DNA of 63,201 bases from positions 1-63,201 of the forward strand of contig JAIQGL010000035.1 of NCBI GenBank assembly GCA_020072585.1, read 5' to 3'. The notes beneath the pieces were generated by a model, which was not told where the DNA came from, searched no databases, and worked only from the letters and a program-made list of their open reading frames with translations. Each line of letters starts with the position of its first letter. Positions within the stretch are counted from its first letter, which is position 1. The position numbers and the translations under genes are program-made. Of this stretch, positions 1 to 63,201 are shown in pieces. Source of the DNA: Terriglobia bacterium. Its GTDB lineage: Bacteria > Acidobacteriota > Terriglobia > Terriglobales > Acidobacteriaceae.

Positions 1-1
1 G

Positions 2-3000
2 GGAGAGGTGGGAGGGCGACTGTACCGAACGGGGGACCTGGTGCGGTGGCGGAGGGACGGGACGATTGAGTTTGTGGGACGGAATGACTTTCAGGTGAAG
101 GTACGCGGCTTCCGAATTGAGTTGGGAGAAATTGAAGCGATCCTGCAACAGCAGAGTGGGGTACAGGGCTGTGCGGTGGTAGCGAAGACTGGTGTGAATG
201 GAAGTAAACGGCTGGTGGCATATGTGGTTGGGGAGCGGGACCGCGAAGAGTTACGGCGAGACCTGAAAGGCAAGCTTCCGGCGTACATGATTCCCAATGC
301 CATTGTGGGCTTGCAGGTTTTGCCGTTGACGAGCAATGGGAAGCTGGACCGGCAGGCATTGGAAAAGTTAGAGGATTTGGATTCGGATGATTCAGGAGAG
401 TACTACGAAGCTCCATGCACTGCGGTAGAGGAACAACTGGCAGAGATTTGGGCCGCCGTTCTGGAAGTCGTGCGAGTGGGGAGACACGGTAATTTCTTTG
501 ATTTGGGCGGACACTCACTGCTGGCAATCTCAATGGCATCGAGGTGCCGGAATGTATTTGGACTGGATGTTCCGGTACGAGCGATATTCGAATCACCAAC
601 GATTGCGGAACTGGCAGAGGTAATAGAGCTTGGGTTGAAATCACAGGGAAGGAAACCCGGAGACGACAAAGACACAATACCAACGCAGAGATCTTCGATT
701 TTAAGATCTTCTGCTTTAACACCTTCTGTTTTCCCGCTTTCTTACCAGCAGGAGCAGCTTTGGTTTCTCGATCAGTTCCAGCCGGGCAGCGACTTCTACA
801 ACGTACCCTTAGCCTGGAAACTCAAAGGCGACCTGGATGTCCCCACGCTGGAGCGGAGTCTGCGGGAGGTGGTACGGCGACATGAACAGTTGCGGACCTG
901 CTTTGTGATGGACCAGCAGGAAGGACTGAGGCAGAAAGTTGTTGGGGACAGCCTCGATGTGCGATTGCCGGTAATGGACTCGCGGCATTTAGCGGCTGGC
1001 GAGCGGGAGGAGCAGGCGAAGAAGATTATAGAGGATGAGGCTAGAAAGGCCTTTGATTTAACCCAGGCGCCCTTGTGGCGCGGCGTGTTGGTGCGGACGG
1101 AAGAAAGAGAGCACGTTTTGGGATTCACGTTGCACCACATTCTTTGCGACGACTGGTCCTTGCGAATCTTGATGAGTGAGTGGGGAAAATTGTATGAGGC
1201 ATATGGAAAAGGAGAAGAGTCGCCGCTGCCGGAATTGGAAATGCAATATGGGGAGTATGCGTTAGAGCAGAGGGAAAGGCTGAGTGGAGGAAAGTTCCAG
1301 CAGCAGCTGGACTACTGGAAAGGACAGTTGAAAGGGATGCCGCAAGTGCTGGATTTGCCGGCGGACCACGTGCGGCCCGCACGAGAGAGTTTCCGCGGAG
1401 GAACAGAGCAGCGAATTCTAAGCAGCGCCTTGTTCGAAGGTCTGAATGCGGTGGGAAAAGGGGAGAGGGCCAGCTTATTCATGACGCTGCTGGCGGCGTG
1501 CCAGGTGCTGCTGATGAGGTACACAGGGCAGGAGGATTTTGGCGTAGGCACCGTGGTGTCCAACCGCAAGCGGGCAGAGATGGAACCAATATTCGGCTTC
1601 TTCCTGAATACGCTGGTGATACGCGCGAACCTGGGCGGCGAGCCCACCTTCCGTGACGTGCTGCAGCGGGTGCGGGCGGCGGCCCTGGCCGGGTACGAGC
1701 ATCAGGACGTGTCATTTGAAAAATTGGTGGAAGAATTGGCGCCGGACCGTGATGCCAGCCGCACTCCTATATTTCAAGTGCTGTTCACGACGCTTGGCGA
1801 GCCCGACAAATTGGAATTCGGGGAATTGGAGTTGAGCGGCTTCGAGATCGATACCGGGATGTCGAAGTTTGATCTCGTCGTGAGTGTACAGGAGACTACG
1901 CAGGGCGCAGCGGTTACGATCAACTACTCCATGGACTTATTTGAAGCGGAGACCATTCAGCGGATGCTAGGACATTACGAGCAGTTGCTGAAGGCGGTCG
2001 TGGAGAATGCGGCGCAGCGGGTGTGGAATCTGCCTTTGTTGACTGAGGCAGAGAGGACGCAACTGGAAAGATGGAACCAGACTTCGAGAGACTTTCCGCG
2101 CGACAAGACCTTTGCAGCATTGTTCGAAGAGCATGCAGCCAGCACACCAAACGCTGTGGCGGTGGAGTACGAAGGGCAGGAATTAAAGTATGGTGATTTG
2201 AATCGGCAAGCCAACCGGCTGGCGCATCACCTGCGAGCGTTGGGGGTGAAACCGGACACGCTGGTTGCCGTATGTGTGGACCGCAGCCTGGAAATGATTG
2301 TGGGGCTGCTGGCCGTGATGAAGGCGGGAGGGGCATACGTCCCGATGGATCCTGCGTATCCGCAGGATCGGTTGCAATTCATGCTCGAGGACAGCAGGCC
2401 GGCGGTGTTGTTGACACAAAGCCACCTTCGCGGGTTGTTCACGGAAATCAGAGAGGACCTGAAGTTCATTGATTTGAGAGGCGCAGAGGCGTGGGGTAAT
2501 CAACCTGATTCGAACCCGGAACACGCCACCATCGGATTGACGGCCCAAGACCTGGTGTACGTCATTTACACATCAGGTTCTACCGGGCAGCCCAAAGGGG
2601 TTGCCATGCCGGTAGGCGCCGCAATGAACATGATTGCGTGGCAGATGAATGAATCAGCGTGGGCTGGGCAACAGCGCACTTTGCAGTTTGCCCCATTCGG
2701 TTTTGATGTTTCATTCCAGGAAATCTTCAGCACTCTTTGCGCAGGGGGAACTTTGCTCCTGATTGATGAAGAGAAAAGACGCAATGCCACAGACATGGCC
2801 CGCTACGTGATGGAAAAAGGCGTTCAGCGATTGTTTCTTCCTGTAGTGGGGCTGCAAATGTTTGCCGAGGGCATGGCTGAGATGGGGAAGCCTTTCGATT
2901 GTGCGCTGCAGGAAATCAACGTAGCCGGAGAGCAACTGCGCATCAATGACAAGATAAGGGCACTCTTCAAACGCCTGAAGCACTGCCGGTTGAACAACCA

Positions 3001-6000
3001 TTACGGTCCGACAGAAACGCATGCTGCCAGTGCATTTCATCTGGGCATGGAAAGCGATCGTTGGCCCATGTTGCCGCCGATCGGGCAGCCGATTGCGAAT
3101 GCGCAAATTTACATATTAGATAAGCACGACCAATTTGTTCCCGTGGGAGTAGTAGGAGAACTGTATATCGGGGGAGCGGGCGTCGCGCGAGGGTATTTGA
3201 ACCGTCCAGATTTGACGGAAAAACGCTTCCTGAAAAATCGGTTTGCCAAAGAAGAGGGATCGCGGATGTACCGGTCAGGAGACCTTGGGCGATGGCGGGC
3301 GGATGGGACGATCGAGTTTATTGGACGGAACGATTCCCAGGTGAAGATACGCGGCTACCGCGTGGAATTGGGTGAGATTGAGGCGATGCTGCAACAGCAG
3401 AGTGGGGTACGGGGCTGTGCAGTGGTAGCGAAGACAGGCGCAAATGGAAGTAAAAGGCTGGTGGCATATGTGGTTGGAGAACGGGATTGTGATGAGCTGC
3501 GGCGAGATCTGAAAGGAAAGCTTCCGGCGTATATGGTTCCAAGTGCCGTTGTGGCCTTGCCAGAGTTGCCGCTCTCGGGCAACGGGAAGGTAGACCGGGA
3601 GGCATTGGAAAAACGAGAGGACCTTGGTTCGGGAGCCGAGCACTACGAAGCTCCCGGCAATGCGGTAGAAGATCAACTGGCAGAGATTTGGGCTGAGGCG
3701 CTGGAAATCACGCGAGTTGGGAGACACGATAATTTCTTTGATCTGGGCGGACACTCATTGCTTGCGACATTAGTGGCGACGAGGATGGGAAACACGTTTG
3801 AAATACAGGTTCCCGTACGAGCATTGTTCGAATCGCCCACGATTGCCGAACTCGCAGAGGTGATAGAAGCCGGCTTGAAATTATCGGGAAGGAAATCAGG
3901 AAGCGGCAAGAAAGCAATACGAAAGCCGGTAGTTTCTGGTCCAAGACCTTCTCTTTTCCCGCTGTCATACCAGCAGGAGCAGCTCTGGGTACTGGACCGG
4001 TTCAATCCCGGCAATGCGTTCTACAACATTCCTATGACCTGGAGGCTCAAGGGCGACCTCAATGTTCCCCGGCTAGAGAAAAGTCTGCAGGAGGTGGTGC
4101 GGCGACATGAAATTCTGCGGACCTGCTTTGTGATGGAACACGAGGAACCAAGGCAGAAAGTTGCAGAGGCGACATTCGATGTGCGGTTGCCGGTAGTGGA
4201 TTTGCGGCAATTGGAGCCGGGCGAGCGAGAGGAGGAGGCGAAGAAGGTTGTAGCACAGGAGGCGGACAAGGCATTTGAGTTAAGTCAGGCGCCCTTGTTG
4301 AGGGGAGTGTTGGTGCGGACGCACGAAAGGGAGCACGTGTTGGGGCTGACGCTGCACCACATTATCTGTGATGACTGGTCGTTAGGGCTCTTGATGAAGG
4401 AGTTGGGGAAATTGTATGAGGCGTATGGAAGAGAAGAAGACTCGCCGCTGCCGGAATTGGAAATGCAATATGGGGAGTATGCGCTGGAGCAGAGGGAAGG
4501 GCTGAGTGAAGGAAAGTTCCAACAGCAGATGGAGTACTGGAAAAGACAGCTGGAAGGGATGCCTCAGGTGCTGGAATTGCCGGCGGACCACGTGCGGCCG
4601 GCGAGAGAGAGTTTCCGCGGAACGTCAGAGCAGCGAATTCTGCGTAGCGGCTTGCTGGAACGCTTGAACGCCCTGGGGAGAGCGGAGAAGGCGAGCTTGC
4701 TCATGACGATGCTGGCGGCCTTTCAGGTGCTGCTGATGAGGTACAGCGGTCAGGAGGATTTTGGAGTTGGCACCGTGGTAGCCAATCGTAAGCGGATAGA
4801 GACAAAAGAGCTGATTGGTTTTTTCCTGAACACGCTGGTGATACGCGCGAATTTGCGCGGCGAGCCAACCTTTCGCGAAATGCTGCGCAGGGTGCGGGAA
4901 GCGGTGCTGGGCGGGTATGAGCATCAGGATCTGGCATTCGAGAAGCTGGTGGAAGAATTGGCGCCGGTACGTGACGTTAGCCGCAGCCCTGTCTTTCAAG
5001 TGGCATTTACGTTGCGAAGGTCCATTGAGGGCAAGTCGGAATTAGGCGGGTTGGAGATGGTCCCATTCGAACTGGATCCTGGTACATCTAAGTTTGATCT
5101 CATTATGGGTATAGAAGAAGCCGGGCAGAACGCAGTGATTGGTCTTAACTACAGCAAAGACTTATTTGAGGCGGAGACCATTCGGCACATGCTGGAACAC
5201 TATGAGCATCTTCTGGAAGGAATTGTTGCAGACGCTGACCAGCCAGTTTGGGCGTTGCCCATGATGAGCGAGCTGGACGAGAAGGTCCTGTCCGGCTGGG
5301 ATTGCGCGAAGCCGGCTTCTCCTGAAGAAAAGAACATCATTGAGGTTCTGGAAGCCCAGGCACAGAGCCGGCCGGAAGAACCGGCTGTAATCTTTGGTGA
5401 AGCGCAACTCAGCTATGGGGAACTGAACAGCAGGGCGAGCCAGGTTGGGAGTTATCTCTCCTCCATGGGAGTGGGGCCGGAGTCACTCGTGGGTATTTTC
5501 ATGCCGCCTTCGAAGGAGATGGTGGCGGCCATGCTGGGAGTGCTGAAAGCCGGTGGCGCCTGGCTGCCTCTGGATGTCCTGAACCCGAAAGATCGTTTGC
5601 GGTCCATCATTGACAGTTCAGGAGTTGCCGTCTTGCTGACCGTGGAGAACCTGCGCAAGCGTCTCCCGCAGACCAATGCACGTGTGGTTTGTTTGGATTC
5701 GGAATGGGAGATGATCGGCCAGCACAGCGCGACGAACCCTGATGTTCAGGACAATCCCCGCAACCTCGCTTGTGTCATCTATACCGGCGCCCAGGAGGGA
5801 CACGCCAAAGGCCTGATGCTTGAGCACAGCGCGCTGATGAATCTTATATCTGCATGCGACGCCGCTCATACGGCGAATCAAAATGGGCACGCCAAGATTC
5901 AAGACAATAGCTATTTGGAAATTTGGCGGCGTTTGACATCCAGTTCTTTCCTGGTCTCCACCTCTGCCATACTCACACCCGTGGCAGAAGAAAACAGATT

Positions 6001-6880
6001 CAGGCCACGCGGCAATGCCGCGATCTACCTTCTTGATCCGCACCTCCAGCATGTTGCCATTGGAGTTCCGGGGGAACTGTGGATTGGCGGAGCTGCCGCG
6101 GGCCGCGGTTATCTGGGGCAGCCTTCGCTGACGGCGGAGAAGTTTCTTCCCGATCCGTTTACATCGGAAATGGGTGGACAGATGCGCGGGACCGGAGAGC
6201 GCGCCCGATATAGAGAGGATGGAACTATCGAGCTTATGGGCAGAATTGATGATCGGGTGGAGATCGAAGGCTTCCCGGTGGAACTGGGAGAAATTGAGGC
6301 TGCTCTGGTGAATTGTGAGAGCGTGCAGGAGGCGGCGGTAGTTGTGCGTCCTAATGGCGAACTGGTGGCTTATATTGTAGTCCGCGACGGAAAGAGATTG
6401 GGGCAAAACGAAGTGCGCAGCTACCTTGACGACAAGCTGCCTCTGTATATGATTCCGGGCACTTTTATTACCGTGCAGGAGTTGCCCAAAAATGCCAGAA
6501 ATGAGGTGGATCGGGCCGCGTTGTCTGTTCTGGGCCAGGAGCAATTGACCAGCGAATTTGTGCTCCCGCGAACCGAATTGGAAAAAACCATTGCGGCCGC
6601 ATGGCAGGCCGCTCTCGGCATCGATCAGGTAGGGGTATATGACAACTTTTTTGATCTTGGCGGGCACTCGCTCCGCATGATCCAAATCCATCAGAAGCTG
6701 AGGGCGGAACTTTCGATTGATCTTGAACTTCTCCACCTCTTTCAATTTCCCACCATTGATTCTCTTGTCCGCTTTCTTCAAGCTGGTTACAACTTCGACG
6801 GCAGGTCGCGTGAAACGCGGGACCGCGCGGGACGGCAAAAAAGCGCCATCCAAAAATTAAAAAGGACGCACACACCATGA
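2..6880 (+). CDS. Non-ribosomal peptide synthetase, 5'-truncated (A-T / C-A-T / C-A°-T)
   Basis: Multimodular peptide synthetase cut by the left edge; no true start is in the window. Counting residues from the GTG at base 8: end of an A domain (1-120, YRTGD at 6-10, NGKLDR at 110-115), carrier domain (135-212, LGGHS, Ser170), condensation domain (243-685, HHILCDD at 376-382), complete A domain (700-1200; A3 YTSGSTGQPKG about 854, A5 HYGPTE about 998), carrier (Ser1250), condensation (1316-1755, HHIICDD at 1450-1456), a damaged A domain (1775-2175) and a last carrier (Ser2221). The complete A domain reads by eye as pocket code D-V-Q-F-N-A-H-A-A, one change from proline-type codes (DVQFIAH..); a proline-like substrate is inferred. 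The basic C-terminal tail may dock to the PKS encoded next, whose start overlaps this stop by 4 bp (ATGA). NRPS identity is certain; substrates are not. Confidence 0.97.
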   Translation, partial: GEVGGRLYRTGDLVRWRRDGTIEFVGRNDFQVKVRGFRIELGEIEAILQQQSGVQGCAVVAKTGVNGSKRLVAYVVGERDREELRRDLKGKLPAYMIPNAIVGLQVLPLTSNGKLDRQALEKLEDLDSDDSGEYYEAPCTAVEEQLAEIWAAVLEVVRVGRHGNFFDLGGHSLLAISMASRCRNVFGLDVPVRAIFESPTIAELAEVIELGLKSQGRKPGDDKDTIPTQRSSILRSSALTPSVFPLSYQQEQLWFLDQFQPGSDFYNVPLAWKLKGDLDVPTLERSLREVVRRHEQLRTCFVMDQQEGLRQKVVGDSLDVRLPVMDSRHLAAGEREEQAKKIIEDEARKAFDLTQAPLWRGVLVRTEEREHVLGFTLHHILCDDWSLRILMSEWGKLYEAYGKGEESPLPELEMQYGEYALEQRERLSGGKFQQQLDYWKGQLKGMPQVLDLPADHVRPARESFRGGTEQRILSSALFEGLNAVGKGERASLFMTLLAACQVLLMRYTGQEDFGVGTVVSNRKRAEMEPIFGFFLNTLVIRANLGGEPTFRDVLQRVRAAALAGYEHQDVSFEKLVEELAPDRDASRTPIFQVLFTTLGEPDKLEFGELELSGFEIDTGMSKFDLVVSVQETTQGAAVTINYSMDLFEAETIQRMLGHYEQLLKAVVENAAQRVWNLPLLTEAERTQLERWNQTSRDFPRDKTFAALFEEHAASTPNAVAVEYEGQELKYGDLNRQANRLAHHLRALGVKPDTLVAVCVDRSLEMIVGLLAVMKAGGAYVPMDPAYPQDRLQFMLEDSRPAVLLTQSHLRGLFTEIREDLKFIDLRGAEAWGNQPDSNPEHATIGLTAQDLVYVIYTSGSTGQPKGVAMPVGAAMNMIAWQMNESAWAGQQRTLQFAPFGFDVSFQEIFSTLCAGGTLLLIDEEKRRNATDMARYVMEKGVQRLFLPVVGLQMFAEGMAEMGKPFDCALQEINVAGEQLRINDKIRALFKRLKHCRLNNHYGPTETHAASAFHLGMESDRWPMLPPIGQPIANAQIYILDKHDQFVPVGVVGELYIGGAGVARGYLNRPDLTEKRFLKNRFAKEEGSRMYRSGDLGRWRADGTIEFIGRNDSQVKIRGYRVELGEIEAMLQQQSGVRGCAVVAKTGANGSKRLVAYVVGERDCDELRRDLKGKLPAYMVPSAVVALPELPLSGNGKVDREALEKREDLGSGAEHYEAPGNAVEDQLAEIWAEALEITRVGRHDNFFDLGGHSLLATLVATRMGNTFEIQVPVRALFESPTIAELAEVIEAGLKLSGRKSGSGKKAIRKPVVSGPRPSLFPLSYQQEQLWVLDRFNPGNAFYNIPMTWRLKGDLNVPRLEKSLQEVVRRHEILRTCFVMEHEEPRQKVAEATFDVRLPVVDLRQLEPGEREEEAKKVVAQEADKAFELSQAPLLRGVLVRTHEREHVLGLTLHHIICDDWSLGLLMKELGKLYEAYGREEDSPLPELEMQYGEYALEQREGLSEGKFQQQMEYWKRQLEGMPQVLELPADHVRPARESFRGTSEQRILRSGLLERLNALGRAEKASLLMTMLAAFQVLLMRYSGQEDFGVGTVVANRKRIETKELIGFFLNTLVIRANLRGEPTFREMLRRVREAVLGGYEHQDLAFEKLVEELAPVRDVSRSPVFQVAFTLRRSIEGKSELGGLEMVPFELDPGTSKFDLIMGIEEAGQNAVIGLNYSKDLFEAETIRHMLEHYEHLLEGIVADADQPVWALPMMSELDEKVLSGWDCAKPASPEEKNIIEVLEAQAQSRPEEPAVIFGEAQLSYGELNSRASQVGSYLSSMGVGPESLVGIFMPPSKEMVAAMLGVLKAGGAWLPLDVLNPKDRLRSIIDSSGVAVLLTVENLRKRLPQTNARVVCLDSEWEMIGQHSATNPDVQDNPRNLACVIYTGAQEGHAKGLMLEHSALMNLISACDAAHTANQNGHAKIQDNSYLEIWRRLTSSSFLVSTSAILTPVAEENRFRPRGNAAIYLLDPHLQHVAIGVPGELWIGGAAAGRGYLGQPSLTAEKFLPDPFTSEMGGQMRGTGERARYREDGTIELMGRIDDRVEIEGFPVELGEIEAALVNCESVQEAAVVVRPNGELVAYIVVRDGKRLGQNEVRSYLDDKLPLYMIPGTFITVQELPKNARNEVDRAALSVLGQEQLTSEFVLPRTELEKTIAAAWQAALGIDQVGVYDNFFDLGGHSLRMIQIHQKLRAELSIDLELLHLFQFPTIDSLVRFLQAGYNFDGRSRETRDRAGRQKSAIQKLKRTHTP
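5777..6074 (+). other. Collapsed core of the third adenylation domain
   Basis: Within the first NRPS, the A3 loop reads IYTGAQEGHAKG instead of YTSGSTGxPKG. The distance from A3 to the A6 motif (GELWIGG) is about 98 residues, against about 195 in the intact domain of the same protein. A4 and A5 (YGPTE), which form most of the amino-acid pocket, are absent. A7 is RGTGERARYRED and A10 is degenerate (NARNEVDR). The reading frame stays open and the flanking C and carrier domains are intact, so this is an in-frame internal deletion. Loss of amino-acid activation is inferred. Confidence 0.85.
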
Positions 6881-9800
6881 CCAGAGACGTACTGGACGGA
6901 ATAGCAATCATCGGCATGGCGGGGCGATTCCCCCAGGCCCCAAATCTCCAGCGATTCTGGGAAAACCTCTGCCAGGGAATCGAATCAACATCTTTTTTCT
7001 CTGAAGAAGAACTGGAACAAGCCGGAATCAGCCCTGAGCTGCTTCGCCATCCCAACTATGTGAAGGCCAGGGGAGTGCTGGAAGACGCTGATTTGTTCGA
7101 TGCCGGTTTTTTTGGTTACTCGCCGCGCGAAGCAGAATTGACGGACCCGCAGATACGGTTGTTTCTGGAGTGTGCGTGGGAAGCCCTGGAATCCGCGGGA
7201 TGGAACCCGGACAAATTTTCCGGATTGATCGGTGTCTATGCCGGAATGTCATTCAGCTCTTATATATGGCAACTTGCGGGAGAAGATACGGATGCAGACT
7301 CGGTGGGCGCTTTTCGCTTCCTTATGGGTGGCGCCGAGAAGGACCATCTGGCAACGACACTCTCGTACCGCCTGAACCTGCGCGGCCCGAGCTTGAACAT
7401 CCAGACTGCATGCTCCACCTCATTGGTTGCAGTGCATGCGGCTGCCCGCGCGGTGATGACCTATGAGTGCGATATGGCCATCGCAGGCGGATCTACCGTC
7501 AATGTGCCCCAGCGTAGCGGCTACATGTATGAGCCCGGAGGTATTGCTTCAGCCGATGGTCACTGCCGCAGCTTCGATGCCGAGGCCAGCGGCTCGATAA
7601 GCGGTGATGGGGTTGGAGTTGTTTTATTGAAACGTCTGGAGGACGCGATTGCCGCCGGCGATACGGTGTATGCAGTCATCAAGGGTTCGGCGATCAACAA
7701 CGATGGCCGCCGGAAAGTTGGTTTCACTGCACCCGCAGTGGAAGGGCAGGCAGAAGTCATTGCCCTGGCGCTGGCCGCAGCGGAAGTAGAATGTGAGAGC
7801 ATTGGCTATATCGAGGCCCACGGCAGCGCCACACCTATGGGAGACCCGATTGAGATTGAGGCCCTGAATCAAGTCTATGGCCAGGCCGGCCTCAAGCCCT
7901 CAAGCATTGCCGTGGGATCGGTTAAGAGTAACCTTGGCCATCTGAACGCGGCTGCTGGAGTGGCTGGGTTGATAAAGACCATTTTGGCCCTCCGGCATGG
8001 CTCGATTCCCGCCTCATTGAACTTCCGGCAGCCTAACCCCGCGATTCCTTTCGGGCGCGGCCCTTTCCGTGTCAATCACACGCTCTCGCGATGGCCGGAG
8101 AGCAATAAGCCGAGGCGGGCAGGCGTGAGTTCATTCGGGATCGGCGGCACCAATGCTCATGTGATTCTGGAGGAAGCGCCGGAGATGAAGCCATCAGAAC
8201 CCGCCAAGCCCTGGCAACTCATCACCATCTCCGCGAGGAGCCGCGAGGCGCTGGAGCGAGCTACGGACCAATTAGCCACGCATCTTCTCGAACACCCGGA
8301 ACAGAACTTTGCCGATGTCGCATTCACTTTGCAGGAAGGCAGAAAGGCTTTTGAGCACAGGCGCATGGCTGTCTGTCGCGATGCCTCGGCCGCGGCTGGC
8401 CTTTTGCAGTCCCGGACCCCTTCTCAGGTATTTACCGCTGTCTCAGCGTCGCGGCGGCGTCCTGTTGCTTTCCTGTTACCCGGTTTAGGGGACCAATACC
8501 TGGATATGGGTCGCGGCTTATATGAATCGGAGCCTGAGTTCGCGCGGCACGTGGACCATTGCTCGGAGCTTCTCCAGCCGCTTTTGGGAGTTGACCTGCG
8601 CAAGACCATGTATCCCGATCCAAGAGTGCGGCAGCAGAATGAAGTCAGAACGGAAGAACGTATGAACTTCCGCAACCTGGTGCAGCGTGCGCGCGAAGAC
8701 AATTCCCCAACGTTGCAGGAAATTCACCGCACACTATGGGCGCAGCCCGTGCTGTTTGTCATCGAGTATGCGCTGGCCAAGCTCTGGATGAGCTGGGGGA
8801 TTGTTCCTGAAAGCATGATGGGCTACAGCATTGGGGAATACGTGGCTGCATGCCTGGCCAGCGTTATTTCCCTGGAAGACAGCTTGCATATGCTGGCGGC
8901 TCGGGCGCAGAAAATTGAAGCGCTTGCTCCCGGTGCAATGCTGGCCATCGCAGCGTCAGAAGCAGAAGTCCGTCCGCTGCTCACCCCGGAAATCTCCATG
9001 GCGGGCATCAATGGCAAATCACTCTGCGTAGTCGCGGGTACGCCGGAGGGGGTTGATGCATTGCAACAGCGGCTGGTTCGCGAAGGCGAACTGGTGTGCA
9101 GGCGGCTTCTTGCAACTCACGCCTTCCATTCACCGTTGATGGCGCCGGTGGCCGAGGAATTGACCAGACTTGCGCGGTCCATCCGTTTTAGTCCGCCCAG
9201 AATTCCTTACATCTCCAATGTGACCGGCAAACCGATTACGGATGCTGAAGCTACAGATGCCACATACTGGGCGCGGCATCTGACGCAGCCGGTCCAGTTT
9301 GCGGCAGGCTTGCAGCACATGTGCTCGCCCACCGCACCGGTATTCCTGGAGGTTGGCCCGGGTCAAATGTTAACGTCTCTTGCCGAACAGTATCTTGCCG
9401 GCAGGGGCTTGGCTGACCGGGTTGCGCTGGCCTCTCTGCCGCATGCGTCAGACTCCCAGCCGGATCGCGCTTTTATTCTCAGCACTCTTGGAAATTTATG
9501 GCTCGCCGGCATTGAACCGGACTGGGCCGGTGTCCACCGAGGTGAACGCAGAAGCCGCGTCCTGCTTCCCACTTATCCTTTCGAGCGGCAACGCTATTGG
9601 CTTACGCCACGCAGGCAGCCGCAGCAGAAGCGGGAAGCCGAGCCTGTAAAGGCCGCTACCGCGGCTGCTTCACTCGCGCAGGAGATGGTTTCGTCAAAGC
9701 AAGGCATCAAGCCCGAAGACAACGGTGTGGGAAATTCACGGTCACATCTGGGCGCCGAGTTTGTTGCGCCTGGCAATTCCACCGAGCAAAAGATTGCGGA

Positions 9801-10074
9801 AATATGGGAGGAATTGTTGGGAATCCATCCCATTGGAATTCATGACGAGTTTCTCCGGTTAGGCGGCAATTCGCTGCTGGCCATACGCGTAGCAGCTGAG
9901 CTGCGTGAGGCATTCCAAATCGAGTTTCCTCTTGCGGCGCTCTTGAGATCGTCGACCATTTCTGAGATCGCCCTGTTTGTTGAAGATGCGCTGCTGACCA
10001 TGATCGAAAACATGGATGAGTCCGAACTGTCCGGAATGGAGACAAACGATGTCCGCCCATCCGCCACTGATTGA
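6877..10074 (+). CDS. Type I polyketide synthase module KS-AT-ACP
   Basis: One-module PKS of 1065 residues that would extend the peptidyl chain by a two-carbon unit. The ketosynthase (about 5-430) has Cys179 (TACSTS), His315 (EAHGSAT) and His355 (KSNLGHL). The acyltransferase (about 528-830) has nucleophile Ser651 in GYSIGEY (Tyr where GHSxG is usual) and HAFH at 748-751, the motif of malonyl-type ATs. The ACP (about 965-1040) has LGGNS with Ser999. There is no KR, DH or ER, so the beta-keto group would stay. The next four genes supply an unusual ACP-bound extender, so this AT, or the free ACP directly, probably uses hydroxymalonyl-ACP; that is inference. Translation is likely coupled to the upstream NRPS through the ATGA overlap. 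Confidence 0.95.
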   Translation: MTRDVLDGIAIIGMAGRFPQAPNLQRFWENLCQGIESTSFFSEEELEQAGISPELLRHPNYVKARGVLEDADLFDAGFFGYSPREAELTDPQIRLFLECAWEALESAGWNPDKFSGLIGVYAGMSFSSYIWQLAGEDTDADSVGAFRFLMGGAEKDHLATTLSYRLNLRGPSLNIQTACSTSLVAVHAAARAVMTYECDMAIAGGSTVNVPQRSGYMYEPGGIASADGHCRSFDAEASGSISGDGVGVVLLKRLEDAIAAGDTVYAVIKGSAINNDGRRKVGFTAPAVEGQAEVIALALAAAEVECESIGYIEAHGSATPMGDPIEIEALNQVYGQAGLKPSSIAVGSVKSNLGHLNAAAGVAGLIKTILALRHGSIPASLNFRQPNPAIPFGRGPFRVNHTLSRWPESNKPRRAGVSSFGIGGTNAHVILEEAPEMKPSEPAKPWQLITISARSREALERATDQLATHLLEHPEQNFADVAFTLQEGRKAFEHRRMAVCRDASAAAGLLQSRTPSQVFTAVSASRRRPVAFLLPGLGDQYLDMGRGLYESEPEFARHVDHCSELLQPLLGVDLRKTMYPDPRVRQQNEVRTEERMNFRNLVQRAREDNSPTLQEIHRTLWAQPVLFVIEYALAKLWMSWGIVPESMMGYSIGEYVAACLASVISLEDSLHMLAARAQKIEALAPGAMLAIAASEAEVRPLLTPEISMAGINGKSLCVVAGTPEGVDALQQRLVREGELVCRRLLATHAFHSPLMAPVAEELTRLARSIRFSPPRIPYISNVTGKPITDAEATDATYWARHLTQPVQFAAGLQHMCSPTAPVFLEVGPGQMLTSLAEQYLAGRGLADRVALASLPHASDSQPDRAFILSTLGNLWLAGIEPDWAGVHRGERRSRVLLPTYPFERQRYWLTPRRQPQQKREAEPVKAATAAASLAQEMVSSKQGIKPEDNGVGNSRSHLGAEFVAPGNSTEQKIAEIWEELLGIHPIGIHDEFLRLGGNSLLAIRVAAELREAFQIEFPLAALLRSSTISEIALFVEDALLTMIENMDESELSGMETNDVRPSATD

Positions 10075-10960
10075 CAATAAGCATTCTGGCGAAACCCCGG
10101 ACCTTCCCCGTCTTGAAACTATAGGTGTGATTGGGGCGGGAGTCATGGGTGTGGGCTTGGCCCATGCGCTGGCGCAGTCCGGGTTGCGCACCCTGTTGAT
10201 CGATATCTCTGATTCCATTCTGGAGTCCGCCCTCGGGCAGATCAGAAACAACATTCGCTTCCAGCGTTTATTTCACAAGAATCCCGGCAGTGGCCCTGAA
10301 GAAATCCTGGGGCGCATCAAGGTTTCTGCCGACTATGACATTCTGCGGAATGCTGACTTCGTAATAGAAAACGTGACGGAAAAACTGGCGGTCAAGACGG
10401 ATGTGTACCGCCGGCTGGATCAGATTTGTCCTCCGCAATGCATCTTTGCCGCAAATACCTCTGCTATTCCCATAACCCGGATCGGCGCTATGACCCGCCG
10501 CCCCGCGCGCGTGCTGGGGATGCATTTCATGAACCCGGTGCCGCTGAAGACTGCGGTTGAGGTGATTCGCGGCTATCACACCAGCGACGACACCATTGCC
10601 ACGGCAGCCAGGCTGCTCAATCTTATGGGCAAGAAGCCCATCGTCGTGGGTGATTCACCCGGATTTGTTTCCAACCGGGTACTGATGCTGACCATCAACG
10701 AAGCGATTTTTCTGGTGCAGGAAAGGGTCGCACCGCCCGAGGTGGTGGACGATATCTTCAAGAATTGCTTCGAGCACAAGATGGGCCCGCTGGAAACCGC
10801 CGACCTCATCGGACTGGACACCATTCTGTTTTCTATTGAGGTACTGTATGACGAGTTTAAGGACAGCAAATTTCGCCCCTGTTCACTGCTCCGGCAGATG
10901 GTGGATGCCGGTCTGCACGGTCGCAAGAGCGGCCGTGGGTTTTACAGCTATGAAGATTGA
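10049..10960 (+). CDS. 3-hydroxyacyl-CoA dehydrogenase-like enzyme (FkbK/ZmaG type), glyceryl-ACP oxidation
   Basis: 303-residue NAD-dependent dehydrogenase of the 3-hydroxybutyryl-CoA dehydrogenase family. The N-terminal Rossmann motif GAGVMG, the active-site region ANTSAIPIT, GMHFMNPVP and the C-terminal domain start PGFVSNRV are all visible. In FK520 and zwittermicin pathways the homologue oxidises the C3 hydroxyl of glyceryl-ACP. The start at 10049 is preferred over an in-frame codon at 10016: it follows GGAATGGAGAC, reduces the overlap with the PKS end to 26 bp and gives the usual family length. It lies in the same transcriptional run as the ACP, acyl-CoA dehydrogenase and FkbH-like genes, which favours extender-unit synthesis over fatty-acid oxidation. 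Confidence 0.88.
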   Translation: MSAHPPLIDNKHSGETPDLPRLETIGVIGAGVMGVGLAHALAQSGLRTLLIDISDSILESALGQIRNNIRFQRLFHKNPGSGPEEILGRIKVSADYDILRNADFVIENVTEKLAVKTDVYRRLDQICPPQCIFAANTSAIPITRIGAMTRRPARVLGMHFMNPVPLKTAVEVIRGYHTSDDTIATAARLLNLMGKKPIVVGDSPGFVSNRVLMLTINEAIFLVQERVAPPEVVDDIFKNCFEHKMGPLETADLIGLDTILFSIEVLYDEFKDSKFRPCSLLRQMVDAGLHGRKSGRGFYSYED

Positions 10961-10984
10961 CCAATCCCGCAAAGAAGGAAGTTC

Positions 10985-11245
10985 ATGGAGCAAGCGAAAG
11001 AAAAATTGAGGGCTTTCCTGGCGCGACATATAGCTGGCCGCACGATTGCCGATGAAGACCAGATTTTTGCGTCTGGCTTTGTCAACTCCATGTTCGCCAT
11101 GCAACTTGTATTGTTCCTGGAAAAGAACTTCAAGATTGCCATTGGCAATGAGGACCTGGAACTGAAGAATTTTCAGAGTATTAACGCCATGGCAGAGCTG
11201 ATTGAGAGAAAGACCTCACCCTCACAGAACGGTTCGAATTCATGA
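10985..11245 (+). CDS. Free-standing acyl carrier protein (FkbJ type)
   Basis: 86-residue discrete carrier protein. The phosphopantetheine attachment serine is in SGFVNSMFAM, followed by a typical helix II/III pattern (LVLFLEKNFKIAI). It begins 24 bp after the dehydrogenase, behind AAGAAGGAAG, and ends 10 bp before the acyl-CoA dehydrogenase. By family precedent (FkbJ, ZmaD, OzmC-like) it carries the glyceryl unit while it is oxidised to hydroxymalonyl. Function is inferred from position and length. Confidence 0.88.
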   Translation: MEQAKEKLRAFLARHIAGRTIADEDQIFASGFVNSMFAMQLVLFLEKNFKIAIGNEDLELKNFQSINAMAELIERKTSPSQNGSNS

Positions 11246-11255
11246 TTGGTCCTTT

Positions 11256-12407
11256 ATGGAACTGACTTTTGAACAGCAACGGCTACGGGCCGCGTTCCGC
11301 GAATTTGCAGATGCCCATATCGTGCCCCATGCGAATACATGGGACCGGGAAGAACGCATGCCGGCCGAGATGGTGCGGCAGTTGGCCAGTAAGGGTTATC
11401 TCGGTGCGGTGCTACCGGCTGATTGTGGCGGTGCCGGCTTCAATATGGTTGGATTTGGGCTGCTGAATGAGGAGTTAGGGCGAGGTTGTTCATCCATCCG
11501 TAGTTTGTTGACTGTGCATAGCATGGCTGCTTTGACAATATGGCGCTGGGGAGCGGAGGCGCAAAAAGCCCAGTGGCTCGAAAAACTGGGGCAAGGGCAG
11601 GCAATAGCCGCATTTGCCCTCACCGAACCCGAAGCCGGAAGTGACGCGCGAGAAATCAGAACCGAGGCCGTTGTCAGCGGGGATGATTTCCTTCTTAGTG
11701 GACACAAGAAATGGATCACGTTTGCGCAGATTGCAGATTTGTTTCTGGTATTTGCCAGAAGCCAGCGGGGACCGTGTGCCTTCCTGCTGGAGCGAAACAC
11801 GCCCGGCCTGGTGATTTCGCCAGTGCATGGCATGTTGGGCACGCGCGCTTCCATGATGGCTGAACTTCACCTCGAGCAATGCCGTGTTCCCAAACGGAAC
11901 CTGGTTGGTGCTCCCGGGTTCGGCCTTTCTCATATCGCCTCCTCAGCGCTGGATTGTGGTCGCTACAGTGTGGCCTGGGGCTGTGTAGGCATTGCCCAGG
12001 CATGTCTGGAAACGTGCCTGCGATACACAGGACAGCGAAAACAGTTCGGCACTCTCTTGCGGGACCACCAGTTGGTCCAACGCATGATCGCGCACATGGT
12101 GGTTGGGGTGAAAGCAGCCCGCTTGCTGTGCTACAACGCCGGACAACTCAAGGATGCAGGTGATCCAACCTCAATGATTGAGATATCGATTGCCAAATAC
12201 TTCGCCTGCAAGACCGCCGCGGAGATTGCCCGAGATGCAGTTCAGATACACGGAGCAAACGGATGCAGCAGTGAATATCCGGTAGAACGCTTTTATCGAG
12301 ACGCCAAGATTATGGAAATCATTGAAGGAAGCAATGAGATCCAGGAGATCACGATTGCGCAGAGCGCCTGCCAGGAAGTTGCGGACAGCGCGGCCATAGC
12401 CAGGTGA
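11256..12407 (+). CDS. Acyl-CoA dehydrogenase-like flavoenzyme (FkbI/ZmaE type)
   Basis: 383-residue FAD-dependent acyl-CoA dehydrogenase family protein. Visible family segments include FALTEPEAGSD, the HKKWIT strand and, near the C-terminus, AVQIHGANGCSSEYPVERFYRDAK. The ATG at 11256 was chosen because it lies 10 bp after the ACP stop and gives the normal N-terminus (MELTFEQQ); an upstream in-frame codon at 11202 would overlap the ACP. In methoxymalonyl- and hydroxymalonyl-ACP pathways the homologue performs the last oxidation, aldehyde to carboxylate, on the ACP-bound unit. The stop overlaps the next gene's GTG by 4 bp. Confidence 0.9.
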   Translation: MELTFEQQRLRAAFREFADAHIVPHANTWDREERMPAEMVRQLASKGYLGAVLPADCGGAGFNMVGFGLLNEELGRGCSSIRSLLTVHSMAALTIWRWGAEAQKAQWLEKLGQGQAIAAFALTEPEAGSDAREIRTEAVVSGDDFLLSGHKKWITFAQIADLFLVFARSQRGPCAFLLERNTPGLVISPVHGMLGTRASMMAELHLEQCRVPKRNLVGAPGFGLSHIASSALDCGRYSVAWGCVGIAQACLETCLRYTGQRKQFGTLLRDHQLVQRMIAHMVVGVKAARLLCYNAGQLKDAGDPTSMIEISIAKYFACKTAAEIARDAVQIHGANGCSSEYPVERFYRDAKIMEIIEGSNEIQEITIAQSACQEVADSAAIAR

Positions 12408-13498
12408 GACATTTTGTGACTGAACTCGGAATAAAAACCAAATCTTCGGGCGATGCAGTGGCCCCCGCTAAGCGGCGTAAAGTTAAGTGCGTCGTGTGGG
12501 ACCTGGATAACACCCTGTGGAGCGGGACTCTGCTTGAAGGCGACGAGGTGCGTCTGCGCGACGGCGTCCGGGAAATCATCCACGCGCTCGATGCTCGCGG
12601 CATTCTGCATTCCATCGCCAGCCGCAATCATGCAGAATCGGCGCTCACCCGGCTCCGTGAACTGGATTTGGAAGAGTATTTCCTGTATCCGCAGATTAAC
12701 TGGGGATCCAAAGCGGCTTCCATACGGACGATCGCGGAAAGCCTCAACATCGCCCTGGATAGCATTTGCTTTATTGACGATCAGGCTTTTGAACGTGCGG
12801 AAGTCCAGGCTGCACTGCCGCAGGTCTTTTGCATGGACCATATCCAATTGCCCAATCTGCTGCAGATGCCGGAACTCAACCCTGAGACAATCACGGCAGA
12901 GTCCCGCATGAGGCGCCAGTTGTATCTGGGCGAAATGCGACGCAAGCAGACAGAGGAGGCATTCACCGGACCGCAGGAAGAATTTCTCGCCTCCCTCGGC
13001 ATGGTGTTTACTATCTCCCCTGCGCGCGCGGAAGACCTGGCCCGGGCGGAAGAGCTTACCAACCGTACCAATCAACTCAATACCACGGGACGCACCTTTT
13101 CCCGGGAAGAGTTGGAGGAGTTGCGCTGCTCAGATCGCCATCTCCTGCTGATGTCTGAGTTGACTGACAAGTTCGGAAATTACGGAAAAATTGGCCTTGC
13201 CCTGGTGGAATGCGGTCCTGAGGTATGGACGATCAAATTGCTGCTCATGTCCTGCCGGGTGATGAACCGGGGTGTGGGCACGATCATGTTGAACCACATC
13301 CTCAGGAAGGCACGGGAATCCGGAGTCCGGCTGCTCTCTGAATTTGTATCGAACGACCGGAACCGCATGATGTACGTCACTTACAAATTCGCGGGATTTA
13401 CTGAAATCGAGAACAGAGGAGGGACCCAGATTCTGGAGCATGATCTGGCATCGATTCCTCCAGTGGCAGATTACATTGCAGTAAAAGTTGAAAACTAA
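12404..13498 (+). CDS. FkbH-like glyceryl transferase/phosphatase
   Basis: 364-residue bifunctional HAD-superfamily protein. The HAD nucleophile motif is WDLDNTLW (Asp33, Asp35), a later acidic motif is FIDDQAFE (about 123-130), and the C-terminal half is the FkbH transferase domain with MSCRVMNRGVG; Cys284 matches the cysteine that carries glycerate in OzmB. The known reaction takes 1,3-bisphosphoglycerate, removes phosphate and loads D-glycerate onto a dedicated ACP. It starts at a GTG that overlaps the acyl-CoA dehydrogenase stop (GTGA). This gene is the strongest marker that the cassette makes a 2-oxygenated malonyl-ACP. No FkbG-type O-methyltransferase is in the window. Confidence 0.92.
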   Translation: MRHFVTELGIKTKSSGDAVAPAKRRKVKCVVWDLDNTLWSGTLLEGDEVRLRDGVREIIHALDARGILHSIASRNHAESALTRLRELDLEEYFLYPQINWGSKAASIRTIAESLNIALDSICFIDDQAFERAEVQAALPQVFCMDHIQLPNLLQMPELNPETITAESRMRRQLYLGEMRRKQTEEAFTGPQEEFLASLGMVFTISPARAEDLARAEELTNRTNQLNTTGRTFSREELEELRCSDRHLLLMSELTDKFGNYGKIGLALVECGPEVWTIKLLLMSCRVMNRGVGTIMLNHILRKARESGVRLLSEFVSNDRNRMMYVTYKFAGFTEIENRGGTQILEHDLASIPPVADYIAVKVEN

Positions 13499-13637
13499 AC
13501 AGCGATGTCATGGAAGTGGCAGCCGCAAAGATTTGAGTGTCACGCGAAGAGCAGGGAATCCGAAGCCGTTTTTGTCGCGCGTTGGCGGCAATCTCCGGTA
13601 AGAGTCAACTCGTGAGAATGGGAGATTTTCTAAAGAC

Positions 13638-16600
13638 ATGAGCAACGAAGTTCACGGCAAAGAGCCAGGCAGCCATCAGGAGCGGATTTCCCGGCTTACT
13701 CCGGCCCAGCGCGAAATGCTTGAGAAGCGGCTGCGGGGTGAAGGACCGCGAAGCGAGCCCAAATCCGTCATCAAGCGCCGTCCTACTCTGGACTATCCCA
13801 TCACTTACGAGCAGGAACACTTGTGGCTGCTGCACCAGATGGACCCGACTACCCATTACTTCAACCATAGCCATGGCCACCGGCTGAAAGGCGACTTAAA
13901 TGTTGCTGCGCTGGAGCGGACGATCAATGAAATGGTGCGCCGCCACGAGAATTTCCGCACATCGATGCCGGAAATTGATGGCAAGCCGAGGGCGGTCGTT
14001 GCTCCGCAGCTTCAGATTCCGCTGGAACTGGTAGAAGTTCCGGAATTCCCCGTGGAGGACCGGTACGACCGTCTACAGGCCCTGGTTACGGCCCACACTT
14101 GCCGGCCTTTTGACATAGTGAATGGCCCTTTGATTCGAGCGACGCTTTTCCGCGTCACGGAACAGGACCACACAATATTGATTACGCTGCATCACCTCAT
14201 CACGGATTTTGTCTCTTATGATTTGGTTGATAATGAGTTCTTCGCTCTCTACGATGCTTTTTCCCGCGGATTGCCATCCCCCCTTCCCGAACTGACGTTT
14301 CAATACGGTGACTTTGCCTGGTGGCTGGACCAATGGATGAAGTCTGACGAAGCCGCCCGGCAGGCTGATTATTGGACCCGTAAACTCGCGGACCTGCCGC
14401 GCCTGGACCTGGTAACAGACATGCCTCGCCCGCATATCCGGACTTTTAGCGCCGTGCGTCTTACCTGGAACTTGCCGGAGATGTTATGGCTGGAGTTCAA
14501 GCAGTTGGCGGCTGCCGAGAATGTCACACGGTTTACGGGTTTTCTCGTGGTTTTTGCCATGCTCCTGCGGGAGTATAGCGGGAAAGATGATATTCCCATT
14601 GCCACCCCGGTGAGCAGCCGCAAGCACCGGGAAATGCAGCCTGTGATCGGCTATTTTCTCAACACCATCGTTTATCGTCTGGACTTATCGGGCAATCCTA
14701 CCTTTCGTGAGCTGTTGCAGCGCACGCGCCTGACCACGATAGAAGCGATGGCAAACTCTGATTTGCCCTTCGAGTTCCTCTTGAACAAACTCCAGGCAGA
14801 GCGTGATCCCAGCCGCGCGCCCCTGGTCGATGCTTCGTATGCTTTCGGCAACGACCACAAACCGGCGCAGCCTCCGACTGGTTTGGCAATGGAAGAATTC
14901 AATGCTTTTTACCAGTCAGGCTGGCTGGACGTGAATCTCGGAGTGAACGACAACACCGATCACGCTGTTGTCGTTTATGACTACCTTGTCGATCTCTTCC
15001 TGCATTCCACAGGAGAGCGGATGATGCAGCACTTCCAACGTTTGTTCGAGCAAGTAACAGCGGATCCGGGACGCCGGCTGAGTGACTTCCTGTTGCTCAG
15101 TGATCGTGAGCAGCAACAGATTCTTACGGATTGGAATGACACTGCCGCACCCTATCCCTCCACGCAGACAATTCCACGCTGCTTTGCCGTGCAGGTTGCA
15201 AAGGCCGGAAGCACGATTGCTGTTCGAGCGCCGGAGACGGAGCTGACCTACGGTGAGCTGAATAAACGAGCCAATCGTCTTGCGCACAGGCTCATAAAGA
15301 CCGGTGTGAAACCTGAAACCGCGGTGGCCATTCTGATGGAACGCTCCGTGGACATGGTAGTTGCCACGCTTGCGGTGTTGAAAGCCGGCGGCGCATATCT
15401 GCCGCTGCACTCCGCGTATCCGCTTGAGCGCATGCGTCTGATCATGGAAGAGGCAGGCGCGTCTGTGCTTCTCCTTGACCGTACCACTGCAAGACGCGGG
15501 CTTAGTCACCGCGAAGTCATCGTGGTTGATAACCACCCTTCTTTGGAGGCGCAAGATGATAACGAAAGCGATCCCGATATCACGGTCGATCCTGACCAAC
15601 TTGCATATGTGATCTACACCTCGGGATCTACTGGTACGCCGAAAGGCGTTGCCGTCACACATCGCAATGTTCTTAGCCTGGCATTTGACCGTAGCTGGCG
15701 AGAGGGAAGCCTGGAAAGAGTGTTGTTTCATTCTTCCCACGCCTTTGACGCTTCAACATTTGAGATATGGGTCCCATTGCTGCGGGGTAAACAGGTCATC
15801 ATCGCCCCGCCCGGCGAGTTGGATAGTGCTGCTTACCGGCGTTTGTTCCAGGAAGAAAAGGTCACTTCTACCTTCCTTACCGCCACGCTTTTCAATGCAC
15901 TGGCTCAGGAGTCCCCTGGATGCTTTTCCGGTGTCCCTGAAATATGGGCGGGTGGCGATGTTGTTCCCGCCGTCGCCGTCCAGCGGCTGCACGAACATTG
16001 CCCTGAGACCCGGGTGTGTAATGTCTATGGTCCAACGGAAACGACCACGTTTGCCACCTATTACGCAGTCCCCAACCGAGAGAAGTTGACCGGCAATGTG
16101 CCCATCGGCAGGGCCATGGATAACCACCAGGTCTATGTTCTGGACTCTTTTTTCAAGCCGGTCCCAGTGGGTATTCCCGGTCAGCTATTTATTTCCGGCG
16201 ATGGAGTAGCACGCGGATATCTGCGACGTCCTGATCTTACAGCAGAGCGTTTTATTCCGAATCCCTTCGGCAACTTCGGCGGACGCATGTATTGCACCGG
16301 AGATCGAGTGCGTTGGAGAGAAGACGGGCAAATAGAGTTCCTGGGCCGAACTGACCAGCAGGTCAAGCTTCGGGGGTATCGCATCGAGTTGACGGAAATT
16401 GAGGTGGCTCTGTTGGGCTGCTCCGGCGTAGGTCAGGCAGCCGTGATTATGCATTCGGCCAGCAGGGGGGAGAAGCGACTGGTTGCCTATGTAGTGCCTG
16501 CTCCCGGCCAAAGCCTGAATTCACTTGAGTTGCGCGAGTCCCTGGCCCACATGTTGCCTAGCTACATGGTGCCCGCCTTCATCACGATCCTATCTTCTCT

Positions 16601-19600
16601 GCCTTTGAACTCAAACGGCAAGCTTGACCGTAAGCGATTGCCGGCGCCTGAAGTAACCAGAAGCGGTTCAGGGCGCAGACCTCGCACCCACGCGGAAGAA
16701 GTTCTCTGTTCCCTCATGATGCGGGTGCTGAGTGTTTCCCACATCACACCGGACGATAACTTCTTCGCGCTTGGCGGCGACAGCATTCTGGCGTTTCAAC
16801 TGGTCAGTCGTGCGCGGAAGTCGGGATTGATCCTTAGCTTGCGCGATGTCTTTGAACAACCGACGATTGAGGCCCTTGCAGGTATTTCTCGCGCGCAAGA
16901 TATGGTGGCTGCTGTACCCGACGTCGGAATAGGCGCAATGCCGCCCACTCCGATCATATGTTGGTTCCTGGAGTCGGGCGGGACTCTGAATCGCTTCAGC
17001 CAGTCTATTGTGCTGCAAGTCCCAGCCAATCTGGAGCGCCAGCATCTCGTGAACGCTTTGCAGACGATACTCGATCATCATGATGCGCTGCGCCTGCGTT
17101 TCACCGGCGGAGAGAGGCGCAGGGAGGAGTGGAAACTGGAGGTCCAGGCGCAAGGCACGGTGCGTGCCGAATCGTGCCTGCATGCAATAGACATTGCAAG
17201 GCTTGACGATGATGCATGCAGTCAGACGATAGCGGAAGAAGCACAAGCTGCCGCGAGACGTCTCTCTGCTGAGAGCGGACTCATGCTGCAGGCCGTGTGG
17301 TTTGATGCGGGTCGCAGTTCGTCCGGACGTTTGCTGCTGAGCATCCATCATTTGGCAGTGGATGGAGTGTCTTGGCGAATCCTGGTGCCAGACTTTGTGG
17401 CTGCCTATGCGGCAATTGCCGCTGGACATCCGCCATCTCTTGAACCATGTCCCGTCTCTTTCCGTGGCTGGGCTGAACGATTAAGCCGTGAGGCGCTGAA
17501 TCCAGAGCGAGTGAAGGAACTCTCCTTCTGGACTGACATGTTGAAGGACGCACAGGAACTTGTTCCCAGCCAGCAACTCGTTCACAGCCGCGATACTGTG
17601 GGCAGCGCTCACCAGATCGCTCTTACGTTGCCGCCAAATGTTACTGCTCCTTTGCTGAACCGGGTCGCGGGGGCATTTCATGCGCGCATCAATGACGTGC
17701 TGCTCACCGGGCTCGTTCTTAGCATTCTGAAATGGCAGAAAGATTCTGGCGATGGCACGTCCGTCCTGATTGATATGGAAGGCCATGGGCGGGAAAGCAT
17801 TTTTGACGGCATTGACCTTTCCCGCACGGTCGGGTTTTTCACCACCATCTTTCCTGTGCATCTTGATCCCGGCAGCCTGGACCTTGAGGAAGCCTGGATG
17901 GGAGGCGAAGCGCTGGGAAGGGCGCTCAAGTCAATCAAGGAGCAGCTTCGCTCGATTCCTGACAATGGGATTGGTTACGGATTGCTGCGTTATTTGAATC
18001 CTGAAACTGCGCCGGTCTTGTCCCGCCTGCCCAAATCCCAAATAGATTTTAACTATCTGGGACGTTTCCCGGTGGCGGAAGCCGCCGACTGGACGCCCTC
18101 CGAATCTTTCAGCGGAGGCCTGGACCCTGAGATGGCCTTCCATCATCCATTGCAAGTTGATTCCATGGTATTGGAGCGCGCTGCCGGTCCGGAGCTGACG
18201 GCCATCTGGACATGGATGCCGGGAATATTTTCGGAAAAGGATGTTCGTTTGCTCGCAGATGGATGGTTCCACATGCTGGAGGCGCTTGTCCAGCATAGCG
18301 AACAGCCCGAAGCAGGAGGTCTCTCTCCATCTGACGTGCCCCTGGTCGCTCTCTCACAATCTGAAATTGACCGGCTTGAAAGCGAACATGGAGAGATCGA
18401 AGACATATTGCCGCTCACACCCCTGCAGGAGGGAATGCTTTTCTTTGCTTTCTATGATGCCGCTGGACCGGATATTTACAACGTCCAGATCATGCTTAAG
18501 CTGGAGGGGCTGCTCGACGAAAAAGCGCTTCACGATGCAGCCAAAGCTTTGCTGGGCCGCCACAAGAATTTGTGCGTAGCTTTCGAATACAAAGATTTGG
18601 ACCGGCCGGTGCAAATCATACCAAAAGATTTTTCTCTGCCGTGGAACACCCTGGACCTCTCGGCACTTGAGCCGCAGCAGCGCGACCGGAGTTGGGCTGA
18701 GCTGGTGCAACGCGATCGCCTGGCCCGTTTTAGTCCGAATGTCTCGCCACTGTTTCGGTTTCTTCTGGTCCGTTTTGCGCCGGAAGAATCCCGCCTGCTG
18801 ATTACCACCCATCACATTCTGGTAGACGGATGGTCCGTGCCATTGATGATTCCCGAGTTGCAGACACTCTATGAGCATCATGGCAGCGCTGCTGCTTTGC
18901 CCCGAGTCACGGCATACCGAGACTATCTGGCGTGGCTTGCCAGCAGGGACCGCAGCGCAGCTGAAGCTGCCTGGAGGGAAGCGCTGGCTGGACTTGAAGA
19001 AGGCACGCGGATGAGCCCGCTGGCCTCCCTGGGCGAACCCAAAATACCTGAGCGAATTATTGTTGATCTTGACGAAGAACTCACGCGGCAACTCACTGAG
19101 CAGGCACGCGCTCGCAATTTGACCGTCAATACTATCGTCCAGGGCGCCTGGGCTGTTCTGCTGTCACGCCACACTGGCCGGCAGGATGTGGTGTTCGGCA
19201 GCACCGTTAACGGACGCTCTCCAGAGATCGCGGGCGTTGAAAGCATGATTGGACTTCTGATCAATACCGTGCCCACACGCGTAACCCTGCGCTCCGCCGA
19301 TTCATTCAGCGATCTTGTCAGCCGGCTGAATCAGGAGCAATCCCGCCTCCTTGCTCATCAATACCTTGGATTGGTGGAAATTCAGCGCCTGACCAGGCTG
19401 CACGAATTGTTTGACACTCTGGTGGTCTTTGAGAACTTCCCCAGAGGAACGGAAGATAAAAGCCGAACAGAAGATAAAGACCGAACGGAAGTGGATGCGC
19501 AACCCTCCGGCGGTCTGCGGTTCACAGTGATGGACCTCAACGATGCCGCACATTATCCCTTGACCGTTGTAGTGGCCCCCGGCCGGCGACTAAGCGTGTA

Positions 19601-21632
19601 TTTTACTTATCACCCGGACCACTTTGACGCCCATTTTGTGGAACTTCTGGGCCGCCGCTTTATGCGCCTGCTTGCGGCCTATGCCACTGCTCCCGATCAA
19701 CCTGTCAATGGCATCGATTTGCTCGACGCACGCGAACGCCGGCAGATTGTAGTGGAATTCAACCAGACACATACAGAATATCCTCGCAACAAAACCATGA
19801 TGGAGTTGTTTGCGGAGCAGGTCCAGCGCCGAGGGGAAGAACTGGCGGTGATCTGCGGCCAGGAGAAAATCAGCTATGCCGACCTGGATCGCCGTTCGAA
19901 TCAGCTGGGACATTATTTATGGAACCTGGGCGTCGGTCCGGAAAAGCTGGTGGGCATCAGCGTGGAGCGTTCTATACACATGGTGCTCGCAATGGTGGGC
20001 ATTCTCAAAGCCGGAGGAGCGTATGTCCCCATCGATCCCGCATATCCACCGGATCGGCTGCGCTTCATGGCGGAGGATTCTGACATTGGAGTTTGGCTGA
20101 CACAAGGGCACCTGGCCCATCGCATCCCACAGTTGAAGGCGCGTGTGGTCTGCCTTGATCGTGATTGGGACGAGATTGCGCAGCAAAGCGGCGACAGTTT
20201 TCGAACCCAGGTGTTTCCGGAAAACCTTGCCTATGTAATTTATACGTCGGGTTCGACGGGACAGCCTAAAGCTGCAGCGGTAAGCCATTGCAGCATGATC
20301 CGGCTGCTGCGCGAGACCAACTACATCCAATTTCAGGGCGATGAGGTGGTGGCCCAGACCGTCAACATGTCCTTTGATCCCTCCACATTTGAGATATGGG
20401 GAGCGTTGTTGAATGGATGCCGGCTGGCGATCATCGGCAATGAAGTGCTGCTGGATGTAGAAAGATTTGCGGCAGAGATCATAGACAAGGGTGTGCAAGT
20501 CATGTTTCTGGCAACAGCCTTGTTTAACGAAGTGGGACGCCTCAAACCCGCCATGTTCAATTCGGTGAAGAGCCTGCTGTTTGGAGGGGAGGCCGTTTAT
20601 CCCGTAACAGCGGCTGCCGTACTTGAACATGGAGGGCCGGAGCGGCTTGTGAACGCCTATGGGCCTGCCGAGTGCACCACATTCAGCGGTTGGTATGTCG
20701 CAAGACAAGTAGCCAGGGATGCTGTAAGTGTGCCTATCGGCAAACCGGTCGCAAATACCCAGCTCTATGTGCTGGACCGCAACATGAACCTTGAGCCCAT
20801 CGGAATCATGGGCAAGTTGTACATCGGTGGCGAAGGACTGGCGCGAGGCTATTGGAGAAGGCCGGAATTAACAGCAGAGAGATTTGTTCCCGATCCTTAT
20901 GGCCAACCGGGAGGACGTCTTTACATCAGTGGGGACCTTGCTCGTTGGATGGAAGATGGCAATCTGGAATTCTTTGGCCGTGAGGACAATCAGATCAAGA
21001 TACGCGGCTTCCGGGTGGAGCTGGGCGAGATTGAGGTTGCACTGCTACAGCATGGCGGAGTACGCAACTGTGCTGTGCTCATGAAGACCCTCGGTAGTGG
21101 CAAGCAGCTGGTGGCCTACATCTCTGGTGAAGCGAAGGTTGACGAGTTAAAGAATTACTTGAAAGCTAAGCTGCCCGAGTACATGGTGCCGGGTATCTAC
21201 GTGATGTTGCCCGAGTTGCCACTCAACACTAATGGCAAGGTAGATCGCAGAGCTCTTCCGGAGGTAGAAGATAGCGTGCTCCCGGAGATAGAGGAGGGCG
21301 CTTCGGAAGAGATTACTCCTGTCGAGGAGCTGCTTGCAGATCTTTGGAAGGAGGTTCTGGGAGTTGCGCGCGTCTCAGTGCGCTCCAATTTTTACGATCT
21401 GGGCGGACACTCCCTGCTCGCGCTCCGCGTAGTATCCCGGATCAATGACTATTTCCAGACAGGGCTTTCGGTGCGTATGCTTCTTGAATATCCAGTGTTG
21501 ATGGAGTTTGCGCAAAGACTGCGTTCCGTTTCGACGCGTCCCGTCCAGGAAATGGAAAAAATGGCCAGGATTGGGCTGATGGTCCGCAGGATGACACCTG
21601 AGCAACGCAAAGCCGCCCTTTCCGCACAATGA
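13638..21632 (+). CDS. Non-ribosomal peptide synthetase, C-A-T-E-C-A-T
   Basis: 2664 residues, two modules. C domain 53-495 (HHLITDF at 185-191, Gly of HHxxxDG replaced by Phe); A domain 510-1005 (YTSGSTGTPKG, VYGPTE, NGKLDR); carrier with LGGDS, Ser1049, the form usual before epimerisation domains; E domain 1100-1560 (HHLAVDG at 1237-1243, EGHGRE at 1381-1386); C domain 1588-2035 with canonical HHILVDG, expected to take a D-configured donor; A domain about 2045-2520 (AYGPAE); carrier Ser2592 and a 72-residue tail. Pocket residues read by eye are D-A-F-F-I-A-V-T-F and D-P-F-F-L-G-A-T-F, suggesting aliphatic substrates, weakly. The first C domain probably accepts the polyketide chain. There is no thioesterase or reductase domain. 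It begins 139 bp after the FkbH-like gene, behind GGGAG. Confidence 0.97.
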   Translation: MSNEVHGKEPGSHQERISRLTPAQREMLEKRLRGEGPRSEPKSVIKRRPTLDYPITYEQEHLWLLHQMDPTTHYFNHSHGHRLKGDLNVAALERTINEMVRRHENFRTSMPEIDGKPRAVVAPQLQIPLELVEVPEFPVEDRYDRLQALVTAHTCRPFDIVNGPLIRATLFRVTEQDHTILITLHHLITDFVSYDLVDNEFFALYDAFSRGLPSPLPELTFQYGDFAWWLDQWMKSDEAARQADYWTRKLADLPRLDLVTDMPRPHIRTFSAVRLTWNLPEMLWLEFKQLAAAENVTRFTGFLVVFAMLLREYSGKDDIPIATPVSSRKHREMQPVIGYFLNTIVYRLDLSGNPTFRELLQRTRLTTIEAMANSDLPFEFLLNKLQAERDPSRAPLVDASYAFGNDHKPAQPPTGLAMEEFNAFYQSGWLDVNLGVNDNTDHAVVVYDYLVDLFLHSTGERMMQHFQRLFEQVTADPGRRLSDFLLLSDREQQQILTDWNDTAAPYPSTQTIPRCFAVQVAKAGSTIAVRAPETELTYGELNKRANRLAHRLIKTGVKPETAVAILMERSVDMVVATLAVLKAGGAYLPLHSAYPLERMRLIMEEAGASVLLLDRTTARRGLSHREVIVVDNHPSLEAQDDNESDPDITVDPDQLAYVIYTSGSTGTPKGVAVTHRNVLSLAFDRSWREGSLERVLFHSSHAFDASTFEIWVPLLRGKQVIIAPPGELDSAAYRRLFQEEKVTSTFLTATLFNALAQESPGCFSGVPEIWAGGDVVPAVAVQRLHEHCPETRVCNVYGPTETTTFATYYAVPNREKLTGNVPIGRAMDNHQVYVLDSFFKPVPVGIPGQLFISGDGVARGYLRRPDLTAERFIPNPFGNFGGRMYCTGDRVRWREDGQIEFLGRTDQQVKLRGYRIELTEIEVALLGCSGVGQAAVIMHSASRGEKRLVAYVVPAPGQSLNSLELRESLAHMLPSYMVPAFITILSSLPLNSNGKLDRKRLPAPEVTRSGSGRRPRTHAEEVLCSLMMRVLSVSHITPDDNFFALGGDSILAFQLVSRARKSGLILSLRDVFEQPTIEALAGISRAQDMVAAVPDVGIGAMPPTPIICWFLESGGTLNRFSQSIVLQVPANLERQHLVNALQTILDHHDALRLRFTGGERRREEWKLEVQAQGTVRAESCLHAIDIARLDDDACSQTIAEEAQAAARRLSAESGLMLQAVWFDAGRSSSGRLLLSIHHLAVDGVSWRILVPDFVAAYAAIAAGHPPSLEPCPVSFRGWAERLSREALNPERVKELSFWTDMLKDAQELVPSQQLVHSRDTVGSAHQIALTLPPNVTAPLLNRVAGAFHARINDVLLTGLVLSILKWQKDSGDGTSVLIDMEGHGRESIFDGIDLSRTVGFFTTIFPVHLDPGSLDLEEAWMGGEALGRALKSIKEQLRSIPDNGIGYGLLRYLNPETAPVLSRLPKSQIDFNYLGRFPVAEAADWTPSESFSGGLDPEMAFHHPLQVDSMVLERAAGPELTAIWTWMPGIFSEKDVRLLADGWFHMLEALVQHSEQPEAGGLSPSDVPLVALSQSEIDRLESEHGEIEDILPLTPLQEGMLFFAFYDAAGPDIYNVQIMLKLEGLLDEKALHDAAKALLGRHKNLCVAFEYKDLDRPVQIIPKDFSLPWNTLDLSALEPQQRDRSWAELVQRDRLARFSPNVSPLFRFLLVRFAPEESRLLITTHHILVDGWSVPLMIPELQTLYEHHGSAAALPRVTAYRDYLAWLASRDRSAAEAAWREALAGLEEGTRMSPLASLGEPKIPERIIVDLDEELTRQLTEQARARNLTVNTIVQGAWAVLLSRHTGRQDVVFGSTVNGRSPEIAGVESMIGLLINTVPTRVTLRSADSFSDLVSRLNQEQSRLLAHQYLGLVEIQRLTRLHELFDTLVVFENFPRGTEDKSRTEDKDRTEVDAQPSGGLRFTVMDLNDAAHYPLTVVVAPGRRLSVYFTYHPDHFDAHFVELLGRRFMRLLAAYATAPDQPVNGIDLLDARERRQIVVEFNQTHTEYPRNKTMMELFAEQVQRRGEELAVICGQEKISYADLDRRSNQLGHYLWNLGVGPEKLVGISVERSIHMVLAMVGILKAGGAYVPIDPAYPPDRLRFMAEDSDIGVWLTQGHLAHRIPQLKARVVCLDRDWDEIAQQSGDSFRTQVFPENLAYVIYTSGSTGQPKAAAVSHCSMIRLLRETNYIQFQGDEVVAQTVNMSFDPSTFEIWGALLNGCRLAIIGNEVLLDVERFAAEIIDKGVQVMFLATALFNEVGRLKPAMFNSVKSLLFGGEAVYPVTAAAVLEHGGPERLVNAYGPAECTTFSGWYVARQVARDAVSVPIGKPVANTQLYVLDRNMNLEPIGIMGKLYIGGEGLARGYWRRPELTAERFVPDPYGQPGGRLYISGDLARWMEDGNLEFFGREDNQIKIRGFRVELGEIEVALLQHGGVRNCAVLMKTLGSGKQLVAYISGEAKVDELKNYLKAKLPEYMVPGIYVMLPELPLNTNGKVDRRALPEVEDSVLPEIEEGASEEITPVEELLADLWKEVLGVARVSVRSNFYDLGGHSLLALRVVSRINDYFQTGLSVRMLLEYPVLMEFAQRLRSVSTRPVQEMEKMARIGLMVRRMTPEQRKAALSAQ

Positions 21633-21750
21633 ACTCGCGTTTGCGCCGAGGGATTTCGGTAGTGAGTCAAGTTTCCATGAAATGGACCCACCACCTGCTT
21701 GATTTGATTTAAATCGATTTGAATTTGCTGATCCACAATCCGGAGGTTGA

Positions 21751-24186
21751 ATGCTTTCTCTCGCACAGAATCTTCGATTTGCACTTCGCAGGTTAAAAAA
21801 TAATCCCGGATTCACCTTTGTAGCTGTGCTCACGCTGGCGTTGGGAGTCGGCGCGAATACCGCGATATTCAGCATCGTCAATGCTGTCCTGCTTCGGCCT
21901 CTTCCATATCGTGATCCGCAAAGACTCATGTTGCTTGCTGAGCATTGGCCGCAGTTCCCCAGGCTGTCGCTCTCCTATCTCAATTACAAGGACTGGCGCG
22001 ATCAGAGCCATTCCTTTGAAGCAGTAGGAGCGGTACGGAACAATCAGATGACGATGACGGGGGCCGCCGAAGCCGAACGGCTGCCCTCGCAAAATGTTAC
22101 TGCCAATCTTTTTGACCTGTTAGGAATCAAGCCGGAGTTGGGCCGAGGCTTCTCTGACTCGGAAGATAGGCCGGGGGCTCCCCCTATGGCGCTCATCAGC
22201 CATAGCCTTTGGGAACGGCGGTTTTCGTCTTCTCCCGGTGTGCTCGGCCAGACCATAACACTGGATAATCAGAGTTATTCCATTATCGGTGTGATGCCAC
22301 CCCAGTTCGAGATTCTTCAGCAGGCGGCAGATGTCTTCCTGCCGTTCGAGCCCTGGGCCAGAACGCTGCCGGATGATCGTAGCTGGCATCCCGGAATCTT
22401 GCCAATAGCCCGTCTGAAACCGGGTGTTTCACTCGAGCAGGCACGCTCGGAGATAGCTGTTATTGCCAAACGGCTGGAGCAGAAATATCCGGCAACCAAC
22501 AACAATGTGACATCGCTGGTCGATCCCATGCTGGAGCAGATTGTGCAGAACGTTCACACCGCGCTTTGGGTCCTGATCGGCGCAGTGGGAGTTGTGCTCC
22601 TGATTGCCTGTGCCAATGTTGCCAATCTTCTGCTCGTTCGCGCCACTGGCCGGCGGCGAGAGATGGCGGTCTGTATCGCTCTGGGGGCCCGGCGCGCCGA
22701 CATTATTCGCCAGCTATTGACGGAAAGCATCCTGGTGGCTGTTGCTGGTGGCGTTCTGGGGCTTGCCCTGGCTTGGGCCGCAGTACCTCTTTTAGTGCGG
22801 CTGGCGGGAAGCAGCCTCCCCCGCAGCAATAGCATTTCTATTGATTTGTGGGTACTGGGCTTTACTGCCCTGATTGCATTTGTTGCCGGCATCCTGTTCG
22901 GGCTGGCTCCCGCGCGCCACGCATGGAGCATCGACCTGCGTGAAACCCTGAATGAGACCAACCGCGGTGGGTCTGTGCGCGCCGTTTTGCGCACACGCGC
23001 GGTCCTGGTTGTTTCTGAGATCGCTTTGGCAATGTTGCTGCTGGTCGGGGCCGGTCTTCTGTTTAAGAGCTTCGCGCGCCTGTCGCAGGTTTCTCCGGGT
23101 TTCTCTACCGATCACATCTTGATCGCGAATATAGTGCGTTCGCCTGCCGCGTACAGTGACCGGAATGTGCGCTTGAACTTCTTTGACCGCCTTTTTGAGC
23201 AAGTGTCGGCTTTGCCCGGTGTGCGCTCGGTTGGGGCTGTGTCCGTTCTGCCTGTAACCGGCACTGGGTCGGCTCTCCACTTTAATATTCAGGGACGGCC
23301 TCCCGGGTCCCCTGCGGAATACACGATCAGCGGCTATCGTGTGGTCAGTGCAGGCTACTTAAAAGCGATGGGAGTGCCGCTTATCTCCGGCAGGTGGGTT
23401 GAGGATCGCGACCGCGAAGGAGCCCCCGCAGTAGTGGTAGTGAATTCCAGTTTCGCGCATACCCATTTTCCGAACCAATCGCCGATCGGACAGCACATCC
23501 AGGTTGGAGCCATGCCTAATCCCAACCCCGCCGTTCCCTGGATGGAGATTGTCGGGATCGTTGCTGATGTGAAGCAGTCTCTGGCCAGCGAGTCTTCTTC
23601 AGAGATGTATCTCCCTTATCGCCAGGCGGACCAGGTACTTCCAGTCACGACGCTGTCCCTGGTTGTGCGCACCGCCGGGGACCCTTTGGCGCAGACCCAT
23701 TCCTTACGCTCGGTAGTACATGACATTGATCCTAATCAACCGATTACCGCAATCCGAAGCATGGAAGAGAACATCGCGCAGTCCATCTCTCAGCCGCGAT
23801 TTCGCACCGTTCTGTTGGCGGTCTTTGCCGGCATCGCTTTGGTGCTTGCAGCGGTTGGCATTTTCGGCGTCATGGCATACTCGGTTGCTCAGCGCACTCG
23901 GGAACTTGGACTGCGGATGGCGCTGGGGGCGTCGCGGGGCCGGATCCTGCAATTGGTCATGGCGAATGGTGTGCGCCTGACGCTGGTGGGTGTAGCCATT
24001 GGACTGGCGGCCACATTCCTCCTCACTCGCTATGTGTCTAGTTTGTTATTCAACGTTCCTGCTTACGATCCCATGACGTTGGTGGGTGTGGTTGCAGCAT
24101 TGATTGTTATTTCACTCTGCGCTTGTTACCTTCCCGCCCGGCGCGCCACCTTGGTTGATCCGATTGTGGCCCTGAGAGAAGAGTAA
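21751..24186 (+). CDS. MacB/FtsX-type ABC permease without ATPase (ADOP)
   Basis: 811-residue membrane protein with the duplicated MacB-like arrangement: N-terminal membrane anchor and MacB periplasmic core ([20 protein letters not shown] near residue 30), an FtsX block around 270-400 ([20 protein letters not shown]), a second core domain, and a C-terminal FtsX block ([19 protein letters not shown]). No Walker motifs are present; the ATPase would be encoded elsewhere. This 'acidobacterial duplicated orphan permease' form is very common in Acidobacteriota. It starts 118 bp after the second NRPS behind CCGGAGG. Its position suggests product export or self-protection, but many such genes are not linked to biosynthesis. 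Confidence 0.92.
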
Positions 24187-24209
24187 CAGGACGAAGCGGA
24201 ACAAGTTTC

Positions 24210-25301
24210 ATGGACGCAACCATCTTGATCATCGGCAGCGGATCTTTGGCGCGGGCCATCTCTTATTCTTTGGCTCTATTGCTATCTCGGCCTCATCGCG
24301 TGATCGTTTGTGCCCGGTCCAGAGATCAATTGAATGAGATCATCTATGTCTCACGCGCCAAGGCTGCAAGCGCGCAATCGCCGGTGAAATTCGACTCCGT
24401 CGAATTTGATGCCGAATCAGGTGATGTCGGCAGTCTGCTTTCATCATTACAACCTGACATACTAGTGAATTGTGCTTCCTATTACTCTCCCTGGGAGTGG
24501 ATTCACCAGCCTTCATCATGGACGCATCTGCTCCGCAGCGCGGGATTCGGTTTCACGTTGCCATTGCAGGCAGCTTTCGCAATCAAATTTGCTAAAGCCG
24601 TGGCAGCTCATTCACGGCCGGTGCTTTTTATCAATGGCTGCTATCCTGATGCAGTCAATCCACTCTTGCGCGCCCTGGGCCTTCCTGTATTTTGCGGCGT
24701 TGGCAATATTGCTCTTGTGGCAGCAAGCTTGCGGTCTTCTCTTGGTCTTATGCCCGGGCAGCGCTTGCAAGTCATGGCACATCACCTGCATTTATACACA
24801 CCAAAACCTGGAGTGGATGAAGCTCAGGCCTGGGTTGATGGGAAGCATTGCGAGAACGTAACCGGCTTGCTGGTAAACCAGCGGACAAGCAGTGGCCTGG
24901 AGGTCAATAAAGTAATTGGATGTACAGCCGCTGTTTTGCTGCGCAACATCATTGACGGACGCGATGTGGAAACCCACGTACCCGGCCCATTTGGGCTTCC
25001 CGGAGGATATCCGGTGCACGTAGTGGGTGCACGCATGGAACTGAATTTACCGGCTAATCTTTCAGAATGTGAGGCAATTGCATGGAATGAAAGAATTGCA
25101 GTCGCGGATGGAGTGAAAATACTTTCCAATGGAAACGTGGAATTCGGGGAAGAGACGAAGCTTGCGTTCAGGCAATATCTACCCCGAATATCTGACGGCT
25201 TTCGCGCCAGCGAGATAGATAAAGTCACACAATCAATGCTGGAACTCCGGGAGAGGCTGACAAGGGAGAAGGTCCAACTACACAAGGCTTACAATACATG
25301 A
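24210..25301 (+). CDS. Rossmann-fold NAD(P)-binding protein, substrate unknown
   Basis: 363 residues. The N-terminus has a dinucleotide-binding motif (LIIGSGSLARAIS, about 6-18) followed by a long alpha/beta region (DILVNCASYYSPW) that recalls saccharopine-dehydrogenase-like or opine-type proteins. I do not recognise a specific family. No signal peptide or membrane segment is seen. It starts 23 bp after the permease stop, so co-transcription with the NRPS cluster is plausible and a tailoring or precursor-forming redox step is a reasonable guess. It ends convergently with the minus-strand beta-hydroxylase gene. Confidence 0.75.
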   Translation: MDATILIIGSGSLARAISYSLALLLSRPHRVIVCARSRDQLNEIIYVSRAKAASAQSPVKFDSVEFDAESGDVGSLLSSLQPDILVNCASYYSPWEWIHQPSSWTHLLRSAGFGFTLPLQAAFAIKFAKAVAAHSRPVLFINGCYPDAVNPLLRALGLPVFCGVGNIALVAASLRSSLGLMPGQRLQVMAHHLHLYTPKPGVDEAQAWVDGKHCENVTGLLVNQRTSSGLEVNKVIGCTAAVLLRNIIDGRDVETHVPGPFGLPGGYPVHVVGARMELNLPANLSECEAIAWNERIAVADGVKILSNGNVEFGEETKLAFRQYLPRISDGFRASEIDKVTQSMLELRERLTREKVQLHKAYNT

Positions 25302-25388
25302 AGCCTGGTCAACCGTTAGCTGAGATAGCGCGCCGCTGACAACAAGGTTAAGAAAATTGGGGAACTGGACGCTTGAAAGATGCGATCT

Positions 25389-27032
25389 CTATGATGTGAC
25401 TGCAACTGGCGTCGTTACCATAGGACGACGGTGACCACCTTTTTCCCGCAGAATCTCCTTTTCTCCGAACAACCTCTCGGCAATGATTCCTTGTTCCTGG
25501 CAGGACTGGATGAGCCGGTTCGATTCGACAATGGGGCGAGACTCCTCTGTGTATTTGATGCTCATAATGTAGTTCAGCCACGGCTCCTGCCCCATGGCGT
25601 ACACATAGACTTCGCGGCAGTGGAAAAGGTCCACAATGTGTCTGGCTTGTTCGTAGTTGGAACCGGCCAGGCGCCGTGATTCGTCCATGGAACGCTCGAC
25701 CCGTTGGGTGAGCAATGGCCCGTAGAGCCAACTCAAGGGCGCGCCATTACATTCCATGCCGAGAAATAATGCGTCTATATTGCCGGTTTCACGATGAATA
25801 TGTTCATAGAGCCGGGGCTCAATATTGCAGGAGTCAGCCGCAAACAAGAGCGTGTGCGGGCCCACCCGCACTAGCCAGGCCATTTTGCTTTGGATGTCGA
25901 GGTCCGCATGTTCGCCGAAGAAAGGCAAGCCCGTAATAGACACCTGGCTGTCGCGGAGTTCTTCCATTTCCGTGATCTCAATGACATTCCTGAATCCACA
26001 ATTCTTGAGAAGCAGTTTGAGCGATGGATCTTGAAGGTGCCCGCCTCCATTGCGTGGGACAACAATGTTCTTCACTTTATGCCGGATCTGCAGGAGTGTC
26101 TCAAAGAGCACGTGATCCTGATGATTATGGGTGATCAGGACATAATCGATCTTCTCCGGCAGGTCGAGATAGGTATAGCGTGAGATGTCGCTTTCGTAGG
26201 TATAGCTCAGTACCGGATCAAACAGCATCGAAATGCCGTTGGACTCAATGAGAATGCAGGCGTGGCCAAAATACCGCCAGCGCACGCCAGGCCCCATATA
26301 AGGCACATAGGGCGATGGAGATTCCATAGTCAGAAAGGACTGGAGGAGGGCGTCCTGCGCGTCTCCCGCTTGCACTATTTCTTTGATTACCGGCCAAGGC
26401 TGCGGTTCAGTTTTGAGACGGAATAAGCGGTCAACAGAGTCATCATCGAATGGGCGCCGCAAATGCAATGTGTCATCGGATTCAAGCCGGGGCGTGCTCA
26501 AGACAAAAGGACGGTCATCATTCTGGATGAGCGATAGAAACAGGCTCTGCTGCGAACGATCATAATATTTACTTTTATAGAGCAGTGGTTCCACCAGCCG
26601 AAAAGACGGATGATTGTTCAGGTCGTAAACGAGTTCGACATAGCCCCGCAGGATGTCCGGTATTTTCAGATAGAGCGGCTGGAGAGAATATCCTTTGGCG
26701 GTCTCCCGCAGTATTGCATCCAATGTTGCCAGCGCGGCCGATAACTCCAGCAAATGCGCACGCTCTTTCCTGATGCGGTCACGCAGAGACCGGATCTCGT
26801 CAACGCGCTTGCCATCGTAGTCGATAAAAGGCCCGCCCATCATTTTGGGATTTTTAACTGCATTTGCGTGAATTAGGGGATTCGCAATATAGGAATCCAT
26901 GATCTTCAGGTGCCGCTCAGTGATATTGCGCGCTGCGGTTGCAGGTGGAATGAGATAAGGCCATGCATACCAATGATCAACTAGAGGTTCCACCTGAATG
27001 TTCTGACGAAGATAAAAATTATCGTGGTCCAT
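25389..27032 (-). CDS. CmlA-type diiron beta-hydroxylase acting on carrier-bound amino acids
   Basis: 547 residues. The N-terminal ~250 residues (VEPLVDHWYAWPYLIPPAT near 14-32, PLIHANAV, GGPFIDYDG) match the pattern I know from CmlA-family proteins, and the C-terminal part is a metallo-beta-lactamase fold. Candidate ligands are His302, His304, Asp306, His307 (HNHQDH), Glu374 (FGEHAD) and Asp400 (AADSC). As I recall, CmlA uses His305, His307, Asp309, His310, Glu377 and Asp403, so all six keep one offset of three. CmlA hydroxylates the beta-carbon of an aminoacyl group on an NRPS carrier. The ATG at 27032 is chosen because GGAAG lies just upstream; an in-frame TTG at 27065 has no such support. 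It faces the NRPS operon tail to tail and probably tailors one of its residues. Confidence 0.88.
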   Translation of the reverse strand: MDHDNFYLRQNIQVEPLVDHWYAWPYLIPPATAARNITERHLKIMDSYIANPLIHANAVKNPKMMGGPFIDYDGKRVDEIRSLRDRIRKERAHLLELSAALATLDAILRETAKGYSLQPLYLKIPDILRGYVELVYDLNNHPSFRLVEPLLYKSKYYDRSQQSLFLSLIQNDDRPFVLSTPRLESDDTLHLRRPFDDDSVDRLFRLKTEPQPWPVIKEIVQAGDAQDALLQSFLTMESPSPYVPYMGPGVRWRYFGHACILIESNGISMLFDPVLSYTYESDISRYTYLDLPEKIDYVLITHNHQDHVLFETLLQIRHKVKNIVVPRNGGGHLQDPSLKLLLKNCGFRNVIEITEMEELRDSQVSITGLPFFGEHADLDIQSKMAWLVRVGPHTLLFAADSCNIEPRLYEHIHRETGNIDALFLGMECNGAPLSWLYGPLLTQRVERSMDESRRLAGSNYEQARHIVDLFHCREVYVYAMGQEPWLNYIMSIKYTEESRPIVESNRLIQSCQEQGIIAERLFGEKEILREKGGHRRPMVTTPVAVTS

Positions 27033-27413
27033 CGATGGGTCTTCCTTTTCCGGATTGACGGGCAATTCGAACTGGCCCTTCCGATTATGACGGCCATAAT
27101 ATTATTCGCTCGATTGTCCAACTTAGCAATCATCGCAACTCCATAAATACTTGGAACAGAGCGAGGCTCGGGCCATGTTTTCGTACCAACGAGCGCAGCG
27201 GCGCACAGCAAAATCAGAGAACTTCCCGAAATGGTGTGGGTGAAGAAGTTTATAAATTACCGGGTCAGCCTTGCCCAAGTAACTACTTTATAACCCACGG
27301 CTCTCCCAGTTGCGGTTTGATTTGCGTGATCGGCAAAGGGACTCGCTTATATTCGGGGGAGGGATAGCTTGTGTCCTATTAATGACCAGACCAAGGTGCT
27401 GACCGGATCGCGA
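27033..27413. promoter_or_regulatory. Intergenic upstream region of the beta-hydroxylase gene
   Basis: 381 bp without a credible gene, between the start of the beta-hydroxylase and the end of the giant repeat protein, both on the minus strand. It must hold the promoter of the beta-hydroxylase gene. I see a short AT-rich stretch near 27096-27112 (ATAATATTATT) that could be part of it, and the ribosome binding site GGAAG near 27042. No convincing -35/-10 pair, terminator hairpin or operator stands out. Confidence 0.4.
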
Positions 27414-30400
27414 TTACAGCCCCAGGACGTCGCCGATGCTGTCGATTGCCTTGCTGAAATCTCCGCCCAGGCTCTTGAAGAAGCCATTGATCTGTTTGGA
27501 ACTGAATCCGGCGTTTGAGAGAGCTTTGTTCAACTGGTCGGGACCCATCTTGAACGTGTCCTTGAGGAATCCCCCGACTTTGTCGACATCATAGCCGGCG
27601 TTTTTGAGCGCGCGGCCAATTGCATCCGACGATTTGCCCCAGGACGACTTTAGCGCATTGCCGACATCGTTGACCGAGTAACCTGCATCGTGCAGCAGTT
27701 GCGCTGTCTGATCTTCGCCCGCTCCCCAGGTGTTCTTGAGGGCGTTTCCAATCTCACCAGCCGCATAACCCGCCATCCTCAATTCCATTCCGGCCTGGCT
27801 GGCAGGAGTGCCATAGAATGTTTTCAGCACACCGCCGACGTCATTGACCGCATAGCCCGCAGCGCTCAGCCACTGTGCAGCCTGCTGGGCCATGGCTCCG
27901 TAGGCGTTGTGCAGAGCGCTGTTGACGTCGTTCAGGGCGTAGCCGGCACCCTTGAGGACCTGCGCGGCTGCCTGTGGCGGCAAGCCGAAAGCCGTCCTCA
28001 ACGCGTTACCTACGTCATTCACGGCGAATCCGGCTCCTTTGAGCATGACGGCTGTTTCGGCGGCGGTTTGTTTGTACGCTGCGTGGAGTCCCGAAGCCAC
28101 TTCGCCCGCCGCATATCCAGCACCCTTCATGGTGGCGGCAGCCGCATCGGCGGTCAGGTGGTATGCTGAGTTCAACCCGGCGCAGACAAGATTTTCTCCC
28201 AGGCGGGCACTCTTCATCAGCTTTGCCGCCTCATCGGAGGTGAGGTGGAACACGGTGTTGAGGCCGGTTGCCATATCGTCGACTCCGGTGATTATCCCCT
28301 GACCGATCATTCCGGCCCATCGCTGCGCATCTTTGAAGAGTTCGCCAAAGATCTGGTCGGCGAATCCGCGGATCTGGCCGAGCACTTTGCCGGGCAGCTC
28401 CTTCAGCGACGATGGAGCGACAGTGAGGGCGATCCTCGGGAAGGTGAAAACGATTCCCTGAAAATTGAACCCGCCGCTTACGTCCATGGAAAAACGGGAA
28501 GGATCGAGAATAACCGCGACATTCGCATCCACGTTTGTGACCAGGTGAATGCTGCTGAAATTGATGCCCTGCACATGAATCGGGCCGACGATGGCATCGA
28601 GTTTGAAATGAAACAGCCCACTCGCGCTAAAGTGGTCGCGGTCCTGCAGCGAGCAGCTCATATTGAACTTTTCGATACCATCGACGGTGTAGGTGAGCAC
28701 AAAGGAAATCCCGCTGGTCGAAAGCGTCGCGTCAATTTTTGCCTTCTGTAGATCGAACAGGCTGACCATCAGGCTCGCATGGATAAACGGAGATTTCAGG
28801 CAGTTGAACTGAAGGACGGGGCCACCGGGCGCGATGATTGTTTCCTGGCGCACAGGAGGCGCCGGGAGCGTGCGAACGATTGAGCTGTTGGTGACGAGTT
28901 GCCAGGTTCCGCTGGTCTGCTGAAAGATGCGCTTAATGCCTTTGCCGTCTCCGGAGATTACGAGCACGTTGCGCAGGTTGATGGGTGAGAGCTCCGCTGT
29001 ACCATGAATGCCATCGGTTGCGCCGACCTGTAAATCCACATGACCGCCCCAGGAGAGAAGCTGAATGCTCGCGCTCAGGCCGAATCCGGGTTGGGCGATG
29101 CTGCCATCCGGCAGCACGACAACGTTTTCGGCGAAACGGAATGACAGGCCGTATGCCTTGACGATCTCCATGCTCTGCACGATCCCCGGTTCCTGCCGGT
29201 CGGTGAACAAGGTGACGACCTGGCCGAGATCCATTTCGTCGATATAAAAAGAGAGATAGAGCAGGTTCGGCACCTCTTCAATCACTTCGAGTATCATCGC
29301 AAACTCGTTGTCTTTTGTTCCTTGCACCTCGCCGATCCGGCATTTGCCCTGAATGCCGAGATCCACTCCGGGCGGTTCAAAGAACACGCCCATGATCAGT
29401 CCGAAGTCTTCAAGATGCAGCCCCTTCACCCTGGGAGGCGGAGGGAGGGCAGCGTGATCCCCGGAAATGTCGATGGCCACCTGAGCTTCTGTTTCATCGA
29501 TGATCAGCCGCGCCGTGGCTAGAATGACAGCACCATTGATGGTCATCGACATCGATCCCGACAGTTGAAAGACAATTTCATCCGCGAGATCGATCCGGAT
29601 CGAGGGACTCCCAAGAGCAAGCTTTGATTTGCCGGTAGGGATGCCAACCTTTCCAGGCAGTTTTGCGGTAAGCGAAAGGCCTTGTTCTCCGACCGTGATT
29701 TGAAGAATCAGATCAGTCTGTCCCACGATGGATTGCAGGTTCTTCACGCGCGCGTCGTGCGATGATCCTGAGAAATCCAGGTCGGCAGCCAGCGACCACC
29801 CCGGCGATAGCTGAAGACTAGCTCCGGTGGCGGCAGGCTTGACCGCGCGTCCATCCGTCAGTCGGCCTGAAAGAGGTCCAGCGGTGGGAACAGGGGCGGG
29901 CAGCGGCGGCAGTAAGGGAGGCGTGTAGTTCGGGAATGTTGTGGAGGCGATCATCATGGCTGATGTTTTGAAGGTGAGGAAATCGGCGGGCTTCAGTTGG
30001 TTCCCGATCATTGGCAGCGACGAGAGCCGGGATTTCGGCGGGAAGTCCCCGCCGAACACAAAGCCCCATCCGCTCTGTCCCTTACCGGCAGTAAAGAACG
30101 CATCTCCGAACTTTGCCGAGGAGGCGGCCAGCGTGAAGTTTTCATTGGCCGCGTCATATTGGAAGGCTGCGGCCTTCAGCGTGAGATCGAGCCCCTCCGG
30201 CGTTGCGACCGAGCCGTGGATGCCGAGCGACTGAGCGATATCGGCGAACCCGAGCGTGGTCCCGCCGGCGCTGCTCCATCGGCCTTTGAACAGCTTGACC
30301 TTTGGATCGAAAGCGAACGACACAGCGAAGAGAGATTCGCCGATCTGGAGGTCGGCTTCGAGATGTCCTGTAGAAGTGCGCTTGCCGGAGGAGTCCACGG

Positions 30401-32153
30401 ACGAGGAGAGATAAGCGCGGGTTTCCAGTTGATACGATTGCGCCCCCAGCGGAATCTGGCCGAGCAGCGTTGTGTCTCCGAGAAGCTGGAAAGAGCTGGT
30501 TTTGAAATCGTATACCACGGTCAGGTACTTCACCTGTAGCCCCGCAATGACTTGCTGCAGTTCCATGGGGAAGCCCAGCTCCGACGTGAGGCCGGAGAGA
30601 TCCAGTGGCTGCCCGCCGGAGCCCCACGATGCGGTCAGCAGCTTCTGTGCCTGCCCAATATCTATTTCCGCATTCAGCCATATATCTCCCAGGGCCATGC
30701 CGCCTGTCAGTTGATAACTGCCGGCGGCAGAGTCGATACTCACCTGCAAGCTGGCCTTGAGTTGCGATTCCATGAAGGGCAATTGCACTGCCTCCTGAGA
30801 AGCGCCGTAAAGCGTGTAGAAATACGTCCCGTCCGAATGCCTGCTGAAAGACATGCTGAAGTCGGTGAACGTGATGTCAAACCCAAGCCCGTTGAGATCG
30901 ACCTGGCCGTTCGAGATTCCCTGCACAAGTTTGCTGAGGCTCACACTGCCTGTGTAGCCCGCCGCCACGCTCAGCGCTTTGCTCGCCGGAGCCACCGTGA
31001 TCTCGACCTCAAACTCGCCGGGAAACACATTGGGGAAGATGCGCGACTTTGCGCCAAAAGAGAATGACGTCTGCTTCTGGCCGAACGGATCGAGGATCGT
31101 GCATCGCATGACCAGGTCTTCCATGGTGAACTGACCCATATTCCAGGAACGTGACGTGCCAATTCCTGCGCTGATCATGGTGATGGAAAAAGTCTTCAGG
31201 TGAAGGCCGAAGGCGAGCGACCGCAGGCCGAAGGCCCCGAAAGCGGACTGCAACTCAGCGGGGATGGATTGCGTGAAGTCCTCTCCGCCGAGGAGCTGAA
31301 TGATCTGCTGTGGCGTGATCGCCGCGGCCGGCGCAAACCAGAAATTCAGAACGCCGGTATCGCCCAGAAGTTGAGTACTCACATCGCCAATCGGCTGGGT
31401 ATTCAATGAAAGCGTTGTGACCAGGCAGAGCCGGGTGAAGGGGGTGCCGTCGAGGTCCAGCACGGTCTGGATCGCCAGCCTTGGATTGGTCAGCGGAAAA
31501 TTAGGAACCGCCTTGACCGAACCGCCCAGCGTTCCTGCCAGTGACATCAGCGGCGTGCCGCCGGCCAGATCGGAAATTTTGGTCGTATCCATCGGACCGG
31601 AAAACAAGATCGCCGTGCTGCCGGTGAAACCTTCCAGAAGAATTTCGAGAGCCTGGAACATTCCAGCAACGACCAGCGAGCCGCAGAAGTTGAGGCCCTG
31701 CTTCAGGGCAATGTTTTGCTGCCAGGAATACGTTTCCTGCGTGCCGGTTGTGAAAACGTAATGAGCGTCGTTGAACAACAGGCTGTCAAAGATGCGGCCC
31801 TTCAGCATCGGGGAGGTCGTGCTCAGGGCCCAGGCATTTCCAAGCTGCACGGAAAGGGTGAGATTCAGTGTTCCGGAAGCGAGGCGGAAGGCCACACGTA
31901 CAGGCACGCTGGTGGCGCCAAGCAGCGATGCCCGTCCGTCGAAGGCCAGTGTATCTCCGGTGGGCGCAGCAATGGGAGCGAGCAACTGCACGGGAATCCC
32001 GGTGTTCAGTTTGAGCCAGGAGCTCACAAGAAGGTCAAAATTGGTGACTGGCGCCAGTCCGGCGCGCTGGAGTACGGCCGCAGAGATCGTGACCATCCCC
32101 TGATTCTGGCCGGCCTGCTGTTGCAGAAGGTTCTGAAGATCGTTGAGGCTCAT
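27414..32153 (-). CDS. Very large protein of unknown function with C-terminal helical repeats
   Basis: 1579 residues. I do not recognise a family with confidence; the length and beta-rich, glycine/serine-rich body recall large uncharacterised proteins (possibly DUF6603-like, not verified). About 1-1270 alternate short hydrophobic strands with loops; there is no signal peptide or membrane segment. About 1275-1579 contain roughly nine 32-33-residue repeats built around LKGAGYAVNDVGNALK. The ATG at 32153 lies 9 bp downstream of the stop of the upstream nuclease-family gene, behind GGGAG, so the two are surely one transcript. A structural, adhesive or effector-like role is possible; nothing in the sequence decides. 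Confidence 0.85.
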   Translation of the reverse strand: MSLNDLQNLLQQQAGQNQGMVTISAAVLQRAGLAPVTNFDLLVSSWLKLNTGIPVQLLAPIAAPTGDTLAFDGRASLLGATSVPVRVAFRLASGTLNLTLSVQLGNAWALSTTSPMLKGRIFDSLLFNDAHYVFTTGTQETYSWQQNIALKQGLNFCGSLVVAGMFQALEILLEGFTGSTAILFSGPMDTTKISDLAGGTPLMSLAGTLGGSVKAVPNFPLTNPRLAIQTVLDLDGTPFTRLCLVTTLSLNTQPIGDVSTQLLGDTGVLNFWFAPAAAITPQQIIQLLGGEDFTQSIPAELQSAFGAFGLRSLAFGLHLKTFSITMISAGIGTSRSWNMGQFTMEDLVMRCTILDPFGQKQTSFSFGAKSRIFPNVFPGEFEVEITVAPASKALSVAAGYTGSVSLSKLVQGISNGQVDLNGLGFDITFTDFSMSFSRHSDGTYFYTLYGASQEAVQLPFMESQLKASLQVSIDSAAGSYQLTGGMALGDIWLNAEIDIGQAQKLLTASWGSGGQPLDLSGLTSELGFPMELQQVIAGLQVKYLTVVYDFKTSSFQLLGDTTLLGQIPLGAQSYQLETRAYLSSSVDSSGKRTSTGHLEADLQIGESLFAVSFAFDPKVKLFKGRWSSAGGTTLGFADIAQSLGIHGSVATPEGLDLTLKAAAFQYDAANENFTLAASSAKFGDAFFTAGKGQSGWGFVFGGDFPPKSRLSSLPMIGNQLKPADFLTFKTSAMMIASTTFPNYTPPLLPPLPAPVPTAGPLSGRLTDGRAVKPAATGASLQLSPGWSLAADLDFSGSSHDARVKNLQSIVGQTDLILQITVGEQGLSLTAKLPGKVGIPTGKSKLALGSPSIRIDLADEIVFQLSGSMSMTINGAVILATARLIIDETEAQVAIDISGDHAALPPPPRVKGLHLEDFGLIMGVFFEPPGVDLGIQGKCRIGEVQGTKDNEFAMILEVIEEVPNLLYLSFYIDEMDLGQVVTLFTDRQEPGIVQSMEIVKAYGLSFRFAENVVVLPDGSIAQPGFGLSASIQLLSWGGHVDLQVGATDGIHGTAELSPINLRNVLVISGDGKGIKRIFQQTSGTWQLVTNSSIVRTLPAPPVRQETIIAPGGPVLQFNCLKSPFIHASLMVSLFDLQKAKIDATLSTSGISFVLTYTVDGIEKFNMSCSLQDRDHFSASGLFHFKLDAIVGPIHVQGINFSSIHLVTNVDANVAVILDPSRFSMDVSGGFNFQGIVFTFPRIALTVAPSSLKELPGKVLGQIRGFADQIFGELFKDAQRWAGMIGQGIITGVDDMATGLNTVFHLTSDEAAKLMKSARLGENLVCAGLNSAYHLTADAAAATMKGAGYAAGEVASGLHAAYKQTAAETAVMLKGAGFAVNDVGNALRTAFGLPPQAAAQVLKGAGYALNDVNSALHNAYGAMAQQAAQWLSAAGYAVNDVGGVLKTFYGTPASQAGMELRMAGYAAGEIGNALKNTWGAGEDQTAQLLHDAGYSVNDVGNALKSSWGKSSDAIGRALKNAGYDVDKVGGFLKDTFKMGPDQLNKALSNAGFSSKQINGFFKSLGGDFSKAIDSIGDVLGL
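27430..28331 (-). repeat. Nine degenerate ~99-bp coding repeats
   Basis: The 3' part of the giant gene encodes about nine tandem 32-33-residue units. Landmarks are the recurring (L/M)K-x-AG(Y/F) and (N/G)-(D/E)-V-(G/A)-x-(A/G)-L-(K/H/R) segments, for example GAGYALNDVNSAL and DAGYSVNDVGNALK. The units differ at DNA level, so they are old protein repeats and not a recent tandem array. Each unit looks like two short helices, suggesting an elongated solenoid. Confidence 0.8.
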
Positions 32154-32162
32154 GCGGGCTCC

Positions 32163-33587
32163 CTAGACCTCGATCGCCAGCGCCAGGTGATCGCTGGTGC
32201 TGTGAATGCGCCAGAAGTTCTCCCAGTTGCGGAAGTTGCCCACGCCCGGGGCCGGATTGACGCCTCCCGGGGCGGGTGGATTTGCGGTCGGCATGGTCAG
32301 GGGATTATTCAACCGCGCCGGATATGCGAGGCCGCCGGTCAGTTCGTTGGTCACTCCATTGGGAGCGGGAATGGCGTTGTAGGGCTTGCCCACCACGGTG
32401 TTGACGACCGTGATGTTGGCGGCCGGACCGCCGGCATTTGCTCCATAGCGGACAAAGAAGTTGTCGATTGCTCCGCTGTCAACCGGCGTCTGAAATAAAA
32501 ACCCACCCATGCTGCCCATGTAGCCATAGCGGGGATAGACGTTATGGGTTACGTCCGGTGCTACACCGGTGTTGTTGAACGGAGTGGCAACGTCGACCGG
32601 CAGCAGATGCGACATGCAGTATGGTTTGCGCGCCGGATCTACAGCGGGGTTGTTGTTATTGTTGGCAGGGGCGCGGCAATCGAGAGCCATTGCGAAGTGG
32701 AGTTGTTCCAGAGGTCCATAAGCGCCATTTTCATTTGGGTTGAACGTGTCGACATTGAAGTCTCCCGCCACCACGGATACCTCATCGGCATTGATGTTAG
32801 CAATCTCCTGCACCTGCGCCAGGTTGCGCACCGCATTCTTTGCCGTGGCGGGCGAAGTGTGAACGGAGAACAACTTGATTGTTCTTTGAGGATTTACCGT
32901 CAGGTCCCGGAATGCCGTGAAGAACGGCCCTCGATGCCAGGTGTCGGGAAAATAGATGCGCGTGTTGGCGTACGGAGCGGCGTCCGGCGACGGAATAACA
33001 TGATTGCCAGAAAAATATTCCCACTGGCCCGCTGATTGCCATTCGGGAATATTGGCCGCTCCATAGTTACGATTCTGCTGTCGTGCGTTGTCGGCCTGAT
33101 TAGGGTGGGGCAGGCAGTCCTTCCATTTCTGAGGGTAATCGGCAATGCGGTTCAATAGGTTCGCATCCGGCGGCTGCGCCTTGGGAACACCCTGGACCGG
33201 ATTCCAGTACATATAGGGTCCGATAAACTGTAGCTTCTGCGAGTTATAAAAAACGGCGACGGCTTCGCGATTCCCGCCTTCGCCCAGGTTGAGCGGAGGC
33301 ACCAGGCACCAATGCTGCCCGAGTTTGCGGCGAAATTCCTTTAGAAGGATCAGCACTCCCTCCCCTGCATCAGCGTCTGGATTCAGTACGGTGCCTTCAA
33401 TGCCCACTTCTCGTACGCGGCTGTAAACCTCGACCATCGCGAAGATATCGGGCGGATTTGGCATGATGACCTCATCCACCATATGGCCTTGACGGTCCGT
33501 TGAAGCTAGGAAATCGGCCCATGTCGAGTCATTGAACATCTTGTTTTTGGAGAAATTGTTGACGTTCCAGAAGAGAATCCTGATCAT
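32163..33587 (-). CDS. Endonuclease/exonuclease/phosphatase-family protein
   Basis: 474 residues, longer than minimal family members. The EEP fold hallmarks are visible: ILFWNVNNFS at the N-terminus (metal-site Asn), MVEVY (metal-site Glu), VVAGDFNVDTFN (GDFN motif) and STSDHLALAIEV at the C-terminus (catalytic Asp-His). The family includes exonuclease III, DNase I and phosphodiesterases, so the substrate may be nucleic acid or a phosphoester. No signal peptide is seen. It is the first gene of a two-gene minus-strand operon with the giant repeat protein, which suggests a joint function that I cannot name. Confidence 0.85.
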   Translation of the reverse strand: MIRILFWNVNNFSKNKMFNDSTWADFLASTDRQGHMVDEVIMPNPPDIFAMVEVYSRVREVGIEGTVLNPDADAGEGVLILLKEFRRKLGQHWCLVPPLNLGEGGNREAVAVFYNSQKLQFIGPYMYWNPVQGVPKAQPPDANLLNRIADYPQKWKDCLPHPNQADNARQQNRNYGAANIPEWQSAGQWEYFSGNHVIPSPDAAPYANTRIYFPDTWHRGPFFTAFRDLTVNPQRTIKLFSVHTSPATAKNAVRNLAQVQEIANINADEVSVVAGDFNVDTFNPNENGAYGPLEQLHFAMALDCRAPANNNNNPAVDPARKPYCMSHLLPVDVATPFNNTGVAPDVTHNVYPRYGYMGSMGGFLFQTPVDSGAIDNFFVRYGANAGGPAANITVVNTVVGKPYNAIPAPNGVTNELTGGLAYPARLNNPLTMPTANPPAPGGVNPAPGVGNFRNWENFWRIHSTSDHLALAIEV

Positions 33588-33886
33588 GGCTTACCTCTGC
33601 GGCCGGGGGCTCGATCTGTTTCCAACAGCGCAGAAATCGCATGCCCGGATTTGCCTTGCGTGGAATAAAAACGGAGACGAATTTTACTTCATAGCGTCGC
33701 CATCCTGCCGGGTCTTAACGAAAATTTACCCCGGAAGTAACTTGTCGCACCCCAGGATGCGATCCACGTTGTTTTTTGCAGTTGTTTTATCTCTTCTCTG
33801 CTATCTCTTGCCGGGCGCAATAACGCACTCGGCGAAGTTCTAGAGGCATCCTTTTCGCTGTCCTCGGCTCTCCCACCCTTTGACAT

Positions 33887-33906
33887 GCTGTGACGCCGAT
33901 CACAGC
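33887..33906. promoter_or_regulatory. CRP/FNR-like palindrome upstream of arsR
   Basis: A perfect inverted repeat, GCTGTGA, six bases, TCACAGC. The core TGTGA-N6-TCACA is the classic CRP-type operator. It lies about 55 bp before the arsR start, in the 373-bp gap between the minus-strand nuclease gene and arsR, and could serve either direction. Whether a CRP-family protein binds it here is not known. The rest of that gap holds nothing else I can support except the dyad next to arsR. Confidence 0.5.
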
Positions 33907-33942
33907 CATCGTTTTGCCCGTTGGAATGTAATGAGTATGTCT

Positions 33943-33962
33943 ACATAGTTATATGAACATGT
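33943..33962. promoter_or_regulatory. Candidate ArsR operator overlapping the arsR start
   Basis: ACATAGTTATATGAACATGT is an imperfect dyad (14 of 20 positions symmetric) that runs into the GTG start of arsR. Autoregulatory ArsR-family sites usually lie in this place. The 8-mer ATAGTTAT recurs as its reverse complement ATAACTAT near 40081, just before the DUF2892 gene of the same operon. Confidence 0.4.
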
Positions 33963-34341
33963 GAATGAAATCGAAGCAATGTTGACTGAAGCCATGACCG
34001 AGGTAGTTGCAAGACGTTTTCGCGCGCTGGGAGAGCCAATGCGCTTGCGCATCCTTCAGGCGCTGGAAGATGGAGAGAAGCCGGTCAGCGATATTGTGGA
34101 GATGCTGGAAGCCAGTCAACCCAACATTTCCAAACACTTGAAGGCGCTTTGCCAGGAGGGTCTGGTGAACCGAAGACGAGAGGGGCTCAACATCTGCTAC
34201 AGCATCGCTGATCCGATGGTCTTCAAGCTCTGCGATCTCATCTGCCGCCACGCCGCTGAACGGACGCGATCGCAACTGGCCGAATTGGACGCCATTTTCA
34301 CTAGCAGACAAAGAAGGCACAGCCGAGCGCCGCGAGGATAG
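33961..34341 (+). CDS. ArsR-family transcriptional regulator
   Basis: 126-residue winged-helix repressor. The HTH region reads VSDIVEMLEASQPNISKHLK (about 42-61), followed by the wing REGLNICYSI. Cysteines occur in LCQEGL, NICYS and KLCDLICRH, which could sense metals or reactive sulfur; the ELCVC metal motif is not present. It starts at GTG 33961 and lies 5 bp ahead of the efflux operon, so it most likely controls that operon and itself. The associated DUF2892 protein recalls the YgaV/YgaP and BigR sulfur-response pairs, but the inducer is unknown. Confidence 0.9.
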   Translation: MNEIEAMLTEAMTEVVARRFRALGEPMRLRILQALEDGEKPVSDIVEMLEASQPNISKHLKALCQEGLVNRRREGLNICYSIADPMVFKLCDLICRHAAERTRSQLAELDAIFTSRQRRHSRAPRG

Positions 34342-34346
34342 GGCTT

Positions 34347-35702
34347 ATGCGGAAAAGTTTACTTGCCTGGATGGTCGCATTGGGGTTAGGGGCTCCAGCC
34401 GTTGCACAGCAGGAAGAACCTCTTTCACTGCAACAAGCGGTTGCGATTGCCTTGGAACGCAACCCACAGCACAAAGCAGCCATGGCTGAGACTCGCGTGG
34501 CCAAGGCTGACGTGAAAGAGGCACAGTCTTTCTTCTTTCCGCGAATTACTTTTTCCGAGGCAGCTACACGCAGCAATGATCCTGTGTACGTGTTCGGAAC
34601 CAGGCTTCGCCAGTCAAGATTTACCGCCGCCGACTTCGCCCTTAACCAGCTCAATAATCCGAAGCCGATTGGGAATTTCGCCACCCGCTTCGGAGCGCAA
34701 TGGAACGTATTTGATTCTTTTTCAACCACCTTCAACACGCGCAGGGCAAGGGAGCTGAAGAGCGCCGCCGCGGAGCGGCTGGCCAGGGCAGACCAGGTGG
34801 TTGCTTATCGGGTGATCCAGTCGTATTACGGCGCGCTGTTTGCGGCTCGGCAAGTGGAACTTGCCGAGCATGCTGCCAGCACCGCACAGGCAGTATTGGA
34901 CCAGAGCCGCGCGCGCTTCGACGCCGGCACAACTGTCGAATCGGATTACCTGGTGGCCCAGGTCGACCTTGCCTCCCGCCAGCAGGAGCTTGTGCGCGCC
35001 CGCAATACACTTGCATTGGCTGAAGCAGAACTCAACATGGCGATGGGAGTTGGCGCCGCCCATAGCTATCAACTCACTTCCGGCCTGTCAGAACGCATGC
35101 TGCCCGCGGTGACGCTCATTGATTCGGACGCCCTCGCATTGAAGCAGCGCTCTGACCTGAAGGAAGTCACGGCAACGTTGAGGGCGAGCGATGCCGGCTT
35201 GCAGGCGGCGCGGTCCTCCTATGGGCCGCGCATCAACGTCTTCGCTGCTTCGGAGTTGGATAACGTCTCTCCTTTCGGCAATGGTGGCAATAATTGGGCG
35301 GCAGGCGCTGAATTGCAGATCGATCTCTTTTCCGGAGGTCAGAAGGCGGCTTCGGTTGCCCGTGCGCGTGCCAGTCTCGACCGGACACAGGCGCTCAAGC
35401 AGGCGGCAGAGGACGGAATACGCCTTGAGGTTCGCCGCGCCTATTACGATTATGACAGCGCACACCAGATGCTCGCCGTGGCGAAAGCTGCGATTGCCCA
35501 GGCGGAGGAAGGTTTGCGGATCGTGACCAATCGCTACCGCGCTGGAATGAATACAATCACGGACCTGCTTCGTGCCGAAGATACGGCACGAAATGCGCGC
35601 ACGAACTATTGGCAAGCCGTGTACCAATATTTTGTCAGCTATGCCTCGCTGGAGTTGGCGACAGGCTCGCTGACTTCTCAATCCCCCGTGGTGACGCCAT
35701 GA
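34347..35702 (+). CDS. TolC-like outer membrane efflux protein
   Basis: 451 residues with a signal peptide (ending near AVAQQEEP) and the two-fold outer-membrane efflux repeats: SLQQAVAIALERNPQ near 30-45, and long alpha-helical coiled segments around 110-210 and 325-420. Family members form trimeric outer-membrane ducts for tripartite pumps. It follows arsR by 5 bp, and its stop overlaps the start of the adaptor gene (ATGA). With the adaptor and RND pump it makes a complete tripartite system. Confidence 0.92.
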   Translation: MRKSLLAWMVALGLGAPAVAQQEEPLSLQQAVAIALERNPQHKAAMAETRVAKADVKEAQSFFFPRITFSEAATRSNDPVYVFGTRLRQSRFTAADFALNQLNNPKPIGNFATRFGAQWNVFDSFSTTFNTRRARELKSAAAERLARADQVVAYRVIQSYYGALFAARQVELAEHAASTAQAVLDQSRARFDAGTTVESDYLVAQVDLASRQQELVRARNTLALAEAELNMAMGVGAAHSYQLTSGLSERMLPAVTLIDSDALALKQRSDLKEVTATLRASDAGLQAARSSYGPRINVFAASELDNVSPFGNGGNNWAAGAELQIDLFSGGQKAASVARARASLDRTQALKQAAEDGIRLEVRRAYYDYDSAHQMLAVAKAAIAQAEEGLRIVTNRYRAGMNTITDLLRAEDTARNARTNYWQAVYQYFVSYASLELATGSLTSQSPVVTP

Positions 35703-36813
35703 AATCCGCAAGAATACCTCTGCTCGCACTTCTGGCCTTTCTCCTGGGAATTACCGGATGTTCCTCCGATCGAGCCGCCGTGGCCAATGCACCTGAGCCC
35801 GTTCGCGGGCTCAGCCTTGCCACGGTACAGGAGCGGACGGTGCCGGACCTGTTTGAGGTGGTCGGCACGGTCCGCGCTTTGCGAACTGCTCCGATAGCGG
35901 CAGAGATTATGGGACGAGTAACAGCAGTCAATGTCCAGGAGGGGAATGCCGTCAGGCAGGGCGATACATTACTCACGATCGAGGATATGCAGCCGAAGGC
36001 AACGCTTGAACAGGCGCAGGCGGCGCTCACTGCCGCTGACCATGAAGTGGCGGCCGCGGAATCAGAACGTGCTCTGGCCCAGTCCACTTTTGCGCGTTTG
36101 AACAAGCTGCATGAAGAGAAGTCAATCAGCCCGCAGGAATTTGATGAGATCAATACGCGCGTGCAGTCCGCGACGGCCCGCCACGATTCCGCAGTCGCTG
36201 CTCGTGCACAGGCGGCCGCGGGATTGCAACAGGCCCGTATTCTTCTCGATCGCGCTCGGGTGCGGGCGCCTTTCGACGGCGTGGTGACAGAGCGGCGGAT
36301 CGATCCGGGCGCGCTGGCCTCGCCTGGTCTGCCTCTGCTGACCATAGAGTCAGCCGGCCGCTACCGGTTGGAGGTCGACGTCAACGAAAGCGATCTGAAG
36401 TACGTACGGCTGGGCGCGGCTGTTCCTGTTTCTCTGGATGCTTACGAGGGTGCGCCGATGACAGGCAAGGTAGTCCAGATAGTTCCGGCCGCCGATTCCG
36501 CCAGCCGCAGCTTTGTGGTCAAGCTTGAGCTGCCCGCCAACGCCAACCTGCGCTCAGGACAATTTGGGCATGCTGAGTTTACGCGTGGACAGAAAAAAGC
36601 CATCCTCATTCCACATACCGCAGTGCTGGAACACGGCCAGATTCAAAGCGTGTATACCGTAGACAACAACAATATTGCCGCGCTCCGATATGTGACGCTG
36701 GGCAAGGCACGAGCCGGAGACATTGAGATTTTGTCTGGGGTCAACCCCGGCGAAAGGGTCGTTTCCGATCCCGGGGGACGTGATCTGGCAGGAAAGCGAA
36801 TTGAGGCACAGTA

Positions 36814-36814
<1 letters not shown>
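35699..36814 (+). CDS. RND efflux periplasmic adaptor lipoprotein
   Basis: 371-residue membrane fusion protein. The signal ends in a lipobox (LGITGC), so it should be anchored to a membrane by lipidated cysteine. It shows a biotinyl-lipoyl half motif ([16 protein letters not shown]), a coiled-coil hairpin rich in Ala/Gln/Glu (about 100-170), the second lipoyl half ([18 protein letters not shown]) and beta-barrel and membrane-proximal domains. The start at 35699 gives a clean signal peptide and the 4-bp overlap with the outer-membrane gene; its TAA overlaps the next ATG. Confidence 0.92.
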
Positions 36815-40071
<3,257 letters not shown>

Positions 40072-40100
40072 AGCAGTTACATAACTATGGAGGTATAGCA

Positions 40101-40334
40101 ATGACAGTTGAACGAACTCTCAGATTGATATCGGGCGCGTTTGTATTGATCTCGCTCGCGCTTGGCTACTGGGTATCGCCTTACTGGTTTCTATTCACAG
40201 CGTTTGTGGGGCTGAATCTCTTTCAGTCGGGCATAACAAATTGGTGTCCGGCCATGACAATCCTGCGTCGGCTGGGCATGCGTGACGCTGTGGCATCACC
40301 GGGCCAGGCAGGCACAGGACCACGAGCTGCCTGA
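40101..40334 (+). CDS. DUF2892-family small membrane protein
   Basis: 77 residues with two close hydrophobic segments (LISGAFVLISLALGYWV; PYWFLFTAFVGLNLFQSGI) and the family end NWCPAMTILRRLG. This module is found alone or fused to rhodanese (YgaP) and is often next to ArsR-type regulators. A ribosome binding site (GGAGG) precedes the ATG. It follows the RND pump by 29 bp, probably in the same operon. A link to sulfur or metal handling is inferred from neighbours only. Confidence 0.88.
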   Translation: MTVERTLRLISGAFVLISLALGYWVSPYWFLFTAFVGLNLFQSGITNWCPAMTILRRLGMRDAVASPGQAGTGPRAA

Positions 40335-40407
40335 GCAGCGAGGCTCCATCCCGGAATTAAGGCTGTATCTGCGAAATAGATTTCGAGTTTACGTGAAGGA
40401 GGTAGCT

Positions 40408-40818
40408 ATGAAAAGTAAGTCATTGTTGTTCTTACTCGCGCTGATGGCGACCGTTGCCCTGGCGCAAAATCAAGGCAAAGGTCAAGGCCCCATGTCTCGC
40501 TACGATCCGAGTACCGAAGCGACGATTACCGGAACCATCGAGGAAATCCAGACACTGGACACGATGTGTCACTCGGGAACACACCTTACAGTGAAAACCG
40601 ACAAAGGAAACACTGAAGTTGCGCTTGGTCCTACCAAGTTCCTGGCCGATCAAAAGTTTGAGTTGAAGAAAGGCGACCAGGTCCAGATTGTGGGAGCAAA
40701 AGCAAACACCAGACGGGGGGAGATGTTCATGGCCCGCCAGATCACCAGTGGCGGGAAAACCGTTACGCTAAGAGACGACAAGGGAATGCCGAGTTGGCCA
40801 CGCGGTATGTGCCGTTAA
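40408..40818 (+). CDS. Small secreted protein of unknown function
   Basis: 136 residues. A signal peptide (LLFLLALMATVALAQ) precedes a small beta-rich domain (ATITGTIEEIQTL, HLTVKTDKG, KKGDQVQIVGA, QITSGGKTVTLRD) resembling OB-like or DUF5666-type domains; I cannot name it. The start at 40408 is set by an excellent AAGGAGGT seven bases upstream. Two lone cysteines (TMCHS and the C-terminal GMCR) might pair or bind metal. It is the last plus-strand gene of the efflux block and ends at a strong hairpin. Confidence 0.82.
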   Translation: MKSKSLLFLLALMATVALAQNQGKGQGPMSRYDPSTEATITGTIEEIQTLDTMCHSGTHLTVKTDKGNTEVALGPTKFLADQKFELKKGDQVQIVGAKANTRRGEMFMARQITSGGKTVTLRDDKGMPSWPRGMCR

Positions 40819-40825
40819 ACCAGAC

Positions 40826-40856
40826 AAGGGGAATGCGCCGCAGGGGCATTCCCCTT
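40826..40856. terminator. Hairpin terminator between the efflux block and chrA
   Basis: A perfect 11-bp stem, AAGGGGAATGC and its complement, closes a 9-nt loop, 7 bp after the stop of the small secreted protein. It has no long T run on the plus strand. Being symmetric, it may also serve the convergent chromate operon. The following ~200 bp to chrA hold nothing I can name. Confidence 0.75.
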
Positions 40857-41061
40857 CCAGTTTAGGAGCTGCATGTGCAACATAGGAAATGCCAGGTCTC
40901 GGTAACCGACGCTCGATGTGGGCCGTGCTTTCCTAAGAGGATTTTCGCGAGGCCTGCATTGAAACGTTCTCGACAATGGAAGAGGAAACTTGAATCAGTG
41001 TGTAAAAACCGATGTCCTAGTCGACTTTGCGTCTAAGAATTTGCACTATGCCCGCTTGATT

Positions 41062-42213
41062 CTAAGGTCCGAGGCGGATAATGATTCCCAATAAGCCAGC
41101 GACACCAATGATGAGAGGCTCGGGAACCCTCCATTTCAGCAGAACCAGAAAAGTGGCTACCGCAATTCCTGCCGTCCAGAAGTCCTGGATTGAATGCCTG
41201 CCGAGCACAACGACCGCGCCGGCAATGGCACCAGTTGCTGCCGCGGTAACACCCTGAACGAAGGCACGGACTTGCGAGTTTCCCGAAAATCGTTTGTAGA
41301 ACGGCCCTACGACTAGGACGAAAAGATAGACCGGCAGAAAAACACCCAGCGCCGCAGCGCACGCGCCAGTGATTCCAGAAACAAGGTAACCGATGAAAGC
41401 AACCGTTATCACCACAGGACCGGGTGTAATCATGGCCACCGCCACGGCATCAAGAAATTGGGTTTCAGTTAGCCAATGATGTTCCTGAACCACGCCTCCA
41501 TGAAGAAATGGAACGATGGCGAGGCCGCTGCCAAACACAAACAAGCTCGATTTCAGAAAGAATAGAAATAGCGGGCCTGTCGTAATGAAGATGCCCAGGC
41601 TCGACGGCATGAAGAAAAACATGGACGCTTGCCGTTTCCAGGCGGAGAAATCGGTCCTCGCGAGCATTACCAGGAGTCCCGCGGCCAGAAACAGCCACAC
41701 TATTTCCTTTTCCGTCACGGCGGTTGAAACTCCGAGGATCAGGAACACGACCCAGAGCAGTTTGTCCTTTTTCACCGACGTTTTAACCAGCTTTATGGCC
41801 GAGCGCGCAATAATAGCGACCACGGCTGCTCCTATGCCATAGAAAAGAGCCGCAATGATGCGGGTTCCGTTGAAAGAAGCGTATGCCTTGCCGATTGCGA
41901 GGACCATGAGGAACGAGGGCAAGATGAATGCCACTCCAACGATGGTTGCGCCAATGGATCCGGCCCGGACGAAGCCCAGATACATGGCTAACTGTGCGGC
42001 CAGCGGCCCCGGTGCAAGTTGCGAAAAAGCCAGGCCTTTAAGATAGTCCTCCTGGCTGGTCCATTTCCGCTCTTCCACCAGGTCCTTCTGCATGTAACCG
42101 ACAAGCGCAATGGGGCCGCCGAAGCCGAAGCACCCGAGTTTCAGAAAATACAGCGCAAACTCAGCCAACGTTCCTTCTTGACGTACTTGACTCGGGCTTG
42201 CGATGACGTTCAC
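41062..42213 (-). CDS. chrA: Chromate transporter ChrA
   Basis: 383-residue CHR-family membrane protein made of two homologous halves. The first half has LGCFGFGGPIALVGYMQ, then LAFSQLAPGPLAAQLA; the second has SLFVFGSGLAIVPFL, then VAMITPGPVVITVAFIGY. The GFGGP and PGP motifs are diagnostic. The protein exports chromate. It starts at GTG, overlapping the stop of the beta-propeller gene by 4 bp, and is the last gene of a six-gene minus-strand operon that also carries chrB. Confidence 0.94.
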   Translation of the reverse strand: MNVIASPSQVRQEGTLAEFALYFLKLGCFGFGGPIALVGYMQKDLVEERKWTSQEDYLKGLAFSQLAPGPLAAQLAMYLGFVRAGSIGATIVGVAFILPSFLMVLAIGKAYASFNGTRIIAALFYGIGAAVVAIIARSAIKLVKTSVKKDKLLWVVFLILGVSTAVTEKEIVWLFLAAGLLVMLARTDFSAWKRQASMFFFMPSSLGIFITTGPLFLFFLKSSLFVFGSGLAIVPFLHGGVVQEHHWLTETQFLDAVAVAMITPGPVVITVAFIGYLVSGITGACAAALGVFLPVYLFVLVVGPFYKRFSGNSQVRAFVQGVTAAATGAIAGAVVVLGRHSIQDFWTAGIAVATFLVLLKWRVPEPLIIGVAGLLGIIIRLGP

Positions 42214-43277
42214 TTCGGCGGCGCCACAGCGTCAAAGATAATGATCTTTGCGGCAGGAGCACCGTTCTCTTCTTGTTCCGGCACATAGACACGATGATTG
42301 CTCAGGTCGATGGCCAGACTGTGGACCTTCTTTTGCACGGGCACGTCTCCCAGCTTTCTGAAGTGGGTCGGATCATCCTCTTGGAAGATCGAGATCGCGC
42401 CGTCATAACAGGCAACATAGATACGTTTCAACCCCGGATCAAACGCGATGACATCTCCGCCTTTCGCCTGTGGAAAATATGCGATTGGTTCATGCGTATC
42501 CAGACGAAAGACAGTCATGAGATCGTTTTCCTCGCATGACAGAAACGCCAAGCGATGTTCTGAGTCGAGTGCCATCCCATGATTGCCACGACATTTGCCA
42601 ACCGGATACTCTGCGACCTCTTTATCGGTTGCGGGATCTATGTCAGCGATGACGTTCTTGTCCTGAAGATTTACATAAACGCGCCTGGAGGCAGGGTCGT
42701 ACCGGGGATTGCCGGTCTCGCTGCCAAAGCGAAGCGTTGTAATGATCTCATCTTTCTTTACGTCCACTACTGCTTCGGCCTTGCCCCATTCGTCCGAAAC
42801 ATAAATCTTGTGGAAAGGCGCTGCATAGGCAATCCCATCGGGCTTGGATTCCGTAGGAATCTTCTTAATGAGCTTCATCTGTTCAACGTCGATAACGCCG
42901 ATCTTGTCTTCCAGCCAATTGGACGTGTATGCCTTGTTGACATCGGGAGCGAGTTCGACTCCCTCAATCCCCGGCAGACCATCGAACGTCTTTACGACTT
43001 TGTTCGTTTTTAGATCTATAGCATAGAGCAGCCCAGCACCCAGGTGCGTGGAGAACAGCAGGCGCCGTGAGGAGTCGATGGTTAGGTAATCGAATCTCTT
43101 CCCCTTGGGGCCAGGCAATTCGATGGAGCCAACTTGCCTGAGCAGTACCGCACTAGACGCGGTTGCATCTGCGCGGGCTGTTAAACCATCTTTTGATTTG
43201 TTGGCCCAGAGCAGGAAGCCCGCAAGCAAGAGCAACGCAACCCAGTAGTAAATGCTGGAGGGAGCTATTCGTTTCAT
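42210..43277 (-). CDS. YncE-like beta-propeller protein, membrane-anchored
   Basis: 355 residues. An N-terminal hydrophobic segment (YYWVALLLLAGFLLWA) is followed by about seven propeller blades with YVTN-type repeats, such as YLTIDSSRRLLFSTHLG, VYVNLQDKNVIADID and IYVACYDGAISIF. The ATG at 43277 is used because it gives the membrane anchor at once; an upstream codon at 43439 would overlap the previous gene. The role in chromate resistance is unknown; such propellers are often periplasmic binding or scaffold proteins. Spacing to its upstream neighbour is 16 bp. Confidence 0.85.
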   Translation of the reverse strand: MKRIAPSSIYYWVALLLLAGFLLWANKSKDGLTARADATASSAVLLRQVGSIELPGPKGKRFDYLTIDSSRRLLFSTHLGAGLLYAIDLKTNKVVKTFDGLPGIEGVELAPDVNKAYTSNWLEDKIGVIDVEQMKLIKKIPTESKPDGIAYAAPFHKIYVSDEWGKAEAVVDVKKDEIITTLRFGSETGNPRYDPASRRVYVNLQDKNVIADIDPATDKEVAEYPVGKCRGNHGMALDSEHRLAFLSCEENDLMTVFRLDTHEPIAYFPQAKGGDVIAFDPGLKRIYVACYDGAISIFQEDDPTHFRKLGDVPVQKKVHSLAIDLSNHRVYVPEQEENGAPAAKIIIFDAVAPPK

Positions 43278-43293
43278 GTCAGTCTCTGTGTAG

Positions 43294-44184
43294 TCATTTT
43301 TTGGAATTTGTCTGATCCAGGGCAGCCCGCAGTCCCTTCGCCAATTTAACCGCATCATCGTTGGCCCAGAAGTGCATGAAAAATAACCTCGGCTGCTCAT
43401 CGAGCATGTGACTGTGCAAAGCGGTAACCTCAATTCCATTCTTCCGCAACGCCTGAATGACGGGATTTACTTCTTTGCCGATTAGAACGAAGTCGCCGGT
43501 GATCGCAGCTTTGTCATTGCCGGTTGGTTGAAAGTTCAGCGCGGTGGAGAGCCCCATGGAGCCAGGTACAGCCATTCCTGATTCAGTAATCGCCTCTGCC
43601 CGGGGAACGCCAACCTGAAAAACACCACCGTTGATCTTCCCCTTCTGCCCAAGTGTCTGCTCAATGGCAGCCGTATCGATGCCCAAATCCTGTGGAGCGC
43701 TTGCCGGCGGCTTTGGCGCTGGAGTCTTGGTAAGGGATAGCGCTTCCTTCACCGCAGCGGCTAGTTTTGGAGCGTCTCCGTGGCCACCAATGTGCATATA
43801 CATCACACGAGGCGACTCGTGAAGAACATGGTTATGGAGAGCGGTGATCTCAACGCCGTTGGATTGCAGAGACGTCATTACGGGAGTTACTTCATTTTCA
43901 GCAAGAACCAGGTCGCCCATCATCATCGCGCCAATGCCGGGCTTGCTGAATGCTACCCACGAACCGAGCGCCAGCGTGGGTTTTACTTGTGTCCCAGCCA
44001 CCGTAACGTTTAGGTCGCCACGCGGCATCCCTGCCTTGTAAGCTCCATCGGCCTGGACTTGCCCGGCTCTCCCGAGGGCCTTTTCAACCGCCTGCCACTC
44101 GTTGGCGGGAGACGTATTTTGTGCAACCACGACTCCGCATAGGATCAGGATTAGGCAAAATGCCAGCAGATTAGGTTTTGTCAT
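43294..44184 (-). CDS. Secreted tandem DUF1259 (LppY/LpqO-like) protein
   Basis: 296 residues with a signal peptide (LAFCLILILCGVVVAQ). Two copies of the DUF1259 domain follow, about 28-150 and 165-290, each with an N(V/F)xxxG, MGDxVL or TGDFVL strand and a conserved histidine cluster: ITALHNHVLHESPRVMYMH in the first, VTALHSHMLDEQPRLFFMH in the second. The histidines suggest metal binding. This family is regularly seen next to chrA/chrB; its biochemical role is not established as far as I know. Confidence 0.87.
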   Translation of the reverse strand: MTKPNLLAFCLILILCGVVVAQNTSPANEWQAVEKALGRAGQVQADGAYKAGMPRGDLNVTVAGTQVKPTLALGSWVAFSKPGIGAMMMGDLVLAENEVTPVMTSLQSNGVEITALHNHVLHESPRVMYMHIGGHGDAPKLAAAVKEALSLTKTPAPKPPASAPQDLGIDTAAIEQTLGQKGKINGGVFQVGVPRAEAITESGMAVPGSMGLSTALNFQPTGNDKAAITGDFVLIGKEVNPVIQALRKNGIEVTALHSHMLDEQPRLFFMHFWANDDAVKLAKGLRAALDQTNSKK

Positions 44185-44204
44185 AAGTGCTCCTTTCTCT
44201 TTCT

Positions 44205-45134
44205 TTATCGAATTCCTTTGTAAAGCCCCTCGATCATCTCCATGCCCTTGCGCAATACCTCTTCGTTGGGCAGACCTTGCTTGTTCCAGCCATCCAATAT
44301 CCGGTCGATGCCAAGCGCTTCACTTCTGCCAAAACACTCATCCGCTAGATCAGCATCATGGACAGCTTGCGCGAGGAGCTTCAGTCGCGAATCCTTAATA
44401 CCAAAGCTTTTTAGAAGCGTCTCGAAGGTGCAATCATTCCCGATATGACCGAAGCCCCCAGCATTAAACATGTCAAAGGGAATTGCGTCAGGGTGTCCCT
44501 TGGAATCCGCATCAAATATGAATTTTGCTTGCGGGTCGATGTAGCGGACGATGAGCCACGCGGAAGAAACCCTATCAATGCCGGGATGTGGACGGGTGAT
44601 CCATGTCCGGCCCACGTAATCCTTGGGGTTTTGCTTGCCTCTAGTCGTCTGCTTCGTGTCTTTGGTTTCGAGCCGTTGCATGGCGGCCTCAAGGCGAGCG
44701 CGTGCCGGTGAGCTGAAAAAATCGATCTCCGCAATTTGTTGCAAGCGCCTCTTAAAGCGCACCAAAGCAGCGTCGTCGCTACCGCGTCGGGCGGGTTTTC
44801 CGAATTTCTTCAGGTCCTTTTCCAGGGCCTGATAGTCGCGAGCCCGGGCGTTGTTGAACATTTCTTCCAGTTGCTCATTCCTGAGCTCATCAAAAGATGA
44901 AACCTGAGCAACGGCAGCTTGTCCTTTTGAATTGCGGATGGATGTGGCCAGCCACTCGAAGCGCTCCTGGTTCGCTGGGTTGTTGGGCAGGACATAGCCA
45001 GAGGCCGGCAATTGAACTGTGCCGTATCTCTGGAGTTTGCGCCATACGCCAACCCGTTCGCTTGCCTTTGCGGTGGGCAGGGTGAATACCAGCAAGAGCC
45101 AGGGAGCGGCCTGTTGATTGGAAGATACCTTCAT
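44205..45134 (-). CDS. chrB: Chromate resistance protein ChrB
   Basis: 309 residues. The N-terminal half (WRKLQRYGTVQLPASGYVLPNN...) is the ChrB N-domain related to PaaX-type regulators, and the C-terminal half is the ChrB C-domain with TWITRPHPGIDRVSSAWLI and NDCTFETLLKSFGI. ChrB is required for full chromate resistance and has been reported as a chromate-responsive regulator. The ATG at 45134 starts the conserved N-terminus. A 35-bp gap to the upstream ocd gene contains ATAACATAA, a half-site also found in the 18-bp palindrome at the head of this operon. Confidence 0.92.
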   Translation of the reverse strand: MKVSSNQQAAPWLLLVFTLPTAKASERVGVWRKLQRYGTVQLPASGYVLPNNPANQERFEWLATSIRNSKGQAAVAQVSSFDELRNEQLEEMFNNARARDYQALEKDLKKFGKPARRGSDDAALVRFKRRLQQIAEIDFFSSPARARLEAAMQRLETKDTKQTTRGKQNPKDYVGRTWITRPHPGIDRVSSAWLIVRYIDPQAKFIFDADSKGHPDAIPFDMFNAGGFGHIGNDCTFETLLKSFGIKDSRLKLLAQAVHDADLADECFGRSEALGIDRILDGWNKQGLPNEEVLRKGMEMIEGLYKGIR

Positions 45135-45169
45135 ACCAGTTCTGCGATACACCTATAACATAACCTAAT

Positions 45170-46195
45170 TTACGCTTGTGTGCCGGAGAACCAGAATCGA
45201 GTGCCACGCTGCTGGTTTAGAGCCTTTTCGTAAACTAAGGCTGCTGCGGCCACGTCCTGTAAGGCCGTTCCCGTGCTATCGAAGATAGTGATTTCCTCCT
45301 GCGAAGTGCGTCCCGGCTTTCGGCCAGCTACGACCTCGCCCAATTCAGCATGGACCCCTTCTGGACGTACCAGACCCTGAGCGATTGCGTGATGAAGGTC
45401 GCCGATTTGGATGCATTGCTCCAATACATCAGCTACCACGGTACTGGCGGCAAGCAGTCGCGGGTCCAACTCCTGCTTCTCCTCGTTGTCAGCGCCAACG
45501 CCGGCGACAAAAGTCCCCGCAGACACGTGCTCTTTGTGGACAAAGTAGCGCTTTGCGGGGGTGCAAGTGACGCACACATCGCTCCGGCGAATTGCGCCTT
45601 CCAACTGCTGAAGCCCGCAAACCTCCACTTGCAGGTCCCTGGAAAATTCAGCGGCAAAGGCTCGTGCCCGCGTTTCGTCCAGATCGAAAGCGTAGACGTG
45701 TTCAATGGGCAGCACTCTGCACAACGAGCACAGTTGAATGCGACCCTGATTCCCGCATCCGCACACTGTAACAACCTTCGATTGAGGCCGGGCGAAATAT
45801 TTGGCTGCCACGGCCGTTGCTGCGCCCGTACGCACGATGGTGATCTCGATGGAATCCATGACTGCCAGGGGATAACCGTTGGTTGCATCGCAAAGAAGGA
45901 TCAGGCCCTGAATATTTGGCATCGCAAAGCGTTGTTGATTGTAGAAGAAATTCCCATTCAGTTTCGCAACGAAGTAGGGGCGTGGCAAATTGAGCATTGC
46001 CGCCTTGATATGAAATCCTCCATCGAGTGAAGGCATGCCTAGCACTTTGGGCGGCTGCGTGTTCCCGAGCCCATGTTGCCGGAAGGCCGCTTCTACCGCA
46101 CCAATGCACTCATCGAGCGTAAGGAGTGCGGCGACATCCTTGCGACCCAGCAGCAGCGTCCCTGACAGATTTTCCATTTGTTTACCCTTGGTCAT
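45170..46195 (-). CDS. Ornithine cyclodeaminase/mu-crystallin family protein
   Basis: 341 residues. The family layout is visible: N-terminal LLGRKDVAALLTLDECI, substrate lysine region FVAKLNGNFF, ATNGYPLAVMDS, then the NAD-binding motif VCGCGNQGR and SDVCVTCTPAK. Members interconvert imino/keto and amino acids (ornithine cyclodeaminase, alanine dehydrogenase, ketimine reductase); the exact substrate is not clear. Its start overlaps the pepE stop by 4 bp. Why an amino-acid dehydrogenase-type enzyme sits in a chromate operon is unexplained. Confidence 0.9.
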   Translation of the reverse strand: MTKGKQMENLSGTLLLGRKDVAALLTLDECIGAVEAAFRQHGLGNTQPPKVLGMPSLDGGFHIKAAMLNLPRPYFVAKLNGNFFYNQQRFAMPNIQGLILLCDATNGYPLAVMDSIEITIVRTGAATAVAAKYFARPQSKVVTVCGCGNQGRIQLCSLCRVLPIEHVYAFDLDETRARAFAAEFSRDLQVEVCGLQQLEGAIRRSDVCVTCTPAKRYFVHKEHVSAGTFVAGVGADNEEKQELDPRLLAASTVVADVLEQCIQIGDLHHAIAQGLVRPEGVHAELGEVVAGRKPGRTSQEEITIFDSTGTALQDVAAAALVYEKALNQQRGTRFWFSGTQA

Positions 46196-46920
46196 GCGAT
46201 AGCGGTGTCAACAGTTAGATCTGTGCCCGGCAGCACTTCAATCGGCTTCTTGCCACGCTGGAAGATCCGTGCCGATGCTGCTCCATGCAAGAGCACGGCT
46301 CCATGGCGTACGCGGAGTGCGCTGGCCTCCCTAAGACCCACCACAGCCAGTTCGTTCTCCTCAAGGTATTGGCCGATCCGCTCTTCCTGAGTCTCGCCCA
46401 TATGGGTCGAACTGGGATCGGGATCAAGGTAGTGTGGACTGATTTGGAAATTCACCAGGCGCAAAGCGTCAAATGAGCGAGGTTGGACAACGGGCATATC
46501 TTTCGTCGTCTTCAGCGTTGGGCAGGCAACAATGGAGCCGGCGCTCGAACCGATAAAAGGACATCCGCCTTCCACGCGGCTCCGAATCATCTCTAACAAA
46601 TTAAGATCCTGGAGAGCTTTAAGAAGCCGAAAGGTATTGCCGCCGCCGATGAAAATTGCTTCCGCGCTCTCAATCAGCCGCGGGGGCGCGGGACTCCGGT
46701 GAGCCGATTCCAGAGCAAAGCCCATTCTCATGAATCGCTCCTCGGCTTTCGCTGCGTAAGAGTCACGGTCGTACAAAGCGTATGGGAGAAAGGCGATACG
46801 TTGAACGCCCCTAAGGACATCGCGGATGTTGCTCTCCATATGGTCGAGATAGCCTCGACCATGGATGGTGGAGCAGCTAATCAAAAGCAAGTTCTTCGCT
46901 GAATCTTCAGGCTTTAGCAT
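46192..46920 (-). CDS. pepE: Peptidase E-like dipeptidase (family S51)
   Basis: 242 residues. The nucleophile Ser126 is in GSSAGS, with GGGNTFRLL before it. Asp141 and His163 (SPHYLDP) complete a triad with spacings of 15 and 37 residues, the same as Ser120/Asp135/His157 of Salmonella PepE. PepE hydrolyses dipeptides with N-terminal aspartate. It is the first gene of the operon that ends in chrA and is translationally coupled to the next gene. A perfect palindrome lies 25-42 bp before its start. Confidence 0.92.
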   Translation of the reverse strand: MLKPEDSAKNLLLISCSTIHGRGYLDHMESNIRDVLRGVQRIAFLPYALYDRDSYAAKAEERFMRMGFALESAHRSPAPPRLIESAEAIFIGGGNTFRLLKALQDLNLLEMIRSRVEGGCPFIGSSAGSIVACPTLKTTKDMPVVQPRSFDALRLVNFQISPHYLDPDPSSTHMGETQEERIGQYLEENELAVVGLREASALRVRHGAVLLHGAASARIFQRGKKPIEVLPGTDLTVDTAIA

Positions 46921-46944
46921 GGAAGTATTATTAATATCATATTT

Positions 46945-46962
46945 ATGTTATATATATAACAT
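46945..46962. promoter_or_regulatory. Perfect 18-bp palindrome in the divergent pepE promoter region
   Basis: ATGTTATATATATAACAT is identical to its reverse complement. It sits in the 45-bp gap between pepE (minus) and a secreted phosphatase-fold gene (plus), where it must overlap one or both promoters. Its half, TTATGTTATA, recurs exactly on the minus strand just before chrB. It looks like the operator of a dimeric repressor; the regulator is not identified. Confidence 0.65.
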
Positions 46963-46965
46963 ATT

Positions 46966-47490
46966 GTGAAAAGCCTGAACACAAGAATTACTCGCATCGG
47001 AGTGACCCTGTTTGTTGTAGCGTTGATTGCCTGTCCGAAGGTCACCGAATCACAGAGTCATATTGCGCAACGCCATAGCACGCAACGCTCCCAGATTACC
47101 TTTGTTTGCGAACACGGTGCGGCATTGAGTGTTGTGGCGGCCGCGTATTTCAACAAACTCGCCCGGGAGCGGCATCTGAATTTGCATGCCATGGCCCGGG
47201 GCACGACGCCCCAGAAGGACATTGCGGTGAGTGCTCGCGAGGGCCTCAAAGCTGATGGTGTCCCTTTTGAAACGACACATCCTCAAGCCTTATCGACGAG
47301 CGATGCGGCGCATGCAATCCGCATTGTGGCGTTCGCTCCAATTCCGGCCCGATATTCGAGGATCACGCGCGTCCAGACATGGGCTGACGTACCTCCAACA
47401 AAGGACAACTATGGATTGGCTCGTGACGCGATTCTCAAACATCTCGCTGAGCTTTTCAGGGAATTAGAGCGGGATGGCAAAGCGCTCTAA
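46966..47490 (+). CDS. Secreted LMW-phosphatase/arsenate-reductase-fold protein lacking the P-loop arginine
   Basis: 174 residues with an N-terminal hydrophobic segment (IGVTLFVVALIACP), then a low-molecular-weight phosphatase-like domain: ITFVCEHGAALSVVAAAYFN corresponds to the P-loop strand and helix. The motif CEHGAALS has Leu where CxxxxxRS enzymes have Arg. A later WADVPP could match the catalytic Asp loop. With the arginine missing, classical phosphatase or arsenate reductase activity is doubtful. It starts at GTG 46966, divergent from the chromate operon and next to the palindrome, suggesting shared control. Confidence 0.75.
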   Translation: MKSLNTRITRIGVTLFVVALIACPKVTESQSHIAQRHSTQRSQITFVCEHGAALSVVAAAYFNKLARERHLNLHAMARGTTPQKDIAVSAREGLKADGVPFETTHPQALSTSDAAHAIRIVAFAPIPARYSRITRVQTWADVPPTKDNYGLARDAILKHLAELFRELERDGKAL

Positions 47491-47624
47491 TCCGACCTTG
47501 TGGAGTGTGCCGTAAATGTGCCCGCCATTACGGCGACAACTGGCCGTCAACTTCCTGCTACTTCTGCAACCATGGCGAAACCTTCCTTGCGAAGCGCAAT
47601 TTGTGGGCAAGTTATTGATTTGAA

Positions 47625-47701
47625 TGGTGGGCGATCACGGACTCGAACCGTGGACCTCCTGCTTGTAAGGCAGGCGCTCTAACCAGCTGAGCTAATCGCC
47701 C
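47625..47701 (-). tRNA. tRNA-Val (anticodon UAC)
   Basis: On the minus strand a full cloverleaf is visible: acceptor GGGCGAT paired with ATCGCCC, D-arm GCTC...GAGC, anticodon stem CCTGC/GCAGG with loop CTTACAA (anticodon TAC), variable loop AGGTC and T-arm CACGG TTCGAGT CCGTG, followed by an encoded CCA. It stands alone between the secreted phosphatase-fold gene and the sensor kinase. Confidence 0.96.
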
Positions 47702-47911
47702 TGTGTGCCGGCAACCGTGTGCTCCGGCGAGATTTCGTGCAGATTTGCAGTATAGCGGCTGTACTGGAGACGGGTCAAAGCCAGTTTCCCAAAACGGGAA
47801 ACTGTACATGCCCAGGTGGTTACTGAGGTTACACAAATTACGTAATCCCGCAGATGCCGGCGACGCCGGGCCGTGATACGCTCACCCTCTCAAGACTGGA
47901 AAATTGCGGGC

Positions 47912-49954
47912 ATGGCCATTTTGTTTGACAAGCTTCCCACCATCTTGGTATTGGCTGTCATGGTGGGCATTTTCGTGGCGCTCCGGCGGCACGTAAAGTC
48001 TCCCCGGCTACATCTCTGGATCGCGGCCTGGGTGCTTATTTTCGGCCATTTTTTTGTCCAGGTATTTGAACCGCCAGACGGCAACCTGACCCCGGTGACC
48101 TTCATGATTGACCTGGGTTGCTTGCAGCTTTCCGCCATCTTCTTTATTGCGTCACTGACATCATTTTTTGAAAATACCAAGATGACGTTGGGGCTGCTGG
48201 CCCTGACCGGCATTCCCGTGATGGCCTACACGGTGGGTCTGGCGTATGAACTGAATTGGCGATGGCTCTATATCGCCTGCTCTGCAATCCTTTTTTTCGG
48301 GTCGCCGTTGTTTGTCATCCTGCGCCGCAAGCTGTTGATTGAGTTCTATTTCTGGGCGCCCACTCTCATTGCAACCGGGACCGTGGCAATTGTTCGCGCC
48401 TGGCATCATCAATTCACCTTCGGTTTCCTGGCCATGCTGACCCTGGGTTTTGCCCTGCCGGGACTTCTGTACTTCAGGCGTTATCCACGCTGGTCACCGG
48501 GAGTAGTCACCAGCGCGGGCGGCTTTTTGCTGTGGGGCGCCGTCTTTCCCGTGGGAGCCATGCTGGATGCATGGATGCCCACGCTGAAGGTGAACCCCGA
48601 GCTATGGAACACACCAAAGTTTTTTGTTGCGTTCGGTATGATCCTGACACTGCTGGAGGACAAATCAGAGTTCCTGCGCTCTGCCGGACGCCGCGAGCAA
48701 AAGCTGACCTATCAACTGCAAAAGTTTTCCGGAATCACGTCTCGATTATTGAGTGGCGTGGACGTGAACTCGGTCTGCGGTGAAATTGCCGCGGCAATCC
48801 GGGAAACCAGTACCTTTGAAAGGGTCGCCATCATTCTTAGTCCTGACGGCAGCAGCCTATATGCTGCCGGGTACTGCGGTTATGAAGGCGAAGCCGCCAA
48901 ACTGCTGGAATCCAAATGCAGCGAGGTATGGAAGTTTGCAGATCTGGTGGAAGCCTGTACGGTGGGTGCGAAGCTGGGCGAGAGATCTGTTTTACTGCGA
49001 CCCGAGCAGATGGCAAAGTACGGCCAGATACCAAGCACAATGCATTATGAGCCCACGCAGCAGTGGACGAAAGGCAACCTGGTGCTGGTGCCTTTGCAGT
49101 CCATGCGCGGCGCGCATGTGGGCTGCATTGCTCTGAACGATCCGCGTGATGTGACACGAGTGAACGCCGCGGAAATGACCAGGATTGAGATGCTGGCGGG
49201 CGATCTGGCGGTAACGGTAGACAATGCCGCGCTGCACAGGCAGCTGGCGCGCGCGGAGAAGCTGGCAGCGATCGGCCAGCTGGTTGCCGGCGTAGCGCAC
49301 GAACTCAATAATCCACTTACGTCGATTGTCGGTTATTCAGAGCTGATCGGCGATGATATCCCGCCCGGGCCAGCACGGCAGAAGCTGGACAAGATGCTGC
49401 GCGAAGCCCAGCGCATGAAGCGGATCATCGAAAATCTGCTGCGCTTTGCCCGGCAGAATAATCTGGAAAAAAAATCCGCCAACCTCGAGGTCCTGCTACA
49501 GGACGTTCTGGCGCTGCGTGAGTATCACCTCCGCAATCACGACGTCGAGGTACAGGTGCAGATTGAGCCGCATCTGCCGCACGTTGCACTGGATGAAGAC
49601 CAATTCAAACAAATCCTGCTGAACCTTCTCAATAACTCGATTGACGCGATGGAAGGGACCTCGACGAGAAAAATCAGAATCGAGGCCAATTGCAGCAACA
49701 ACCGCGTTACCCTGCGCTTTGACGACAACGGGCCCGGCTTTGATGATGTAAACCGGGTGTTTGATCCTTTCTATACCACCAAACCAGTGGGCAAAGGCAC
49801 CGGCCTGGGTCTTAGTATCTGTTACGGTATCGTAAAAGAACACGGCGGTGACATCCACGCGGAAAACCTGGAGCCCTGCGGAGCGCGTGTGGCCATGGAA
49901 CTACCAGTCGAAGCGCCAATGTTTGTCGGAGACTCCGCGCTGGCGGGAAAATAG
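47912..49954 (+). CDS. Membrane-bound sensor histidine kinase with GAF domain
   Basis: 680 residues from the ATG at 47912 (a GTG at 47873 is possible). The first ~250 residues form about seven membrane helices. A GAF-like domain follows (about 285-440, RLLSGVDVNSVCGEI...). Then come the HisKA region with phosphoacceptor His463 (VAGVAHELNNPL) and the HATPase domain with N-box NLLNNSIDAM, G1 FDDNGPGF, and the G2-type GKGTGLGLSICYGIV. It probably passes phosphate to a response regulator encoded elsewhere. The input signal is unknown. Confidence 0.9.
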   Translation: MAILFDKLPTILVLAVMVGIFVALRRHVKSPRLHLWIAAWVLIFGHFFVQVFEPPDGNLTPVTFMIDLGCLQLSAIFFIASLTSFFENTKMTLGLLALTGIPVMAYTVGLAYELNWRWLYIACSAILFFGSPLFVILRRKLLIEFYFWAPTLIATGTVAIVRAWHHQFTFGFLAMLTLGFALPGLLYFRRYPRWSPGVVTSAGGFLLWGAVFPVGAMLDAWMPTLKVNPELWNTPKFFVAFGMILTLLEDKSEFLRSAGRREQKLTYQLQKFSGITSRLLSGVDVNSVCGEIAAAIRETSTFERVAIILSPDGSSLYAAGYCGYEGEAAKLLESKCSEVWKFADLVEACTVGAKLGERSVLLRPEQMAKYGQIPSTMHYEPTQQWTKGNLVLVPLQSMRGAHVGCIALNDPRDVTRVNAAEMTRIEMLAGDLAVTVDNAALHRQLARAEKLAAIGQLVAGVAHELNNPLTSIVGYSELIGDDIPPGPARQKLDKMLREAQRMKRIIENLLRFARQNNLEKKSANLEVLLQDVLALREYHLRNHDVEVQVQIEPHLPHVALDEDQFKQILLNLLNNSIDAMEGTSTRKIRIEANCSNNRVTLRFDDNGPGFDDVNRVFDPFYTTKPVGKGTGLGLSICYGIVKEHGGDIHAENLEPCGARVAMELPVEAPMFVGDSALAGK

Positions 49955-50124
49955 ATTCCTAAAGTAAAAGATAGCCGTCTTGTTCGGGGCCAGATGAAGC
50001 CGGGCACAGCTCACAATCCTTCTTGATCTCTTCGATTGCCAAGCCCTGATCGCTAGCCCAAATTGGCAGGGCCCACCTTCTCAAATGAAACCTTCCAAGG
50101 GCGTGTGGAAGCTTCTTTAGTCTG

Positions 50125-50153
50125 GAATTGGGGCTGAATTGGGGCTGAATTGG
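50125..50153. repeat. 11-bp direct repeat upstream of the ECF sigma gene
   Basis: The unit GAATTGGGGCT occurs twice in tandem, followed by a partial third copy (GAATTGG). The period equals one DNA helical turn. It lies about 60-85 bp ahead of the sigma factor start, in a 256-bp gap without genes, so it may be a regulatory site or simple slippage. Confidence 0.5.
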
Positions 50154-50210
50154 CGCAAAATATCAGAACACTTTCCGTTCTCCACCAGTCTTCTTATATA
50201 GGAAGGCAAA

Positions 50211-50801
50211 ATGGCGGGTCAGATATTTTTAGGAGAGACCGTTCTGAATCCAGCAATGGCCATGGAAGCTGCGGCACTTACAGTAGAAACGCTGGTGGCC
50301 AGCTACAGTCTGATGGTCTTTCGCATCGCCTATTCCATTCTGCGCAACCACCATGATGCCGAAGACGCCGTGCAAGAGTGTTTTCTACGGGTATTGAAAC
50401 ATAAGGGCGGCCTCAACCGGGTACAAAATGCCAAGACATGGCTGGCCCGAGTTGCCTGGACCACGGCACTGGATAAAAGACGGTCTGGCCACGTGATGGC
50501 ATCACTCGATGAGGAGCAGCCGGGCGCGGAGACAGTGCAATCACTTTCCGACTTGTCACCGCTGCCGGATGAACAGCTTGCGGGAGCACAGATGCAGCAA
50601 CTACTACAGCGGTTGATTGCCGGCTTACCCGAGGACCTTCGCCATCCGCTGGAGCTTTCCACGGTGCAGGAGTTGAACTCGGCGGAGATCGCCGAAGTTT
50701 TGAAGATACCGGAAGGTTCAGTGCGCACCCGGCTTTTTCGCGCGCGCAAGCAATTGAAAGAAAAACTTGGCGCTGTATTGGAGGGCAGACGAGATGTCTG
50801 A
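50211..50801 (+). CDS. ECF-type RNA polymerase sigma factor
   Basis: 196 residues. Sigma region 2 is visible in VFRIAYSILRNHHDAEDAVQ (the DAEDAVQE core-binding helix) and region 4 in LNSAEIAEVLKIPEGSVRT with RLFRARKQLKEKL. AGGAAGG five bases upstream supports the start at 50211. The downstream gene overlaps its end by 8 bp and has a membrane segment, the usual arrangement of an ECF sigma with its anti-sigma factor. Confidence 0.93.
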   Translation: MAGQIFLGETVLNPAMAMEAAALTVETLVASYSLMVFRIAYSILRNHHDAEDAVQECFLRVLKHKGGLNRVQNAKTWLARVAWTTALDKRRSGHVMASLDEEQPGAETVQSLSDLSPLPDEQLAGAQMQQLLQRLIAGLPEDLRHPLELSTVQELNSAEIAEVLKIPEGSVRTRLFRARKQLKEKLGAVLEGRRDV

Positions 50802-51381
50802 TCAGGAAAAAGACAAACAGATGGATGCAATGCTGGACTCGCTGCTGACGGCTTATTCCTCCGTGGAGCCACGGCCCGGTCTGGAGACAAGGATTCTGGC
50901 CAACCTGCGAGATGCTGAAAGGAGGGAAGCCAAGCCTGCGGCATGGAATTTCAAATGGCTGTGGGCGGGGATGGCAGTTGCAGCTGCCATTATCATTGCC
51001 GTCGTACTGATTGGCGGAAGGCATCGCGTTGTGGCGCCACCGACCGTTGTCCAGAAGCAGCAGCCTGCTCCTCCGCAACCAGAGGTCCAGCGTAGCGCGC
51101 CGGTTACTGCTGTTAATGTGCCGCGCCCTCGTGCCCCCAGAGCCACGCAGGTCCAGAATGTGAATGCGACGCTCGCATTGAACCAGCGTCCCCAGGTTTT
51201 TCCAACGCCAACGCCTTTGTCCGAACAGGAGCGGTTGCTCTTGCGCTATTACGCCGGCACGCCTCGTGAAGAGGTGGTGGCACAGAGCCATCCGGACGAA
51301 CCGCCGGTGATCACGGAAGACCAGACTGAAGCCATACCTGACCTAACGCATATTCCTCAAAAACTCAGCAATACTCAATAA
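50794..51381 (+). CDS. Probable membrane-bound anti-sigma factor
   Basis: 195 residues from ATG 50794. A short cytoplasmic part (MSDQEKDKQMDAMLDSLL) is followed by one membrane helix (WLWAGMAVAAAIIIAVVLIGG) and a Pro/Gln-rich extracytoplasmic tail. There is no HxxxCxxC zinc motif. The call rests on overlap with the sigma gene and topology, not on a recognised domain. It could instead be a co-expressed envelope protein. Confidence 0.7.
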   Translation: MSDQEKDKQMDAMLDSLLTAYSSVEPRPGLETRILANLRDAERREAKPAAWNFKWLWAGMAVAAAIIIAVVLIGGRHRVVAPPTVVQKQQPAPPQPEVQRSAPVTAVNVPRPRAPRATQVQNVNATLALNQRPQVFPTPTPLSEQERLLLRYYAGTPREEVVAQSHPDEPPVITEDQTEAIPDLTHIPQKLSNTQ

Positions 51382-51391
51382 GGAGAGATAC

Positions 51392-51979
51392 ATGAAGGTT
51401 TTTACACGCATATTGTTTGTTCTTGCTCTTACCGGCACACTGCTGGCACAGCAGCCGGGAAAAGATACAGCCGACCAGCCATCCAAGGACCAACCAGCCA
51501 AGGTCCTGGCAGGCGCGGAAGGCGTAACAGGAAACTTTTTCAAGCTCGCCTTCGTGATATACGAGCTTGATGATGGCAAGCGCATCAACCAGCGGGATTA
51601 CATGATGATTGGCAGAAGCGATAATCAGCCTTCGAGCATACGGGTTTCTACGCGGGTCCCGATATATACGGAAGTAAAGGGGAATGATAAACAGTATACG
51701 TATATTGATGCCGGATTGAACATTCGCTGCTCCTTGAAGGAACAAGTGGACCACAGGTTGCAATTCCACTGCGATATTGAAATGAGCAGCTTTGTCCACC
51801 CGGAGCAGATTGCCGGCGCCGTTGGAAAAGCCGGCCCGGAAGCGCCAGTCATGCGAACCACACGAACCGAGTCCTGGGCGCTTTTGACGCTGGGCAAACC
51901 TGCCATTCTTACCACCGTCGATGACATCAACAGCACAAAACGCGTGCAGGTTGAAGTCATGGCCACCAAACTGGATTAG
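51392..51979 (+). CDS. Secreted protein of unknown function in the sigma operon
   Basis: 195 residues with a signal peptide (ILFVLALTGTLLAQ). The mature part is beta-rich (FKLAFVIYELDDGKRIN, SIRVSTRVPIYTEV, YTYIDAGLNIRCSL, LQFHCDIEMSSF) with two cysteines that may form a disulfide. I do not recognise it. It begins 10 bp after the putative anti-sigma stop behind AAGGAGAG and ends at a strong terminator, so sigma, anti-sigma and this protein form one operon; it may be a target or sensor of that system. Confidence 0.8.
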   Translation: MKVFTRILFVLALTGTLLAQQPGKDTADQPSKDQPAKVLAGAEGVTGNFFKLAFVIYELDDGKRINQRDYMMIGRSDNQPSSIRVSTRVPIYTEVKGNDKQYTYIDAGLNIRCSLKEQVDHRLQFHCDIEMSSFVHPEQIAGAVGKAGPEAPVMRTTRTESWALLTLGKPAILTTVDDINSTKRVQVEVMATKLD

Positions 51980-52002
51980 CCTATGCTTGACCAATGCAGA
52001 AG

Positions 52003-52024
52003 AGGCGCCCGTGGGCGCCTTTTC
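52003..52024 (+). terminator. Rho-independent terminator of the sigma operon
   Basis: AGGCGCCC and GGGCGCCT form an 8-bp GC-rich stem with a minimal loop (7 bp with a 4-nt loop if the last pair opens), followed by TTTTCT. It lies 24 bp after the stop of the secreted protein. Confidence 0.88.
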
Positions 52025-52113
52025 TGTGGTTTAGGCTCTCATGAAAAAACGGCCATTTGCGTCCATCGATAACTGTCTTTGCGAATCGAGTGGCGTGCAA
52101 GTATTCTCAGGCC

Positions 52114-53613
52114 ATGCGTTCTCTGTTTGTGATTATTTTCCGGGCCTTATTGCTGGTGTTACTGTCTGCTCCATTGCTTTCGGCGCAAACTCCCGCGCCC
52201 GCAGAAGATGCTCTCGCAGAGGCAAAGCAGCTCTTTCGCAAAGCCGATTTTCGCGCCGCTGCTGACGCATTCCGGGAGTTGACCGATGCAAAGCCATCCG
52301 CAGAAGCCTACGCCGGTCTGGTGCAGAGCCTGCTGAAAGCAGACGACGTTAAAGCCGCAGAGGATATCTCACGGAAGGCGTTGCAGGCCCTGCCCGAATC
52401 CCAGCTGGTCCACGCATCGCGCGGCGATGTCTACTTCCGTCTTGGAAAAATTCCGGAGGCGGAAAATGAGTACAAAGCTGCGCTTAAGCTGGATGGCAAA
52501 TCGTCACGCGGATGGCTTGGGCAAGGAAAGGTAGACGCTGTACTGGCCCGTAACGCCAAATCAAAAGCCGCCATCGCCAAAGCGCACGAGCTTGACCCTG
52601 AAGACGGAGACGCGCTTTATGAGTGGGCCGTCCGTCTGCCTTATCCAGAAAATGTTGCTGCGTTGGACAGACATCTTACCGAATACCATAACGATGCGGA
52701 AGTGGAGCGCCATGAGCGCGAATACATGGAGTTTGTAAAGGCAATTGCCGGCCGCAAGGTATGGGTCCCGGCGCGCGAAGTAGAGCGCACGGAGATCAAG
52801 ATGGAGTTACTGACTGCCGGCGCCAGTCTGGCGCGCCGCGGTTATGGCCTGCGCGTGCGGCTGAATGATCGTGCCAACGTTACGCTGTTGCTGGATACCG
52901 GCTCTTCCGGCGTTACTATCACGCGGAAGCTGGCTGAGAAGATCGGCGCGCGCAAACTCTCTGAACAGGCGCTTGAAGGCGTAGGCAAGACCGGGCCGGC
53001 GGTTGGCTATAAGGCCTGGGTCGATAAAGTGACGATCGGCAAACTTGAGTTTCACGACTGTTTTGTTCATGCCACGCCGCGGGAGTTTGCCGAGGTGGAT
53101 GGAATGATCGGGACCGATGTTTTTGCCAAATACCTGATCACCCTGGATCACCCCGGACGAAAACTTCGTCTGGATCCGCTGCCTCCGCCACGTGAAGAAA
53201 ATCTGGCAGCTCCCGCGGAGCCTTTCACCCAGACTTTCAGCTTTGGACACTTTCTGCTGGTGCCTACGGAAGTGGGGAAGAAAGCAGCAGGACTTTTTGT
53301 GATCGATAGCGGCGCGAATGCCAACACCATCTCGCCAGAGCTGGGTAACCTGGTCCCGGAGATGCGGGCCTACAACCTGCCCATCTCCGGCGCGAGTGGA
53401 AAGGTGAACAGCGCTTTCATTGCGGAGAATGCGACTATGCGCTTTGCGAAAGTGAACCGTACCGGCGAACGCATCAGCACGGTTGATCTGCACTCTGTCA
53501 GCAAAGATCTTGGGGTTGAGATTTCCGGCCAGATCGGTTTCAGCGCTCTGGAAGGCATGAAAGTGATCATTGATTATCGCGATGGGCTGGTGGAGTTTGT
53601 GGCGAAGCAGTAA
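52114..53613 (+). CDS. Secreted TPR protein with two retropepsin-like aspartyl protease domains
   Basis: 499 residues from ATG 52114, which starts directly with a signal peptide (LLVLLSAPLLSAQ); an in-frame TTG at 52057 would spoil it. TPR-like repeats cover about 30-180 (AEAKQLFRKADFRAAADAFREL, AENEYKAALKLDGKS). Two aspartyl-protease half sites follow: LLLDTGSSGVTIT (about 270) and FVIDSGANANTIS (about 410), each with its own ILG-type strand (MIGTDVFAKYL; QIGFSALEG). A periplasmic or secreted protease is likely. The DSG form in the second domain is a conservative change. Confidence 0.88.
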   Translation: MRSLFVIIFRALLLVLLSAPLLSAQTPAPAEDALAEAKQLFRKADFRAAADAFRELTDAKPSAEAYAGLVQSLLKADDVKAAEDISRKALQALPESQLVHASRGDVYFRLGKIPEAENEYKAALKLDGKSSRGWLGQGKVDAVLARNAKSKAAIAKAHELDPEDGDALYEWAVRLPYPENVAALDRHLTEYHNDAEVERHEREYMEFVKAIAGRKVWVPAREVERTEIKMELLTAGASLARRGYGLRVRLNDRANVTLLLDTGSSGVTITRKLAEKIGARKLSEQALEGVGKTGPAVGYKAWVDKVTIGKLEFHDCFVHATPREFAEVDGMIGTDVFAKYLITLDHPGRKLRLDPLPPPREENLAAPAEPFTQTFSFGHFLLVPTEVGKKAAGLFVIDSGANANTISPELGNLVPEMRAYNLPISGASGKVNSAFIAENATMRFAKVNRTGERISTVDLHSVSKDLGVEISGQIGFSALEGMKVIIDYRDGLVEFVAKQ

Positions 53614-53868
53614 AAACTCCTGTTCGCGTCCCGGCCTTCAACGATTACATGAAGAACGGCAATATTCCGGCCTTGTATTTGCCACCGGAAAGCGAGTAGG
53701 GCCCATGTCTGGGTAATTGGAGGTCACATAGTCTATTCGTGCTAAAAATACTGTACTCTACAGGCATCTTTTCAGGCGTATGATGAAACAAAGAAATGAG
53801 GCCGATGCGCTCTCGATCCCGGCCTTGCCGTACTGTGTCCCAACCCAGGTTCCCAGATGGAGGCGTTC

Positions 53869-54246
53869 ATGCGAGCAATCCTCTTTGTTGATGATCATGA
53901 AGTGCTGGCAAGATTGAGCTGCGAGATCCTGGAGATGCAGGGATATCGGGCCGTGAGCGCTTATAACGGGACTGAAGCCCTGAAGAAATTCGACGAAGAA
54001 GATTTCGATATCCTGGTGACCGATTTCCGCATGGACGGCATGAATGGCGTGGAGCTGGCGCGCAAGATTCATGAAAAGAACCCTGATGTTCCGGTGATCA
54101 TTGTCACCGGCTACGGGCCCATCGATGGCGGCAAAGACGTGGTTGCCTGCCTGCAAAAAGAAGACCTCTTTCCCGCACTCCTGGAAAAAATCAAAACGTT
54201 TCTGGGTGAAAGAGAGCCCCGCCCACAAACGGTAAAGACAGCCTAG
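53869..54246 (+). CDS. Stand-alone response regulator receiver (CheY-like)
   Basis: 125 residues. The receiver signature is complete: acidic pair Asp8-Asp9 (FVDDHE), phosphoacceptor Asp52 (VTDFRMDG), the conserved Thr in IVTGYG and the Lys in LQKED. No output domain follows. The ATG at 53869 is preferred over 53857 because GGAGG lies at the right distance. It is a candidate partner of the orphan sensor kinase about 4 kb upstream, though not adjacent. Confidence 0.88.
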   Translation: MRAILFVDDHEVLARLSCEILEMQGYRAVSAYNGTEALKKFDEEDFDILVTDFRMDGMNGVELARKIHEKNPDVPVIIVTGYGPIDGGKDVVACLQKEDLFPALLEKIKTFLGEREPRPQTVKTA

Positions 54247-54434
54247 ACCCTGTTACCACAAAGGACACGAAGGAAGTGCAGGTTTATGTACCGCGTGCCT
54301 TGATTGTATCCATCTGTATGGTGTGGCTCTGCTGCAAACAAGCTCCCAACAATATTCTCGGAAAACCTGCTCATATTCTTTCCTGGTGTTCCTTCATGCC
54401 CTTTGCGGTTGATAATTTTTGTTAGACTCACCAC

Positions 54435-55292
54435 GTGCGCCGTCTCATCATCAATGCAGATGACTTTGGACTGACCTCGGGCGTGAACCGCGCCATTGTG
54501 GAAGGGAACCGCTCCGGCACGGTCACTTCCGCCACACTCATGGCCAACGCGCAGGCATCAGCGGCGGCGATCGAACTGGCCAAAGCGCAGCCGAGCCTAA
54601 AGACTGGATGCCACGTTGTGCTGATTGACGGTGTTCCTCTCTCCGCGAATTTGCCATCACTCACGAGTGGCTCTCCGCGCTTTCGCAGCAGCCTGAAACA
54701 GTTTGCCATGGCTGCGGTCCGCAAGCAGATTGCCGCTGAAGAGATTGAGCGTGAAGTAACAGCCCAGGTCCGCAAGATCCAGGTATCCGGCGTTACGCTG
54801 ACTCACGTAGACAGCCACAAGCACACCCACATGTTTCCCCAGGTGTTGCGTCCAGTGCTGCGCGCAGCGCGGGCGTGCGGCATTCGAGCCGTAAGAAACC
54901 CCTTTGAGCCACTGCGAAGCTGGCCCTTCAGCATGATGGCTGGTGCGCCCGGACTATGGCTGCGCTCCGCCGGAGTGATGGCCTTCCAGATATTTGCCGC
55001 AGAGTTCGGGCGGGCACTCAGGGAAGAAGGAATGGTCTCAACCGACGGCACCGTTGGCATCGCCGTCACCGGCAAGCTCGATCAGCAGATACTTTTGCAG
55101 ATACTTAAAGCTTTGCCTGAAGGCACATGGGAGCTGGTTTGTCATCCCGGATACTCAGACGCCGATCTCAAGGCTGCGGGAACGCGTCTTACGCAGTCGC
55201 GGGAAATTGAGCTTGCCGCACTCACTTCAGAGGTGACACAGCAAGCCCTTGCCCGCGAAAAAATAGAGCTGATTTCATATGCCGATCTGTAG
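54435..55292 (+). CDS. hpnK: ChbG/YdjC-family deacetylase, HpnK-like
   Basis: 285 residues starting at GTG. The family's metal site is visible in RLIINADDFGLTSGVN and in the histidine cluster HVDSHKHTH (about 116-124), with CHPGYSDADL near the C-terminus. YdjC/ChbG proteins deacetylate acetylated sugars; the hopanoid-associated version HpnK is common in Acidobacteriota and the sequence fits it best. No other hopanoid gene is in the window, so the HpnK label rests on sequence resemblance. Confidence 0.8.
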   Translation: MRRLIINADDFGLTSGVNRAIVEGNRSGTVTSATLMANAQASAAAIELAKAQPSLKTGCHVVLIDGVPLSANLPSLTSGSPRFRSSLKQFAMAAVRKQIAAEEIEREVTAQVRKIQVSGVTLTHVDSHKHTHMFPQVLRPVLRAARACGIRAVRNPFEPLRSWPFSMMAGAPGLWLRSAGVMAFQIFAAEFGRALREEGMVSTDGTVGIAVTGKLDQQILLQILKALPEGTWELVCHPGYSDADLKAAGTRLTQSREIELAALTSEVTQQALAREKIELISYADL

Positions 55293-55401
55293 TATGAGCG
55301 GCTTTCACCACAGCACAAAGGGCGTTTGCGTGAGGCCGGTCACACACAACGGGCGGAGGCGCGCCATATAATGTGATGAGAGTCATATGAGGAGAACCCA
55401 A

Positions 55402-56013
55402 ATGGCAAAGAGAAACAGTAAAATCAACGCACAGCCAAGGCTCCACCAGAAAGCGGCCGAGATCCAGGCCTACGGTACGGTCAACCATCTGCTTCCGCTG
55501 GACCTGGAAGAACCGGTGCGGGTGGAAATGACCGCCCAGCTCAATCAATTGCTGGCCGACACCATGACGCTCCGCGACCTTTATAAGAAATCACACTGGC
55601 AGGTTTCCGGCCCGACTTTTTATCAGCTTCATCTTCTGTTTGACAAGCATTATGACGAGCAGGTGGAAATTGTTGATGCCGTTGCCGAACGCATTCAACT
55701 GCTGGGCGGCATCAGCATCGCCATGGCGGCCGATGTTGCCGAGACGACACAGATCCAGCGACCACCGCGCGGCCGCGAAGAAGTTCCGGTGCAACTCTCG
55801 CGCCTCCTGGATGCCCACCAGGTCATTATTCAGGAGTGCCGCACGCTCTCCAAACGGGCCTCAACCGTTGGCGATGACGGCACCAATGATTTGGTTGTGA
55901 GCGATGTTCTGCGCGCGAACGAACTCCAAGTGTGGTTCCTGAGCGAGCATCTGGTCAACATGCCGCTGGTGAGGGCTGTTGATTCTTCATTCCAGGTAAG
56001 AAAGAGCGCATAA
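55402..56013 (+). CDS. Dps-family ferritin-like protein
   Basis: 203 residues, longer than the ~170 of classical Dps because of an N-terminal basic extension (MAKRNSKINA...) that could bind DNA. Putative ferroxidase residues His65, His77, Asp92 and Glu96 have the same spacing as the canonical Dps site (31/43/58/62 in Listeria). The KSHW and IVDAVAERIQLLGG motifs are typical. AGGAGA upstream sets the start at 55402. It should form a 12-mer that oxidises iron with peroxide and protects DNA. Confidence 0.92.
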   Translation: MAKRNSKINAQPRLHQKAAEIQAYGTVNHLLPLDLEEPVRVEMTAQLNQLLADTMTLRDLYKKSHWQVSGPTFYQLHLLFDKHYDEQVEIVDAVAERIQLLGGISIAMAADVAETTQIQRPPRGREEVPVQLSRLLDAHQVIIQECRTLSKRASTVGDDGTNDLVVSDVLRANELQVWFLSEHLVNMPLVRAVDSSFQVRKSA

Positions 56014-56290
56014 CGGAGTGATGACGCGATGGCATTTATGGCTGAGGGTCTGTGCTGAAAAACCTGCCCGGCCTTCAGCCCATAACTTACCGAAGGAGCG
56101 ATGGCGAGTTCCAAAATGGAATGTTGATAGCTTTCTTAACTATCTAAGTCGCTGCTAAAGACATTGGCAGGTAAGCCCATTATGAAATCGAACGACAAGA
56201 GAGTTCCAACCAGGCAGGAATCACTCCAGCAAGCTTCGCCGACTGTTTATCCATAGCAAAGGCCTTGATAAAATAGAGTTTTGAATATCC
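56014..56290. other. Non-coding gap upstream of htpG
   Basis: About 280 bp between the Dps gene and the htpG leader hairpin. I find no gene. AT-rich sequence near 56262-56290 (TTGATAAAATAGAG...) is the most promoter-like part and probably drives htpG. I cannot assign a sigma class with confidence. Confidence 0.4.
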
Positions 56291-56330
56291 TTTTTTTATA
56301 GGTAATTCATCAACAAAACCTATCAGGAGA
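56291..56330 (+). promoter_or_regulatory. fourU-like RNA thermometer candidate over the htpG ribosome binding site
   Basis: In RNA form, AUAGGU (56298-56303) pairs with ACCUAU (56318-56323) around a 14-nt loop. Below it the U run 56291-56296 faces the Shine-Dalgarno AGGAGA (56325-56330): U93-U94-U95-U96 pair with A328-G327-G326-A325 as U-A, U-G, U-G, U-A (last digits). This is the fourU thermometer pattern known from heat-shock genes such as agsA. The one mismatch is U97/C324. Its position before a heat-shock chaperone supports the reading. Confidence 0.6.
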
Positions 56331-56335
56331 AAACC

Positions 56336-58273
56336 GTGGCAACCGTAAGTGGTCTTGAATCTTTTCAATTTCAAGCTGAGACCAAACAGCTTCTTCATCT
56401 GATGATTCATTCTCTCTATACGCAAAGAGAGATATTTCTGCGGGAGCTGATTTCCAATGCGTCTGATGCGTTGGACAAGTTGCGCTTTGAAGCGTTGACG
56501 AATCCCGAGATGGTGGAAAATGACCACAAATATGAGATCAGGTTAAAGCCGGACCTTGCGAACAGAACGCTGACGATCAGCGATACCGGCATTGGAATGA
56601 GCCGCCAGGAGCTGATTGACCACATCGGGACGATTGCGCGGTCCGGGACAAGGGAGATGCGGAAGCGCATACAGGAGTCGCAGTCCGCGGAAGCCTTTGC
56701 CGACCTGATAGGACAATTTGGCGTTGGCTTCTATTCCGCATTCATGGTGGCGGACAAGGTCACGATCATTACCCGCCGTGCAGGCGAAACCAGCGCTACG
56801 CAGTGGGAGTCTGCCGGTGATGGCAGTTATACGCTGGCGGAAGCGGAGCGGTCAGGCTGCGGGACAGACATTACTCTTCATCTAAAACAGCCGGATGAGG
56901 AAAATGGGATTGAAGACTATACCGACCGCTGGAAGCTCTCAATGGTGGTGCACAAGTATTCGGACTTCATTCCTTTTCCGATTATCTATGAAGGACCGGC
57001 GCAGGAACCTGGCGAGCCGGAGACAAAAGAAATAAAGATCGAAACCAAGACCCTGAACTCCATGAAGCCGCTGTGGACGCGCAAGCGGTCAGAGGTCAGC
57101 GACAGCGATTACAACGATTTCTACAAGCACCTTTCCAATGACTGGACTGAACCGCTCAAGGTGTTGCCGCTCAAAGCCGAGGGAACGTTTGAGCTGGACG
57201 CGCTGCTTTTTATTCCTTCGCAAGCGCCTTACGATCTTTTTTATCACGGCAGCGACTTTGGCCTGAGGCTCTATGCCAAACGCGTGATGGTGATGGAAAA
57301 GTGCGAAGACCTGCTGCCCCGCTATCTGCGCTTTGTGAAAGGAGTGGTTGATTCCAGCGACTTGCCTCTGAACATTTCCCGCCAGAGGCTGCAGCAGGAC
57401 AGGCACATCACTCAGATTCGCAAATGGCTGGTCCGCAAGCTGCTGGACGTTCTGGCGGAGATGCAAGAGAAGGAGAAAGAAAAATATCTTAAGTTCTGGG
57501 ATGCGTTCGGAAGGGCCCTGAAAGAAGGGGTCGGCACGGAATATGAACACAAGGACAAACTGCTGCCGCTGCTGCTCTTTGAATCGTCGCATGACCCCAA
57601 AGAGTTGACGACCCTGAAAAGTTATGTGGAGAGGATGAAAGCTGAGCAAACCGACATCCTGTACCTGACGGGCGAGTCGCGCAAGGTGCTGGAAAATTCT
57701 CCGCATCTGGAAGGGGTGCGGCAGAAGGGCTATGAAGTGCTGTACCTGAGCGATCCGGTGGATGAGCTGGTCGTACAACATCTTCATGAATTTGAAGGCA
57801 AGCGATTGAAGTCGGTCACCAAGGGAAGAGTTGATCTGGGGACCGAAGAAGAGAAGAAGCAGCAGGAAGAGCAGGTCAAAAAGAAAGAAGAAGAATATGC
57901 GGAGTTTCTGAAGGCCAGCCAGAAAAAGCTGGATGAATATGTCAAACAGATCCGCGTGTCAACGCGCCTGGTGGATTCGCCCGCATGCCTGGTGACGGAA
58001 GAGCATGAGTACAGTCCGCAGCTGGAGCGCCTGTTGCAAAAAGGAAAAGGCGGCGGACCGAAACAGCGCCGCATTATGGAGCTTAACCCTGATCATCCGA
58101 TCATCAAGGGGTTATATGAACGCTTTAAAGCGAATCATGAAGATGCGGTGCTGGGCGACTCCATTGAGCTTTTGTTCGAGCTGGCGCTGGTGGCGGAAGG
58201 ATCAGAGATCGCCGACCCGGTCCGGTTGAACCGGCTTACCCTGGATTTGCTGAAGAAGAGCGTGCAAGGCTAA
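56336..58273 (+). CDS. htpG: Chaperone HtpG (bacterial Hsp90)
   Basis: 645 residues, normal family length. The GHKL ATPase motifs are ELISNASDALDKLRFEA (about 33-49), DTGIGMS and GQFGVGFYSAFMVAD. The middle domain carries LPLNISRQRLQQD (catalytic Arg region) and the C-terminal dimerisation domain follows a lysine/glutamate-rich linker (about 500-530). It starts at GTG with AGGAGA five bases upstream, inside the hairpin described above. It folds and stabilises client proteins in the cytoplasm during stress. Confidence 0.97.
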   Translation: MATVSGLESFQFQAETKQLLHLMIHSLYTQREIFLRELISNASDALDKLRFEALTNPEMVENDHKYEIRLKPDLANRTLTISDTGIGMSRQELIDHIGTIARSGTREMRKRIQESQSAEAFADLIGQFGVGFYSAFMVADKVTIITRRAGETSATQWESAGDGSYTLAEAERSGCGTDITLHLKQPDEENGIEDYTDRWKLSMVVHKYSDFIPFPIIYEGPAQEPGEPETKEIKIETKTLNSMKPLWTRKRSEVSDSDYNDFYKHLSNDWTEPLKVLPLKAEGTFELDALLFIPSQAPYDLFYHGSDFGLRLYAKRVMVMEKCEDLLPRYLRFVKGVVDSSDLPLNISRQRLQQDRHITQIRKWLVRKLLDVLAEMQEKEKEKYLKFWDAFGRALKEGVGTEYEHKDKLLPLLLFESSHDPKELTTLKSYVERMKAEQTDILYLTGESRKVLENSPHLEGVRQKGYEVLYLSDPVDELVVQHLHEFEGKRLKSVTKGRVDLGTEEEKKQQEEQVKKKEEEYAEFLKASQKKLDEYVKQIRVSTRLVDSPACLVTEEHEYSPQLERLLQKGKGGGPKQRRIMELNPDHPIIKGLYERFKANHEDAVLGDSIELLFELALVAEGSEIADPVRLNRLTLDLLKKSVQG

Positions 58274-58327
58274 GTGCCTGCAATGCCGCCTATGTTTTGA
58301 CGATCAATTTCATATGGAGGAACTGCA

Positions 58328-58546
58328 ATGGCTGACGAGAGAGAAGATAAAACTATCTACAAGGTCGTGGTAAACCATGAAGAGCAGTACTCTATCTGGC
58401 CTGCCCATAAGGAAAATGCTCTGGGCTGGAAAGATGCGGGCAAGTCCGGCCCAAAGGAAGAGTGTCTGGCTTACATAAAAGAGGTGTGGACGGACATGCG
58501 TCCGCTGAGCCTGCGAAAAAAGATGCAGGAACAGGGATTGGCCTAG
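58328..58546 (+). CDS. MbtH-like NRPS accessory protein
   Basis: 72 residues. The MbtH signature is clear: [10 protein letters not shown] (family NxExQYSLWP), GW after a short gap, [18 protein letters not shown] (family CLxYVexxWTDMRPxSL). MbtH-like proteins bind A domains and enable their folding or activity. It lies 54 bp after htpG, behind GGAGG, and about 37 kb from the second NRPS gene; no NRPS gene is adjacent. It may serve the NRPS cluster of this window in trans, or another one. Confidence 0.93.
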
Positions 58547-58610
58547 GGCAGAGGCTGCGCGCGATTCGGTATGATGTAAAGCAGCCGGGCGATTGCGCAC
58601 GGCCTTTGCC

Positions 58611-60005
58611 ATGAAGTTAAATCTTGCATTTTTTGGGATCGTGCTCCTTGGAGCCAGTGGTGTGGCGCGGGCCCAGACTCCGCCGACCGGTACGGTCCAG
58701 CCTTCCGTCGCCGTGAAGGCAGATCCCTCAAACAGCTACGCTCTTTATGTCCCTTCGGCGTATTCTCCGGCCAAGCGCTGGCCACTGTTGCTGCTATTTG
58801 ATCCGTTCGCGCGCGGAGAAGTTTCAGTCAAGCTCTTTCATGAAGCGGCGGAGAAGTATGGATACATTGTTGTAGGCAGCAACAACTCCCGCAATTTTCA
58901 GGATCCTTCAGAGGCCATCCGGCTGCTCTGGGCGGACGTGAAGGAGCGTTATGCGATCGATCCGCGCCGCATCTACACGGCGGGACTCTCCGGTGGAGCG
59001 CGCGTAGCGTCGTCCGTGGCGCTGGCATGTAAGGGCTGCGTTGCCGCGGTGATCGCCAACGGCGCAGGCCTGCCGCAGGGTGCTACTCTTCCGGGGCCTG
59101 AAGCTGCTGACTGGTTTCTGGTGGCCGGCACCACGGACTTCAATTATCCCGAATTGCTGCATCTGAAAGAGGCGCTGGACGCGCGCAACGTGGCCAGCAG
59201 GTTTGTGGTGTATGACGGCCCGCATAACTGGATGCCGAAGGAGTTTGCCGAGCGCGCGCTGGCCTGGCTCCAGTTGCGGGCGATGGTGAAGGGCCTGGCG
59301 CCGGTGGACAAGGAGTTCATCGGCAGCCAATATGCCATCCGGCTGGCGGAAGCACAGGCAGCGCAGAAGAGTGGCGATATTCTGGCGGCGGTGCGCGGCT
59401 ATCGTGAGATCGCGCAGGACTTCAACAAGTTTCACGAGGTAAGAGAGCAGGAGACATTGGCCAAGTCTCTGGGTGAATCAGAGGAGTTTCGCAAAGCCAG
59501 GAAGAACGAAAAGGCAGCTCTGGAGCTGCAAGATGAGGTGGCCAGGAAGATCGGCAATTTCCTGGCGGGCATGAGGGAGCGGTCAGACGCCTTCACGGCG
59601 TTTGCCGCCCAGATGCAGTCGGCGGTCAATGATGTGTATCGCGCCGAGAAAGAGAGCGCGAGTCCCGCGCGCAAGCAGGCCATTGAGCGCGGACTGGCTT
59701 CAGCTTTTTCTTATGCCGCGGAGAGCGGCCAGCAGGCAATGCTCAAGAAGGACTATCTTTCCGCCAAAGACATGTTCCAGGCGGGGGAGACCATTTTGCC
59801 GGACAGTGCCTGGGCCAGTTATCTGCTGGCGACGGCGCATGCACAACTGGGCGAGAAAAAGCAGGCAATCCAAGAGTTGAAAAAGGCCGTGGAGAAGGGA
59901 ATGACGAATCCCAAATCGCTGGAAGACAGCGCGTTTGACCGGATCAGGGACGATGAGGGGTTCAGGCAGCTTGCGGCAAAGATTGCTGCCTCGCCCAAGA
60001 GCTGA
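58611..60005 (+). CDS. Secreted alpha/beta-hydrolase (PHB-depolymerase/esterase type) with C-terminal TPR region
   Basis: 464 residues. The ATG at 58611 starts a signal peptide (LAFFGIVLLGASGVARAQ). The hydrolase domain has the nucleophile motif GLSGGAR and the catalytic histidine region DGPHNWMP, as in feruloyl-esterase or PHB-depolymerase-like enzymes. From about 250 to the end the protein is helical with TPR-like units (GQQAMLKKDYLSAKDMFQAG). It probably acts on esters outside the cytoplasm. The 3' end is followed by a strong hairpin. Confidence 0.85.
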   Translation: MKLNLAFFGIVLLGASGVARAQTPPTGTVQPSVAVKADPSNSYALYVPSAYSPAKRWPLLLLFDPFARGEVSVKLFHEAAEKYGYIVVGSNNSRNFQDPSEAIRLLWADVKERYAIDPRRIYTAGLSGGARVASSVALACKGCVAAVIANGAGLPQGATLPGPEAADWFLVAGTTDFNYPELLHLKEALDARNVASRFVVYDGPHNWMPKEFAERALAWLQLRAMVKGLAPVDKEFIGSQYAIRLAEAQAAQKSGDILAAVRGYREIAQDFNKFHEVREQETLAKSLGESEEFRKARKNEKAALELQDEVARKIGNFLAGMRERSDAFTAFAAQMQSAVNDVYRAEKESASPARKQAIERGLASAFSYAAESGQQAMLKKDYLSAKDMFQAGETILPDSAWASYLLATAHAQLGEKKQAIQELKKAVEKGMTNPKSLEDSAFDRIRDDEGFRQLAAKIAASPKS

Positions 60006-60009
60006 GGAA

Positions 60010-60032
60010 AAGGCTGGCTCGCGGCCAGCCTT
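60010..60032. terminator. Bidirectional hairpin between convergent genes
   Basis: AAGGCTGGC and GCCAGCCTT make a perfect 9-bp stem with a TCGCG loop, immediately after the esterase stop (plus) and 12 bp beyond the stop of the minus-strand gene at 60044. It is probably a shared terminator, although no long T run follows. Confidence 0.7.
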
Positions 60033-60043
60033 GCTGATTGCGA

Positions 60044-60397
60044 TCAGGAGCGAGGAGGCTTGCGATCAGGTTTTTCAGGGGAAGCGCCGAAACGCCCGGC
60101 TTCCAGCTCTTCGCGTTCGGCCAGGAGCCGCAGAAGGTCCCGGTTGGCTAGGGCGCGGAGAGCTTCCGTGCGGTTGCGGTAGATGTTGAGAAAACCGGAA
60201 GGGAAGGCGCGCGGCGCGTGCAGGCGGTCTTTGCTTTCAAGACGGTCCAGAGCGGCCAGGGCAACGCCGTATCCGCGGTTGAGATGGCGGAGGGCTTCAA
60301 AGTAATCGGCTTTCAGTTGATGTCTGGGGCTGGGGTGCTCAGGTTTGGGTTGAGGTTGCGCGGGTGGATTGGAGCGTATAGCGTTATGGTCAGCCAT
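60044..60397 (-). CDS. Small basic protein of unknown function
   Basis: 117 residues. A Pro-rich N-terminus precedes a helical, Leu/Arg-rich centre (LKADYFEALRHLNRGYGVALAAL; ALANRDLLRLLAEREELE). I do not recognise it. The start is well supported by AAGGAGG eight bases upstream. It follows the HTH gene by 69 bp on the same strand, so the two probably form a transcript. Confidence 0.7.
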   Translation of the reverse strand: MADHNAIRSNPPAQPQPKPEHPSPRHQLKADYFEALRHLNRGYGVALAALDRLESKDRLHAPRAFPSGFLNIYRNRTEALRALANRDLLRLLAEREELEAGRFGASPEKPDRKPPRS

Positions 60398-60466
60398 CAG
60401 TTGCCTCCTTTTTAGGCAGGTGTTGGTTAGGGCGCGTTCGGTGTTGATAGCACCGGACGTTGCCCG

Positions 60467-60751
60467 TTACGGTTTAGGGTTTCTTCTTTTTGGTTTTACG
60501 GGGCACGGCCTTTTGGGCTGTGTCTTTTCCTTTTCACGGAGTTTGGAGTAACGGGTTTTCCTACCGTTGGCGATTTTAGGCAGGAGTTGGCGGACGTGTT
60601 CGATTTCGGCTTCAGTCCACCCATGAAGTTTGTGGGAGCCAACGTCGAGCACGGTTGGCGTTGGGACTTTTCCATCAGCGATGTAGTGAGCAAGCGTTGT
60701 GAAATGTATGCCCAACCGTTTGGCGGCCTCGCGGGTAGAGACGACTTTCAT
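60467..60751 (-). CDS. Small excisionase/MerR-type HTH protein
   Basis: 94 residues from the ATG at 60751. The N-terminal helix-turn-helix (VVSTREAAKRLGIHFTTLAHYIADGKVPTP) matches HTH_17/excisionase-like DNA-binding domains; the tail is very basic (KREKTQPKRPCPVKPKRR-like) and could contact DNA or RNA. A longer frame begins at a TTG at 60790, but that TTG forms part of TTGACA of a likely promoter, so the shorter form is preferred. Two near-identical 14-mers upstream may be its binding sites. Confidence 0.72.
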   Translation of the reverse strand: MKVVSTREAAKRLGIHFTTLAHYIADGKVPTPTVLDVGSHKLHGWTEAEIEHVRQLLPKIANGRKTRYSKLREKEKTQPKRPCPVKPKRRNPKP

Positions 60752-60761
60752 TTCAGTACGA

Positions 60762-60790
60762 TGTATATGGTAGATAGGGGGCGTTGTCAA
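60762..60790 (-). promoter_or_regulatory. Candidate promoter of the HTH gene
   Basis: On the minus strand TTGACA (60790-60785) is separated by exactly 17 bases from TATACA (60767-60762). Transcription would begin close to the ATG at 60751, giving a very short leader. The match is good for a housekeeping sigma factor but not proof. Confidence 0.4.
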
Positions 60791-60816
60791 GCGATTTGGG
60801 ACGAAACGAATAAAGT

Positions 60817-60851
60817 AAAGTGAGCGCTTAAGTTTTTAAAGTGCGCGCTTA
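60817..60851. repeat. Direct repeat, operator-like
   Basis: AAAGTGAGCGCTTA (60817-60830) and AAAGTGCGCGCTTA (60838-60851) differ at one base and are spaced 21 bp start to start, two helical turns. They sit in the divergent gap between the HTH gene and the HEPN-like gene. They are probably binding sites of a regulator, perhaps the HTH protein itself. Confidence 0.55.
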
Positions 60852-60953
60852 TCACGCCTAAACAGCGGGCATGAGGTGTCGGCATTGTAAGTTTACTTCT
60901 TGTACTATGCACCACTATTCTTTCACCTGAATACAGAGAATATAATTTTCTTC

Positions 60954-61382
60954 ATGGCCTATATCTGGACCTTCACTCTATTGGACGATGCGTACTTCTT
61001 TCTCAACAGGGCGAAGTCCATGACTGATACCCCATCGGCCAAAAGGGGAAAAGGGCGATTCATTCGGTCTTCAGTGCTCTTTAGTTGGCAGGCATTGGAG
61101 GAGGCAACGAAATCTCGGCTAAAGCATTTGTCCCCGGCGACCATGCCAAAAAAGTTTTCCGAAAAGTTGAAACTTGCCCTGACGCTTCAGGGCACTTTAC
61201 AGGCTTTTAGGGAGGCAGATTTTTATCGACACTATAAGTTGCGTAATGACATTATTCACGTGAACCACAATGCGCCTGATCCGGCATTTAGCGATGCTGA
61301 GGAGATGTTTAATTACTGCAAAGATATGCTGCAAGGCCTACATCCAAGAGACGAGATATTAGTCACAATTGATCCTATCTAA
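60954..61382 (+). CDS. HEPN-like small protein
   Basis: 142 residues from ATG 60954. It is all-helical by eye, with RSSVLFSWQALEEATKSRL in the middle and RNDIIH (Arg97 to His102) near the end; R-x4-H is the active motif of HEPN ribonucleases. Many HEPN-domain proteins are toxins or defence RNases, but others are simple binding modules. No MNT-type antitoxin is adjacent. The start is weak (no clear ribosome binding site), and base composition is more AT-rich than the genes around, suggesting acquired DNA. Confidence 0.6.
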   Translation: MAYIWTFTLLDDAYFFLNRAKSMTDTPSAKRGKGRFIRSSVLFSWQALEEATKSRLKHLSPATMPKKFSEKLKLALTLQGTLQAFREADFYRHYKLRNDIIHVNHNAPDPAFSDAEEMFNYCKDMLQGLHPRDEILVTIDPI

Positions 61383-61462
61383 GAATCAAAAGCGCTTCGC
61401 TACGCTACGCGCGGGCCTGCGGCGCAAGGAAGGGATTTGTTTGATCACTTACCCAGCACTAA

Positions 61463-61490
61463 CCCCTCAGCGCGCGTGCGCGCCTCGGGG
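61463..61490. repeat. GC-rich hairpin left of the insertion element
   Basis: CCCC...GGGG with an inner GCGCG/CGCGC stem forms an imperfect palindrome just outside the left end of the IS110-type element. It may be the palindromic or REP-like target into which the element inserted, or a terminator of the HEPN-like gene. Confidence 0.5.
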
Positions 61491-61503
61491 ACGTGCTGAT
61501 TCC

Positions 61504-61517
61504 ATGAGGAAGTCGGC
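61504..61517 (+). repeat. Left subterminal inverted repeat of the IS element
   Basis: ATGAGGAAGTCGGC, a perfect 14-bp match in inverse orientation to 62874-62887. Its inner part also pairs with GAGCCGAC directly before the transposase start. Confidence 0.85.
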
Positions 61518-61578
61518 TCAATCACCCGAGTAGACTTAGGTTGCTTAAAGACCAAGGGCTCGGGAAGAAGGAGCCGAC
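61512..61578 (+). promoter_or_regulatory. Two-stage hairpin abutting the transposase start
   Basis: GTCGGCTC (61512-61519) pairs with GAGCCGAC (61571-61578), and inside it CCCGAG (61525-61530) pairs with CTCGGG (61559-61564), leaving a 28-nt loop. The ribosome binding site AAGAAGGAG lies in the right internal loop and lower stem, and the ATG follows at once. It could damp read-through translation of the transposase or be part of a structured RNA. Confidence 0.6.
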
Positions 61579-62613
61579 ATGTGGATTATAGGCTGTGATT
61601 ATCATCCCAGTTTTCAGCAAATTGCTTTTGTGGACCAGGCAACGGGTGAGTATGACAACCGGCGACTGGAGCACAAAGGCGGAGAGGCTGAGCGGTTTTA
61701 TCGAAATTTGGCCGGCCAGCAGGTACGAGTGGGAGTAGAGGCCACGGGGAGCCTGCGTTGGTTCGAACGTTTGTTGCAGGAGTTGGGAATCGAGATGTGG
61801 GTGGGCGATCCGGTGAAAGTACGTGCGGCAGCAGCAAAAAAAGCCAAGACCGACAAACAGGATGCGGCACTGTTGCTGCGTTTGTTATTGGAAAACCGGT
61901 TCCCACGGATCTGGATACCGACGGTGGAGCAGCGTGATGCCCGACAGTTAGTGCTGCATCGACACCGCCTGGTACAGACCCGAACCCGGGCCAAGAACCA
62001 GTTGCATGCCATTGCGGCCAACGAAGGGCTGCATCCCAAACGGCGTGTCTGGAGCCAGGCCGGACAAGCCGAACTGATGGCCTTGCCCCTGTCACCTTGG
62101 GCCAATGTACGACGCCAGGACTGGCAAGAGCTGCTGGGCGAGTTGAGCCAGCGGATCAAACCGTTAGACGTCGCGTTGCAGCAACAAGCCAAACAGCGGC
62201 CGGAGGTGCAGTTGCTGATGACGCATCCGGGCGTGGGACCGGTAGTAGCAATGGCTTTTGTGTTGACTCTGTGCGATCCCCGGCGGTTTGCTACCAGCAA
62301 GCAGGTAGCGGCCTATCTGGGACTGGTACCACTGGAAGAATCCAGCGGCAAAGGCCGGCAGAGGTTAGGCCACATCACCAAACAAGGCAACAGTCTGCTG
62401 CGTGGACTGCTGACCGAAGCTGCGCATATCGCAGCCAGGTATGACGAACCGTGGCGGCGTAAATACGTACGGCTGGCAATGAAGAAGAACCGTTCTATTG
62501 CCGCGGTAGCGATCGCACGCAGTCTGGCGGTGCGTTTGTGGTGGATGTGGAAGTTGGGACTCGACTATGGGCAGATGAAAGAGTCCCGTTCGCATGCAGA
62601 GCAGCTCGCTTAG
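61579..62613 (+). CDS. IS110-family DEDD transposase (IS1111 group)
   Basis: 344 residues, intact. The N-terminal RuvC-like DEDD domain shows Asp7 (GCDYH), Glu54 (VEATGS) and Asp92/Asp95 (TDKQDA). The C-terminal Tnp_20 domain holds the helix-hairpin region HPGVGPVVAMAF and the conserved serine Ser272 in KQGNSLLRGLL. IS110-family recombinases are guided by a structured non-coding RNA from the element. The full-length frame and preserved catalytic residues suggest the element is still active. Confidence 0.95.
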   Translation: MWIIGCDYHPSFQQIAFVDQATGEYDNRRLEHKGGEAERFYRNLAGQQVRVGVEATGSLRWFERLLQELGIEMWVGDPVKVRAAAAKKAKTDKQDAALLLRLLLENRFPRIWIPTVEQRDARQLVLHRHRLVQTRTRAKNQLHAIAANEGLHPKRRVWSQAGQAELMALPLSPWANVRRQDWQELLGELSQRIKPLDVALQQQAKQRPEVQLLMTHPGVGPVVAMAFVLTLCDPRRFATSKQVAAYLGLVPLEESSGKGRQRLGHITKQGNSLLRGLLTEAAHIAARYDEPWRRKYVRLAMKKNRSIAAVAIARSLAVRLWWMWKLGLDYGQMKESRSHAEQLA

Positions 62614-62639
62614 CCCAGTGGGGTGCAATTGATCCTCGA

Positions 62640-62873
62640 CGTGCTTGATTGGGCGCTCTGCCTCCCTTGCAAAGAGCAAAGGGAGTTTGGATAAGAGAAT
62701 CATGGTTCCAGTTATGGAATCGAATAGATGGCTGGTGGAACCAGAACAGTTCCATCGAACGATTACTTGAATGCGAGTCCTTGGTCGGACAGGCAAAAAA
62801 ACCTAAACCGCCTGGGGAAGAGAAAACCTTTCTTCACTCTCGCGCACTCGTGTTTCGTTTTACGCTTGACACC
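62640..62873 (+). ncRNA. Candidate guide (bridge/seek) RNA region of the IS element
   Basis: Non-coding right end between transposase and right repeat. Two hairpins are evident: CTCCCTTGC/GCAAAGGGAG (62662-62685, one bulge) and GGTTCCA/TGGAACC (62704-62742) enclosing a 25-nt loop. In IS1111-group elements the guide RNA is encoded downstream of the transposase, which is why this stretch is proposed. I cannot identify the donor- or target-binding loops. Confidence 0.35.
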
Positions 62874-62887
62874 GCCGACTTCCTCAT
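62874..62887 (-). repeat. Right subterminal inverted repeat of the IS element
   Basis: GCCGACTTCCTCAT, perfect inverse copy of the left repeat. The 180 bp beyond it, up to 63067, hold nothing I can name. Confidence 0.85.
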
Positions 62888-63102
62888 AGATGGGCTAACT
62901 TATGGCCGCGCCTAACGGCGCTTCACCCTTGCAGTGGATTGCATTATGGTTTTTGCGATCAGTGATGTTAGAGATTCCCCAGCAGGCTTCCGCGAGCAAT
63001 CATGCAGTCGCGAACGACAAAGAAAGACGTCTCAAGAGAACTCCCTGATGCTGTGTGGCAAATGGAGTGAACCCCTAAAATGAGACAGAAGAGAAACTCC
63101 CC

Positions 63103-63201
63103 ATGGAGCAGCGAATGGAACGTGGGAAGAGATACCGACGGTGGAGTTGGGAAGACAAGCGACGAGCTGTGGATCGGATGAAGAGTTGCAGCCCGCAGAA
63201 G
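63103..63201 (+). CDS. Start of a probable transposase, cut by the window edge
   Basis: An open frame of 33 codons runs off the right edge and reads MEQRMERGKRYRRWSWEDKR..., basic with RRWSWEDKRRAVDRM, like the N-terminal helix-turn-helix of IS3- or IS66-type OrfA proteins. Upstream, TGAACCCCTAAAATGAGACA at 63068-63087 begins with TGAAC and could be the element's left terminal repeat. The identification is tentative. Confidence 0.4.
   Translation, partial: MEQRMERGKRYRRWSWEDKRRAVDRMKSCSPQK

Follow-up and report, generated by a model that had tools for sequence, protein, structure and literature searches.

The fkbG–K genes of the FK520 pathway form a methoxymalonyl cassette that includes an O-methyltransferase gene. 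Bafilomycin bafAI–V, as set out in the available text of PMC3679948, share their K-J-I-H order and functions with the locus described here. For hydroxymalonyl-ACP, the available text of PMC5355916 (2017) names users in Bacillus, Xenorhabdus, Paenibacillus and Streptomyces only; it gives the zwittermicin A pathway of Bacillus cereus the same four functions as our locus (ZmaN, ZmaD, ZmaG and ZmaE, alongside ZmaA-AT), and it reads the butyrolactol cassette as a hydroxymalonyl supply, backed by labelling.

A hydroxymalonyl-type cassette behind a single PKS module

We analyzed a 63,201-nucleotide stretch of DNA from a Terriglobia bacterium (the window), which is a whole contig (C15), open at its left end. 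Four intact homologues in K-J-I-H order occupy positions 10049-13498, directly 3′ of a PKS gene (Table 1). The families and catalytic residues named in an earlier sequence-only reading were all recovered: FkbH matches NCBIfam TIGR01686 ('FkbH') at 275 bits against a cut-off of 147, and its D33, D35 and C284, which we take to be the HAD aspartates and the glyceryl acceptor, are invariant in an alignment of eight FkbH proteins that includes the window's. FkbJ matches PF00550 weakly (21.6 bits, cut-off 20.8), and the FkbI structure 1r2j is among the structure matches of the window FkbI, though not the top one. FkbH and FkbI are 57–62% and 59–60% identical to their counterparts at three cyanobacterial plasmid loci, far above chance, and FkbK is 62–67% identical to FkbK of three cyanobacterial cassettes. 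A second in-frame ATG for FkbK lies at 10016, overlapping the PKS stop. With FkbH, a serine-bearing ACP and both dehydrogenases present in a cluster that has no O-methyltransferase, the proposed zwittermicin-type cassette stands, and its predicted supply of hydroxymalonyl-ACP is well supported by gene content and residues, which, like AT type and selection below, are read directly from the DNA.

Table 1. Features of the window in order of position. G751 and G737 are genomes of the same genus.
Feature	Position	Strand	Remarks
NRPS gene B	8..6880	+	open at left contig edge; A-domain end, PCP, C, A2, PCP, C, decayed A3, PCP
Decayed adenylation domain A3	5327..6524	+	lost: P-loop, middle part with YGPTE, A10 lysine
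Single PKS module KS-AT-ACP	6877..10074	+	without KR, DH, MT; short AT-ACP linker
FkbK-like 3-hydroxyacyl dehydrogenase (BafAI role)	10049..10960	+	ATG; 3HCDH N and C domains
FkbJ-like discrete ACP	10985..11245	+	Ser34 in NSM; PP-binding match
FkbI-like acyl-ACP dehydrogenase (FAD)	11256..12407	+	ATG; acyl-CoA dehydrogenase domains
FkbH-like phosphatase/glyceryl transferase	12404..13498	+	GTG; Asp33, Asp35, Cys284
NRPS gene C	13638..21632	+	C, A, PCP, E-like, C, A, PCP
MacB-type ABC permease	21751..24186	+	adjoins dehydrogenase; same pairing in G751 (93%), G737 (91%)
Rossmann-type dehydrogenase-like protein, candidate trans reductase	24210..25301	+	Ka/Ks 0.24
CmlA-type diiron beta-hydroxylase	25389..27065	-	neighbour of cluster

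By analogy with characterised homologues, which guide all of the chemical steps proposed here, FkbH would transfer the glyceryl group of 1,3-bisphosphoglycerate to Cys284, remove the phosphate and load FkbJ, whereupon FkbK and FkbI would oxidize C3 in two steps to give hydroxymalonyl-ACP on FkbJ. Because the cluster has no O-methyltransferase, the unit would remain hydroxymalonyl; the module AT would accept it from FkbJ, and the KS would condense it with the peptide of the upstream NRPS. The domains found in the module are KS, AT and ACP only. Since there is no KR, as the sequence-only reading had described, an alpha-hydroxy-beta-keto acyl chain would pass to the next NRPS, and the finished peptide would carry the hydroxy-ketone internally. 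Taken as a whole, the reading in which the cassette makes hydroxymalonyl-ACP and the KR-less module builds it into a peptide as a hydroxy-ketone is in our judgement probable; it is least certain about the amino acid that precedes the unit and about the oxidation state in which the unit ends up.

The upstream module and the orthologous cluster

The adenylation domain of the module that feeds the PKS (A3), missed by the earlier reading, has decayed, which makes the amino acid donated to the PKS uncertain. A3 is gapped in G751 too, yet by its Ka/Ks of 0.25 it is still constrained in spite of this decay. A tentative proposal, possible rather than probable, is that a C-(dead A)-PCP module loaded in trans and a KR-less hydroxymalonyl module together yield an internal, reductone-like alpha-hydroxy-beta-ketoamide that is under selection in this acidobacterial genus; a literature search on inactive A domains loaded in trans found no precedent.

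In G751 the orthologous cluster lies on one contig (C290), which covers the left flank missing from the window; window positions 1-10175 and C290 share 90.7% nucleotide identity. No adjoining contig with an identical overlap was found (first 1000 bases against the genome, blastn of 250-base contig ends, and fixed overlap lengths). An A-domain fragment at a contig end points to contig C12 as the left neighbour, and G751 agrees, with ~8.8 kb of C290 separating the C12-matching and C15-matching parts. A further candidate, C71, was ruled out as the linking contig, having no match to 75 kb of C290.

That the alpha-hydroxy-beta-keto unit is made and its beta-ketone then reduced in trans, to a 2,3-dihydroxy unit, is unlikely but has two candidate enzymes: the Rossmann-type dehydrogenase downstream of MacB, and a zinc alcohol dehydrogenase whose gene lies upstream on C12. 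The former has a saccharopine-dehydrogenase match in Pfam that is sub-threshold, no NCBIfam match and, in sequence searches, no relative of solved structure (best E 0.016), all of which argues against such a role, although its model (mean pLDDT 66.5) bears a weak likeness to lactate/malate dehydrogenases (TM 0.43-0.60 among the 50 matches listed). In G751 the two genes travel with the cluster, and in G737 the dehydrogenase again stands beside MacB, which would fit trans reduction. The alpha-hydroxy-beta-keto unit named in the sequence-only reading is still the best prediction for a KR-less module, with the qualifications that this dehydrogenase might reduce it and that O-methyltransferase relatives exist elsewhere in the genome.

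We likewise think it unlikely that the window strain is losing this cluster to decay and yields no product. Selection speaks against decay: relative to G751, Ka/Ks is 0.068 for KS and 0.180 for AT, 0.076, 0.098 and 0.130 for FkbJ, FkbI and FkbH, and low for PCP3; A3, although dead, is gapped in both species and constrained. The higher values of PCP2 (0.45) and the AT-ACP linker (61 codons, 1.22) weigh against the main reading. On the other side, A3 has decayed and C15 runs from gene C directly to MacB without the NRPS gene D of G751, for which no match was found within the NRPS stretches compared from the window genome. With gene D absent and no thioesterase found in NRPS genes A-D, the window strain may make a changed product or none. 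The PKS-adjacent fkbK is a remnant in G751 and broken in G737 (contig C180), which would also fit decay, but G751 retains an intact fkbK ~26 kb upstream.

Further observations concern the genes downstream. The missing gene D, present in the orthologue, had been overlooked by the earlier reading, and the E-like domain of gene C was assigned from its HHLAVDGVSW motif. The CmlA-type protein has a 76% homologue in G737, beside another FkbKJIH cassette; with no match within 75 kb of G751 C290, it was set aside as a cluster member and probably does not belong to the cluster's constant gene set.

Methyltransferases and acyltransferase type

The earlier reading had reported the FkbG-type methyltransferase as missing and had proposed looking for it further to the left. 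That search, done through the orthologue, found no FkbG-type gene in the G751 cluster, left flank included (main frames); a methyltransferase family is likewise absent among the 35 window ORFs (Pfam, main frames), and an FkbG-type query matched neither C12 nor C15 of the window genome, nor G751 C290. In the G751 cluster, the only methyltransferase seen is a domain within the extra NRPS gene D, at the N-methyltransferase place. The O-methyltransferase gene that goes with a methoxymalonyl-ACP cassette of the FK520/bafilomycin type does not accompany this one.

Beyond the cluster, the window genome does hold FkbG-type relatives: the FkbG-type (PF01596) query found two, on contigs C64 (39%) and C63 (33%), the latter assigned to PF01596 by Pfam. 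An unlinked enzyme of this family could act on hydroxymalonyl-ACP and lead the module to use methoxymalonyl-ACP, and ATs of the GYS type discussed below are also seen beside methyltransferase-bearing cassettes. We nonetheless consider this very unlikely, given that in G751 the counterparts of both stretches (73-79% nucleotide identity) do not share a contig with the cluster on C290, that neither C63 nor C64 has a Condensation or AT match, and that in bafilomycin, according to the available text of PMC3679948, a 221-aa O-methyltransferase gene (BafAV) follows the FkbH gene, where the window has an NRPS gene instead.

ATs for ACP-linked extenders were recognised by GYSxG replacing GHSxG (PMC4207774, Table 2) and by a hydrophobic RXR region, MXM or MXW. 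In PMC4207774, ZmaA-AT, which takes hydroxymalonyl-ACP, has GYSFG and MCM, and the tables give CoA-linked ATs as GHS with R or K as first RXR residue. The window AT reads GYSIG (8821) and VCR...HAFH (9094), its first RXR residue non-basic and its third still R. In an AT tree whose rows from other genomes were selected from cassette loci, it falls, on a long branch (0.98), inside a 45-row clade, supported at 100/100, in which every row is GYS. Outside this clade lie seven other ATs from the window genome and also Paenibacillus ATs with GYSFG/MCM-like motifs. This phylogenetic comparison, suggested in the sequence-only reading, thus groups the window AT with cassette-linked GYS ATs, and the module AT looks specific for ACP-linked extenders. 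Where a cassette locus has an AT within 5 kb upstream, the closest one carries GYS in 36/40, in line with this assignment, against 9/44 for downstream ATs; the other 4/40 upstream ATs are GHS, and adjacency to a cassette alone does not fix AT type. Use of malonyl-CoA by the AT, with the cassette serving another pathway, is highly improbable: the HAFH lid motif shared with the malonyl-CoA AT ZmaK and the arginine at the third RXR residue would fit it, but the GYS motif, the AT clade, the cassette directly 3′ of the PKS and the recovery of this FkbH as the sole FkbH match in the genome (E 0.001) all oppose it.

All four genes were present in 71 of the 88 cassette loci retrieved, as located by tblastn. 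Loci without a methyltransferase number 33/71 (40/71 at a stricter cut-off), an upper bound on which we do not rely; the screen, by seeds plus a motif, was not exhaustive, and the motif overlooked a methyltransferase-like frame at a Kamptonema locus (L119) as well as the methyltransferase domain within G751 gene D. The rarity claimed in the earlier reading was too strong, given these 71 full cassettes and the O-methyltransferase-less butyrolactol cassette published in PMC5355916, as its available text presents it: the cassette is common, and what is uncommon is its combination with a KR-less PKS module. Desulfamplus L128, where one frame encodes KS together with a GYS AT and neither KR nor ACP was seen ahead of fkbK, was not counted as a parallel, the stretch being full of stops; nor were the KR-less modules of L092, L154 and L166, whose ATs are GHS.

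Significance and comparison with known systems

We know of no characterised hydroxymalonyl pathway that yields an alpha-hydroxy-beta-ketoamide unit, which, if formed, could serve as a warhead or metal-binding unit; a KR-less hydroxymalonyl module within a peptide would likewise give a reactive hydroxy-ketone. The sequence-only reading knew of no characterised acidobacterial product of this kind, and an open-text literature search surfaced none with a hydroxymalonyl unit. Sequence now places the cassette in an acidobacterial genus and, by our survey, in cyanobacteria and other phyla; the analysis itself bears out the acidobacterial affiliation by inference. The GYS mark combined with the AT clade suggests an easy way to recognise ACP-linked extender use from sequence, and, lying on a single contig, the cluster of G751 offers a defined expression target.

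Kamptonema sp. UHCC 0994 L119, on which our literature search found no paper, has, as here, a KS-AT-ACP gene (1060 aa) with a GYSIG AT, followed by FkbK, J, I, H and an NRPS. It was withdrawn as an exact parallel: unlike in the window, its upstream A domain is full-length, and a 444-aa methyltransferase-like frame (by eye) stands immediately ahead of the PKS. G737 C180 likewise encodes a KR-less KS-AT-ACP module with a GYSLG AT, with FkbJ, I and H ~6 kb downstream on the same strand; its PKS is 46% identical to the window's, its AT has ETR and HALH, and, unlike the window, it combines the broken fkbK with a next NRPS that has an N-MT-like domain.

Among described pathways, butyrolactol A of Streptomyces has a four-gene cassette without a nearby O-methyltransferase, as here, but is a polyketide polyol in the available text of PMC5355916, whereas the window has a single module between NRPS genes. 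The zwittermicin cluster is, as here, a hybrid NRPS/PKS, and ZmaA-AT, like the window AT, pairs GYSxG with a non-basic first RXR residue (PMC4207774); its lid reads GAAH against HAFH in the window AT, and ZmaA carries a KR (KR2, PMC4207774) where the window module has none.

The cassette and its PKS module

Profile and family matches bore out the sequence-only reading of positions 10049-13498 as homologues of FkbK, FkbJ (an ACP), FkbI and FkbH, all four of them present and intact. Asp33, Asp35 and Cys284, which that reading had placed in FkbH, are all there and are invariant across an alignment of eight FkbH proteins that includes the window's own. This FkbH is the sole FkbH match in its own genome, G000, at a cut-off of E 0.001. 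The neighboring PKS module had been described as lacking a ketoreductase (KR), and its domains are indeed limited to KS, AT and ACP, with an AT-to-ACP spacing of about 130 residues that is too short to hold a KR.

Features of the cluster and related loci (G751 and G737 are same-genus genomes; C-numbers are contigs, L-numbers analyzed loci)
Feature	Location	Remarks
A domain directly before PKS	window 5327-6524	P-loop, middle part and A10 lysine lost
PKS gene	window 6877-10074	KS, AT, ACP
FkbK	window 10049-10960	intact, expected family matched
FkbJ	window 10985-11245	intact, expected family matched
FkbI	window 11256-12407	intact, expected family matched
FkbH	window 12404-13498	intact, expected family matched
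First A domain of NRPS gene C	window 15186-16223	pocket code DAFFIAVTFK
Interval between gene C and MacB	window 21632-21751	gene D absent
MacB (ABC permease)	window 21751-24186	
Rossmann-type dehydrogenase-like protein	window 24210-25301	
IS110-type transposase	window 61579-62613	adjoins right contig end
NRPS gene D	G751 C290:40473-46871 (L208)	A-MT-PCP-C-A-PCP
A- and C-domain remnants around intact fkbK	L216:2084-4633 (G751 C290)	
Second FkbKJIH cassette of G737	G737 C80:2868-11000 (L186)	

In excerpts from work on the ZmaA AT (PMC4207774), ACP-linked ATs combine a GYSxG active site with a hydrophobic RXR region, and CoA-linked ATs combine GHSxG with an RXR region starting with R or K. The window AT carries GYSIG and VCR, with HAFH as its lid. 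Across surveyed cassette loci, the closest AT lying upstream of FkbK at a distance of up to 5 kb has the GYS motif in 36 of 40 cases, and downstream ATs have it in 9 of 44. The AT tree was built from 95 sequences: from the 97 whose motif was readable, two under 220 residues and a duplicate of the window AT were removed, and one from G737 was added. In it, 45 of the 49 GYS rows, the window's among them, form a single clade with 100/100 support and no non-GYS member; the rows from other genomes are a selected sample, drawn from cassette loci, the window branch is long, and a long-branch join was flagged deeper in the tree. The remaining four GYS rows comprise three ZmaA-like Paenibacillus ATs and one from Brasilonema. 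Eight further ATs occur in G000; the seven that are readable (L179 is not in the motif table) all lack GYS and fall outside the clade. This test distinguishes ACP-linked from CoA-linked ATs and is blind to hydroxymalonyl versus methoxymalonyl.

At the level of sequence, the cassette and the ACP-linked type of the AT are solid findings, and hydroxymalonyl is the likely unit used by the module. The proposed alpha-hydroxy-beta-keto unit within a peptide stands in part: its cassette and KR-less module are confirmed, and the element itself is plausible in the final product. A Rossmann-type dehydrogenase-like protein, located beside MacB here and in both G751 and G737, could reduce the ketone in trans; its predicted model (mean pLDDT 66.5, built with five sequences) reaches a TM of about 0.5 to lactate and malate dehydrogenases.

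Left flank and the search for FkbG

The window, which begins within an A domain, is the whole of contig C15 (63,201 bases) in a 6.9-Mb genome of 74 contigs, and no identical overlap of its left end with another G000 contig was found. Among 59 A-domain matches in G000, only that on C12 is cut down to its N-terminal part by the edge of its contig. G751 C290 carries an orthologous cluster (FkbH 93% identical; window 1-10175 at 90.7% nucleotide identity). C12 aligns to C290 with 88% identity, leftward of the window-matching part and about 8.8 kb from it, so C12 and C15 very probably represent the two sides of a single cluster whose intervening piece is unassembled. Separately, the contig ends L062, L067 and L198 (G000 C70, C12 and C49) share an exact 139-base stretch, a probable cause of assembly breaks in other NRPS clusters.

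As an FkbG-type query we used a 232-residue PF01596 protein encoded directly after fkbH in Streptomyces NBC_01450 (L184), typed by place and family. It found five matches in the three genomes (G000 C64 at 39% and C63 at 33%, G751 C111 and C63, G737 C45), none of them on C12, C15 or C290, so the upstream FkbG homologue that would have contradicted the sequence-only reading was not found on these contigs. The G000 C63 match is PF01596 by Pfam; C64 and C63 of G000 have no Condensation or AT match, and their G751 counterparts are 73-79% identical. PF08242 and PF05050 likewise gave no match on C12 or C15. Pfam scanning of the main frames of C290 up to 26 kb, with small frames covered in part, revealed a haem-oxygenase-like protein, an MFS transporter, a zinc alcohol dehydrogenase, a second FkbK, a C-domain remnant and NRPS genes A and B, plus two frames with no Pfam family. 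The sole methyltransferase domain in the scanned C290 frames lies between A and PCP of the extra NRPS gene D, between gene C and MacB; within gene D it occupies the position usual for an N-methyltransferase.

Selection and decay in the flanking NRPS genes

Between the window and G751, Ka/Ks is low for the PKS domains (KS 0.068, AT 0.180, ACP 0.104) and cassette (FkbJ 0.076, FkbI 0.098, FkbH 0.130), and higher for PCP2 (0.447) and the 61-codon AT-ACP linker (1.222). Of the fkbK adjoining the PKS, G751 retains just 55 residues in frame; its intact fkbK, sharing 73% identity with the window's FkbK, lies about 26 kb upstream, amid NRPS remnants that may come from a decayed cluster of related type. 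The fkbK of G737 C180 is broken, and G737 C80 has another full cassette.

The A domain before the PKS shows the same gap in G751, and its remainder has a Ka/Ks of 0.25. Among 15 loci with an A-domain match at most 3.5 kb before the KS, several of the others being cut by locus ends, the internal gap occurs in the window only. The PCP that goes with this decayed A domain is strongly kept (Ka/Ks 0.070); presumably another A domain loads it in trans, unless the module is skipped. No thioesterase was seen in G751 genes A, B and D or window gene C; one on C12 sits at the contig's far end, in the tail of a different NRPS gene. Gene C is about 90% alike in nucleotides between the two genomes, and the pocket code of its first A domain reads DAFFIAVTFK in the window against DAFFWGGTFK in G751, a possible specificity switch.

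Distribution and comparison with known systems

The survey covered 88 loci, made up of the best 80 of at least 561 relatives from a scan of genome contigs with eight aligned FkbH proteins and of eight added plasmid loci; 71 of the 88 have all four cassette genes by tblastn with identity cut-offs. Some FkbH occurs in 46 of 396 genomes of a phylum sample, at 57% or more only in the window's own genome and G172, and in a class sample (n=399) this level is reached only by the former and G737; G751 is not among the matches listed for either. A search of eight other genomes of the genus found FkbH in two, G751 and G737. Neighbors of the second G737 cassette (L186) are a thioesterase, a stand-alone A domain and a CmlA-type hydroxylase that shares 76% identity with the one in the window; there is no KS or AT match within the 40 kb read.

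No full match to the window arrangement was found outside the genus in this survey. Many cyanobacterial PKS genes adjoining the cassette have a KR and an embedded methyltransferase, and five of seven Streptomyces and Streptantibioticus loci pair an AT with FkbM. G737 C180 has a KR-less GYS module with the cassette and no fused methyltransferase, as does Kamptonema L119, which differs from the window by a methyltransferase-like frame just upstream.

Among the open-access papers searched, we found none joining Acidobacteria, nonribosomal peptide and FkbH, and Acidobacteria with biosynthetic gene clusters and methoxymalonyl turned up only a review on marine actinomycetes. Bafilomycin has the gene order K-J-I-H followed by the O-methyltransferase, according to excerpts of PMC3679948. 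For butyrolactol, the excerpted account (PMC5355916) derives hydroxymalonyl from a cassette without an O-methyltransferase, the same reasoning as applied here, although the labelling that backs it belongs to butyrolactol.
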